Below are positions 1 through 64,000 of a stretch of DNA of 64,000 nucleotides, piece after piece. Where the stretch lies: the NCBI RefSeq assembly GCF_964355755.1, contig NC_092672.1, positions 37,258,501-37,322,500 on the forward strand, given 5' to 3'. Every line of letters starts with the position of its first letter. Position 1 is the first letter of the stretch. The DNA comes from Antedon mediterranea. Its lineage: Eukaryota > Echinodermata > Crinoidea > Comatulida > Antedonidae. The notes under the pieces were generated by a model, which was given only the letters and a program-made list of their open reading frames with translations, did not search any database and was not told the DNA's origin. The position numbers were made by a program, and so were the translations under genes.

Positions 1-910
1 CTTGCTTTGAGGTTAGCATTTAATAATTATGAAAATGAGTATAAGTAGTCGTTCTACGTTGGCAATATTATGGTATGTTTATTTGCGCTGACAAAGAATA
101 TGATGGTGGATTATACTTAATAATATAGATAATACTAAGACAAATATTAAAGTATAATGAGATATGGGATTATTGTCGGCACATTCGCTTTGTGCAAAAA
201 CTATTAATTCAAATTAAAAAATAAACTTTAATTCTTATTAGCTTTACTTTGATCGTTCTGTTATTAACAAATGTTTTATCAAATATACAGATACAAAAAA
301 GTTAGTATTATTTAGCGACGTGAAACGCGCCACGCGATTACGCGATTACGCAGCGATTACGCAGCGATTCCGCGCTTGACCATATTTCTGAGCATGCGTA
401 GAATGTAGTCATGCAAATGCAACAGAACATTATTTAAGTAAAGTTACCATTTTTTACCGTTTTCTTAAATGAGAGATCCTGTCCGGGGATCCTGTTCAAA
501 CATCGTTAGCAACATGTTGCCAGGAGACGTCAGTGACGACAGCCAATGTTTCTATACGGTTCGCTGAGTAATAACAATGTTTAACGTAATTATCAAATCA
601 AATACATTATTGTATATTTATTGACAGTGAAGGATGCGGAATAATAATAATTAATGTGAATAGATTTGAATTACTAACATCATTAAAAAGAAGCGTGATA
701 AAACAAACACACGATAATTGACAATAACCGCTGGCAAGTCAATAAGTCATCGTATACCACCAATACGCTACTTTGATGAGCCGAGAGGTTCCCTAAATAA
801 AGTTATTGATTTTGGTACCGATTACAGAAAGAAGAATGAAGATTGTTTAATCGACTGTTTAAGAAAGATATCCTCATCTTTAGATTTATTTAACAAATAT
901 TAGGAGTAAA
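1..910. other. Non-coding 5' flank of the window
   Basis: I see no convincing gene here. A short GC-rich stretch near 320-375 repeats a GCGATTACGCA-like motif about three times, which is unusual for the AT-rich surroundings. Around 510-540 there is GTTGCC followed by GACGTCAGTGACG, which resembles an RFX half-site plus a CRE/ATF-like site. It could belong to a promoter of the receptor gene downstream, but no first exon can be fixed. A 61-codon frame at 718-903 needs a TTG start and has no recognisable features. Confidence 0.4.
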
Positions 911-1390
911 ATGCGTTTCATCATTCCTCTTATCAACACTTCATCATCAATCTTATCGACATTTCATCATCACTCTTATCAACACTTGATCATCACTTTT
1001 ATCAACATTTCATCATCACTCGTATCAAAATTTCATCATTACTATACTCTGATCAAAGCTTCATCATCACTCTTATTAACATTTCATCATCACTCTTATC
1101 AACATCTCATCATTACTCATATCAATATTTCCTCATCACTCGTATCAACACTTCATCATCACTCTCATCAACACTTCATCACTCTTATCAACATTTCATC
1201 ATCACTCTTATCAACATTTCATCATCACTCTTATCAACACTAAATCATCATTTTTATCGACATTTCATCATCACTCGTATCAACATTTCATCATTACTCG
1301 TATCAACATTTCATCATCATTCTTATCAACACTTCATCATCACTCTCATAAACACTTCATCACTCTTATCAACATTTTATCATCAACATT
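911..1390. repeat. Minisatellite, 23-24 bp unit (TTTCATCATCACTCTTATCAAC)
   Basis: About twenty imperfect direct copies of a 23-24 bp unit run head to tail. Units differ by substitutions and small deletions, and the strand is strongly pyrimidine-rich. An open frame of 110 codons across it is a by-product of the repeat (His/Ser-rich, no homology recognised) and is not called as a gene. Confidence 0.9.
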
Positions 1391-1908
1391 ATAAGTAATA
1401 CCATTCAATATAACAGAAATACGGTAAGGAAATAGGTCAGCAGAAAAATAAATTGTTTGTAAAACATAAATTTAAGCACTTAATCAGTGATGGCTGCTTT
1501 AATCATACAATGGATGAAAGAGGGGTTTTCTTTTTAGAAAAAAACTACTGGTGCTGCAAAGATCACAGATGTTTAGCTAAAAAACACTGTTGATTTAAAA
1601 ATATATCATCATATTAATGGCCCTACAACCTGATGAAATACAGGTTTAGTTTAATATTCATTAGATAATTTACCATTATGGTAATTACTGGAAATGAATG
1701 ATCCCTTGTTTAATTCCGAGGCCAACGTCACAGAATCGATTGTATATCATAATCCTTTGCATTCCCGTAGTAATTAACGATTATTCTCCATAGAATTCCA
1801 CAAAATCGGCGATTTTCAATCTTTTTTAACGCCATTGTCCGGAAGTTTTAAATGCCACGGAACTGTCATCTTCGGTGTGAACATTATAAAACAAACTTTT
1901 AGTTTCTT

Positions 1909-2005
1909 AAGCTCTGTCTACACTTATCAAACTAGTTTCACAAAAAAAGTGTGTTGTGCCCAAATATGGTATGATATAGTAAGTTTGACAGTGTAGACAG
2001 AGCGT
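1909..2005. mobile_element. MITE, GCTCTGTCTACAC family, copy 1
   Basis: The terminal inverted repeat begins GCTCTGTCTACAC and ends GTGTAGACAGAGC, around a short interior containing GTGCCCAAATATGG. TTAA lies at the left edge and GTAA at the right. At least five relatives occur in the window (4867, 13607, 14381, 29224, 34631). There is no coding capacity, so mobilisation would have to be in trans. TTAA-like edges suggest a piggyBac-type target but do not prove it. Confidence 0.8.
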
Positions 2006-2927
2006 AACTGTGTCTCCTGGATAGGGGTTGGCCGTGGTGTTAAACTATTCGTTTTACTGGAAAGTCTCCACTTTATTAGGGGTCCCATCAATAGGAGTTG
2101 TTCGTAGTAATATTTTCTATCATTCGTTTAATGCCCCTAATAATAAGACTTTCTCAACTGAGAGGTTCTCTGTAATCGGTGTAATTGCGTAGGCCTAGTA
2201 GCAGCTTACAATGTTTGGTCTACATTATATAGAAAACTGGTTCAAAGAATTATTTATCAAAATTTAAACTAAAATGACGAATGATTATAATGATCATTGT
2301 CTGGGTTTGAAATTAATAATTGTAAAAAAAAAAAAGTGCAATCTTGATAGATACATTTAAGAAACCTAGGGCGTAAAATGTGAAATAATACTTTATAGAA
2401 ATGTTAATCATCACGGTTTGTAACGGACCGCCGAGCTTATATCTAAGAATCTAGGATTGGAAAGATAGTGTAGAAATAGAGTATGACATTAAAGGAAACC
2501 AATGATTTATCTATGAACCACCAACCCTCTACATGAGTTCACACAAAACTTATAACAGACAATTTTGCTTATGTCTTTGGTTTTTGTTCACTAAAATCGG
2601 TTTTAATATTCCTGATCCTTTAAAGTTCAGTGTTACATCCTATAGACAAAACAATGAGTTCTATTTATGTTAGATTATTTTCCAATGAACCGTTCTATCA
2701 TCACATGATGTATGTATACAGTACTGCACTACTTTGAGAAAAGGGCTTAACAACATTTTTTTTTTCGAAATTGAGATTTTTGTTTTATTCGAATCTTGGG
2801 GGTAGGCCCTATACTATATCACTTGAATTGACCAGTTATCCTAAAATATACTATGAACTTTTGTAATGAAGAACAGAAACACGTTTTGATAAATTACTCA
2901 AAAGTAGCTATGTCTAAATAAGCCCTT

Positions 2928-3185
2928 TTCTCAAAGTACGGCAGAGTAGTCTTCACACCAGTATGGGACTACTGGACCGTTTTTAGAGATGTTTACCACT
3001 TGTTGGTCCCGATCCTTCACTAACAGTGTTAGTGAGAAGTTGAATAAATTAAATAAAATAAAAACTACGCCGAAAATATTTTCCTTTCTTACTGTTTTTT
3101 GTGTGAATGCAGCTGTGACAAGATTTGAACCCTGCAACTTGTAGTCGACAAGATCACAGCCACCAAGCAAACCAACTCTGTAAAC
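2928..3185 (-). mobile_element. tRNA-derived SINE, minus strand
   Basis: Read on the minus strand, the head contains an A-box-like TTTGCTTGGTGGCTGTGA (near 3175-3155) and a B-box AGGGTTCAAATCTTG (near 3135-3121), spaced as in a tRNA promoter. The acceptor stem does not pair, so this is not a functional tRNA. A non-tRNA body follows. The head resembles the SINE at 28.9 kb. A 79-codon minus-strand frame across it is incidental. Confidence 0.65.
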
Positions 3186-3468
3186 TGCGTTGGTTGACTT
3201 TCAGTGTAATCGGTAAAATGCGAGTGGTTGTCAACGTCAAAATTAATCTAACCGACTCCATTTATTAATTATGATATCCACAAATTGTATACTCCGATTA
3301 CATCAAAAGAAAGCACACACTGCCATTGGCAAAACGTAACATCAACACACAGAGAGAAACTGATTTGAATATTTTTAAGTAAGTCGTCGGCGGATTTGAT
3401 TGGAATCAACAGGTAGTAGTTGCAGCAGGCTAATTCTACTAACAACATCTTATTTTTATTTCAGGGCT

Positions 3469-6400
3469 ATGAGTTTTCTGACAATGATAATCAAGATCTT
3501 CATTATAATTGCATATTTGTCAGTAGGTAAGTAAACATTTCTTTAGATACAAATAGGCCTTTATTATAAATATAGTTATGTCTATATTTATATAACAACA
3601 TTTCAAATGAGCTGGTGTGTTATCACTTTGCTATTTTTCCATGCAAAATCATTATACTGGTGTAAACTCTTAATCTTTTAAACTGTAAAACTGTGTTCAC
3701 TGCATAAATATGGTGGTAATTTCTTACGTGTGCGCCGCGCACAGCACTGTGTTCACGCATGTCAGAAACGGCAATCGTTCGGACACTCACGTAACGCGCG
3801 CGTTATAATTGCTCACACAGATATTTTTTCAAATTTTACATATAAAACGTTTACCAAATTTGGCTTCCCCGAAGCAATTCGATTCAATTTAAGCTTAGAA
3901 TATTTCTAAAATTGAATGCGATTCAAATCACTCTCGATCATTCATGTCGTTAACGATTATCGAAATACATTCAGAAAAATCGATGTACATATTCTGTTAC
4001 TAATAGTCATATCATGTTCTTTGTGTTAATGGAGATAGTCAAAACTATGAAGCGATCTCATCAAAGGTCACTTAATACACTGCATATGACAGAACTTTTC
4101 AAATAGTATAAAATAACATAATCATGTCTATAAGATAAAATATAATTTTCTCCAGATTCGAACTGTGTAATGTGACCTAACTATAAAAGTATTGATTCTA
4201 ATATTACATTGAATAAGAAGCAGTATTCGTTAAAAGGATGGAAAATAATTATAAATTTACATAACAATCTATCAAAATATCGTATTAAGTCGATCAGGTA
4301 AGAGTAGGCTTAATAAGTTGCATGACGACGGAAATTATAGGGACAAAGTTTCAGATGTTGAAATGCCTGCAATATTCTAGTTTTTTTTAAGCAGAAAAAG
4401 TATCTCTGTCAAATGTAAAAAAAAATAAAAGTTTATTATATATACTGTATAAACATGGATTTGTAGGTTATTGCTACCTCTAAACTATGTTCTATTACCG
4501 TAACCTTTAACCTTTGCATGTATTACTTTAACCTTTAACCTCTCTTATATAGGGTCAGCTTTACGAAGTAATGAGTCAATGCTGACAGAGCAGCTACTTT
4601 TATCCTATGGTCCTCGGACAACTCGACCAGTAGATTTTAAAAATTCTACTGTAAATGTCACCTTACGGTTCATTGTAACGCAAGTTATAAACTTGGTAAA
4701 ACACATTTTCCTCATTTCATTAGGTCTAAATTATATTTATTTTTTAATTTTTATTGTTACATGTTTATGTCTCGTCATGTTGTATTTTTGTGAGGTTCCC
4801 TAATGCTTCGGCTGAATGGACAACCCTCGTAAAATATTGTTGAAATAAAATAAATAAATAAATAAAGCTCTGTATACACTATCAAACTGACAAAAAAGTG
4901 TGATATTCCCAAATATGGTAGTGATGTTTCCCAAATATGATAGTGATATGCCCAAATATGGTAGTGATATGCCCAAATATGGTAGTGATAATGTCATCGT
5001 ATCCATGGGCACACATCACATAAAGTTTAGTGTAGGCAGAGCTTAATTTTCACTTATAACAACTTTTCCAGTTTAATAAGTGGCGCAGAAACATTGGACG
5101 GTTACTCATAAGATATGATCATTAATGAATAATACTAAAAACAATGTTTGACTGTTCGCTATGTTAAACAACCGCCTACACTTTGCCCATAACTCCTAAT
5201 AGAAGCAATTTTGACGGTTATAGTTGATGTCTGTGACAACTATACAATGTTTTGAAAGCAAATTAATACATCTAATGGCTTATCAATCTTGCTAAAGGAA
5301 CATTTATAGATGATTAAAATGATATACTGATCATTTTCTACAAATACATTTAAAAGCAAAACGTCTAATTCTATCATATTGATGGATAGCCAAAGTTAAT
5401 ATGTGATTAGTGAGTCTTACTTAAAGTGGAGCTCCACCCAGAAAATTACTATTTTTCATACATTTCAATTATTATTTAAAAATATCATCCCCCATACTTC
5501 ATTTTTTTTTAAATTTTTTTTCAATGAGTACGAGTTTCTTGAAAATCACGCCTTTTTGCGTTTTGGGGGGATACCTTGTAATTTCCTATTCTTTTACATG
5601 CAAAAGGGGGGTATATTTGAATAATCCTAAAAAATTAATTTCTTCACTAAAAAAAAAATTTTAAATGTAGTTTCATGTAATTTTTCCAGATCTTTCTATT
5701 TCTGGTATAGTTATCGCGTATACATTGCGCAATTTTGCGTAAATAGACACTTTCCCCCGTTCGGGTCCAATTGGGTTTTTTATTTTGCTAGGGAGTATGA
5801 TCACGTGACATTTTTCACAATCACACTACTGCAGCTGGCGATCTGTTATTTTGTCGCGATGTTATTTTTGACGGGCAAAAAGTATATTAAAACATTCTGA
5901 ATGTGACCCTATCATGTTTCACAGTGTAATAATGTGATTATGAGACTTATTACTAAAATGTCAAATCTAACGAGATTTGAGAAAGATGTGGCTATATATT
6001 CAATAAAGCTAGGCCTAGGCCTACTAGAGTGTAGGTATGTACCGATGCTGCTTGGGCTCCAGCTGCTAGGCTGACACTCAGCAGTGAAGTTTGTTCTGCT
6101 GTCACCCAACCTCGGCCTACCCATATGGGCCATGATAGGGTGCCTGAATAGTTGCTTTTCAGTCAGGCCTAAGCTTCCACATCGCTTTACTACTCTTGTT
6201 CTGTATAGGATTTTGTGTTTCACAATTCTAATGTGCGAGAAAACCCAGGAATGATAAATGGAGCGAAACGACCAAGAATTTTTAAACCCATGAATGCATA
6301 TAGGCCTAGACAAAAAATTCAAGGCTAGCTAGGCTGAGCAGACGGCTTAGCTAGGCCTAGCTTAAAGTTAATAAACAATCTGATAAGATTATTATGCTGT

Positions 6401-9400
6401 TGTTGTACAGTGCAAATCATGAGGTTACAATACATGTAAATTATACCAGGGAGTTGCTCCCTGATTATACTGACATTTTTATCGGAAATATTACTTAGGC
6501 CTAAGTCGTATAAAATCGTATAAAATGTATTCCCCATTTTTCGACACATAATTTACCAAAGGGGAGACATTTCACCCATGCGTTCACCGGCGACTAAAAC
6601 GCGTCAATTGCTAAGTGTAACGCGTTTCGCGACGTATTGTAAACTAATAACCCCTAAGTTACTGAAAAAGTGTAATGTATTAAAAAACACTATTTTCTGA
6701 CCGATTTTTTGGAAATGAGTTTTTGGAAAATATTTCCGTATTTTCCCTGTTTTTTTTATGTAATCACTTTCAATTAAACATACTTAAACATAATATAAGC
6801 TGAGAAAGTCTGAGTGTAGCTCCACTTTAAGTAAAATAGTTTTCCATTTCGATCTGAATGATTTACAGTTAAATACATTGTTTAGTACCAAGATTTTTAT
6901 GGTGTTTTTTTTTTCAGGACGAAAAGGCGCAAGCTTTAACGGTTAATGGATGGTTTAAAATGGTAAGGGTTTCCTCTTTTGAACTCTTCAAATCAGAACA
7001 AAATAGTAGTACATGTCAATAAAAGTGCGGTCTTTAAATATATAATGATATTTATTACACGATATCATTGTATAAAACTAAATTAGATAGTAGGCATTAT
7101 GTTGTATTGTATTTACAATTTTTTTTTTTATTTTACAAAATGTTATCTACATACAATACTACAGTTATTATGTTGTCCAGTTACTGTCTAAACAGATAAA
7201 CTTTACTTCTATTGTCCTTAAATAACATGCTGATTTTTTTTTTCTTATGTAACGACAAATATCAATGAATAATCAGATAAATATTAATGTTTCTATAAAA
7301 TGCTGTTTACACTGAAAGACAAACCCACAACATCCCACGGATTTGGACAAATTAATTATGGTAATATTATGCTAATTTAATTATAGCGATTATGCATTTG
7401 GACAAGGACTAATAATCCATTGACAAGACCAAAATAAAAGAAAATAATATTCCGTTGATTACAATAACGCATCAAGTATTTTAATAGTTATTTTAGTTTA
7501 GTTTATTAAATATTAAAATCAGTAAAGATAATCCTGAGCAATAAATATTACATTATTCTATGGTATTAGAAGCAACAACATTTACATGATGGATAAAAAA
7601 AAAGGAGAAAAATGCAAGAGCATGTCTATCGAGCCCAACAACATTTTGGTGTAACGTCAGGCTAACTCAAAGATCTTCGGCTTAACTTAATGTTATCTCT
7701 ATGGTCTCACTTCGACAAATTAACAAAGAAAAATGTATAGTGTTATGAAACAATTACGGAGACAACACGTATAGGGTCCGACAAGGACTAATTGAGTCAA
7801 CAACATTCAAGTCAAATTTGGTAGCTTTGAATTCTGCGCTCAACTAAACAAATACTAAGTATATTATAAATATTAAGTATATTATAAATATTAAGTATAT
7901 TATAAATATTGTTTATTAATTAACACAGTGTTATTCTATGTACAGATATGGACGGATCAGAGATTAATATGGGACGAAAATGATCAAAATATTAAAGATA
8001 TATTTGTTGAAAAGACTGATATATGGCTTCCAGACATTACCTTATACAATAAGTAGGTGGAACTATTAGTCTTTATCTGATTCTTTATGCCTGAAGTACG
8101 ACAAGGATTTCATTTCATTATTTATTCGGTCTATTTCAGTATATACATAACAAAAAAAACTGAAATTGGGGAGACCAGAGTCAACCTAAGTGAACTTAAT
8201 CACTATAGCTGAGCCGGTTGTGTAAGCAAATGGCACTAAAACAACTAGTAAATATACTAAAGATCGTGCCAATACTATTTATAAACAGAAATTACAACTT
8301 CTAAGATGTCCGCAGTAGACCTCTAACCTAATGGTTTATTGTTGGGTTTAAGGAGGCTGTGGCTGTAGTAGGTACTTTGATGTATGCTAGAAGAACTAGG
8401 CCTAGTCATGACCATCCACCTTTCTTATTATTCTCTGTATTTGCAATGTAAATTTACCAGTAAACGAATTATGCTAAACAGCAAAAATCCAAATCCGATT
8501 AGTATACTAAATAATTAAACATAAACTAAACATCTAGGGACGCATGCACACTCTCTCTGTCCATATTCATTACGAAATTCATTGAAATCAGAGCAGGCGT
8601 GAATGTGTCCTTTTAAACTGTTAAATTGCCCTGCTATTCCAAACACATTGCTCCTATTTAATAAACAATTTATCTATATTTCTTAGTTTAATTGCCATTA
8701 TGATTATAGTATAAATGCCTGTATAATATTACATTAAATAAACCAATTATGCAAATTAATTAAAGAAATGAGAAGTCAATTAAAAGCAGCAACAAAGTAT
8801 CAATGATAATTATAATTTTATGTTCAATGATATTCCCAGGAGTTGGTTGCTATTATAAGCAATTCTCAATAGCATTTGGTTAATCTTAAGCTGCAAACGC
8901 ATTAGCTAAACATAAAGTAAACTATTATGCTGTATTAATTATGCCGCATAAGATAATGTCGGCTTATCATTTTCATTAGTAAATGTGACATCCATTTTGG
9001 AACCTCAATAGTTATAATGTCACTAATATCTAAATACTGTCTTATTATTTGTAAATTTTGCAAGTATACTATATTATATGTTATGTCTTTCAGTCATGTT
9101 AATGGTGACGTATGTTCACTGTAGGGTAAATAGAATAAAACATATAAAAAAAATAATAATATTGGGTTAGATAAATTGACATGTAAGCCGAGTAGCCTAC
9201 ACCATAAAATTGTCCCAATATGCATGATGTACTCGACTATGGACAAATTTAATCGTCCGGCTAGGAACAATGAGAATGGTAAAAAGTGGTATGTATATAT
9301 GACTAAAGGAACATGAACAGAACTAGTTAAAATCGTGTTTTTTCCAACTTCTTTCTTTTCATAATAAAACAAAAATAAATTTACTTTCTTTTATTTCTCT

Positions 9401-12390
9401 CGAATCTCACTAGAGGGGAAGTACTGTTATTAAATATAAACAGGATCTTTTTTCTTCTTTAACAAAGTTGATTTTGAATGAATGAATCATTATTGTTTCA
9501 GCATTGATGGTCAGTTTGAACGACAAAAAGAAGATGTTTTCCTTCGAGTGACCTCTGATGGCACAGTCACGTGGGCTTCTCCATCAATCTACACAAGTTC
9601 TTGCAGGATGAACGTTAGAAAATTTCCATTCGACAGCCAGCTCTGTACCTTAGAGTTTGGGTCCTGGACGTACGACGGCTACGAGCTAAACCTCATGACA
9701 GTTACGGGAAGAGACGCCGAACAAACCGAATTCACTGAAAACGGTGTATGGGTATTGACGTCTGTAAACGTTGCCAGACAAGTTCGCTACTTCAACTGCT
9801 GTCCAGAACCTTATCCGATCTTGACATATAGCCTTAAGTTAACCAGGCGTTACGAGTTCTATCTTGCTAACATATTACTACCTTGTATATTACTGTCTTT
9901 TCTTTCAATGCTGGTGTTTTATCTGCCACCAGAGAGTGGTGAGAAGATTTCCTTTGGAATGACCACTATTCTCGGATTACTGCTTTTTCAACAAATGATT
10001 GCTGAAACCTTACCTCCGAGTGCGGACAATGCTCCGATTATAGGTAAATACACAAACATTACCATATATTCCTACATTAAAGATGTATTGTCACCCAAAA
10101 ACATGAAAATGAAGATTAATTAAATAAGCCAATGTCACTATTTTATGCTTTAAATTACAGTTTTTCAGGTAACTACATTTTTTACAGTAATGATTTCCTC
10201 TCAACACAGTTATAATGGCAATATTTCATCGCTTGCGCGAAATAAATTTAAAACAATTGTAACTTCTGGGGAATTTTCCTAATTCTGTCAATTAAACGTC
10301 CGTTCGGTAAAATCACTCGATACTGATCGTTTATTGAAGAGATTTAGCTATCAGACGTGACAAAGTTAACAGGTGTGATTAATGACTTTCTTAATAATGT
10401 TCGTGTTCGACTTAATTATCTACACGTTTAAATCGAACAAACAAATCGGTTGTCAGATATACTTGAATAGACTAATCAAACGAAAGGATTTATCTGGCCT
10501 TTAAACGAATACAATCGGAATAATATTATTTAAGTTCAAGGTAAAAAACGCGTTTCAGTAGAATTCATTCCAACAACATTTATTAACGTCCAAAACACAA
10601 ATAGTAACAAAAACAACAATGGCAAGAGATAATAAAGAAAATGAACGAAGGCAGATCTCAGAAAGATTTGAATCTTGTGAAGAGATTGCCTTTACAAATT
10701 TATTTTTTTTAAATAGCAAATTTAGAAAAGAATAAATAAATAAAGTATAGGCCTAGAATTGTACACTAATAATATTATAATCATCGCAGATAATGAATCA
10801 AGGCAAAACGCGATATATTCTTCGTATCTGAAAACGCGTTTTCTGTACTGTTTGACGAATTTCCACAATTTAGTTTTCAACAGAAAAATCAAAGGAAACC
10901 AATTATATACCTACAAAACCAAAATTCATTAATTAAACACAATTCAATAAAAACAATTGTTTCTCAATTTAAACAAGCTGGTAGGATGTAGAATGGATAC
11001 CGTGCTTTCGTCGTCGGGCTTATTGAATATTCAATATATTTAATATATCTCGGTAACTTTATTTAAAACCAACCGATGAATAGTAAAATAAAATAAATAT
11101 TGTTTGTTTGTTTGTTTGTTTTATTGCAGCAAATACAAAAAGAACGTTAATAATCTGGCTTAAAAAGCTAAACTATGAACTAAAAAAAATAATTGTATTT
11201 CTTCTTTCTGACGATAATAATTGTTTGAAAAATATAACATGGTAGTGATTGAAAGGTTGACCCTAATTGTATATCAACTGACCTTTTTACACTTTCTTTA
11301 TACCCTTATATCCGATAATGACCTTATAGTGCAGCAGTATAAAATGTGTTGATTGCAGTAAAAAGGCACTCTTAGGGTTTTAGCTTATTTATCTTTATTA
11401 CAAATAAATGCTTCATAAGATCATCAAACAATAATATGAACAAAAATTATGTTTAGATACTGTTTTACATTACGTGCATTGTTGGGTTCGAAATACCTAC
11501 CCCGCACTGCTTTAAGCTTGGTTCGCGACGCAACGCAAGGACGTAACGCAACGCAAAGTGATTGACTAATCACAAGCAATGGATTATTCGAACAGTGACT
11601 TGTCGTTGGTTAACTCGCTTGCGTTGCGCGTGCGCCCTTGCGTTTCGTCACTAGTTGGAACCAAGCTTTAAGATCGGTTCCCAAATACGTAAGCACGCCG
11701 TAAGCAATTTGACCAATCACGACGCAATTTATTATCTGAAATGCCTCTTACATTGTGCCTACGTCACGGCGGCGCAACAAAGGTGGCTTTATATATTAAT
11801 CAAAATGATATGGCTACAAAAAAAAAACAAACGACGTACTGAATTATTATTATTACACAATAACAAATTAAAGAAAACTCTTCTTTTTAAATTAATTTAC
11901 AGGAACATATTTCACTTTTATCATCTCGATGGGATGTGCATCTGTTCTGGTTACCTCAGTCATTCTAAATATATACTGCGGGAGCAGCGAGCGACCAATA
12001 CCCGACTGGATCAGGATACTCGTATTGGGAAAATTGGGCGCCATAATCGGCCGTCAAAATGCAGATGCTAAAAAGAAGAAGGCCTACAATTTGGTTGAGA
12101 AGAAACCACAAGATGTAGCAACAGACCTTTATGAAAACAATATTCGAAGCGATACAAACGATTTTTGTGGTGATATCGGTAAATCTGAAGTAAACATTAG
12201 TCGACCAAGGGGTTCGGCCAGGAGAAAATCCTACGATGAAACACACTCGAATGCTGGAGGCTCGAAACAAAACGATGGTTTTGAAGGCCAGTGGCGAGAA
12301 GTTGCAGTCATTTTAGACAGACTTTTTCTAATCATTTCATTAATTATTGTTTCGATTGCAGCCGTTCATGTTCTTATCTCAATCGTATAA
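3469..12390 (+). CDS. Nicotinic acetylcholine receptor subunit, alpha type (receptor gene 1)
   Basis: Six coding exons: 3469-3526, 4553-4695, 6918-6962, 7946-8052, 9502-10043, 11903-12390 (1,383 nt, 460 aa; every junction GT-AG and in phase). It encodes a cation-selective Cys-loop channel subunit of the plasma membrane. A signal peptide (MSFLTMIIKIFIIIAYLSVG) is followed by the ligand-binding domain. That domain has a 13-residue Cys-loop (CRMNVRKFPFDSQLC), loop A WLPDITLYNK, loop B Trp in GTVTWASPS, and vicinal cysteines in NCCPEPYP, the mark of alpha subunits. M1-M3 lie in exons 5-6, a short cytoplasmic loop follows, and M4 is C-terminal. M2 keeps the GEK motif, Leu 9' and Glu 20', with Gln at 15' and 16'. 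Position 15' Gln recalls alpha9/alpha10. The loop C residue two before the Cys pair is Phe where vertebrate alpha subunits have Tyr. The closest vertebrate class is uncertain. Confidence 0.95.
4740..4866 (+). mobile_element. LINE 3'-end fragment with (AAAT)n tail
   Basis: The sequence TTGTGAGGTTCCCTAATGCT continues into a run of AAAT repeats, like the 3' ends of jockey/L2-type elements near 13.0 kb and 33.6 kb in this window. No coding part is present. It lies in intron 2 of receptor gene 1 and abuts a MITE on its right. Confidence 0.5.
4867..5046. mobile_element. MITE, GCTCTGTCTACAC family, copy 2
   Basis: It starts GCTCTGTATACACTATCAAA and ends TTTAGTGTAGGCAGAGCTTAA. The interior holds four tandem repeats of an approximately 20-bp CCCAAATATGGTAGTGATAT motif, more than other copies have. 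The family therefore also varies by internal expansion. Confidence 0.8.
5421..6830. mobile_element. 1.4-kb DNA transposon with TTAA edges and AGTGGAGCT inverted termini
   Basis: The left end reads TTAAAGTGGAGCTCCACCC and the right end GTAGCTCCACTTTAA, so TTAA flanks an inverted repeat AGTGGAGCT(C/A)CAC(C/T)CAGA. The interior is about 1.38 kb and contains a stretch rich in AGGCCTAG (5995-6360). Two short minus-strand frames (136 and 74 codons) show no transposase motif I recognise. TTAA targets are typical of piggyBac and Kolobok, and this looks like a non-autonomous member of such a group. It sits in intron 2 of receptor gene 1. Confidence 0.75.
7856..7909. repeat. Three perfect 18-bp tandem repeats
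   Basis: TAAGTATATTATAAATAT is repeated three times in intron 3 of receptor gene 1, shortly upstream of the exon 4 acceptor at 7945. Confidence 0.9.
11509..11669. mobile_element. MITE, AAGCTTGGTTC / CGCAACGCAAGG family
   Basis: The left arm starts AAGCTTGGTTCGCGACGCAA and the right arm ends with TTGGAACCAAGCTTTA. The two arms are long imperfect inverted repeats. The centre carries an ATCACAAGC...GACTTGTC palindromic core. It belongs to the family clustered at 23.7-24.9 kb. It lies in intron 5 of receptor gene 1. A degraded partial relative follows immediately (about 11,671-11,780). Confidence 0.7.
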
Positions 12391-13606
12391 AACAGGCACA
12401 GTATCATGCCTGGAAACAATAAACAGGCCCTGTTAAAGTCACATGGTCAGTATATCAAGTCGATAGTAATGTGTAGTGGTGTAATAATTTAAATTTTTAT
12501 AAGAAAAAAATGTCTGTATTGTATGTTTAAGATAAAACTAGTTTAAGATTAATCAACCGAATAGCTGTTATCATAATTGCAATATTTGACTTTAATAGAA
12601 TACCTGTATAACTATAGTAATGATACATTTCGCATGTTCGAATTCTGTCAATAGATATTCTTTCCCAATAGGACAAATCGCAAAGACCTCGACCAATCAC
12701 AAGCGACAGAATGTTCTGCGTCTTATGATTGGTCAATTATACTTTTACTGCGTGTACGTACGTCATTGATGTCCTATAAGTAAGAACACAATAGACATTT
12801 GATTTTGTACACCATCATGCATAACTATTCCAACAATCCGTTAATTACACTTACCAGAGAAATTAAATATTGCTTAGAACCTAATCACAGGCTGGCTGTG
12901 ATATTTGCATATTATCAAACTAACAATACAAACGAAAATGACTTTTATAATCATTCATTTAACTTTTATATTGTAAATTTTTAAGCCTTTAATATATTTT
13001 ATGTCATTTGAATATTTAATATTTTATGTGTTGTACTGTATGTTTGTTTTATCGAGGGCCCTGAATGATCAGTTCTATTAGGAACTGAATAGGCTACCCT
13101 CAGTAAATATGGTAATAAATAAATAAATAAATAAATTCGCGTATTCAAGTCCAGTTTAATTACATTCTATAGAATTACGTCATAGTATAAAGTAGGTCCG
13201 TATTTTTATAAGGTATATATAGATTTCATATCATGAATTATTCATTAAACTTCTGAATTATTCATTTTCCAAAATTCTGTACTATATCTGTACTATTTTA
13301 AAAATTGTATATAGCTGTATACATGACAAAATTATCTCCAGAACTGTGATGGCTTGTAAATATCTATAAGTACACAGTGTATGTATGATTTGCCGCATTG
13401 TTGTCCGTAACATTATACTGGTAGGATTAAATAAATTATATTCAGAAGTCTTTTATTTTAGTTTTATGATGTAAGATGACCTGCTGATTGTTATATACTG
13501 TGATTACTTGTCTATATTTAGGTAAGCAAGAAGTTACATTGTTAGATAATACGTGATAGTCTCGGACGGTACGGTACATTTGAAAGCAACTTCCCAGGTC
13601 ACTTCT

Positions 13607-13760
13607 TAAGTTCTGTCTAAACTATACAATTAAGTTTGACAAAACAAGTGTAATGTGCCCAATATGGTGGTGATATGCCCAAATATGGTAGTGATATGAC
13701 ATCATCATGTCCATATATGGGTACATCACATTTTTTCACATTAAGTTAGACAGCTTTATG
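13607..13760. mobile_element. MITE, GCTCTGTCTACAC family, copy 3 (diverged)
   Basis: The left end is TTAAGTTCTGTCTAAACTAT and the interior includes GTGCCCAATATGGTGGTGAT. The right end is worn down (AAGTTAGACAGC). Confidence 0.65.
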
Positions 13761-14380
13761 TAAGCTTGGTTCCCCCTTGGGAGCAGCAAGCGATATAAAT
13801 AGTTTGGATGATCTATCGTGTCGTCGTCGTGATTGGTAAATTTACGGCGTGCTTACATTCACGCTTTGCCTCCAAAATGGGAAACAAATTTTAGTATTCG
13901 CTACAATTTGCATTCGAGTAACTTTTGTCCGAGATGGTTAACATTATAAAAGGAATTATCCAAAAATGATGAACAGAAAAGGGAGGAGTGATTCTATTAA
14001 TAAATATCAATTTATATTCTAATTAATTTAATAGAATTGTTATTGCATTTGATTTGATTACACAATGTATTAATCAAACGAGGAGTACAAAATTAAACAT
14101 TCATTAATTTTAAATTAATTAATTTTAGGTTGTGAAACACAAATAGATTTGAAACGAAATATTTTAAAATAGTGTATGCCCGGGCCTACACTGTTATTAT
14201 AGTTAAAATAACCCCATGGTTAATTAAGTCAATGTACTTATTAAAGTGTGTATCGATAAAAAGTTCATCTGACTCTGCATTAAATTATGATTCATAACTG
14301 ACAATAGGATTGTGTATTTTGATTAATTGACACGCATCTGGATCATGTGACAGAACCGGAAGGCATAGAAGACATTGTTA

Positions 14381-14614
14381 ATATTTGTCTACACTATCAA
14401 ACCAGTTTAACCAAAAAAAAAGTGTGATATGCCTACATATAGGCCTATGGTAATGATACTCCCAAATATGGTAGTGATATGCCCAAATATGGTAGTGATA
14501 TTCCCAAATATGGTAGTAATATGCCTAAATACGGTAGTGACATGATGATGTCCATATATGGTTACATCATTTGTTTTTGTCACATAAAGTTGATAGTGTA
14601 AGACTGAGCTTTAG
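14381..14614. mobile_element. MITE, GCTCTGTCTACAC family, copy 4
   Basis: It starts TTTGTCTACACTATCAAACC and ends TTGATAGTGTAAGACTGAGC. The interior again has a tandemly expanded CCAAATATGGTAGTGATAT motif (four to five copies). It ends about 30 bp before the 56-bp satellite array. Confidence 0.7.
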
Positions 14615-14644
14615 TTTCACGTCCACCATGTTAAAAAAAATTGT

Positions 14645-17600
14645 ATCTACATGAGAATGACAGTAGAGTCAAATCACCGTTCACATCTAGGAATCATAGA
14701 CCCTACATGAGAATGACAGTAGAGTCAAATCACCGTTCACATCTAGGAATCCTAGACCCTACATGAGAATGACAGTAGAGTCAAATCACCGTTCACATCT
14801 AGGAATCATAGACCCTACATGAGAATGACAGTAGAGTTAAATCACCGTTCACATCTAGGAATCATAGACCCTACATGAGAATGACAGTAGAGTCAAATCA
14901 CCGTTCACATCTAGGAATCATAGACCCTACATGAGAATGACAGTAGAGTCAAATCACCGTTCACATCTAGGAATCATAGACCCTACATGAGAATGACAGT
15001 AGAGTTAAATCACCGTTCACATCTAGGAATCCTAGACCCTACATGAGAATGACAGTAGAGTCAAATCACCGTTCACATCTAGGAATCATAGACCCTACAT
15101 GAGAATGACAGTAGAGTTAAATCACCGTTCACATCTAGGAATCCTAGACCCTACATGAGAATGACAGTAGAGTCAAATCACCGTTCACATCTAGGAATCA
15201 TAGACCCTACATGAGAATGACAGTAGAGTTAAATCACCGTTCACATCTAGGAATCATAGACCCTACATGAGAATGACAGTAGAGTCAAATCACCGTTCAC
15301 ATCTAGGAATCATAGACCCTACATGAGAATGACAGTAGAGTCAAATCACCGTTCACATCTAGGAATCATAGACCCTACATGAGAATGACAGTAGAGTCAA
15401 ATCACCGTTCACATCTAGGAATCATAGACCCTACTTGAGAATGACAGTAGAGTCAAATCACCGTTCACATCTAGGAATCATAGACTCTACATGAGAATGA
15501 CAGTAGAGTCAAATCACCGTTCACATCTAGGAATCCTAGACCCTACATGAGAATGACAGTAGAGTTAAATCACCGTTCACATCTAGGAATCATAGACACT
15601 ACATGAGAATGACAGTAGAGTCAAATCACCGTTCACATCTAGGAATCATAGACCCTACATGAGAATGACAGTAGAGTCAAATCACCGTTCACATCTAGGA
15701 ATCATAGACCCTACATGAGAATGACAGTAGAGTCAAATCACCGTTCACATCTAGGAATCATAGACCCTACATGAGAATGACAGTAGAGTCAAATCACCGT
15801 TCACATCTAGGAATCATAGACTCTACATGAGAATGACAGTAGAGTCAAATCACCGTTCACATCTAGGAATCCTAGACCCTACATGAGAATGACAGTAGAG
15901 TCAAATCACCGTTCACATCTAGGAATCATAGACCCTACATGAGAATGACAGTAGAGTCAAATCACCGTTCACATCTAGGAATCATAGACTCTACATGAGA
16001 ATGACAGTAGAGTCAAATCACCGTTCACATCTAGGAATCCTAGACCCTACATGAGAATGACAGTAGAGTCAAATCACCGTTCACATCTAGGAATCATAGA
16101 CCCTACATGAGAATGACAGTAGAGTCAAATCACCGTTCACATCTAGGAATCATAGACCCTACATGAGAATGACAGTAGAGTCAAATCACCGTTCACATCT
16201 AGGAATCATAGACTCTACATGAGAATGACAGTAGAGTCAAATCACCGTTCACATCTAGGAATCATAGACCCTACATGAGAATGACAGTAGAGTCAAATCA
16301 CCGTTCACATCTAGGAATCATAGACCCTACATGAGAATGACAGTAGAGTCAAATCACCGTTCACATCTAGGAATCCTAGACCCTACATGAGAATGACAGT
16401 AGAGTTAAATCACCGTTCACATCTAGGAATCATAGACCCTACATGAGAATGACAGTAGAGTCAAATCACCGTTCACATCTAGGAATCATAGACCCTACAT
16501 GAGAATGACAGTAGAGTCAAATCACCGTTCACATCTAGGAATCATAGACTCTACATGAGAATGACAGTAGAGTCAAATCACCGTTCACATCTAGGAATCA
16601 TAGACTCTACATGAGAATGACAGTAGAGTCAAATCACCGTTCACATCTAGGAATCATAGACTCTACATGAGAATGACAGTAGAGTCAAATCACCGTTCAC
16701 ATCTAGGAATCATAGACCCTACATGAGAATGACAGTAGAGTCAAATCACCGTTCACATCTAGGAATCATAGACTCTACATGAGAATGACAGTAGAGTCAA
16801 ATCACCGTTCACATCTAGGAATCATAGACTCTACATGAGAATGACAGTAGAGTCAAATCACCGTTCACATCTAGGAATCATAGACCCTACATGAGAATGA
16901 CAGTAGAGTCAAATCACCGTTCACATCTAGGAATCATAGACCCTACATGAGAATGACAGTAGAGTCAAATCACCGTTCACATCTAGGAATCCTAGACCCT
17001 ACATGAGAATGACAGTAGAGTCAAATCACCGTTCACATCTAGGAATCATAGACCCTACATGAGAATGACAGTAGAGTCAAATCACCGTTCACATCTAGGA
17101 ATCATAGACCCTACATGAGAATGACAGTAGAGTCAAATCACCGTTCACATCTAGGAATCATAGACTCTACTTGAGAATGACAGTAGAGTCAAATCACCGT
17201 TCACATCTAGGAATCATAGACCCTACATGAGAATGACAGTAGAGTCAAATCACCGTTCACATCTAGGAATCATAGACCCTACTTGAGAATGACAGTAGAG
17301 TCAAATCACCGTTCACATCTAGGAATCATAGACCCTACATGAGAATGACAGTAGAGTCAAATCACCGTTCACATCTAGGAATCATAGACCCTACTTGAGA
17401 ATGACAGTAGAGTCAAATCACCGTTCACATCTAGGAATCATAGACCCTACTTGAGAATGACAGTAGAGTCAAATCACCGTTCACATCTAGGAATCATAGA
17501 CCCTACATGAGAATGACAGTAGAGTCAAATCACCGTTCACATCTAGGAATCATAGACCCTACATGAGAATGACAGTAGAGTCAAATCACCGTTCACATCT

Positions 17601-20600
17601 AGGAATCATAGACCCTACATGAGAATGACAGTAGAGTCAAATCACCGTTCACATCTAGGAATCCTAGACCCTACATGAGAATGACAGTAGAGTCAAATCA
17701 CCGTTCACATCTAGGAATCATAGACCCTACATGAGAATGACAGTAGAGTCAAATCACCGTTCACATCTAGGAATCATAGACCCTACTTGAGAATGACAGT
17801 AGAGTCAAATCACCGTTCACATCTAGGAATCATAGACCCTACATGAGAATGACAGTAGAGTCAAATCACCGTTCACATCTAGGAATCATAGACCCTACAT
17901 GAGAATGACAGTAGAGTCAAATCACCGTTCACATCTAGGAATCATAGACCCTACTTGAGAATGACAGTAGAGTCAAATCACCGTTCACATCTAGGAATCA
18001 TAGACCCTACATGAGAATGACAGTAGAGTCAAATCACCGTTCACATCTAGGAATCATAGACCCTACTTGAGAATGACAGTAGAGTCAAATCACCGTTCAC
18101 ATCTAGGAATCATAGACCCTACATGAGAATGACAGTAGAGTCAAATCACCGTTCACATCTAGGAATCATAGACCCTACATGAGAATGACAGTAGAGTCAA
18201 ATCACCGTTCACATCTAGGAATCATAGACCCTACATGAGAATGACAGTAGAGTCAAATCACCGTTCACATCTAGGAATCATAGACCCTACATGAGAATGA
18301 CAGTAGAGTCAAATCACCGTTCACATCTAGGAATCATAGACCCTACATGAGAATGACAGTAGAGTCAAATCACCGTTCACATCTAGGAATCATAGACCCT
18401 ACTTGAGAATGACAGTAGAGTCAAATCACCGTTCACATCTAGGAATCATAGACCCTACATGAGAATGACAGTAGAGTCAAATCACCGTTCACATCTAGGA
18501 ATCATAGACCCTACTTGAGAATGACAGTAGAGTCAAATCACCGTTCACATCTAGGAATCATAGACCCTACATGAGAATGACAGTAGAGTCAAATCACCGT
18601 TCACATCTAGGAATCATAGACCCTACATGAGAATGACAGTAGAGTCAAATCACCGTTCACATCTAGGAATCATAGACCCTACTTGAGAATGACAGTAGAG
18701 TCAAATCACCGTTCACATCTAGGAATCATAGACCCTACATGAGAATGACAGTAGAGTTAAATCACCGTTCACATCTAGGAATCCTAGACCCTACATGAGA
18801 ATGACAGTAGAGTCAAATCACCGTTCACATCTAGGAATCATAGACCCTACATGAGAATGACAGTAGAGTTAAATCACCGTTCACATCTAGGAATCATAGA
18901 CCCTACATGAGAATGACAGTAGAGTCAAATCACCGTTCACATCTAGGAATCATAGACCCTACATGAGAATGACAGTAGAGTCAAATCACCGTTCACATCT
19001 AGGAATCATAGACCCTACATGAGAATGACAGTAGAGTCAAATCACCGTTCACATCTAGGAATCATAGACCCTACTTGAGAATGACAGTAGAGTCAAATCA
19101 CCGTTCACATCTAGGAATCATAGACTCTACATGAGAATGACAGTAGAGTCAAATCACCGTTCACATCTAGGAATCCTAGACCCTACATGAGAATGACAGT
19201 AGAGTTAAATCACCGTTCACATCTAGGAATCATAGACACTACATGAGAATGACAGTAGAGTCAAATCACCGTTCACATCTAGGAATCATAGACCCTACAT
19301 GAGAATGACAGTAGAGTCAAATCACCGTTCACATCTAGGAATCATAGACCCTACATGAGAATGACAGTAGAGTCAAATCACCGTTCACATCTAGGAATCA
19401 TAGACCCTACTTGAGAATGACAGTAGAGTCAAATCACCGTTCACATCTAGGAATCATAGACCCTACATGAGAATGACAGTAGAGTCAAATCACCGTTCAC
19501 ATCTAGGAATCATAGACCCTACATGAGAATGACAGTAGAGTCAAATCACCGTTCACATCTAGGAATCATAGACCCTACATGAGAATGACAGTAGAGTCAA
19601 ATCACCGTTCACATCTAGGAATCATAGACCCTACATGAGAATGACAGTAGAGTCAAATCACCGTTCACATCTAGGAATCATAGACTCTACATGAGAATGA
19701 CAGTAGAGTCAAATCACCGTTCACATCTAGGAATCCTAGACCCTACATGAGAATGACAGTAGAGTCAAATCACCGTTCACATCTAGGAATCATAGACCCT
19801 ACATGAGAATGACAGTAGAGTCAAATCACCGTTCACATCTAGGAATCATAGACTCTACATGAGAATGACAGTAGAGTCAAATCACCGTTCACATCTAGGA
19901 ATCCTAGACCCTACATGAGAATGACAGTAGAGTCAAATCACCGTTCACATCTAGGAATCATAGACCCTACATGAGAATGACAGTAGAGTCAAATCACCGT
20001 TCACATCTAGGAATCATAGACCCTACATGAGAATGACAGTAGAGTCAAATCACCGTTCACATCTAGGAATCATAGACTCTACATGAGAATGACAGTAGAG
20101 TCAAATCACCGTTCACATCTAGGAATCATAGACCCTACATGAGAATGACAGTAGAGTCAAATCACCGTTCACATCTAGGAATCATAGACCCTACATGAGA
20201 ATGACAGTAGAGTCAAATCACCGTTCACATCTAGGAATCCTAGACCCTACATGAGAATGACAGTAGAGTTAAATCACCGTTCACATCTAGGAATCATAGA
20301 CCCTACATGAGAATGACAGTAGAGTCAAATCACCGTTCACATCTAGGAATCATAGACCCTACATGAGAATGACAGTAGAGTCAAATCACCGTTCACATCT
20401 AGGAATCATAGACTCTACATGAGAATGACAGTAGAGTCAAATCACCGTTCACATCTAGGAATCATAGACTCTACATGAGAATGACAGTAGAGTCAAATCA
20501 CCGTTCACATCTAGGAATCATAGACTCTACATGAGAATGACAGTAGAGTCAAATCACCGTTCACATCTAGGAATCATAGACCCTACATGAGAATGACAGT

Positions 20601-23100
20601 AGAGTCAAATCACCGTTCACATCTAGGAATCATAGACTCTACATGAGAATGACAGTAGAGTCAAATCACCGTTCACATCTAGGAATCATAGACTCTACAT
20701 GAGAATGACAGTAGAGTCAAATCACCGTTCACATCTAGGAATCATAGACCCTACATGAGAATGACAGTAGAGTCAAATCACCGTTCACATCTAGGAATCA
20801 TAGACCCTACATGAGAATGACAGTAGAGTCAAATCACCGTTCACATCTAGGAATCCTAGACCCTACATGAGAATGACAGTAGAGTCAAATCACCGTTCAC
20901 ATCTAGGAATCATAGACCCTACATGAGAATGACAGTAGAGTCAAATCACCGTTCACATCTAGGAATCATAGACCCTACATGAGAATGACAGTAGAGTCAA
21001 ATCACCGTTCACATCTAGGAATCATAGACTCTACTTGAGAATGACAGTAGAGTCAAATCACCGTTCACATCTAGGAATCATAGACCCTACATGAGAATGA
21101 CAGTAGAGTCAAATCACCGTTCACATCTAGGAATCATAGACCCTACTTGAGAATGACAGTAGAGTCAAATCACCGTTCACATCTAGGAATCATAGACCCT
21201 ACATGAGAATGACAGTAGAGTCAAATCACCGTTCACATCTAGGAATCATAGACCCTACATGAGAATGACAGTAGAGTCAAATCACCGTTCACATCTAGGA
21301 ATCATAGACCCTACTTGAGAATGACAGTAGAGTCAAATCACCGTTCACATCTAGGAATCATAGACCCTACTTGAGAATGACAGTAGAGTCAAATCACCGT
21401 TCACATCTAGGAATCATAGACCCTACATGAGAATGACAGTAGAGTCAAATCACCGTTCACATCTAGGAATCATAGACCCTACATGAGAATGACAGTAGAG
21501 TCAAATCACCGTTCACATCTAGGAATCATAGACCCTACATGAGAATGACAGTAGAGTCAAATCACCGTTCACATCTAGGAATCCTAGACCCTACATGAGA
21601 ATGACAGTAGAGTCAAATCACCGTTCACATCTAGGAATCATAGACCCTACATGAGAATGACAGTAGAGTCAAATCACCGTTCACATCTAGGAATCATAGA
21701 CCCTACTTGAGAATGACAGTAGAGTCAAATCACCGTTCACATCTAGGAATCATAGACCCTACATGAGAATGACAGTAGAGTCAAATCACCGTTCACATCT
21801 AGGAATCATAGACCCTACATGAGAATGACAGTAGAGTCAAATCACCGTTCACATCTAGGAATCATAGACCCTACTTGAGAATGACAGTAGAGTCAAATCA
21901 CCGTTCACATCTAGGAATCATAGACCCTACATGAGAATGACAGTAGAGTCAAATCACCGTTCACATCTAGGAATCATAGACCCTACTTGAGAATGACAGT
22001 AGAGTCAAATCACCGTTCACATCTAGGAATCATAGACCCTACATGAGAATGACAGTAGAGTCAAATCACCGTTCACATCTAGGAATCATAGACCCTACAT
22101 GAGAATGACAGTAGAGTCAAATCACCGTTCACATCTAGGAATCATAGACCCTACATGAGAATGACAGTAGAGTCAAATCACCGTTCACATCTAGGAATCA
22201 TAGACCCTACATGAGAATGACAGTAGAGTCAAATCACCGTTCACATCTAGGAATCATAGACCCTACATGAGAATGACAGTAGAGTCAAATCACCGTTCAC
22301 ATCTAGGAATCATAGACCCTACTTGAGAATGACAGTAGAGTCAAATCACCGTTCACATCTAGGAATCATAGACCCTACATGAGAATGACAGTAGAGTCAA
22401 ATCACCGTTCACATCTAGGAATCATAGACCCTACTTGAGAATGACAGTAGAGTCAAATCACCGTTCACATCTAGGAATCATAGACCCTACTTGAGAATGA
22501 CAGTAGAGTCAAATCACCGTTCACATCTAGGAATCATAGACCCTACATGAGAATGACAGTAGAGTCAAATCACCGTTCACATCTAGGAATCATAGACCCT
22601 ACATGAGAATGACAGTAGAGTCAAATCACCGTTCACATCTAGGAATCATAGACCCTACATGAGAATGACAGTAGAGTCAAATCACCGTTCACATCTAGGA
22701 ATCATAGACCCTACATGAGAATGACAGTAGAGTCAAATCACCGTTCACATCTAGGAATCATAGACCCTACATGAGAATGACAGTAGAGTCAAATCACCGT
22801 TCACATCTAGGAATCATAGACTCTACATGAGAATGACAGTAGAGTCAAATCACCGTTCACATCTAGGAATCATAGACCCTACATGAGAATGACAGTAGAG
22901 TCAAATCACCGTTCACATCTAGGAATCATAGACCCTACTTGAGAATGACAGTAGAGTCAAATCACCGTTCACATCTAGGAATCATAGACCCTACATGAGA
23001 ATGACAGTAGAGTCAAATCACCGTTCACATCTAGGAATCATAGACCCTACATGAGAATGACAGTAGAGTCAAATCACCGTTCACATCTAGGAATCATAGA
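14645..23100. repeat. Satellite array: 151 tandem copies of a 56-bp unit
   Basis: The unit runs from CCCTACATGAGAATGACAGT through AGAGTCAAATCACCGTTCAC to ATCTAGGAATCATAGA. First and last unit boundaries are exactly 151 x 56 = 8,456 bp apart, and the phase checked at several points is kept, so I see no indel. Units vary at four main positions: CCC/CTC/CAC at the start, CATGAG/CTTGAG, GTCAAA/GTTAAA, and AATCATAG/AATCCTAG. The order of variants shows a higher-order duplication: units 9-70 (15,093-18,564) recur as units 74-140 (18,733-22,484). The unit is not a multiple of three and has stops in all frames, so it is not coding. Confidence 0.98.
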
Positions 23101-23670
23101 CCCATTTTGATCGAAAATTTAATGATTTCTTTCTATTTTGTATAGGCTACACTAATAGTTAATAGTGAAAAAAGTTACGCGGCTTTAAATTTTAAATATT
23201 TTTTAAGTTCACTTAGTTAGGAAGACTTAGGTTTATTGTAAAATTCATTTAGGCCCTGTATAAATGTATTATAATACTATAATTAACGTCCTCCTTGTCT
23301 TAAGTAGTAATAAACGTGTTATAATGTAATAAATTTAAGTTGCCTGTTGGTTGTTATTAGACAGCGGAGGAATCGTTCAGTAATTTGACTATAAGCCCGA
23401 TTTTATGAACATAATAACTGAACACTCACTGAATGTTATTTTCATGTTATTATAGCTTGGGGATTTAAAATAAATCTTCTCTCCAGTTCTTATTAATAAT
23501 AGATTTTTATTTTTCTTCGTCGTTAAATTTCCCCAGTGTTGATCAAATTAACAACAATGTTATAAATAATGAAAATAATATGTTATGGTGATGACAATAT
23601 GAAAGACATTATTAATGTAAATAAAAGTGGTGTTTACGCCACAAAAGAGAGAAAAAAAACCAGACTAAGG
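23101..23670. other. AT-rich non-coding DNA after the satellite
   Basis: I see no gene, RNA or repeat that I can name here. Confidence 0.4.
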
Positions 23671-24868
23671 TTTGGTTCCCACTAGGACGCAACGCAAGGA
23701 CGTAAAGCCTAGTTCCCACTAGAACGTAACGCAAGGACGTAAACGCAACACAAGCGTTTTAACCAATGACAAGCGAAGTTATAGACAGTTAGCAATCACA
23801 AGCTAATAAGCCATCGCTTGTGATTGGTTAATTCACTTGCGTTGCGTTACGTTCTTGTGTTGCGTCGCTAGTGGGAACCACGCTTTAGAGTAACGCGGGT
23901 AACTTGACCAATCACAAGCGACGGATTATCCGACTTGTCATTGGTCAACTCGCTTGTGTTGCACTTACATGTGGCGAACAATGAAGCTTAAGCTTGGTTC
24001 CCACTATGACGCAACACAAGGACATAAACGCAACGCAAGCGTGTTGACCAATGACAAGCGACAGTCGAATAAATCCATCGCTTGTCATTGGTCAAATCCC
24101 TTACGTTGTGTTACGTCCAAGCATTAGGTACACCATCTTGTTTCAAGAAGGCTGGCACATGCAGCGGCACTATGAACGCTGTTATTGTAGCCCCTTGGTC
24201 CAAGAAGGCTAGGCACATTCGGCACTGTGAACGTTGTTGTTATAGCCATTGGTCCATCCATCTAGAAAACCTTGCCCATTCTCTCATTTTGGTTAACGAG
24301 AATCACTAAAAATGATGGATTTATTGCAAACGGGGCTCATCTAAAGATAAACTGAGGAATCAAAATGGTCATTAATAATAAGTATAAGTCGGCAAATTGC
24401 GTGTTAAGTTAAGCATTTAAATTTAATTAACAATTTTAAAGACGTTATAATATTCTCTATGCCACACCCGTAAAACAAAATATAATATATATGTTATTGC
24501 GTAAAGACATATCATAAACTTAACTAATCATTATTACTATTAAGCTCGATTCCCACTAGGAAGCAACGAAAGGACGTAACGCAACGCAAAGTGATTTGAC
24601 CAATCACAAGCGATGGATTTTTCGAAAGCGTGTAATTGGCCAACTCGCTTGCGTTGCGTCAGCGTCCTTGCGTTGCGTCCTAAAGCGTGGTTCCCACTAG
24701 CGACGCAACACAAGGACGTAACGTAACGCAAGCGTTTTAACCAATGACAAGCGAAGTTATAGACAGTTAGCAATCACAAGCGAATAAGCCATCGCTTGTG
24801 ATTGGTCAATTCACTTGCGTTGCGTTACGTCCTTGTGTTGCGTCGCTAGTAGGAACCACGCTTTATGT
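23671..24868. mobile_element. Cluster of MITEs, AAAGC(G/T)TGGTTCCCACTAG family
   Basis: Two near-identical 184-bp copies (23,704-23,887 and 24,682-24,865) each have long inverted repeats. They start AAAGCGTGGTTCCCACTAG or similar, run through CGCAACACAAGGACGTAACG, and end in CGCTTTA. Partial or diverged relatives lie at 23,671-23,703, 23,888-23,990, 23,993-24,130 and 24,541-24,681. All carry a CCAAT(G/C)ACAAGCG inverted core. No transposase is encoded. The arrangement suggests repeated insertion of the family into itself or tandem duplication. Confidence 0.8.
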
Positions 24869-26028
24869 TTAACGCGATGCTGCTCGAGCTTTCCTATAGC
24901 ATTACATTGTTGTCTCTGTTTGGTATATACTTTTCCACGAATTTTATAAATAATCCAACCTAGTTACGTACCAACGTATGATATTTCATGTTCCATTTAT
25001 AACACATTAATCATATAATGTGCTGATGTTAAGACTATCCAGCAAAACCCATTATCTGTTTATTTTATTATTCTTTTGCTATGTATTTTTTAATTTATCA
25101 ACACTAATGGACTGGATGTGGTTTTTATGTCAGTTTTCCGCTTCGGTAAAAAGTATTTGATTACTTATTTATTCATATTACTTTGGGGAACCACTGAGGA
25201 GTTCAAGGGTATAAATTCAATGACGCAATAATATTATATATATAAACCAATGTACTATACAGATTAATCTGAAATCTGAAATGATTCTCTCTAATTTGTG
25301 TTTATGAAAAGATTTTGCGATTCGGTTAAATCAGACAAATATAATAAATGAATACCCACAGGAACAAACTACGTTAATACAATGGCTCACAATCTTTTAA
25401 CTTGAAAGTTTGGTGGTATGATAAATGATTTATCTAATATATCTATGTGATTTTTATTTCAGTATAACATTAAAAAGAGGCAAATATTGAAATTCGTCAG
25501 ATGATACGCACAATCAAGGAAGCGAATAAATATGGCGTTTTCATTTCCTCTATCAACAGATTGTCTTTGTGTATCTATATATAAATTTACGTAAGGGCAA
25601 AATTCGGTAAATCGCGCCTTACTTCTAGAATTTTTACTCGATGGTATGTAAAGTTGGTTCGTACTTTCGGTACTGATTTTAACCACCTGATGTAACCCTG
25701 TTTACTAATTAAATTAAGTTAGATAATTAGTTATTGACGATTAAAACGAATTTAGGTTCAACGATTTGCCCCAAATAGGGGTGTTTTCCGATCGTGGTAT
25801 ACACTGTCTAATGGATGTCCATCTTGAAAAATACCCGCCACAAAAATGCGAGGAGGCTTCGCATTTTCCTATCTCCTCCTACGATAATTGTTTTTAATAG
25901 CTGAAAACCGGTTGAACAGTTCGAGTACAGCATCATAATGTTGAAGACAGGCCGATTTTCTTTAAAAAATACTATTTTGATACATTTAATATACGTTTTT
26001 ACAAATGTATTGATTTGTGATGAATGGA
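24869..26028. other. Gene-free AT-rich stretch
   Basis: No gene is supported. A segment at about 25,495-25,575 (GATGATACGCACAATCAAGG and onward) recurs diverged at about 27,443-27,520, both followed by a CTCTGTCAACAGATT-like sequence. This marks a low-copy dispersed repeat. Confidence 0.4.
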
Positions 26029-26814
26029 ACATTCCAAATTATTTGGTTTAACCATACAGGTATAGATTTAGATTTATGGGCCCCCTTGGAGAATAAACAT
26101 AAATAGTATTGCAATGCTGTACAATACTGTTAAGGTATTAACCACTTTTGATCGCAATTTGAATCGCAAATTTCTTACTGTGAGTGTTGGTACTGTTAGA
26201 TGTAATATAAAAATATATACAAATAAACTTTATTACTGTGAGTGTGGGTAGGCCCTACTGTTAGATTATAAACATATAATATACAAATAAACATTCCAAA
26301 TTATTTGGTTTAACCATAGAGGTAGAGATTTAGATTTATGGGCCCCCTTGGAGAATAAACATAAATAGTATTGCAATGCTGTACAATACTGTTAAGGTAT
26401 TAACCACTTTTGATCGCAATTTGAATCGCAAATTTCTTACTGTGAGTGTTGGTACTGTTAGATGTAATATAAAAATATATACAAATAAACTTTATTACTG
26501 TGAGTGTGGGTAGGCCCTACTGTTAGATTATAAACATATAATATACAAATAAACATTCCAAATTATTTGGTTTAACCATAGAGGTAGAGATTTAGATTTA
26601 TGGGCCCCCTTGGAGAATAAACATAAATAGTATTGCAATGCTGTACAATACTGTTAAGGTATTAACCACTTTTGATCGCAATTTGAATCGCAAATTTCTT
26701 ACTGTGAGTGTTGGTACTGTTAGATGTAATATAAAAATATATACAAATAAACTTTATTACTGTGAGTGTGGGTAGGCCTTACTGTTAGATTATAAACATA
26801 TAATATACAAATAA
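26029..26814. repeat. Three tandem copies of a 262-bp unit
   Basis: The unit starts ACATTCCAAATTATTTGGTT at 26,029, 26,291 and 26,553, exactly 262 bp apart, and copies are nearly identical. Within each unit a smaller segment around TTACTGTGAGTGT(T/G)GGTA occurs twice, so an older internal duplication preceded the triplication. There is no coding frame. Confidence 0.95.
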
Positions 26815-28874
26815 ATAAACGTTATTACTGACAGTTGCTTCTCAACGTTTGTATTAATTAATAATTTAAAAATATATAAACGTCGTAGTGGTGTATCGTT
26901 ACATGTACTTTACTATTTCAATCGACTATGACAGTGAGAGTTTTAACAAAGTACCGTATTAAATCGTAAATGTTTTACTGTATTTAGTGGTATATTATTT
27001 ATAGGCCTATAAAACATTAAAAACAATATTTCGTTACTGAGTGGATAAGAATATATTTTAAAATGTTTCCTCTTTGTACCTATCTTCTTCCCCCATCCCT
27101 CAACCCTCAACTCTCTCGGAAGTAATTCCCAGGGTGCTAATTTTGGTTGACTACATAAATCATTGTGTATATTTATTCGTTTCTGTAAACGACAATGTAT
27201 TATAGTCCTGCGGTACGTACATTTGAAATCTCCATTTTTTTCTCGCTGGAAATACTGTGCATTCGAGAACCATCTGTGGGCACGACCTAGATGGTACGCG
27301 AGCGAAGCGAGCGTGCCATCTAGTAATTATGAATTTATTTATCGGAAAAAACACATCATTATCTGTTATCAGAAATATAATGCTGATTCACCACAGTTAC
27401 ACCTGTATTTGTTTTTTTAAACAACAACATTTTAAAACTCGTGGATGATACGCGCAATCAAGGAGGCGACTAAATATGGCGTTTAAATTTCCTCTGTCAA
27501 CAGATTTTGTTTATCGTTGTCTGACTATGAATTACAAGTTATTTTTCGAAATTGATCCCAGCATTGCAGACTCGTGCCGATCTTTATTACATGATGGGGG
27601 ATGAGAGCAAAGACACAGTGTATATTGCTGAATCACCACCCGTTCCATATTTAAATACCGTAGGTTTGAACAACCCTTACATTTTTGCTGGTAGATAAAT
27701 ATGTATCGAAGACAAGCAAACCAAAGAACAAGTTCGAGTTAATTTCCTTCCTCGTACCGGCAACGATTACACAACGCATGCGCTGTTTCCGTCGGGGTCA
27801 AGTTCACAACTCATCATCAAAATGCATGTATGGAATATATACCAGCAAATTAGATAAAATGAACGAAAGCTACATGATTGTGTACATAATGATGCTAGAA
27901 TGCACAAGAGTCAACGGAACCTAGTGATGATAACAGTTGGAATAATGACCAGTTGTTAAAATTGGTAAGAAATGCCATTGGTTAAACCCATTGGATCTTT
28001 CTTTATTTTTTAGGCCTACCTACTAAACAGACAATCGTATTTTTCTTTATATTATCACTGTACATAGTTAACCTCTACTTATGAGGATACCTTCGGAACC
28101 CTACGAAGTGTCACCGGGGGGGGGGGGGGGGATGTCCTCTAAATAGGGATTTGCCATATTATGTATGAACATAGTACTATTATAATACTATATTATGTAT
28201 TCCTTCTTTTTCATTTCACGGGAAAGGAGGTGTGTTGTAAAGGAGGTACAGTGTTTTGTTTGTTTTCATTGTTCATATATTATGGCGGGGGTATAAGCAA
28301 TCAAATGAATGACAGTTAGAGGCTACGAGTATGTAGGGCCGTAGCCACAAGCATTAACTGGGGGTATTTTTTTAGTTCAATTTTTGTTATGTCTCATTTG
28401 AAATAGCGCCACCAATATTTGAGAGGTTTTTTTTAGGTTTATAGAAACTTGATTGCAATTTTTCATTTGTTAAATTTATGTTAAATCAACTTTTGAAGGT
28501 CGAAATACTAACATTTTTTAGGTTAATGATTGAATTACAAGAATATATGCATACGCCTTTATAGCCAACTATTATCCATCCAGTAAGATAGGCTTACATA
28601 GTACAAAATATTCAGCTTTAATTAAAATGTATATTTTGCCCTTGGCGAACATTTTGGTAATAACCACTTGTTTTATATAATTAATATCATGATTGGATAC
28701 TTCAAAATGGACACCACAGAAGGAGAAAGCTTCAATGAATGGAAAGAAGAGCAAGACAAATATAAAATCAAAACTACAAAGAACAATAAATATATATGAC
28801 AAAACAGTTAATAGCTATTTAGAGTAGTTAGACAGATGGGATCTCTTTCGATTCTAGTTTTCATGTCATGTTAG
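26815..28874. other. Gene-free stretch with short hairpin and G-run
   Basis: No gene is supported; short open frames here lack any recognisable motif. A hairpin with arms CTAGATGG(T/C)ACGC lies at about 27,286-27,325 around GAGCGAAGCGAG, a common shape for transposon ends. A run of 16 G lies at 28,116-28,131. Confidence 0.4.
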
Positions 28875-29186
28875 GAGTGGAGCTGTGGCTTGGTGGTTAT
28901 GATGCTTGGCTACCAATCTAAGGGTCCTGGGTTCAAGTCCTGTCATATGTCAGGGTTTTTTTCTCATGACAATTTACAACTCCACTCCCAAAGACTTAAT
29001 AATAAGTCTTTGTCTATGTAGAGCATCTTGTGTATATGTTTGTCTTATATGTTCTAGTGCAGTATATGGAGAGCCATCTCGATAGTGCTTTGCACTCATG
29101 GCAATCCTCAGGGTGCTGCACCGCTGTGTTGTCATGTATGTTTGCCTGAAAATTAAATAAAATAAAAAAAATAAAATAAAAATGGT
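28875..29186 (+). mobile_element. tRNA-derived SINE, plus strand
   Basis: The head carries an A box (TGGCTTGGTGGTTA, from 28,886) and a B box (GGGTTCAAGTCC, 28,929-28,940) at tRNA-like spacing. A body of about 230 bp follows, then an AAATAAAATA-type tail. The acceptor arm is not complementary, so it is not a working tRNA. It is the best preserved of the two SINEs in the window. Confidence 0.8.
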
Positions 29187-29223
29187 GATGTCGTGAAGAC
29201 TACATTCAATGAATTACACTTGT

Positions 29224-29350
29224 TTAACGCTCTGTCTACCAAAAATGATGTGCCCTAAATATGGTAGTGATATGACATCATCGTGTCCATATATTATGGT
29301 CATATCCCATTTTTGTTCACATAAAGTTTAATAGTGTAGACAGAGCTTAA
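29224..29350. mobile_element. MITE, GCTCTGTCTACAC family, copy 5
   Basis: It starts TTAACGCTCTGTCTACC and ends AGTGTAGACAGAGCTTAA, with TTAA at both edges. The interior has CCTAAATATGGTAGTGATAT and CATATCCCATTTTTGTTCAC. Confidence 0.8.
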
Positions 29351-30879
29351 GACATGAGCTAATAGAAACGTTGTTTACATCTTATCTATCATTTGGTCAT
29401 TTATGAATATATCTCTCTATACAATATTTGTCAACCGTAGCATTATATTTGTTTTATGACGAAGTTCCCTACGCGAAAAAAAAACCCTTATCACGTTTTT
29501 GGTCACAAGCATGATCACAATGCTAAACTAAGTAATGGCTAGTGTGGTGGTTTCTGCACAACAAAACATTCCGCCGATTTTCACTCCGAAATCTAATTAA
29601 TTGGAAAGATAAATAAAATGCATTCAGAAATTAATATTACAACCAGACACTTTGTCGTCACAGTTAATATTATATCAATATATGGATTATATACTGGAAT
29701 ATAAGACTGGTCTGCTTAGTTCACTGTTAATCAAGAGAAAATAATGATATGATTTTATCAAAATAGCCATTAGTTTGTGTATTTGAAGAGTTAAATTGTC
29801 GTAAACTAATATACGTTTTGCGAGTTTATTTTCTGCCGAAACCGCATCCTAAAATCAATTTGAATCATGCCACTCATCGAATATAGCACAACAAGTTAGA
29901 ATTCTATACTGTTATGAACACAATTTGCTGACGAGATTCGAACACTCGAATTCCATAACATTAGACCACATATACGGGGACGTACTTACTTTCACAGAAT
30001 AAATGTCTTAATTTTGAAAAATACATTATTATAATGTAATTTAAAAATAATATTTTAAATACCTATCCTTGAGTCATATAAAATTCATTAAACAGTAATT
30101 AATTTTAATGATATAGGGAGATAGAACAAACTGATGATGATACACGGAACGGTGTCCTTGCACGACGAATAGCACTGCCCACTATGACCGTCTTTTTGAG
30201 GATTGAGTTCATTTTAATTTTCAAAACCACCATTAGTATCACTGTCTTAACAGCATGTACTAATTCAATCATTATTATTTCATGTCATATCACATTATGT
30301 ATCAAACGAGTTGCATAATATTATTCAATAACTATCTGTCAACGTTGAGTGCATGACGTTGGCCAATATTAAGTTCGTATGATTGATAATAGCATTACCA
30401 ATTTTACATTCTACTCGACAGAGAAACTCTAGATCAGATTTGGAAATTTAATAATGATCGTGTTGAACCGCAATGAATCATGCTCAATAATGTCGTGTTC
30501 ATTCGGCCACGTTTTGCATTAAAGATCACTATTATAAGTGTTGGTATCTTGACCATCAAATACGAGGTATATAATTTACATTTACGGGTAGTTTCAACAA
30601 CAAAGGCCTTCGTGAAACCTCGATCGATAATATTAATATATACAGATCACAAGCATGTTTGTATAACTTTCGTGAACACGGAACGTTAATTATTATCTGA
30701 AAAAACGTTCGTGATAATTTGATAAACTGGCGTATTATTATAATTCTCGTCAGCTGTGCACAAGTTGGATTCGTTAAATGTAGTTAGCGTCGAAATAATT
30801 GGATTGAATACATTGAGTCTTAATAATTCCAATCATATTTATTTTATGCAGCAACTGGTGTTTTAAAGCTATATACAAC
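29351..30879. other. Non-coding 5' flank of receptor gene 2
   Basis: I see no gene. A splice acceptor (TTTATGCAG, ending 30,851) precedes the initiator ATG at 30,880 by 28 nt, so the receptor gene has at least one upstream non-coding exon that I cannot locate. Confidence 0.4.
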
Positions 30880-33622
30880 ATGAACGTGTTGCTGCTTAGC
30901 GTGCTTGTCTTTCTACTGGTATTACGAGGTAGGTACGACTATTCTTTACAGTATACAGTTTTAAGATTAAGTACCCCTACGTTTCGGTAAAATACAAAAC
31001 AAAAAAGCAAGTAATTGTTTTAGGACCTGCAATACTTTTTAGAGTCATGTATTCACCAATAACACAGGCTAAGGGAAACACACTTAAAATGTGTACAATT
31101 ATTCTAAGTGAATCCTTAAAAATTAATATTGACTTAAGTACGGCCACAGCATCAGATATTGTAGATTTCTAATCTTGATCCTAATAATGGTCTTGTTTTA
31201 TAGTTTACCTGTTTTTTTATGTTTTACTGTTTCTTATATTTTACTTGTTTAAATAAAGTTTGCGGTACACCACGTGAATATAGAACAAGAACCGTTGAGA
31301 ACTATATATACGTGGTGTATCGCAAACTTCATATCAACATTTGTTTTCGCCATGTAAATTATGCAAAATATATATATTTTACTTGTTGATAAATTATTAA
31401 ATTAAATATTTTAATAAATTACCTTGACCTTGATTCAATAATAAAGCGTCCAAAACATGATACTTTTGTGTTCACCTCATCAACATTTAGTGTTGTGGTG
31501 TTTTGTTCTAAACTAAAAATTGTCATATTATATAAAGCTCAGTTTATTTATTACCATTATCATCTACTAGGTATTTCTTCTCGAAGTAATGAATCGCTAC
31601 TTGTTGAGGAATTAATGAGGGAGTATGGCCCAGCGAGTACTCGACCTGTGCGTGTCCAGGAGGAGATTTGTCACGTCTCGATGCGCTACATAATCGCAAA
31701 CGTTATATCACTGGTAAATATTTTAAACAATTGTTGATTACGCAATAATAAAGGCTAGTGTGTCAGGCGGCGCCCGTAGGAAATGCATATTCTGCACACA
31801 AAGTTTTTTTTATCATTCTATCATTCTTTATTCACCAATGAAAAATCAGCCCCAAATTGTATTATTTCCAAAAATGGAAGTACTATCAACAATCCTGACG
31901 ACATTTCTCCACAATCGGTGAACATATGGCGAATGCTAAAACCAGTAGTACATTTTGAATCAAACCAAAATGTCTCTGAGTCAAATTCACTCGAACAATG
32001 TATATTGCCAGACATCACAGAAGAATTTGTTCAAAGTCAAATATTAGTAATGTCTGCTGGTAAAGCAACAGGTCCAGACGACGTCAGTGGAAAAATGCTA
32101 AAACTAGCTTACACACACGTGACAAAGTCATTAACCCATGTCCTAAACCTATCAATACGATGCGGACATTACACTACAGAGTGGAAAATGGCCTCTGTTA
32201 CACCTATTCACAAAGGAGGAGACAAAAGTAACACTAATAAATATAGGCCAATTTCAATCCTACCAATTGTTTCAAAAATTTTAGAAAGGTTGGTACATTC
32301 GGCCGTCTACTCGTACCTTAATGTGAATAAACTGATCCCATCTTGTCAATCAGGGTTTAGACCGTTTCACTCAACTGTAACAACGCTACATGATAACCAA
32401 CGAGTGTTTACATGCCATAGAACAGGGTAAAATGACTGGTACTGTTTTTATAGACCTGAGCAAGGCTTTTGACTCAGTTAATCATGAAACTCAAATGTAT
32501 GTGCATGTCACCATCTGTAATGGAGTGGTTTAAATCATATTTAAGTGATCGCAGTCAATATGTAAACATTGGTGGCACAAAATCGAAGACGTGGCCACTA
32601 AACATTGATGTGCCACAGGGTTCGATTTTGGGGCCACTGCTTTTTATCATTTACACAAGTGATTTACAAAATTGTATTCCTAACAACTGTAAGTTGTTCA
32701 TGTACGCTGACGATTCAACCTTGACATGTAGTTTACCAACCATAGACGGAATAGATACAAATTTAAATATGGTATTAGATATAGTACAAAATTGGGCAAA
32801 CAGAAACAAACTCACTATAAATGCAAACAAAACTAAATCAATGCTCTTCGGATCGAAAAAGAAAATATCTACTAACGCGTACAACCTTAATCTAAAAATT
32901 GCAAATATAATAATTCAGTTGAAAAGGTAAAATCTTTTAAATGCTTAGGTGTCATAATTGACGAAACGTTAAGTTGGTCACCGCATGTTGAAAAACAGTT
33001 TCTTTTAAACTAGGCATGCTAAATCGGATTCGCGACTGTATTCCACAAGGTTGCATAAACACACTACTGTATTCACTAGTCTAGTAAGGCCGTCATTAGA
33101 CTATTGTTGTACAGTATGGGGTGGCAGGTATGCATCCCATAACAAAACACTTAATAAGTGTTTAAAACGAGCTGCAAGGCTTATTTTAAAATGTCCATAT
33201 CTGACTCCTTCAGTAGACATGTTCTCAGATCCAGGCTGGCTTTCATTTTCGGACAGAGTTTCATTTAAAAGGACTGTCTTTGTATTTAAATGCATAAATA
33301 AAATGACTCCTGAATATATGACTAATATATTTACACCCTTATCCCAGTCACGTGTAACGAGGCAGTCCACATTGTTGAAGTTAAAGATTCCTTTTGCGAG
33401 AACAGAATGTTTCTCCACAAGTTTTAGTGTTGTTGGTGCAACCCTGTGGAATAGTGTCGAAGAGGAGTTAAGAACCATCACATCCTTAGGGTTATTTAAA
33501 TCAGAACTTCATAGGAAGTACTATATTCAGCAAAACGCTATTATGTAAATGGTTTTTAACTCAATGGAGGGCCCCAATGGAAATTAGTTTTTAACTGTTT
33601 GGGCTTACCCTGGGTAAACAAA

Positions 33623-33673
<51 letters not shown>

Positions 33674-36044
33674 GAAAATGGAGCAAACAAAAATAGCTTT
33701 AGCTAATAGAGGGGTTTCCCCATACGTCACCATACAAAAACACAGTATACAGTACGAATAAAAGCAATGAAATAGCCATAGCAATACATAGCAATGGAAT
33801 TGACATAATAAAGGGCATTTAATAAGAAACAGATGGCACACCATAAATCAGTAACTTGATAATTTAATTTCTGTTATATTTTTAAAAAAAATATTTTTAG
33901 ATTTAATATCTAATATATCTAAATGCAGTTAGTTCGAGTTTGATTTGACTATTTTAAAATTATTTTGTTTCATAAATACAGGACGAACCTAATCAGATAA
34001 TGACAGTTAGTGGTTGGCTAAAATATGTAAGTATAATGTTTAATGTTTAACATTCTACGTAACATTGTACATTATTACAGCACGGCGTTAAACGTTAAAA
34101 TCATATAGTATTAATAGCGCCCTCAACTTTAGGTTAGTTTTAACTGACGTTATGGGGCGCTATTTATCCATCATTTATAATGAAAGCTTTTCCGATATAC
34201 TTTTTTCTGCATGGTGCATTCATACACAAATAGGAATTTTATTTAAAAATAAAATCATGAAATACTTTGTTGACTATACGTTGGTATTTAGAACTGTAAG
34301 TTTGATTACGCAATGAGTCGAATATTAGTAAACTAAACAAATATATACAACTTGTAAATGGCCTATTGTATAAACACACAACGGTAATTCCGACATCATG
34401 ACGTAAAATTGACTTTGCTTTTGTGTTTTAGGCCTGGGTCGATGAGTATCTACAGTGGGATGCCAACGAAACCAATGTTGATTCGATACGAGTTGCGACT
34501 CATCAAATATGGCACCCGGACATTACGCTTTACAACAAGTAAGTAGTATCGTATCCTATCCAATAGGCTACAAATAAACTTACAAACGGATACGGTGCAA
34601 ATTCTAAAAATACTGTTCAGAGAGAAATTCTAAAGCTCTGTCTACACTATCAAACGTTATATGACAAAAAAGTGTAGTGTAATATAGTAGTGATATGACA
34701 TCATCATGTCCATATATGGGCACATCACATTTGTTGTCACATAAGGTTTGATAGTGTAAACACAGAACTTTATAAAATAAATTTGATATCTAAAAACGTA
34801 TTGTTTTTTTATTTTCTAGCGTTGATAGTAAATCGGAGCCTTCAAAATCAGACTTGCTCGCGACCGTGAGTTCAGACGGCTCGGTCACGTGGTCGTCACC
34901 AGCTATTTTTGTCAGTTCCTGTATCTTAGACGTTCGATATTTTCCGTTTGATACACAGATATGCGAACTAGAATTTGGGTCGTGGTCGTACGAAGGTCAC
35001 GAAGTACAACTTGGACTGATGGGTGGTGAGGAAGCTCAGCAAACTGAGTTTGCTGAAAATGGTATATGGAGTTTAGAAGATGTTGAGGTCAATGTACAAA
35101 CACGAATAGCTAGTGGTACCTATAACTACTCAACAATCAAAATGTATCTTAGGTTAAGAAGACGTTATGAGTTTTACCTGTCGAATATTATGCTTCCGTG
35201 TGTACTTCTCTCATTCATGTCGACGTTGGTATACCTGTTGCCGCCTGATTGCGGTGAAAAGATTTCTTACGGGATGACGCTCGTTCTTAGCCTTCTGGTA
35301 TTTCAACAATTCATTGCAGAAAGCCTACCACCAGTTGCAGACGGAAGTCCTATTTTAGGTTAGAATGTAAAATTAGTAATGTTTATATCTATAATTATAA
35401 TAAAAGCTGCACAACTTTGTAGTGTGTATTTTTGCAAATCATGACATCATCATCATATGGGTATCACATGACCTTGACATTATTCACTGACACTCTTTTC
35501 AACATTCGTGTGAGAACTTGAGATTGTATAGACGCCATTGAATTAATCTAATCTATTTTTGTTTTATTTACCAGGTTTATATTTTACATTCGTTATAACG
35601 ATGGGATGCCTAGCCATGGTAGTGACGTCAGTCGTTCTCAATATATATTGTGGCAGAGATGTTAAGCCTCCGCCACGTTGGATGGAAATACTACTTCTAG
35701 AAAAGCTGGGCCCTTACATTGGAAGATATCGTAAAAGAAAACAGTACCTTTCCATACCCGATAATCACACAAACGGAATAGAAAATGCATTTGAGACACA
35801 AACAACTAGTTTTAAAGACAGTAAAAGTGCCGATTGTAAAAAGACATTGGAAACAAAAGGAAATGTGGATAGTGCGCATGATGCGCACAATTATAATTCT
35901 ACTGTGCATGACAATGATTTTGATAGTATGTACAACAAATGGCAACACATTTCAGTTGTAGTGGACCGGCTGCTTCTCATATGTTCAATGACTATTGTAT
36001 TAAGTGCGGCAGCAATTATTATATTAATGATATATTTACAGTGA
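30880..36044 (+). CDS. Nicotinic acetylcholine receptor subunit, non-alpha type (receptor gene 2)
   Basis: Six coding exons: 30880-30928, 31571-31713, 33982-34026, 34432-34538, 34820-35358, 35575-36044 (1,353 nt, 450 aa; all in phase). A signal peptide (MNVLLLSVLVFLLVLRG) precedes a ligand-binding domain with Cys-loop CILDVRYFPFDTQIC, WHPDITLYNN and GSVTWSSP. Four membrane segments follow. M2 follows GEK and has Gln at 15' and 16', as in gene 1. The loop C region reads ASGTYNYSTIKM and has no vicinal cysteines, so it would not supply a principal agonist face. Exons 2, 3 and 4 have exactly the lengths of gene 1 (143, 45, 107 nt), which points to a local duplication. Intron 2 contains a broken LINE and a small hairpin, and intron 4 a MITE. 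A heteromer with the product of gene 1 is plausible but inferred. Confidence 0.95.
31255..31330. repeat. 76-bp hairpin (foldback) element
   Basis: Arms AAAGTTTGCGGTACACCACG (31,255 on) and the inverse ending CGTGGTGTATCGCAAACTT pair over about 27 bp with a loop of about 18 bp. It lies in intron 1 of receptor gene 2. It may be a very small MITE or a structured RNA segment of the intron; no family is recognised. Confidence 0.7.
31750..33674 (+). mobile_element. Broken non-LTR retrotransposon (jockey/CR1-L2-like), 5' truncated
   Basis: Reverse transcriptase pieces lie in order in several frames: 31,783-32,430 (ATGPDDVSGKML, VTPIHKGGDK, YRPISILPIVSKILE, GFRPFHST), about 32,430-32,490 (FIDLSKAFDSVNH), 32,469-32,930 (VPQGSILGPLLFIIY, YADD) and 33,051-33,548 (C-terminal part). 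At least three frameshifts or stops separate them and no endonuclease domain precedes them. A short 3' UTR (GAGGGCCCCAATGG) ends in about 17 AAT repeats. It lies in intron 2 of receptor gene 2 on the same strand. Clade assignment is tentative. Confidence 0.9.
34631..34772. mobile_element. MITE, GCTCTGTCTACAC family, copy 6
   Basis: It starts TAAAGCTCTGTCTACACTAT and ends TTTGATAGTGTAAACACAGA, with a short ACATCATCATGTCC interior. It lies in intron 4 of receptor gene 2. Confidence 0.8.
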
Positions 36045-37560
36045 TGCCACAATATTTGATATTATATTTGTATTATAACTAATTAGTATTTTTTTAAAGT
36101 ATTAATACTCGTTGCTGTCTAATGAATGTGTATCATCAAAAACTGTGAAACTATAGATTAAAACGAAATACACTTGTGTTGTATTCATTATTTTAAAAAA
36201 AACACAATTACGTAACAGTACATTATTAACATACTTATTATAGTAAGCTAACATGTGAATGAGAATGTATTCGTGTTTGATATAAATATTAACAATTGAA
36301 GGGAAATAATAATGCGATGCACTTACATCAATAATGCGCAGCCGCAGTTCATAATACTGTTTTGATTGGTCACCGTGGTTCAATCAATCTATTAAAAAAA
36401 CCAAGATACAAATTAATTTTATCCAACCAATGTAAAATACGAAAGAAAAACCTTTTAGGTATCTATTAACATTAATGTCACAAACTTTCAGTTTTCCTGG
36501 TATGGCTGTTTCGTAATAATTGGATGTTTACATTTGTATTAAGGAATAAGACAATTTTGAATCCATTTTATTCTTTTGAAATTTATTTTATTTTTTATTA
36601 AGAGATTTTATGTTGACACACAATTTCTTATTATCATCATTATAGTCCATATCTTGTATACTTTGCTAAGACTTAATTTTGTTGGAAATGCGTCATTCGT
36701 TGTATTAATATTTTGTACTCTTTTATATTCTAATAAACATGATATACAATTGGTAAACTTCAATAAAAATGCTTAGACTTAAAAAAACATAACTTGTTTT
36801 AAAACGCATATTCTTCCTATGTTTTGTTCCAAAATTATCTGTTGTTGTAGTTTCATGTTTTATAGTATTGTAATATAATGATATACTTTTATAATTAAGA
36901 AATCAACCTTTGTATTAGAATTCAAATATAGTTCACAAACTTGGCCCAGAAAGACCAGTGGAGAAATTATCCAGATGTTTTAAAGTCCATTTAGTTTATA
37001 ATTGAACCCCTAAAGAAAACACTTTGCTTAACTTTGTGACCTTTCCCATCGTTAAACCAGGAGAAATTGACACTATTTAAGTACAGATTTGACAGTGTTT
37101 CATTGAAATACCTTATTATACCGTTAATCACTTCTACTTAAACACCCCTGGATCAACTTAGGACCAATCAGTAACCTCTGAAATGACGTATTGACATATG
37201 CAAATGAACTGAGCCAATATACCCCCAAGTTTCAGAAGAGCCCAGACACACCTCACAGCCATTTCTCCAGAAGCAGACCTACTCACACTCACATCTCACC
37301 GACAGCATCACCTAATCCTCTGTTTCTTAATAGTTGTATCATTATTATTGTATCATCAAGTTGAAGTATTATACTGAATAAACAATATATGTGTTACTAC
37401 AGTCAAGCGAGTACAGCCTTCATTACAAGTCAGAAACCTCATAACACTATATTACAGTATACGGTACATAAATTTGAATGAGCTGCAGTAGTGTGTTGTA
37501 CTAGAGCGCATGACTATCGCCCCATATTCTACAGAACTCTGCTACACACTTGTTTGCTGG
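36045..37560. other. Intergenic DNA between receptor gene 2 and the transporter array
   Basis: No gene is supported. Part of 36,300-36,420 (CACTTACATCAATAATGCGC, then TCAATCAATCTA) resembles the 3' flank of transporter copy B near 46,510-46,620, so a repeat or an old duplication is shared. A stretch at about 36,970-37,445 has a TATA-like sequence, an AATAAA and ends in CATAACA. It could be a solo LTR, but I could not find matching target duplications. Confidence 0.4.
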
Positions 37561-37857
37561 TTGTTTAGTTACATCGGTTTTGAATGTTCTTCTTAGTTAA
37601 GGTAAGATATTTAATTATATCATTTATTATTATTATATATACATTATTTATATTATGTGGTCACAATCTCTAATATAGACCAGTCTAATAGTATGCATTA
37701 ACCAAAATAGATCTGGTAATTTCAAAGAGAATTTTTCCAAATTGACAAATCTTTAAATACAGGCCTAAAGGGATAGTTTATAGTTCTATTATAAAAAAAG
37801 TCCTTTGATCTTGTTTCGTTCGATGTTTTTTAAATAATTGTCTTTATAATTTCCAGT

Positions 37858-40800
37858 ATGGATTTAAGTAAAAACATCAAGAAGAAAGCCATCTTAATTA
37901 GCAGCCTTGTGGAGTGTTTTTTATTAGGAGGACCGGCGTACGGATGGCCATCTCTTGTCTTTGTTCTTCGTGACAGGGGCTACTTCAGCGATTTATGTGT
38001 GAACAATGACCAGGCCACATACAATGGTAACAACAGTTCGTCTGATCAGAATATTGATGTAGGTTATCCGACATGCGCAGAACAGGACGCACGCCTTCAG
38101 CTTGTATTTATCATCGGAATATTTGGGCATAACTCCGGTGCACTAATATTTGGTTTTATTTACGATAAATTCGGCACCAGAATAGCACGATTAATCAGCA
38201 GGTTTGTATAGAAAATGTTTATTAAATCTACCACAACCACCTCATGAAGTGAAACTTAAATCTCGGATAGATATTAACTCATAACCAAGAATATAATTCT
38301 GTAAGAAATATTCTTTCTTTTTTGTGTAGTACACTCATTCTGTTAGCATGTCTGATATTTGCATTTAGCGGACCATCAACATCCAATCTCACTTTTATTG
38401 CATTACATCTTTTGGCAACTGGAAGTTCCAACCTTATTATAACAAATACACAGGTAAAATGTAATCTTATTGTAACAAGTTTTCAGGTAAAATGTAATTT
38501 AGTAAAACATATATAATAATTCATTGTAATGATCGTTTAAACTCCTTCTGATCAAACATTGGATACATTTTGGAAAAATTTGTGAAATTTTATAAAATTA
38601 TTCATAAAAACTAAGTCTAGATATACAAAACTTAACTTGTAAAAATGAAGGCACATCAGAACGTTAATGACGAATGAATAGGTTTTCTTGACAATTACTT
38701 CATTTTCCTTGTAGGTTGGCAATATATTCGGTAACTTTCGTTCAACAGTTATCGGACTTACAACCGGCGCGTGTGGCTCGTCTGCTGTAATAATGGTTTT
38801 TATACAGGTTTGCCATTTGCGACAAAAGCACTTGTGTATATCGTATACGGCTTGAGTAGCCTACTAACTCAGTAAAAGTATGATCTAACTCTACGGTTTA
38901 AATCTTAAAAAAATCTCAATCAACATTTCAACAACGGCGGTTAAAAAGGAAGTTCTTTTTCTTCTTTTACATATAGATTGCTTATAATGCAGGGATATCA
39001 ATGATGGCAAGTTTCTCCATTTTAGCTGGGATAACTGTGTTCTTTACCATTAACACAGTATTATTGCCGAAATACAAGTTTCCTTGGCCTTTACCATCCG
39101 ATTTGGAAAAGAGGAAGCCAGGGAATTATGGTGGTACTAGCAATGTAAATGAAAACGAGCTCTCTGAGTTTAATGGTAAACAGTTTTAAACATTAGTTTT
39201 TATTTCATATTATGCCTTTTGTATCTATGTTTGTAAATATAATATTTATTGTAGTCCATTTTTTCAATGACGTCACAATATTGCGCAGTGCAGATGTTGT
39301 TATCTGAAAATTCTATTCCTTTTGATTGAATCTATCTGTAGCAGCAACACAAAACACAATCCATTTGTTTTCTTGTTAGCGTCGGGAAGTGATCCAGCCA
39401 CTACTTCTAACAACAACACATTGTGGGTGGATGTTGAATACAAAACACGTTTGAGTTGTCTTTCTTCTCCGATGTTTTTGTTATTTTCGATGTGGTTCTC
39501 AATTATTCAACTCATACATCTGTTTTATTTGGGAACTGTAAATCCCAGGTTACAGCAACTTACAGGTGACTCTACAGACACAAGTAAGCATGTATTCATA
39601 ATTACAATAATAAAGAAGGCGACATGTTTTCTAAGAAAGTTAAAGATGTATTGTCCCTTGAAACACAAAAAAATGAAGGTCAAAATATTCTAAATTTTAT
39701 AAGTCGAAAATTCGAGCCAGAAAAAACAAGTTTACGTAATTAACACGTAAATTAATTTGATTACATTTCGTCTGGAAAATCGTTGCGAACGAAAGTAAAC
39801 AAAGATTTCAAACCACGAGTATGCATTATGCATGATGCTAATTAGGATTGTTTACAACTCGTCACGGTTGAGGTGTTTCCACACAGATCGCGAGGAAGTT
39901 TTATGATTATGCATACAGAGTAGCCAAACAAGTGCGTTGCATTATGAGAAATGTTTTGATCGAAAACTTTGACTGGAAGTCAAAGTTATTTTTTGAACAA
40001 AAAAACGTCTGTATTTCAGTTAAATTTTTTTTTTTTTCGAATCATTTTTGGTAAAAGTTAATAACTATTATAATACTTCAAAATGACTCACTTTTTTACG
40101 ATTTTTTTATATTTTTTTGGAATTATTCAAAGGGACAATACATCTTTAACGTTAGTTTCAGAATTTCAGATGCATTTTTTCTACTGTCGTAATGTTTCTC
40201 TTGGTAATTTTCTAAAGATAAGATTTCATACTCAATTAATGCTCTCTGTAATTATTGTTATAACTTAATAATTTAAATCTTTTCTTTTTCTAGTTTCAAC
40301 ATACAGTGGCATTTACACAGTTTTATATTCTACTATCCTTGTATTTTCTTTCTTCTGTGGAATTGTTGTTGACAGAAATAAGACCAAAATGTTATCTAAT
40401 GTTAACAATAATGATGTTAACAACCAAAGTATGTTATGATTTTGTTTTTTATTCATAATGTACATGTCTAAGCTCATTTCAAAAATTCTAATTTATCTGA
40501 AAAACGTATGTTAAGCTATAATTTTACTACACGACTGGGTTAGGTAAGGAACTTTTCAATTTCGAATGTCGACCTATTGTATCGCTTTGCCGCTAAAACT
40601 GTGTCAAATCGAGTAACGAGGCACGTTCTACTGTCCACACTGTCATGCGCATGCGTAAATGAGCGAACATAACGTATTTATTGTTTTAGGTAGTCTGAAA
40701 TCGAAACCACTCTATTACTATTTTTTGTGACAGGCCACAGAACGCGTTCTCACTTTGATGATCTTCGAGATTTTATTCCGGCATTTGTTATAACTAATCT

Positions 40801-41834
40801 AGTGACGGCGTCTTTCAGTGTCTGTTCCATGATACCAATTCTAAAACTTCAAATACTAACATTTATTTTGCAAGTAATGGGAAGGACATTTCTATATGCC
40901 ATTATAGCAGCTTTTCTTGCATTAGCGTAAGTTACCAATCGGTTATATCTTTAATTAAACATATTGTTAGTGACAGTTATTTAGTACTACGTTATACATG
41001 TCTTCTGTGCAATTAAATTGCTGTTATGATATATTCCACAGGTTTGTCAGATTTCTGTGTAAATCTGTTCTGTTTTTTTTCTTGTACTTTTAGATTTCCT
41101 GCTAAATACTTTGGTTCGGTTTACGGTATCTGTGCCATGATTGCAGCATGCATTAGCCTTTTGCAGTATCCACTATTGACAATGGTTCAAAATGTATTTG
41201 CTGACAACTTTTTATATGTAAGTGGTTTTAATACAGTGTTCCTATACACTTGTTTGCTTATAATGAATACAAAATGTGACGTCAGCGTCCCTCGAAATTC
41301 AGAATACCAGGTGTTTGGTGACCACGCAAGCGCAACGCACAAACGTTAACATAATCTTTTTGGTTTTTGAGGTTTTTCTTTCGTACTGTATGAAGTAACA
41401 AATGTTAATGAATGTTATTCTTCATTTACGAAATGTACTCAGCATAATGGCAACGGATACCGCTAACACTAGCGTTTTGTAATAACGAATTTCACAGTAT
41501 GATTCACAAAACACATACTGTATAAATATGGAACGCCGTCATTGACTTCTTGAGCTCATTTTCAGTTCTTTTATCATCCCTAGACGCCTCTATCATTCGG
41601 CGGCGCATTCATTATTCAGCGGCGCTTTTATCATTCGATCAGAGTCAATTATCTATACCGCATAATGTTGCCGATAAAGTTTAATAAATTAATTTATAAC
41701 AGTTATTATTTTAGATTGATTTATTTCTGGTATTGCTGAACGTATGCAGTCTCTCTCTACCTGTGTATGTGTATTACTTTGTGCTTAAGAAGAAAAGACC
41801 AAAAGTAGGTTCTGAGAATAAACGCATCCAATGA
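37858..41834 (+). CDS. slc43a3: SLC43A3-like transporter, copy A
   Basis: Nine coding exons: 37858-38201, 38330-38453, 38715-38807, 38977-39175, 39380-39583, 40294-40428, 40734-40926, 41094-41217, 41715-41834 (1,536 nt, 511 aa). A non-coding exon ends at 37,601 (TTAAG then GTAAGA). The N-terminus matches SLC43A3 (GWPSLVFVLRDRGYFSDLC, then a glycosylatable NNSS loop and CAEQDARLQLVFI). A major-facilitator motif A follows TM2 (GFIYDKFGTRIAR), and the C-terminal half has LKLQILTFILQVMGRTFLY and FPAKYFGSVYG. Human SLC43A3 is an equilibrative purine nucleobase transporter of the plasma membrane, about 490 aa. The substrate here is inferred only. Exon 2 has two tandem donor sites (see separate entry). 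This is the first of four same-strand copies. Confidence 0.93.
38454..38486 (+). other. Tandem duplicate splice donor after exon 2 of copy A
   Basis: The end of exon 2 together with its donor (ACACAGGTAAAATGTAAT) is repeated 33 bp downstream (TTTTCAGGTAAAATGTAAT). Use of the second donor at 38,487 would extend exon 2 by 11 codons (VKCNLIVTSFQ) with the frame kept. Copies B, C and D have only one donor. Confidence 0.7.
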
Positions 41835-41859
41835 GAGATTCACCACCTAGAAGCGGAAA

Positions 41860-41925
41860 GAAGACGACACTATTGCATGGAAAAACGACACTATTGCATA
41901 GAAAACGACACTAATGGTATTACAT
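41860..41925. repeat. 3'-flank minisatellite ACGACACTATTGCAT, copy A
   Basis: Three units of a 16-20 bp ACGACACTATTGCATGGAAA-type repeat lie just downstream of the stop codon. The same repeat follows copy B (46,361-46,495, about six units) and copy C (60,466-60,552, about five units, diverged), so it predates the gene duplication. Confidence 0.75.
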
Positions 41926-42420
41926 GAAAAAGTGAAACATTGTATTTGAGAATATTTTATGAACAGAAAGGGCACAAAGAAAGAGCGAAAGAACAGAAAG
42001 GGCATAAAGAAACAAAGAAAGAAAGAACAGAAAGTGCATGGACAAATTAAATAGGCCTATTAAACATATGTAAATTGTTGTCTATGTGGCAACGTGATAA
42101 ATGTAATCAGTTGAATAATAATAATGACATTTAACATTGTAAAAGTAGGCTACATCAATTGATTCTTTGCCAAAATATTGAGTTCACACTGTTCTTGTAC
42201 GGTCATGTTTTATGGTTCGTTTTATAATCTAAGGTTGAGAAAATACGATAAAACCACAGTATTGGAAGTATTAAATAAAGTGTCATATGTTGCTGGGCCT
42301 GCGCAGATTGTCTTCTCATGTTCTACTGACACTCTTGTCATATTGTTTGTGATTGGATGTATTGTCCGACAGACTCCTTGTCTGATTTTTTCCAAGTTTA
42401 GTTGCATGCGTTTACTTTTT
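41926..42420. other. Intergenic and 5' UTR DNA of transporter copy B
   Basis: The interval is AT-rich and contains a purine stretch (GAAAGAACAGAAAG repeats at 41,960-42,030). Near 42,297 CCTGCGCAGATTGTC matches the element found upstream of copies C and D. The non-coding first exon ends at 42,427. Confidence 0.5.
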
Positions 42421-42557
42421 ATTTAAGGTAAGATATTTACTTGTAATAATAATGTGATGTCAATCTTACATTAAACGTAAACAAACCGAATGAAGACCAG
42501 ATTTGATAATTTTCGACATATCTTTTAATTAATTACCTAATTTCTGTTTTCTGCAGT

Positions 42558-45500
42558 ATGGATTTAAGTAAAAACAGAAAGAAAATAATCTTGATTAGCA
42601 GCCTTGCGGAGTGTTTAATATTAGGAGGACCGGCGTACGGATGGCCATCGCTTGTCTTTGTTCTTCGGGACAGGGGCTACTTCAGCGATTTATGTGTGAA
42701 CAGTGAACAGGTCACATATTATGGTAACAACAGTTCATCTGATCTGAATATTGATTCTGGTTATCCGACATGCGCAGAACAGGACGCACGCCTTCAGCTT
42801 GTATTTATCATCGGAATATTTGGGCACAACTCCGGTGCACTGATATTTGGTTTTATTTACGATAAATTCGGCACCAGAATAGCACGATTAATCAGCAGGT
42901 TTGTATGCTGTTAATTATAATTACTATAACCATAAATCTACCTCATTTCATTTTACTACGAGAGAATTAAATTTGAATGCAGATATCGACTCGTCACCAG
43001 GACGGGTTAGGTGTCAAGGCTCTTTCTGGTTTTTTTTTTGTATGTCAAGAAGTTTGTATTTAATTTAATAAACGTTATGTAGTATCAAAGCAAATTTAAC
43101 TGAATTTGTATAAAATTACAATGTAGATGCTAAAATCATTTTTATAATTGGAGATTTGTAAACATAATAATGAGGTCACATGACGGTAGTGTCTTTAATA
43201 TTTCCATAAATATTGTATTATTTCTTTTTCTGTGTAGTACACTCATTCTGTTAGCATGTTTGATATTTGCATTTAGCGGACCATCAACATCCAATCTCAC
43301 TTTTATTGCATTACATCTTTTGGCAACTGGAAGTTCCAACCTCCTTGTAACAAGTTCTCAGGTAAAATGTAATTCAGTGCATAAACATGACATATATTTA
43401 TACATTTAATTTTCATAAAATTCATCGATCATTTAAACTCATTATATGATATCATATTGGCAACGAACATATTATTAATGCAATTTATAATCGTTCATAT
43501 AACTACAGATCGGAATGTAAAGGACAAAGGCAACATGTATGAACTGTTTAGAAAAAAAATATAATGCCAAAATACTATAAACTACGAACAACTACGTGTC
43601 AACGAAACATTCACCAATCGGCGAGGTGGCCCTGCTATTACAAGCGGCACTTGTCCAGTCTGCCACGCTTTGAAATGCTACAAACACAAAACCTTGCTTG
43701 ACCTTTAACCTTTAAGTAAATTACCCTTTTCTATGTACTTGTATGAAACGACAACACTTAACCAACTATTGTAACAGTATTCAACGTTCTTCATTTACTG
43801 TACGTAATTTACTTACCCTGACACCGCCGGCTAACACGTAACGTTAATAACGAATATCACAATATCTATAACACGCACACTGAACACTACTCTCCAAGAA
43901 CACTAAAAATAGAGAGCAACTTTGGAACATGTCAAAAAGATACAATGATAGAATATCTCCGTCTTTATCCATAGATAATTGTTACGGTGTTTAGTTGACT
44001 AATTAAAAATTGAATATTTAAAACCAAGCTGGTAGAAAATCAGTGCACGTGACTTGTGACATATCGTGTATAGGGCGCCATATTTGTCTTACAAAATTCC
44101 TGGTTTTCGTAACAACTACTTCATTTTTTCTATAGGTTGGAAACATATTTGGTAACTTTCGTTCAACTGTTATTGGACTTACATCCGGCGCTTGTGCATC
44201 ATCTGCCATAATAATGGTTTTTATACAGGTTCGTGTTCAAATATGGCTTAGGTATATCTAACTCCGGCTTTAAGTATATCGAACTATTCGGTTTAATATA
44301 ACAAATATAACACAACAACGGCGACTAAAAGGCACAGCTATTTTTTCTTCTTTCTTTCTTATATAGATTGCTTATAATGCAGGGATATCAATGATGGCAA
44401 GTTTCTCTTTTTTAGCTGGGATAACTGTGTTCTTTACCATTAACACAGTATTATTGCCGAAATACAAGTTTCCTTGGCCTTTACCATCCGATTTGGAAAA
44501 GAGGAAGCCAGTGAATTATGGTGGTACTAGCAATGTAAATGAAAACGAGCTCTCTGAGTTTAATGGTAAACAGTTTTAAACATTAGTTTTTATTTCATAT
44601 TATGCCTTTTGTATCTATGTTTGTAAATATAATATTTATTGTAGTCCATTTTTTCACTGACGTCACAATATTGCGCAGTGCAGATGTTGTTATCTGAAAT
44701 TTCTATTCCTTTTGATTGAATCTATCTGTAGCAGCAACACAAAACACAATCCATTTGTTTTCTTGTTAGCGTCGGGAAGTGATCCAGCCACTACTTCTAA
44801 CAACGACACATTATGGGTGGATGTTGAATACAAAACACGTTTGAGTTGTCTTTCTTCTCCGATGTTTTTATTATTGTTGATGTGGTTCTCAATTATTCAA
44901 CTTATACACCTGTTTTATTTGGGAACTGTAAATCCAAGATTACAGCAACTTACAGGCGACTCTACGGACATAAGTATGTTTTTTTATGTTTGTATGTTTT
45001 AATAAATAATGTTCATAATTCAAAATAAAAAAGACGATGACGACAAAGATGATGACAACAAAAACGATGACGAAAAAGACGATGACGAAAACGACGATGA
45101 CGACAAAGACTATTGGAAGGTGATGAGAACGATATCGAAGAAGGAGAGGAAGACGATGGCTAGGAAGACAATAATTTTGACAAAGATGAAGAGAGAGATG
45201 ACAGGGCGGTAAGAATAAAACGTCAACCACGACGACGGCTGAGAAGACGCAGCGAACATATACGGTATTTAAATAGCAATTCTTTCTTACAACATTTTTT
45301 TTGTAAACTAATATAAAATCTTTTCTTTTTCTAGTTTCAACATACAGCGAGATTTTTACAGCTTTCTCACCTGCTCTTATTGTATTTGCTTTCTGCTTTG
45401 GAATTGTTGTTGATAGAAATAAGACCAAAGTTGTACCGGTAACTAATGTTAAAGATAACGAGTCTACAAATTTCCAAAGTATGTAATTTTTGGCTTTTTT

Positions 45501-46317
45501 TAATTCATACTATAGAAACATATTTCAACGGTAGAATGAAGCTGGGAATCTATTTTACGATGTCTCGGGTTAAAATTAACCAGAAAACATCCTTTTAATA
45601 ATATTTTATAATATTACTTTTTTTATGACAGGCCTCAGTATACGTTCTCATTTTGATGATCTTCAAGATTTTATTCCGGCACTTATTATAACCAATCTAG
45701 TGACGGTGTCTTTCAGTGTCTGTTCGATGATCCCAATTCTAAAACTTCAAATACTAACATTTATCTTAGAAATAATAGGAAGGTCATTTCTTTATGCTCT
45801 TCTAGTGGCTTTTCTTGCATTGGCGTAAGTTTGGATTCGTGAATTAAATTATTTAATTAAATTGTTATTCATTTACAAAAACAGGTTATTACATTTATGT
45901 TGCTGATGAATTGCAGATACAATTTCTTGTTCTTAGTAGTTATTTTCTTGTACTTTTAGATTTCCTGCTAAATACTTTGGTTCGGTTTACGGTATCTGCC
46001 GCATTGTTGCTGCGTGCATTAGTCTTTTGCAGTACCCACTATTACAAATGGTTCAAAACGTATTTGCTGACAACTTTCTATATGTAAGTGCATTCATCCA
46101 ATACACTTGCTTGTGAAAAGTAAATATAAAATGTGACGTCATATCTTTTTTATATTGCTATACCATTTTCAATGATACAGGCTAATATTATTTGTTGAAA
46201 AATACTTTTTAGATTGATTTATTGCTCGTATTGCTGAACGTATGCAGTCTCTCTCTACCTGTGTATGTATATAACTTTGTGCTTACGAAAAGATCAAAAG
46301 TAGGTTCTCAGAATTAA
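42558..46317 (+). CDS. slc43a3: SLC43A3-like transporter, copy B
   Basis: Nine coding exons: 42558-42898, 43238-43361, 44136-44228, 44367-44565, 44770-44973, 45335-45478, 45632-45824, 45960-46083, 46213-46317 (1,527 nt, 508 aa, all in phase). The protein has the same layout as copy A, with motif A GFIYDKFGTRIAR and NSEQVTYYGNNSSSD in the first extracellular loop. Exons 4-5 and intron 4 are nearly identical to copy A over about 400 bp. A and B therefore form one sub-pair and C and D another. Intron 5 holds a simple repeat. The preceding non-coding exon ends at 42,427 with the same AAG/GTAAGATATTTA junction as the other copies. Confidence 0.93.
45031..45195 (+). repeat. Degenerate (GACGAT)n purine-rich simple repeat
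   Basis: A run of GACGATGACGAAAA-type units lies in intron 5 of copy B. The Asp/Lys-rich open frame it creates is not a gene. The matching introns of A, C and D lack it. Confidence 0.85.
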
Positions 46318-47300
46318 CGCATCAAATGAGAGATTCAACTTCTCGCAGTTGAGAGAAAACAACACTATTGCATGGAAAAACGACACTATTGCATTCAACG
46401 ACACTATTGCATTGGAAAAACGACACTATTGCATTCAACAACGACACTATTGCATTCAACAACGACACTATTGCATAGGAAAACGATACAAAACATTATG
46501 GGATATTAATACACTGAACTTACATCAAGCATGCGCAGTCACCATCTATCTACAGAGTTCATGAATGTAGTGGATCACGATTGTGTTGATTTGCCATCGT
46601 GCTTCAATCAATCTAAGAAAAATATAATAAATAAATGACACAAAATGTTGTTTAAAATGATTATCCAACAAATTACTCCAATGAAGATTAACCTTGTGTA
46701 TAACAGGCCCCATATTAAATTAGAATAGAAATCTTATATTCCGGTAACAGAACTCTTTCAAAGTTAAAAATACATTAACACTATCTGTAGCAATTAACAT
46801 ATATATATTAAACATTATTATCAATAAAATTTTAGCTTGGTGGTATTGCCGTCTTCTTGTATCACTGAATTTACCTTTCACTTTTAAAACATGTTATACT
46901 TTTAAATGTTATGTTTGTATTATTAAAGATATTGTAGTCTAACGCCGATCTCACTTATATTATTATTATTATTAATATGTATTCGTCAATTACGGCCATA
47001 TATCTTCAGAAGAAGACAACTACAAGAAGACAGTAACGGTATACTTTGAATTGCTTACTCACGTCTATGCTCGTAAAAGTATATTAACTTGATATAAACA
47101 TGGAACTAGTTCCATGATATAAACAAACATTACTGTTTGGAGTTAATTGAGAAGAGGAAGGTGGTATTCTTATACAGCGCGTTGTTCCTTTCTGGGCGCG
47201 CGTGCGCAGATTGTCATTTCGTATGGTTTGTGAACTGGATGTATAGTGCGGAAAACGTGTATTTCTTCTAGTTTCGTTATTTAAGTGTGCTTCTTATTTT
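46318..47300. other. Intergenic region B to C, with promoter of copy C
   Basis: It contains the ACGACACTATTGCAT minisatellite (46,361-46,495). From about 47,145 it is shared closely with the region upstream of copy D (GGAGTTAATTGAGAAGAGGA, then TATACAGCGCGTTGTTCC), which suggests a conserved promoter. The non-coding first exon ends at 47,303. Confidence 0.55.
47197..47208 (-). promoter_or_regulatory. NRF-1-like site upstream of transporter copy C
   Basis: On the minus strand TGCGCACGCGCG fits the palindromic NRF-1 consensus YGCGCAYGCGCR. It lies about 95 bp before the end of the non-coding first exon. Copy D has a one-mismatch version at the same place, and copy B keeps only CTGCGCAGATTGTC. 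Function is inferred from motif and position only. Confidence 0.35.
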
Positions 47301-47471
47301 AAGGTAAGATATTTATTAATAATGTGGTGACAATCTAACATTAGACGTAAACAAGTCTATCAACTTTAAACCAGTAAACAAAAAACTGATCTGACAAATT
47401 TGGTAAATGTTTACCCAAAAACTCATGTGATTCGTTTCTCTTGATATTTTTGTTTCTTTTTAATCTCTAGT

Positions 47472-50400
47472 ATGGAGGTAAGTGTAAACATCAAGAAGAA
47501 AATAATCTTGATAAGCACACTTGTTGATAGTTTTATATTAGGAGGACCGGCGTATGGATGGCCATCTCTTGTCTTTGTTCTTCGGGACAGGGGCTACTTC
47601 AGCGATTTATGTGTGAACAGTGACCAGGCCAATAGTGGTAACAACAGTTCATTTGATCAGAATATTGAATCACGTTATCCGACATGCACAGAACAAGACG
47701 CACGCCTTCAGCTTGTATTTATCATCGGAATATTTGGGCACCAATCCGGTGCACTGATATTTGGTTTTATTTACGATAAATTCGGCACCAGAATAGCAAG
47801 AATAATCAGCAGGTTTGTATAAAAACTGTTTATTATAACTACCGAAGTCATAAATTGACCACCTCATTTCGTTAAGAAAATAAGACTTTAAATAGGCTAA
47901 ACCCGTTACCAATGTCGAGTTTAATATCTAGTTAGATGCTCTGAGCAATGAAACCGTTAAAATATCAAGAAAATATCACTGTTTCTACAGCTACATTGTT
48001 TTGTTTTTACTTTTGAATAAAAAATAGAAATTCAATTTTTGTAAAAAACTATTTCACTGGTGACAATGATGTTTATACTGTAGATTTGAAGAGAAATAAA
48101 AAAAAAGTAATATAATATATGTAAGAAACTGTAATGTTATTTCTTTTTCTGTGTAGTACACTCATTCTGTTAGCATGTCTGATATTTGCATTTAGCGGAC
48201 CATCAACATCCAATCTCACTTTTATTGCATTACATCTTTTGGCAACTGGAAGTTCCAATCTTATTGTAACAAACATACAGGTAAAATGTAATTTAGTAAA
48301 ACATAGCATCCTTTTTGATAAGATTTTTTTAAATAAAAAAAAATATAGGCCTAAATGTACCTACTTTTCTATATTTTTTTATTAAAAAAACTATATTCAG
48401 CCAATAACAATAATTGTAATGTAAAGAAGGAAAGCAAATGTATGAAATGTTCCGAATGTTTTCTTGACAATTACTTCATTTTTTCTAAAGGTTGGAAATA
48501 TCTTCGGTAACCGTCGTTCAACTGTTATTGGGCTTATTTCTGGCGCGTGTGGATCGTCTGCCGTCATAATGGTTTTTATACAGGTTTGTGGTCATACTTT
48601 ACTAAAGCATTTGTGTACATATCACGTATCCGCGTTAACGGACGCATTCAGCGACAGCGCCCTCAGGTTTGGCAGTTAGCGCGTATCGCGATACGCTTCA
48701 CTGGTTTGTTTTGAAATTTCGTCGCCGATTCGTATAAATATCAATAGTACCCCCTGTTTGTTTCCCTGTTTTAAGACAAAGTAAATCAACAAACTCAACG
48801 TAAGTTATATTTTTAAAATATATTAAACAAGATTTACACATACGTGTAAAATTTATAATTTATCTCAACTTTATAATGTTGGAAAAGTTTGATCATTTTA
48901 TTTAGTGATAGGCCTAGATTTCGTCAATGACGAAGTCCGCAAAACTAATCTAGGTACTTAAGTATCTGCTTATATTTCTTTACACGAAGTTTTTGGTAAT
49001 AAATGAAATGGTTTAAATTAAATTTGTATTAAAATAGAGACAAAATATCCTAGTAAGACTTGGGAAATAATTATTTTTTTATAATTATGTTAGAATGTTT
49101 TACTGCTATTTAATAAGCCTATAATTAGTATTTTAGGCCTAGGCATAGTATTAATCAACATAAGTAGGCCTACTATGTGCTTTGTATAGACATACCAGAC
49201 CTGTACCTGTATACCAGATAAGTACATTAGAATAGAGTAATCATAATTTTTTTTTTTTTTGGCAGATTGATGGAAAACCACAAACAAATACTGTGTACAC
49301 TCTGCAGAGTGTGTGGTATTAAATTAAACAAAGCCGGCTCTCGGTCAAAGAAAGTGGCAGACTATTGGGAACAGCTTAATGTTAGCAGAGATGAAGATAG
49401 TAGCGTAACTCCATCGTCATTCTGTAATCTCTGCTACATCAAGTGTGTTGTCCAAAAACAACAAATTTCCTGCAAGGACTGGCCGCCACATAAACGAATA
49501 GGATGTAACATCTGTGAAGATAAACTACGAAAAGGTTAGTTAATACTGGTAGAGAAAATTTATTTTGTTTATATTTTTAATGTACAGCAAATACTTTTAA
49601 AGCCATTGTTAATTGTTATCACATAGGTGGAAGGCCAAAGAAAAAGAAGAGGGGATGTGGAAATGCAGAGTGTCAAAGAAAAATGACTCATACCTCATCA
49701 GTTACCAAGCATTTTGAACCAATAAACACAACACTAACAACTATTCCCGATTCTTACAACATTATCGGTTCTCTAAGACCATTCATGTGTTGCATCTGTA
49801 ATGTATTGTGTGAATGTCCTGTCGAGTTACCATGTCATCATGTTGCTTGTAAAGCATGTGTTAATACTTGTTTTGTTGATGTCGAGTTCATGATTTGTCC
49901 TACCTGTTTAACTAATGTACACTACTTGTCTGTCACTGCTGTACCTGATCTTTTCATTCAATGTTATATGTCTGTTGCTGTCAAATGTAAGAAATGTCAG
50001 TGTCAGTTTGAATGTCGACAGTGTAATACACATGTGTGTGTCTTAAAAGAACACACTTATGCAAAACAACCTTCCACAAGCCCTGTGCAAGCGAATGTCG
50101 AAGTTTTAGGGCACCAACTACTGTCTGCCAAAACAGCAGAAAATGGTATAGCTACCTTCAGATCAAAGGGGCAGGTACAATACATTTCTTTATTTTCTCA
50201 TAATTACAATTGACCGTGTACATACTATACTGTTAAATTTATTCATATTTTCTTTTTTGTTTTGAAGACGGTTAGGTATATGAAGATACCTGCAGTTAGA
50301 GTGTCGTCAAATACAGCATCAAAAAAAACCAAAGACAGGAGGACACACCAGGTACAAAAGTTGATTGTTAATGTTTTATAAGGGAACTTCTGAATCAATC

Positions 50401-53400
50401 GTCAATTTCAACAACTGATACCTTTGCTTTCACAGATTCAACAATTCAGAAAACTGATAAGTGGAGAAGATGCTGAATTAGAACAACACAGACACGAATT
50501 TTCCCAATTAAATGAAGAATTAAAGACTATGCTTCAAACACCCATTAGGATGCCCCAAGGAGATATACTCTCAATGAGAACTCACCTTGGACTAAGTGGC
50601 TCTAGAACAAGATTATTAAAAAGGTATATTTTATTATTTAGACATTTATTTATTCTGAAATAAAACCAAATTATTATTTCAACCTATTATTCAATCTACT
50701 TCATTTAAAATAAGCATCCGTTCCAAACTATTATTTCTTCTATTTTTAGATGGTTAGCAAAGTACCGGGTCGTTTGTGAATGCGAAGCCAGTATTGGCTG
50801 TCAAGTTGATGAGATCATAGGCGACAATCTGACATCTGAGTATGTGCCATTGCTAGTGAAAGATACCAAGACAGATGAGTTGTTGCTCACAGATGTGCCA
50901 TTAGTTGTAGTGAAAAACTTAAGAGTGAAAGTAACACAATTGTTAGATGAGCTACAAAGGTATAAATACACACGTTTATCAAATGTTCTTTCTTTTTTTC
51001 ATTAGATTTTTTTTTCAAAGCATTTGAAATATGAACACAATATTGTTTTATTATTGCTTTTAGTCTTGATATGCTTACTTGGCACAATGGTTTGATACCA
51101 GAAAATAAAATATGGATTAAACTAGGCGGAGACAAAGGAGGAGGAACTTACAAATTTATGCTGCAAATTGGCAATGTTGACCGGCCCAATTCTTTGAAAA
51201 ATACAGTTACAATTTTGATATGGGAAGCAGGCGATTGCACCTACAATTTAAAAACAGGAATGGAGAGAATTAGGAACCAAGTTGAAGACCTCAAGACATT
51301 GGTGTGGAAGTAAGTAGTTTATATCATAACAGTTCTGACAATTTATAAAAGTATTTACTATTTATGATTTCACTATATGTTTTGATTTATTTTTATTTTA
51401 TTTCAGTGGAGAAGAAATTGAATTATTTGCATTCAGCTACAGTACTATAAATACAAATGTCGTGTTTATGGATTGTCTGAAGCAAAGTGGTAAGTATGTA
51501 TTTTTTATGTTTCATAATTCTGTACATAATATATACCTCTTCCTTTATTTCAGTGGAAAAGAAATTGAATTGTTTGCTTTCGGGGATTACGAATATGAAT
51601 GCCGTGTTTACGGATTATCCGGAGCAAGTGGTAAGTACTGTAATTCTAATACACTGGAACCTAGTATTATATTAGGCAATATCTCATAAATAGTTTAATA
51701 CTAAAAAAATGTATTTTTTATAGGACGACACTTTTGCTTATATTGCCTGAGTTCGAAGGGTAAAGTGGATTTAACAAAAAGATCTCTAGAATCTATGAAG
51801 AAAGATTTGGAAAGTTTTGCAAGCAATGGAAGCATGTTGAAAAATGCGAAGTTTCACAACAACGTAATAAGTTCACCAATACTTGACATTGACATTGATC
51901 ATGTAAGTACTGTAAAGCTCATAGATTGATCAAACTGTTTGTTTGATAAGAGTTGATAAGTTGATGCTTTTTATATCAGAAAAATTATATATATAATTTC
52001 TGCCTTGTATGATTAATGTTTGAATAAATATACCATCATCAGTTTTAAATAAAGAATGTTTCATTACAATTAGGTTTGTCCACCTGGACTGCATATTAGC
52101 TTAGGCCTTGGGTTGAAGCATTATCAAAGTTTAGAGGATGCATGCCACACACTCGATAAAAAGATGGCCCAACAAGCTGACGGCATCAATGCAAGCATTG
52201 CTCGTAAAGAGTACATTAAGGTACATTATAATTTCATTTGTTGGTACCCTGTATACAGAGCATTCCATCCATGTTACTTACAATGACCCTTTTAACCCTA
52301 TTTTTCAGTTAGTGGAACATAATGAATGTTTGCGTTACCATTTAAATGAAAAGGAAAATCTGGAACAGGAGATAGGCCAAATGACTGATTATTTTAATGC
52401 TTTTAATTTACTTGGTCATGGAAATGATGATTGTGCAATTGAACTGATTACACAGATTAATCAGAAAAGGGAGAAATTAAATGCTCATGTAAGTATAAGA
52501 AATATTTTATTGTTATTATTGAACAAAGCAAATTGAATGAGAAAACTATGTGAATTATGTCATGATTATTTTGTAGAATGAACATATTGAAGCCACGCCA
52601 CCGTCTCCAACTTTTTTGAAGAGAACGGGTCCCATTTGTGAGGAGTTGGACAAACGCTTGATCAAAATGGGCATAACAAGGCAGGCATACTGGGGACAGT
52701 GTTTTGTTGGGAACCATATCCATAAATTGTACATGGTAGGTATAAAGCTGACGTTGATGACTTACAAATGTGGCATGGGCTGTTTCAGTTTTTTTTTAAT
52801 AATTGCATTTTGAATAAACAATAAATTAAATCATTTCAGACAACAAATATTAAATATTTAATGGATGGAATAACCCACACTGTCCAAGCCATTTGTCCAA
52901 CTCTTTTGAAGGAGGCTGAAGATGTAGCTGTGGCCTACACAAAGTTATTTAATGCATTTGGAGCCTGCCACAGATTATACAATTCAGCAGAACAATTCGG
53001 GAATGCTGAAATTGATCAGTTGCGTATGTACAGTACAGAAATCTTTGTTAAATTTTAAATAATTGCATATTTATTATTAAATAAATATTAAGCATTCAGA
53101 ATATAAATGACAACTTTGCTTTTGTTACCTACAGAACAAAATATATCAATCTATAAAGAGATTTTCGCCACATTCCATGAAACGCAGCCTCCAAAATTTC
53201 ACATATTGTGCGAGCATATCATACCATGGATCAAGAAATGGGGGGTGGGATTAGGATTCCATGGCGAACAAGGTGGTGAGTCAATGCACGCAAGATTGAA
53301 TGGCATCCAACGTGACTACCGTGGCAGAACAACAGACAGATTAACCATTTTGCTGTCAGTGGTGAAAAATCACTGGGTTTCGTGCAGTCCATCAACTCTA

Positions 53401-56400
53401 AAGGCGATTCCTGAAAAGAAGGCCAATAAAAGGAAAATTGAGGAATAATGTACTGGCACTGTTGTATCTTCACAGATTGTTGTATCTTCACAGGTTTTGA
53501 AGTTGATCTTAATAATGTTTTTTTAATGGATAGAGTATAAAATTTGTAATAATACAGAAAACAAAAAATCTCATGTGCAATCTTTGTGCCCAACAACAAA
53601 TTATTAAAGATGTATTGTCTTCCTGAAAAAAATAATTATTAAAACATTTTTTGTTGAATATGCCATTTGAATGTCACCTAATAGTATCCACTTTGACCAA
53701 AAATTGGATCGAAAGAAAATGTATTTACCTAAAAAACTGTAATTTAAAGCAAAAAATAGTCAAATTGGCTGCCAGCCAATAGGTTTTTGGTTGAATTTAA
53801 CAATTTATTTTGCCATTTTATAAGTAATTATTAATCTTTATTTTTCATGTTTTTTGAGGACAATACATCTACTACTAAGTACTGTATTACGTTACTGGAT
53901 TTAAGTAGGAACTTTAAGAACATTCTTTCTTTCTTGTCCAAATATGAAAGTAATGTGAATTAGTTTACAGATTTCCTATCTCTGTTGAAAGCTGAATGTA
54001 CAACTAACTATTCAAATATTTTTCCAATCTTAGATTATCAGTTACTGATAACAAATACCTCATTAGAAATAAATGTCGTCAATGTCATCGATCAAATTCT
54101 TTGATTTATTTGATGACCTATATCAATCATTTTGTTCTCTGTTATTTTGTTATATTATATTATATTTTAATAGTGTTAACAATTCTTATAAAACAGTCTA
54201 TAAATCAATAAATTATGTTTAATTATTTTTAAAAACTGGATTACATGCCATTCAATATATTTGATTAACAATAACAATGTTGTATAATTACTTACCTATT
54301 TGACAATGGTATAATCCACAACAACCAATCACATAGTGTAAATTGGATCGTTCCATTTGTTTTATTAGGGGTAAGTACAATTGCATTTTTAAAAATATAT
54401 AATATACTTGCATCAAACACAATCGTAAACATATTTTAGTTTATAAAAAAAACACTCTATTACAGAAAATACTTTTAGAATGTGTGGTAACAATTTCCTC
54501 GCTGATAAGTATGTATTTACAGATAAGACATGCGACTATTTAATGAGGTCGGCAGTATTCTGTTGATTGCGCAATCTTTAAAAAATGGCGTTTTAATTTG
54601 ACAAACCGATAATTATAATTATAAATACTCAATTGCCATCTTCATTGTGTCGGATATAAGCAATATCAAGTTTCTTCTTGAAAAAATGAATGTTTATACA
54701 AATTGGTAAATGCTCATATTCCATGTAAATATCAGTAAAAGTTCACATTTTGCCCGGTTCCCATTCCGTATATTCAATTATTTCCCGGTTATGACCATGT
54801 GCAATCCATAGTGAAACTATCCATATTACCCATAAGACCATAGTCCATTTTCAAAAAACTTCTAATAATTGGTATTATAAAAAATTAAATAACATACAAA
54901 AATTATGTTATTTTGTACCAAAAAAAACAGCAATATTCAAACAATATTATTTTTGCTTTAAAATGTGTTCATAGTATTTTTTAAATGTTATTTAGAATGT
55001 TTATAAGTTAAAGTGTTGATGACAAGCCTAACAAATTCGTTATTTTATTGTTATGCCAACCTCAAGTGACGAAAACAACGTGGGGAGAGAAACGGAAGTA
55101 ACGGATTTTAAATGTCAACTGAATGTCAGTCACGTGCTCAATAGAGGGCGCAATTCAAAGAGATTACAGACTCTGTCTGCGCTTCGCATACTTCGCGGAT
55201 ACGATGTACGGTTAAGTAGATTACTAACTACGTACGGTTTAAGTATGATCTAACTCTACGGATTAAGTTACATTTGAAAAATAAATCAACATATTTGTTT
55301 CTTTTTTAGATTGCTTATAATGCAGGGATATCAATGATGGCAAGTTTCTCCTTTTTAGCTGGGTTAACTGTCTTCTTTACCATTAACACAGTATTATTGC
55401 CGAAATACAAGTTTCCTTGGCCTGTACCAACTGATTTGGAAAATAGGATGCAAGTGGCTACAATGTATGGTGGTACTAATGCAAATGAGTTTAATGGTAA
55501 GCAGTTTAAAACATTAATATAAACAAGGCCAACAGCCATTAAGTCGCGTGCTACAATGCATAGTGATACCGGACCGACAGACAAACAGACCGACAGACAG
55601 ACGGACCGACCGACATAGTGAACTATACTGACCGAAATTACTGAACATGTTTAAAAATGTTGAAATGTTTAAAAACATTTATATTTTTTTAATTTACACG
55701 TGCGTAGCCTGTCACTTTTGATGTGCTCGTATAACGTAATTTCGAGTTGAAAAGTAAGTCAAGAAAACAGAAATCGGGCAAAAAGAGTGCGCAATAACAT
55801 TTAACGCGCAGTGCGCGCGCAAAAATCTGCGCACTCATGGCAATTTTGTAAACGCTTAAAATTGCCTGAAACGTACTCTTATTTCATCGAAAATAAATTT
55901 TGAAAATTTTAAGCGCGCGTACGCATGCGTTACATGCGCTACGCACGTAATTGTATTGCCATATGATGATTTATGCCCTGAAATTTATGAGTACCAAATT
56001 TTATTTAATTGTGATTCATGGTTGTTAAGATATGATTACAAACGTGATTTCGTTAAATCGTGCGTAGACCGCGTAATTTTTTATTGCGCACCGTGAAAAC
56101 ATAACCACATCGATTCCTGGCCATAAGGAATATTCTGTGAAAAATTGACTTAGCTAGATTAAACTGATATCAAGATAAGGTCATAAAGCGATAAAAAGCA
56201 TAGTGATACCGGACCGACAGACAGACAGACAGACCGACAGACAGACCGACCGACCGACATAGTGAACTATAGAGTCGCTTCCACGCGAAGCGACTAAAAA
56301 GACTAAATGGGTCTTTCTATACTAAACACAATCCATTTGTTTTCTTGTTAGCTTCGGGAAGTGATCCAGCCACTATTTCTAAAAACGACACATTATGGGT

Positions 56401-59400
56401 GGATGTTAATTACAAGACACGTTTAAGTTGTCTCTCTTCTCCGATGTATTTATTATTTTTGATGTGGTTCTCAATTATTCAACTTATACATCTGTTTTAT
56501 TTGGGAACTGTAAATCCAAGATTACAGCAACTTACAGGCGACTCTACTGAAGCAAGTATGTTTTCTTAGTCCTAAACTGTGACAGTATTTATACAGTAAT
56601 TATACGACAAACTAAGTACTGATAAGTACTGGCTGCCAGAGGCGCTTGACAGTGTTACTCCCATTCTGCTTTTAAAATCTTGCTTTTTGGGTTTTAAGTA
56701 CACATTTTGAGAGTGATTTTACTACCAATATTGTTATCAGCACTTACAACTATTGTATTGTATATTCTTTTTTCTTATTTTTATCAGCTAAACTGGATTT
56801 AGAAAAGATTTTTTTATAGCTATAGCTAGGCCCTATCTAGCTGTGTGCATGCTATTATTATTATTGTGCTAGCTTATAAAAGAAAGAAAGAATATTAACA
56901 AAAGCATAGTTACCTACAAAGAAGAGGAGATCAAGGCTATGCAGAAAGCAATTAAGATAAGGGTGAAGGAACTACGGAATGAATATTTGTATGAAGAAGC
57001 AAGCAAGTTAAATGAAGCCCACCAAAATAGAAAAATATTTGATTTATGGAGAAAAGCTAAGGAGCACGGTGATGTTATAAGAAAAGCACCAAAGCCTATA
57101 AAATGTCCTGGATTACGTGAACACTTTAAAGATCACTTTAATCCAGACCAATCTAGCCTTAAAATCCCAGATGAAATTAGCACACCTCCAGAATATATTA
57201 TCAACCTGAGACAACCAGAATTTGAGATGGACAATGAACCTCCGTCCAAGAAAGAAATTATTGATGCAATCGGACATCTAAAAGGTCGCAAAGCTACCCT
57301 AGATGTCGCTTCTGAAATGTTGCAAGTCGCCACAGAGAACCCAGTATTCGTCGACCATGTACATAGACTGTTTGAGGAAATTTGGAGAACGAAAGAAGTA
57401 CCAAGTGATTGGGGACTGTCCAAATTAACAACCATTTGGAAAAAAAAAGGCAGTCCACTTGATCCATCAATGTATAGAGGAATATCAATTGGGTCTACAT
57501 TTTCAAAGATACTTATGGTTATCATTCTTTCACGTTTTTCCATCTTTTATGAAAGTCAACTTCTACGCACACAGTTTGGATTCAGGTCCAACAGAGGGTG
57601 CAATGATGCTATATATGTAATCAAGCAGATCCAGGAAATTGCGTATCGCTCAAATCGCAAACTCTATACATGCTTCATTGATTTAACAGCAGCATTCGAC
57701 CATGTGAATCGTAATCTTCTTTTCCTAAGCGTTCGTAATAGGTTTCACTTAAACCAGTCTACTACTATGATTGACATTATACAATCACTGTACAGCTCAA
57801 CGAAAGCATACCTTGCTGACGACGATCCGAGTGATGATAAGTTCGAAACATCTTCTGGGGTGCGACAGGGTGGTATTGAGAGTACCAGCATGTTTAACCA
57901 ATATTTTGATTACGTTATTAGAGTGTTCAAACAACGCTGTAAAGATGCTAGTTTGGATGGCCTAATGATACAATACCTAATTCCTATTGAAGCTACAAAT
58001 CGTGCTCAAAGATGTAAAGCACCATCAAGGGGCATCTATGACGACTTTGAAAGTGGCTATGCTGACGACTTTGCTGTAAGCTCCTGGTCACAAGAAGAAC
58101 TGCAAACCATTGTGAACATCTTGAATAAAGTATGTCTGGAATTTGGCCTAAGAATTAGTGCCCCCAAAACAGAAACCATTATATGGAACTGGAAAGAGGA
58201 AGTTGAAGAATACCCAAGATGCATCATACAAATTGGCGGCGTACACATTAACAACGTAACACACTTTAGATACCTTGGTGTATGGGCTACCTACAATGAT
58301 GTTCATATTGGAGATCAAGAAGTAAAATACAGAATCAATTCAGCCAAAGGAGCATTTGCAGAGAATAGGGCATTGCTTACCAACAGAACGATCCACCTAC
58401 AAACAAGAATGATGTTTCTTAATGGTCTAGTTAGGAGTAGACTCACCTATGGTTGCCATGCTTGGAGGGCAACAGGAAGTGAAATGTCCAAACTTAGCAC
58501 AACATACAAAACCTTCCTAAGAAGAATGCTAGTGAATGGCTTTCAAAGAGTCTGCCCACCAAACCATGTAGACATATCCTCAGATGCTGAAACAGATGAA
58601 AACTATATAGACTGGCGTTACGTAATTGATAATGACGATCTCTACAAAATTACTGGCTGTCAACCGCTAGAAGAATATGTCTACAAGCAACAATTCAACT
58701 GGATCGGACATGTAATTAGAAAAGAAAATGAAGATCCTACAAAAATTCTTACTTTTCACACAACACAAAGTAAACGAAGAGGTCGGAAGATACCATCAGT
58801 ACTTGATAGAGTTGTACAACAAAGTCAACTTACTAGATGCAACTTCATTAGAGCCTGCTTCAACAGAAATTTATAATTCCCAGCAATGTTTTAACTGTAT
58901 ATATGAACTGTTTTATAAGTTGTTTTGTGACTGTGTAATTTGGTAGTAGTCACTCTCATACTACTGTAGGCCTACATTTAAAAGTAACACATCCAAATGC
59001 CAACTTCAAGTCAATGGCTACCAGATGTCTCTGTGAGACGGTTATTTGAACCAGTACCAGTACCAGTACGAAGATGTTTTTTATAGAAGTATGTTGCAAT
59101 TTTTACATTGTTAGATTTAAGAATAAAACTTCGTTCTAAGTTTGCTGAGGTAGATAAAAGTGAGTCTAGCTCTTTGTATATTGTTGCTAAAATTAATTTA
59201 AATCTTTTCTTTTTCTAGTTTCAACATACAGTAGCATTTACACAGTTTTATATTCTACTATCATTGCATTTGCGTGGTTATGTGGAGCAGTTGTTGACAG
59301 AAATAAGATCAAAGTATCTAAAGTTAGAAATAACGATTCTAACAACCAAAGTATGTTTTGAGTTTTGTGTGTTTTTTTAGGTGTAAGTGTATTTCAGATT

Positions 59401-60453
59401 TGATCTGAACAATGTGCGCTATATACAGAACTATTATAACTACTACTACTGCCACTCACATTTCTTCTTTATATTGTGGAACAATTTAAAGAACATTATG
59501 AGTTTCGTATTTCCGAAGACCCAAAACTGTCGACATCGAGGAAGCACACCCTCCTAGGCCTAATGTCTACACATGCGCACAATGATCATTACGAAAATAA
59601 AAGCTATTATATATATTCCTTTTTTCAACAGTCCACAGAATACGTTCTCATTTTGATGATCTTCAAGATTTTATTCCGGCACTTATTATAACCAATCTAG
59701 TGACGGCGTTTTTCAATGTCTGTTCGATGATACCAATTCTAAAACTTCAAATATTAACATTTATCCTGCAAGTAATGGGAAGGACATTTCTCTATGTCAT
59801 TATAGCAGCTTTTCTTGCATTAGCGTAAGTTAACAATCGGTTATGTCTGCGTTTCCAATTCAACTTCAGTTACATTTTTTTTATCTTAGGGGTGGGGAGG
59901 AGGGGGGGCGGGGTGGTGAAGTGGTTATACCATAGACCTAATAGTGAACAGAAACAGACATTCCACATCATTTCACCAACATGCATATTGCGTAATTTAC
60001 TGTCTTTTCTGGAAAATTATTATCAGGTGACATACTTCCTTCAGCTACTTTGCAAGAATTTTTTTTTCAAATCGTTTTCAAATTTTGTTTCCTATACTTT
60101 TAGATTTCCTGCTAAATATTGTGGTTCGGTTTTTGGCATTTGTAGCTTCGTTTCAGCATGGATTAGTCTTTTGCAGTATCCACTATTAAAAATGGTTCAA
60201 AATGTATTTGATGACAACTTTTTATATGTAAGTGGTTTAATGTATAAATCCTACACTTTCTTGTTTAAATTGAATATAAAATTTGACGTCATATCTTTTT
60301 ATGTTGTTTTTATGTTAATAATAATATAATGTGTTGAAAATTACTTTTTAGATTGATTTATTGCTCATATTGCTGAACGTATGCAGTCTCTCTCTACCTG
60401 TGTATGTTCATTACTTTGTGCTTAAGAAGAAAAGACCAAAAGTAGAATTTTAG
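47472..60453 (+). CDS. slc43a3: SLC43A3-like transporter, copy C, interrupted by three intronic insertions
   Basis: Nine coding exons: 47472-47812, 48157-48280, 48491-48583, 55310-55496, 56352-56555, 59219-59350, 59632-59824, 60104-60227, 60352-60453 (1,500 nt, 499 aa). The frame is open throughout, with GT-AG junctions. Introns 3, 4 and 5 contain a 6.6-kb RAG1-like element, a 0.78-kb element and a 2.45-kb RTE-like LINE. The same introns in copy D are 295, 81 and 234 bp. The gene therefore spans 13 kb against about 4 kb for A and B. The protein is close to copy D (MEVSV start, RNRRSTV-type exon 3, EFNGK-less exon 4). Exon 7 begins with TCC, giving Ile where A, B and D have Ser. Whether the long introns are spliced efficiently cannot be told from sequence. 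Confidence 0.92.
49270..53448 (+). CDS. RAG1L: RAG1-like transposase/recombinase, 13 coding exons
   Basis: Exons: 49270-49534, 49627-50174, 50268-50351, 50436-50623, 50750-50959, 51064-51309, 51554-51630, 51724-51902, 52074-52220, 52309-52488, 52577-52735, 52840-53023, 53135-53448 (2,781 nt, 926 aa, all in phase). Residues 9-82 form a zinc region (CTLCRVCG, FCNLC, WPPH, CNIC) like the RAG1 N-terminus. GGRPKKKKRG (89-98) is AT-hook-like. A C3HC4 RING spans 143-182, and a Cys/His cluster follows (VKCKKCQCQF...HVCVLKEH). The core has D455 (LGGDKGGG), D525 (FGDYEYE) 19 residues before C544xxC547, H845 and H850, and E871 (GGESMHA). This is the RAG1 D600/D708/C727/C730/H937/H942/E962 pattern. A predicted coiled coil lies between D525 and the His pair. 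The GGDKG block and PNS motif recall N-RAG-TP/Chapaev transposases, so the exact clade is open. The acceptor at 49,265 implies an upstream non-coding exon. Confidence 0.92.
51407..51489 (+). other. Duplicated exon 7a of the RAG1-like gene, catalytic Asp lost
   Basis: This exon-like segment has a TTTATTTCAG acceptor and a GTAAGTATG donor and closely resembles the true exon 7 (51,554-51,630), starting TGGAGAAGAAATTGAATTAT against TGGAAAAGAAATTGAATTGT. It carries two insertions (about 5 nt and 1 nt, net +6), so entry and exit phases equal those of exon 7. Translated in the gene frame it gives NGEEIELFAFSYSTINTNVV, without the FGDYEYE Asp and without GLSGASG. Including both exons would break the frame, so at most one can be used. 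It may be a decayed duplicate or an alternative exon that yields a catalytically dead protein. Confidence 0.85.
53449..55193. other. 3' non-coding part of the RAG1-like element
   Basis: An ATTAAA near 53,600 may serve as polyadenylation signal for the RAG1-like gene. The rest is AT-rich without a supported gene. A 66-codon frame at 55,053-55,253 runs across the element end and is not convincing. Confidence 0.5.
55528..56303. mobile_element. 0.78-kb non-autonomous insertion in intron 4 of copy C
   Basis: Intron 4 of copy D reads ATAAACAAGACTAAATTGGT. In copy C the same text is split between AACAAG (to 55,527) and AAGACTAAATGGG (56,302 on), so about 775 bp were inserted, possibly with an AAG duplication. 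The insert holds two direct copies of a 70-75 bp block (55,557-55,627 and 56,198-56,272). Each starts GCATAGTGATACCGGACCGA, runs through a GACAGACCGAC microsatellite and ends CATAGTGAACTATA. The right end has AGTCGCTTCCACGCGAAGCGACT. No coding frame is present and the family is unknown to me. Confidence 0.75.
56620..59069 (+). mobile_element. 2.45-kb RTE-like LINE insertion in intron 5 of copy C
   Basis: Alignment with intron 5 of copy D puts foreign DNA between ACTAAGTAC (ending about 56,619) and TACGAAGATG (from about 59,067). The flanks suggest an AGTAC target duplication. The 3' end is a short tandem tail of CCAGTA units (59,051-59,068), as RTE elements often have. The element carries the reverse transcriptase gene listed next and lacks the endonuclease part, so it is 5' truncated. 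About 300 bp before the coding part may belong to another fragment. Confidence 0.8.
56939..58876 (+). CDS. RTE-like reverse transcriptase, 5' truncated
   Basis: One uninterrupted frame of 645 codons. The frame stays open upstream to a stop near 56,869, so the ATG used is simply the first in a truncated frame. Reverse transcriptase motifs appear in order: YRGISIGSTFSKIL (palm/fingers), FIDLTAAFDHV with the first catalytic Asp at residue 248, GVRQGGIES near 310, and YADD at 374-377. The C-terminal part has RYLGVWATYND, SRLTYGCHAWR and FNWIGHVIRKENEDP, features I associate with RTE/Proto2-type non-LTR elements. No apurinic endonuclease domain is present. The absence of any stop or frameshift indicates a recent insertion. 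Clade is moderately sure, RT function certain. Confidence 0.9.
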   Translation: MQKAIKIRVKELRNEYLYEEASKLNEAHQNRKIFDLWRKAKEHGDVIRKAPKPIKCPGLREHFKDHFNPDQSSLKIPDEISTPPEYIINLRQPEFEMDNEPPSKKEIIDAIGHLKGRKATLDVASEMLQVATENPVFVDHVHRLFEEIWRTKEVPSDWGLSKLTTIWKKKGSPLDPSMYRGISIGSTFSKILMVIILSRFSIFYESQLLRTQFGFRSNRGCNDAIYVIKQIQEIAYRSNRKLYTCFIDLTAAFDHVNRNLLFLSVRNRFHLNQSTTMIDIIQSLYSSTKAYLADDDPSDDKFETSSGVRQGGIESTSMFNQYFDYVIRVFKQRCKDASLDGLMIQYLIPIEATNRAQRCKAPSRGIYDDFESGYADDFAVSSWSQEELQTIVNILNKVCLEFGLRISAPKTETIIWNWKEEVEEYPRCIIQIGGVHINNVTHFRYLGVWATYNDVHIGDQEVKYRINSAKGAFAENRALLTNRTIHLQTRMMFLNGLVRSRLTYGCHAWRATGSEMSKLSTTYKTFLRRMLVNGFQRVCPPNHVDISSDAETDENYIDWRYVIDNDDLYKITGCQPLEEYVYKQQFNWIGHVIRKENEDPTKILTFHTTQSKRRGRKIPSVLDRVVQQSQLTRCNFIRACFNRNL

Positions 60454-61149
60454 AATTAACGCATCAAACACTATTGCATGGAACAACACTATTGATGGAA
60501 CAACAACACTATTGAATGGAACAACAACACTATTGAATGGAAAACGACACTACTTCAGTAAGAAACCGACAACTCCAATGAAGATACAGCTTAACCTTGT
60601 GTATAGCAGGCCCCATGTTTAATTAGAATCCAGAATCCATTGTCCCGGTGAACTCTTTACTTTATAAGAAGACATTAACATTATCTTGGTGGTATTGCTG
60701 TCTTAATAAAATAATTGTATCTTCTTGTATCACCGACTTTACATTTCACTTTAAAAACATGTTATGTTTGTATTATTAAAGACATTTTATTCTAAAGCGA
60801 TCTCACTTGTCAGCACGTTGGCACTCTCAGTGAACGTGGTTTGTTTTATTATTAATATTTATTGGTCAAGTACGGCCATATGTCGTGCTTACTCACATCT
60901 ATGCTCGTAAAAGTATATTAATTTAATCCTTTGGCAAAATATTAAATTAGGACTGTTCTGATAGAAACAAATTACTGTCTGTTTGGAGTTAATTGAGAAG
61001 AGGAATGTGGTATTCATATACAGCGCGTTGTTCCTTTCTGGGAGCGCGTGCGCAGATTGTCATTTCGTATGGTTTGTGAACTGGATGTATAGTGTGGAAA
61101 ACGTGTATTTCTTGTAGTTTCTTTATTTAAGTGTGCTTCTTATTTTAAG
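60454..61149. other. Intergenic region C to D with promoter of copy D
   Basis: It contains five diverged CAACACTATTGAATGGAA units (60,466-60,552). From about 60,980 it matches the region before copy C. An NRF-1-like GCGCGTGCGCA lies at 61,044-61,054. The non-coding first exon ends at 61,149. Confidence 0.5.
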
Positions 61150-61362
61150 GTAAGATATTTATTAATAATGTGGTGACAATCTTACATTAGATGTAAAAAA
61201 GTCAAATCAACTTTAAACAAGTAAACCAAAACTTATCTGTCAAATTTGGTAAATTGTCACCAAAAATAAAATAGGCCTATATAACAAAACTTATTATTTT
61301 ATCCGATTTAAGTCCGTTGATTTCATTCCGTTTGATATTTTTGTTTCTTTACAATCTCTAGT

Positions 61363-63998
61363 ATGGAGGTAAGTGTACACATCAAGAAGAAAATAATCTT
61401 GATAAGCACCCTTGTTGAAAGTTTTATATTAGGAGGACCGGCGTATGGATGGCCATCTCTTGTCTTTGTCCTCCGGGACAGGGGCTACTTCAGCGATTTA
61501 TGTGTGAACAGTGAACAGGTCACATATATTGGTAACAACAGTTCATCTGATCAGAATATTGATTCTGGTTATCCGACATGCACAGAACAGGACGCACGCC
61601 TTCAGCTTGTATTTATCATCGGAATATTTGGGCACAACTCCGGTGCACTGATATTTGGTTTTATTTACGATAAATTCGGCTACAGAATAGCAAGAATAAT
61701 CAGCAGGTTTGTATAAAAACTGTCTATTATAACTACAACAACCATAAACGACCTAATTTCGTTTTAATAATAAAACTTTAAACTCGTCACCAATGTCGAG
61801 TTTAATATCTAGTTCGATGCTTTGAGCAAAGGCAATGAAACCGTTAAAATATCAAGAAAATATCAATGTTTCTACAACAAAATTGTTTTTGTCACAATGC
61901 TTTTGAATAATAATTAAGTATAAATTCATTTTTTTAAATAAGAAACTATATTATTATTTCTTTTTTTGTGTAGTATACTCATTCTGTTAGCATGTCTGCT
62001 ATTTGCATTTAGCGGACCATCAACATCCAATCTCACTTTTATTGCATTACATCTTTTGGCAACTGGAAGTTCCAATCTCATTGTAACAAATACACAGGTA
62101 ATTTAGTAAAACATAATATTCTTTGTGATAAGGTATTTTTTCCTGAATAAAAAACTATGTAAATGAACCTACTTTTTTTAAAAATAAAACAAACTATATT
62201 CAGCCAATAACTATATAATTGTATATAGATCAAAATGTAAAGGAAGAAAGCAAATGTATGAAATGTTCCAAATGTTTTCTTGACAATTACTTCATTTTTT
62301 CTAAAGGTTGGAAATATCTTCGGTAACCGTCGTTCAACTGTTATTGGGCTTATTTCTGGCGCGTGTGGATCGTCTGCCGTCATAATGGTTTTTATACAGG
62401 TTTGTGGTCATACTTTACTAGACAAAGCAATTGTGTACATTACATACGGTTAATTAAGTATGTACGGTTAATTAAGTATGTACGGTTAATTAAGTATGTA
62501 CGGTTAATTAAGTATGTACGGTTAATTAAGTATGTACGGTTAATTAAGTATGTACGGTTAATTAAGTATGTACGGTTAATTAAGTATGTACGGTTAAGTT
62601 CGTAGCCTACTAACTCTGTATGGTTTAAGTATCATCTAACTCTACTGTTTAAGTTCCATTTTAATAATATCAACATTTTTGTTTCTTTTTTTAGATTGCT
62701 TACAATGCAGGGATATCAATGATGGCAAGTTTCTCCTTTTTAGCTGGGTTAACTGTCTTCTTTACCATTAACACAGTATTATTGCCGAAATACAAGTTTC
62801 CTTGGCCTGTACCAACTGATTTGGAAAATAGGATGCAAGTGGCTACAATGTATGGTGGTACTAATGCAAATCAGTTTAATGGTAAGCAGTTTAAAACATT
62901 AATATAAACAAGACTAAATTGGTCTTTCTATACTAAACACAATCCATTTGTTTTCTTGTTAGCGTCGGGAAGTGATCCAGCCACTACTTCTAACAACGAC
63001 ACATTATGGGTGGATGTTGAATACAAGACACGTTTGAGTTGTCTTTCTTCTCCGATGTTTTTGTTATTTTTGATGTGGTTCTCAATTATTCAACTTATAC
63101 ATCTGTTTTATTTGGGAACTGTAAATCCAAGATTACAGCAACTTACAGGCAACTCTACTGAAGCAAGTAAGTATGTTTTGTCCTAAACAGTGACAGCAAT
63201 TAGACAGTCATGATACGAAAAACTACGAAGATGTTTTGCATAGAAAGTAGTATGGCTGATGCAATTTTTACATTGGTAGATTTAAAAGATAACATTGTAC
63301 TTGCTGATGTAAAGTGAGTCTAGCTCTAAAAACATTTTTCTTACTCGTTCCTGCTCTTTGTAAATTGCTGCTATAACTTACAAATCTTTTCTTTTTCTAG
63401 TTTCAACATACAGTAGCATTTACACAGTTTTATATTCTACTATCATTGTATTTGCGTGGTTATGTGGAGCAGTTGTTGACAGAAATAAGAACAAAGTATC
63501 TAAAGTTAGAAATAACGATTCTAACAACCAAAGTATGTTATGCATGTTTTGGGGTTTTGTTTTAAGTCTTTTTCCTTCTTGTCTTTTTAAAGTATTTCTG
63601 AATCAGAATTGATTTGAGAAATGTTGTAATTTGACTACGCTACAGGACAATCATAACGACACTAACATTTCTTCTTTATAATTTTGAACAATTTGAAGAA
63701 CATTATGAGCTTTCCGACGACCTATATCCACCAAAACTGTCGACTGGAGGTCCGCACAATGATGAAAATAAAAGCTATTATAGATATTCTTTTTTTGGTT
63801 AACAGGCCACAGAATACGTTCTCATTTTAATGATCTTCAAGATTTTATTCCGGCACTTATTATAACCAATCTAGCGACGGCGTTTTTCAATGTCTGTTCG
63901 ATGATACCAATTCTAAAACTTCAAATACTAACATTTATTTTGCAAGTAATGGGAAGGACATTTCTCTATGTCATTATAGCAGCTTTTCTTGCATTAGC
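61363..63998 (+). CDS. slc43a3: SLC43A3-like transporter, copy D (cut by window end)
   Basis: Seven of the expected nine coding exons are inside the window: 61363-61706, 61974-62097, 62307-62399, 62695-62881, 62963-63166, 63401-63532, 63806-63998. The donor of exon 7 is the last two bases of the window. The frame is open throughout (425 codons plus two bases). The sequence is closest to copy C, with MEVSVHIKKKIILISTLVES at the start and GYRIAR where the others have GTRIAR in motif A. Exons 8 and 9 should lie just beyond the right edge. Intron 3 has an 18-bp repeat array at the place where copy C received its RAG1-like insertion. Confidence 0.92.
62445..62588. repeat. Eight perfect 18-bp tandem repeats (TACGGTTAATTAAGTATG)
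   Basis: Eight identical units and a partial ninth lie in intron 3 of copy D. The open frame reading YVRLIK eight times is a by-product. The array occupies the position homologous to the RAG1-like insertion site in copy C, where a single TACGGTTAAG remains on the right side. Confidence 0.95.
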
Positions 63999-64000
63999 GT

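Follow-up and report, generated by a model that had tools for sequence, protein, structure and literature searches.

Background

Chapaev elements belong to the CMC (CACTA-Mirage-Chapaev) group, and a section of PMC3985635 equates their transposases with the Pfam family DUF1280, placing these and RAG1, the recombinase of antibody genes, within the RNase H-like superfamily. Counts of DUF1280 have been listed for Hydra and other cnidarians (PMC7642931). According to passages of PMC4411706, two Chapaev subgroups are known to combine a Chapa zinc domain, the counterpart of the RAG1 N-terminus, with a RING. Target duplications of Chapaev3 are given as TWA, 3 bp, in part of PMC4079192; an excerpt of PMC3630058 gives names of Chapaev3 and mentions a retroelement that has a RING, neither being relevant here. 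The CxxC and HxxxxH landmarks are described, in an extract of PMC12730594, as common to EnSpm/CACTA, Mirage, Chapaev, Transib and RAG1.

RAG1L, ProtoRAG and TransibSU elements have in common, in the portion of PMC7204232 devoted to them, N-terminal zinc motifs, a RING-type ZDD in some cases and a DDE core with Cys/His zinc pairs, and the C-terminal tail motif of RAG1L is given there as Cx2Cx3GHx4C. A 5-bp target duplication is attributed to RAG1L/ProtoRAG-type elements in passages of PMC8355894, which also describe N-RAG-TP from Aplysia, a transposon with a RAG1-type N-terminus. A first-pass annotation of the window (the whole 64,000-nucleotide stretch of Antedon mediterranea DNA analysed) had proposed a RAG1-like gene, either a relative of RAG1L or an intermediate form.

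Results

Transposon ends and copies

The gene was found to lie on a transposon inserted in a host gene, with the following features:

48623..55203, + strand, transposon copy of about 6.6 kb, intronic within an MFS-transporter-like host gene
48623..48634, + strand, left terminal inverted repeat CACGTATCCGCG, at the similarity boundary in all four copies compared
55194..55203, - strand, right terminal inverted repeat, two terminal bases short of the C6 copy

Element ends were defined by comparing copies and not by end-to-end alignment; when the two end regions were aligned directly, their score did not exceed that of the best among 100 shuffles. The C6 copy (6581 bp) and the C7 copy (6559 bp) were 99.985% and 99.954% identical to the window transposon, respectively, both with unrelated flanks; these two loci showed 1 and 2 differences from the window element in about 6.6 kb. 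Since near-identical copies occur on three contigs, mobility appears to have been very recent, and the element was probably active in recent times.

Only the C6 copy, among four from the window's family, had both ends intact, reading CACGTATCCGCG...CGCGGATACGTG with CCAG on each side, a 4-bp duplication; no perfect target duplication was found around the window copy. All four copies of a related family ended in CACGGCAGTTTC and displayed the target site duplications GTGC, GACC, AGTA and ATCT, the last of which sits in an ATCT-rich repeat. A 4-bp duplication was present in each of the five copies with both ends intact (one from the window's family and four from the related one). They differ from the 3-bp TWA duplications attributed to Chapaev3.

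The transposon carries a single recognised gene. Downstream of it, in 53449-55203, no stop-to-stop ORF exceeded 73 aa except one of 134 aa on the antisense strand, which overlaps exon 13; this is a type of scan that a gene of many small exons could escape.

Gene model and conserved residues

Thirteen exons at 49270-53448 (+ strand) total 2781 nt and translate into 926 codons plus a stop, with no internal stop codon and GT-AG boundaries in all 12 introns:

49270..49534, + strand, exon 1, start codon; Chapa/RAG1-type zinc region (C12, C15, C52, C55, C68, H74, C79, C82)
49627..50174, + strand, exon 2, C3HC4 RING (aa 143-182), then C/H motifs (aa 209-231)
50268..50351, + strand, exon 3
50436..50623, + strand, exon 4, inside the DUF1280 match (aa 290-510)
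50750..50959, + strand, exon 5, inside the DUF1280 match
51064..51309, + strand, exon 6, D455, first catalytic Asp (GGDKGGG)
51407..51489, + strand, decayed duplicate of exon 7, an open, in-phase frame that lacks the second catalytic Asp; direct repeat D2
51554..51630, + strand, exon 7, D525, second catalytic Asp (FGDYE)
51724..51902, + strand, exon 8, C544xxC547
52074..52220, + strand, exon 9, H606, equivalent of RAG1 H795
52309..52488, + strand, exon 10
52577..52735, + strand, exon 11
52840..53023, + strand, exon 12
53135..53448, + strand, exon 13, H845, H850, catalytic E871 and stop

Neither the transposon and its ends (48623-55203) nor the decayed duplicate of exon 7 figured in the first-pass annotation.

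The in-phase model of 13 exons and 926 codons proposed there was borne out by the absence of internal stops and by relatives that keep its intron positions and phases. The same frame was present at two further loci in the genome. Relatives with 27-44% protein identity had introns within one residue of those of the window gene and in identical phase (9 of 9 in L009, 8 of 10 in L010 and 7 of 9 in L014). Across ten aligned cores (alignment A2), residues D455, D525, C544, C547, H606, H845, H850, E867 and E871 were invariant. Owing to these frames at other loci, common introns and invariant residues, chance can be excluded as the origin of the gene model. The RING at 143-182 (ligands C143, C146, C158, H160, C163, C166, C179 and C182), D455, D525, C544xxC547, H845/H850 and E871 all occupied the positions that had been assigned to them, and H606, which pairs with RAG1 His795 in the alignment, adds a further landmark. 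AlphaFold models of single exons were of low confidence (pLDDT 35 and 45).

Assignment to Chapaev

Searched by itself against Pfam, the window protein matched DUF1280 and no other family, RING and RAG1 families included (aa 290-510, E=8.3e-18, 65.2 bits for a cut-off of 25); its RING and its similarity to RAG1 rest on PDB and family-profile searches. DUF1280 was matched in all six aligned family members, and the CMC-group DDE triad, CxxC and HxxxxH were unchanged in the ten cores of A2. The remark that the context of the first Asp is nearer to Chapaev than to RAG1 was right. The 3-4-bp duplication and 5'-CAC/GTG-3' termini expected of Chapaev were found in the C6 copy and in the related family, the right end of the window copy being damaged.

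These data identify the window element, with a probability of about 0.93, as a Chapaev (CMC/CMCT clade) cut-and-paste transposon encoding a 926-aa transposase with a Chapa zinc domain, a RING and a DUF1280/RNase-H-type DDE core with a CxxC/HxxxxH zinc site. The placement was made by DUF1280, ends, duplications and domain order, and the Chapa domain was judged through its homology to the RAG1 N-terminus. Compared by description, the element showed no difference in kind from the Chapa + RING subgroups of Chapaev: it shares with them the DUF1280 core, the RAG1-type zinc domain followed by a RING, the 5'-CAC...GTG-3' ends and the 4-bp target duplications. The Chapa and RING pair described for those subgroups corresponds to aa 1-231 of the window protein.

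Homology to RAG1

In the N-terminal part, the family profile had RAG1 (chain 9jpu) as its best match in PDB, with E=6.1e-17 over RAG1 102-379, a segment along which the zinc region, the RING and the zinc-dimerisation motifs are collinear; the C/H motifs of exon 2 (aa 209-231) align with the RAG1 zinc-dimerisation domain. With the RING removed, the zinc region still aligned to RAG1 (hhalign E=1.7e-8), and none of 200 shuffles did as well. The RAG1-type N-terminal zinc/RING module announced by the first-pass annotation thus withstood both comparisons, and by these profiles it is a case of real homology. Among 13 rows from divergent lineages in the genome, the zinc start was seen in 10 and the RING in 12. 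Family PF12560 (RAG1_imp_bd) was matched in three of six members (best 2.7e-7) and was absent from the window protein.

For the core, likeness to vertebrate RAG1 lies under the level of single-sequence detection. The core alignment to RAG1 beats shuffles, and a 13-sequence profile was collinear with RAG1 from 100 to 1010, end to end, and all eight landmarks were in register: D600/D708/E962, C727/C730, H795 and H937/H942 all have counterparts in the window protein. Judged on such alignments, the core is a remote homologue of RAG1. The claim of a DDE core with RAG1 landmarks therefore holds as to register but not as to specificity, CxxC and HxxxxH being common across CMC and Transib in the extract of PMC12730594 cited above. 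Differences were also apparent: the two Asp residues are 70 residues apart in the window protein versus 108 in RAG1, the window protein still belongs to a mobile element, with a 4-bp duplication, and the middle region, equivalent to NBD/DDBD, was not significantly similar to that of RAG1 (6 of 200 shuffles as good). The core-only profile (A2) retrieved no RAG1, RAG1L or Transib chain from PDB at E<=10, its ten matches all falling in the helical middle part (profile 181-286), and hhalign of A1 against the RAG1 core (P=0.03) aligned only the HxxxxH...E region.

The human RAG1 core gave no match in the genome at E<=1, in a search run without a positive control, and PF12940 gave none there either, a negative that carries no information because its controls were silent too. 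Viral and prokaryote collections yielded 472 and 126 pattern matches, respectively, with none confirmed as relatives.

Discussion

The end-to-end collinearity with RAG1, its eight landmarks and the significant homology of the zinc region could suggest an intermediate between Chapaev and Transib/RAG1, nearer to RAG1 than other Chapaevs are. This is improbable, as none of the tests showed a special closeness to RAG1. Chapa and RING have already been described together in two Chapaev subgroups (passages of PMC4411706) and they occur in divergent lineages of this genome, so that the lineage of the window is not singled out.

Membership of the RAG1L/ProtoRAG family, whether or not a RAG2L partner has been lost, is less probable still. 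The N-terminal zinc motifs and RING-type ZDD of RAG1L/ProtoRAG are present, as judged by the family profile against RAG1, and the RAG1 landmarks are in register. However, no match to PF12940 (RAG1) was listed at E<=10 in any of six members, in a search where the filters of HMMER remove the majority of matches above about 0.1. By BLASTP, the window core reached only E=2.8 against the RAG1 core, whereas the same RAG1 core found RAG1L 6b40 at E=3.4e-79. The window protein lacks the Cx2Cx3GHx4C (CTT*) tail motif, and the short ORFs downstream of the gene include none of RAG2L size, with the reservation made above for a many-exon gene. Finally, the 5-bp target duplication of the Transib/RAG type, reported for these elements in passages of PMC8355894, was not found, the duplications being of 4 bp. 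In view of the DUF1280 core, the lack of a PF12940 match and the 4-bp duplications, the initial proposal (either a relative of RAG1L or an intermediate) is not supported. A domesticated single-copy host gene, which the intact frame with 12 introns and the location within an intron of another gene might evoke, is hardly credible: the element occurs three times, on three contigs, in near-identical copies that have a terminal repeat and lie in unrelated surroundings.

The window element is a well-preserved member of the known Chapaev family and not a missing link; its kind was already described, and only the individual member is new. N-RAG-TP, likened to it by description, is possibly of the same kind.

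The Asp-Asp-Glu triad would excise the element at its 5'-CAC ends and join it to a target whose strands are cut with a 4-bp stagger. That D455, D525 and E871 share one RNase H active site is supported by the RAG1 alignment and by the DUF1280 literature (the section of PMC3985635 cited above). The zinc domains would bind DNA or dimerise the transposase, and the RING may serve as an E3 ubiquitin ligase, by analogy with RAG1.

A broader reading is possible, if rather doubtful. The element would be a relative of RAG1 that still moves and is collinear with it over the full length, from the first zinc motif (about residue 100 of RAG1) to past the catalytic Glu; zinc/RING and DDE core would have formed one protein before Chapaev and Transib/RAG1 split, the RING being kept because transposition needs it; and the in-phase second exon 7 could yield a catalytically dead isoform restraining the transposase. 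Whether the RING N-terminus of RAG1 is ancestral or a late addition to a Transib core is a debated point in the origin of adaptive immunity. Passages of PMC4411706 argue for an ancestral RING N-terminus from Chapaev domain order, and those of PMC8355894 describe a recombination of Transib with N-RAG-TP. In the genome of A. mediterranea the complete architecture occurs in several divergent Chapaev lineages, one of them with near-identical, apparently recent copies, and these lineages are natural material for testing the role of the zinc/RING module in transposition.

Gene structure and intron conservation

The 13-exon gene proposed in the first-pass annotation was borne out, with 12 GT-AG introns, 2781 nt and 926 codons closed by a single stop, and its landmark residues were found where that annotation had placed them. 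When the protein was aligned splice-aware to further loci in this genome, two near-identical copies (L005 and L006) yielded an identical set of 13 exons; L009 (44% identity) proved to hold an open gene, and L010 (41% identity) a gene interrupted by a stop close to the C-terminus. Because the same exons and open genes were recovered at other loci, chance picking of splice sites can be ruled out. Introns were considered common when they lay at most one residue apart and had the same phase.

Introns of related loci common with the 12 introns of the window gene
L009: 9 of 9
L010: 8 of 10
L014: 7 of 9
L017: 7 of 10
L013: 7 of 9
L018: 6 of 7
L015: 5 of 10
L011: 5 position and 0 phase matches; phases not readable because of a frameshift in the model
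L020: 7 position and 2 phase matches; phases likewise not readable, for the same reason

Exon 7 is duplicated. Its second copy (51407-51489) is open and in phase, measures 83 nt versus 77 nt, lacks the catalytic Asp and is also present in the element copies on contigs C6 and C7. If spliced instead of exon 7, it would yield a catalytically dead isoform.

Copies, ends and target site duplications

The genome comprises 354 Mb in 18 contigs, the window lying on contig 3. The transposon (48623-55203) has counterparts on C6, where 6581 bp match at 99.985%, and on C7, where 6559 bp match at 99.954%; base by base, the window copy differs from these at 1 of 6580 and 2 of 6555 positions, and C6 from C7 at 1. 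A copy on contig C5 is more diverged and carries deletions, the 3' part of the stretch examined having no match at the expected place. A 300-base left-end query found four copies (4 of 4 candidates scored). The left end reads CACGTATCCGCG in all four copies compared. The complete right end, CGCGGATACGTG, was found only in the C6 copy, with CCAG on either side; the window copy stops two bases short of it and shows no clean duplication, and the C7 copy ends early, at 55178 in window coordinates. In translation, the host exons that flank the element resemble an MFS transporter, matching MFS_1 at E=5.1e-7, short of the curated cut-off.

Other features of the window
9482-10120 and 34794-36041: two pieces of neurotransmitter-gated ion-channel genes
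14647-23103: satellite array, 56-bp unit, 151 copies, 98% match, strongly skewed base composition
26028-26815: 262-bp unit, three tandem copies, 99% match
31780-32427: further reverse transcriptase piece, weak match
56873-58873: probable LINE 3' of the element, a 667-aa open frame encoding a reverse transcriptase domain (RVT_1 E=2.6e-26)

A second, related Chapaev family (L013, L021-L024) showed clean ends, CACGGCAGTTTC...GAAACTGCCGTG, in all four copies examined, with duplications GTGC, GACC, AGTA and ATCT, the last of which proves little alone because that copy sits in an ATCT-rich repeat. Loci L021 and L023 hold complete Chapa+RING+DDE genes with 0 frameshifts and 0 stops. Besides L021-L024, further matches to this family occur on contigs C1, C2, C3 and C10; at L024 (C3:16.96 Mb), an ATCT-rich tandem repeat makes up most of the flanks examined.

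The copies, ends and duplications show that the element is mobile. DDE and zinc-site residues are conserved and the frame is intact in three copies. Transposition would proceed by cut-and-paste via the DDE triad, with strand transfer at targets staggered by 4 bp; the N-terminal and middle regions may recognise the element ends, and the RING is a possible ubiquitin ligase.

Distribution of relatives

Matches in the genome numbered at least 81 for the catalytic region (128 candidates scored), at least 17 for the N-terminus (50 scored) and at least 57 for the last exon (86 scored), several of which can come from one copy. No relatives were confirmed in the viral and prokaryote collections. Among 13 rows (the window gene and L009-L020), 10 have the zinc start and 12 the RING, with L021 standing in for its sister L013, the L016 RING counted despite a frameshift, L019 and L020 being near twins and the L018 N-terminus not recovered. 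Near-identical (L005, L006) and decayed (L007, L008) loci were excluded from the family alignment; of its 13 rows, one alignment drew on 6 and the DDE-core alignment on 10.

Relationship to RAG1

Searched alone against PDB sequences, the window protein ranked RING proteins first, with RAG1 (1rmd) at E=0.0038, and matched no Pfam RING or RAG1 model. A profile of six lineages from this genome ranked RAG1 first in PDB (E=6.1e-17, profile 4-228 to RAG1 102-379), and PF12560 (RAG1_imp_bd) was matched in three of the six members. Both the whole N-terminus (E=5.4e-14) and its zinc part without the RING (E=1.7e-8) scored against RAG1 at levels equalled by 0 of 200 shuffles each. Similarity of the middle region to RAG1 was not significant in the shuffle test.

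Sequence-profile search of PDB with the core found no RAG1, RAG1L or Transib chain at E<=10. Aligned with one RAG1 core by hhalign, the 10 cores gave P=0.007, a score reached by 0 of 200 plain shuffles, and 7 of 8 landmarks fell in register. Plain shuffles brought no more than 1 of the 8 into register, and 200 shuffles that kept the landmarks in position no more than 5. A full-length profile of 13 sequences, several lacking one end, aligned with RAG1 end to end (E=3.3e-15, mostly from the N-terminus) with all 8 landmarks in register. The core of the human RAG1 sequence used was verified against PDB.

Landmarks of the window protein and RAG1 (full-length profile alignment)
D455: D600
D525: D708
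C544/C547: C727/C730
H606: H795
H845/H850: H937/H942
E871: E962

In the core-only alignment, D455 stands instead opposite the second Asp of RAG1 DGMGD.

Assignment to Chapaev

The gene had been proposed as a RAG1L relative or an intermediate form. Its CxxC and HxxxxH motifs indicate clade membership, not RAG1L membership, since EnSpm, Mirage, Chapaev, Transib and RAG1 all carry them (PMC12730594). RAG1L membership was rejected: PF12940 was listed for none of the six members, the window protein lacks the Cx2Cx3GHx4C tail (motif taken from PMC7204232), duplications were 4 bp in all five copies with both ends, and the window core could not be aligned with the RAG1 core by BLASTP; the same RAG1 core found RAG1L 6b40 at E=3.4e-79. 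By ORF length, no RAG2L-sized ORF was present in the 3' 1.75 kb of the element.

The core matches Pfam DUF1280 (E=8.3e-18), as do all six aligned members; PMC3985635 equates this model with Chapaev transposases and places it with RAG1 in its clade II. Duplication length and termini agree with the Chapaev hallmarks given in PMC4079192, generally 3-4-bp duplications and 5'-CAC/GTG-3' ends. None of the duplications seen was of the TWA type reported there for Chapaev3. With its Chapa zinc domain and then a RING, the protein reproduces the architecture described for two Chapaev subgroups in PMC4411706. The special value of the window element lies in its preservation, its recency and a RAG1 register quantified over its whole length.
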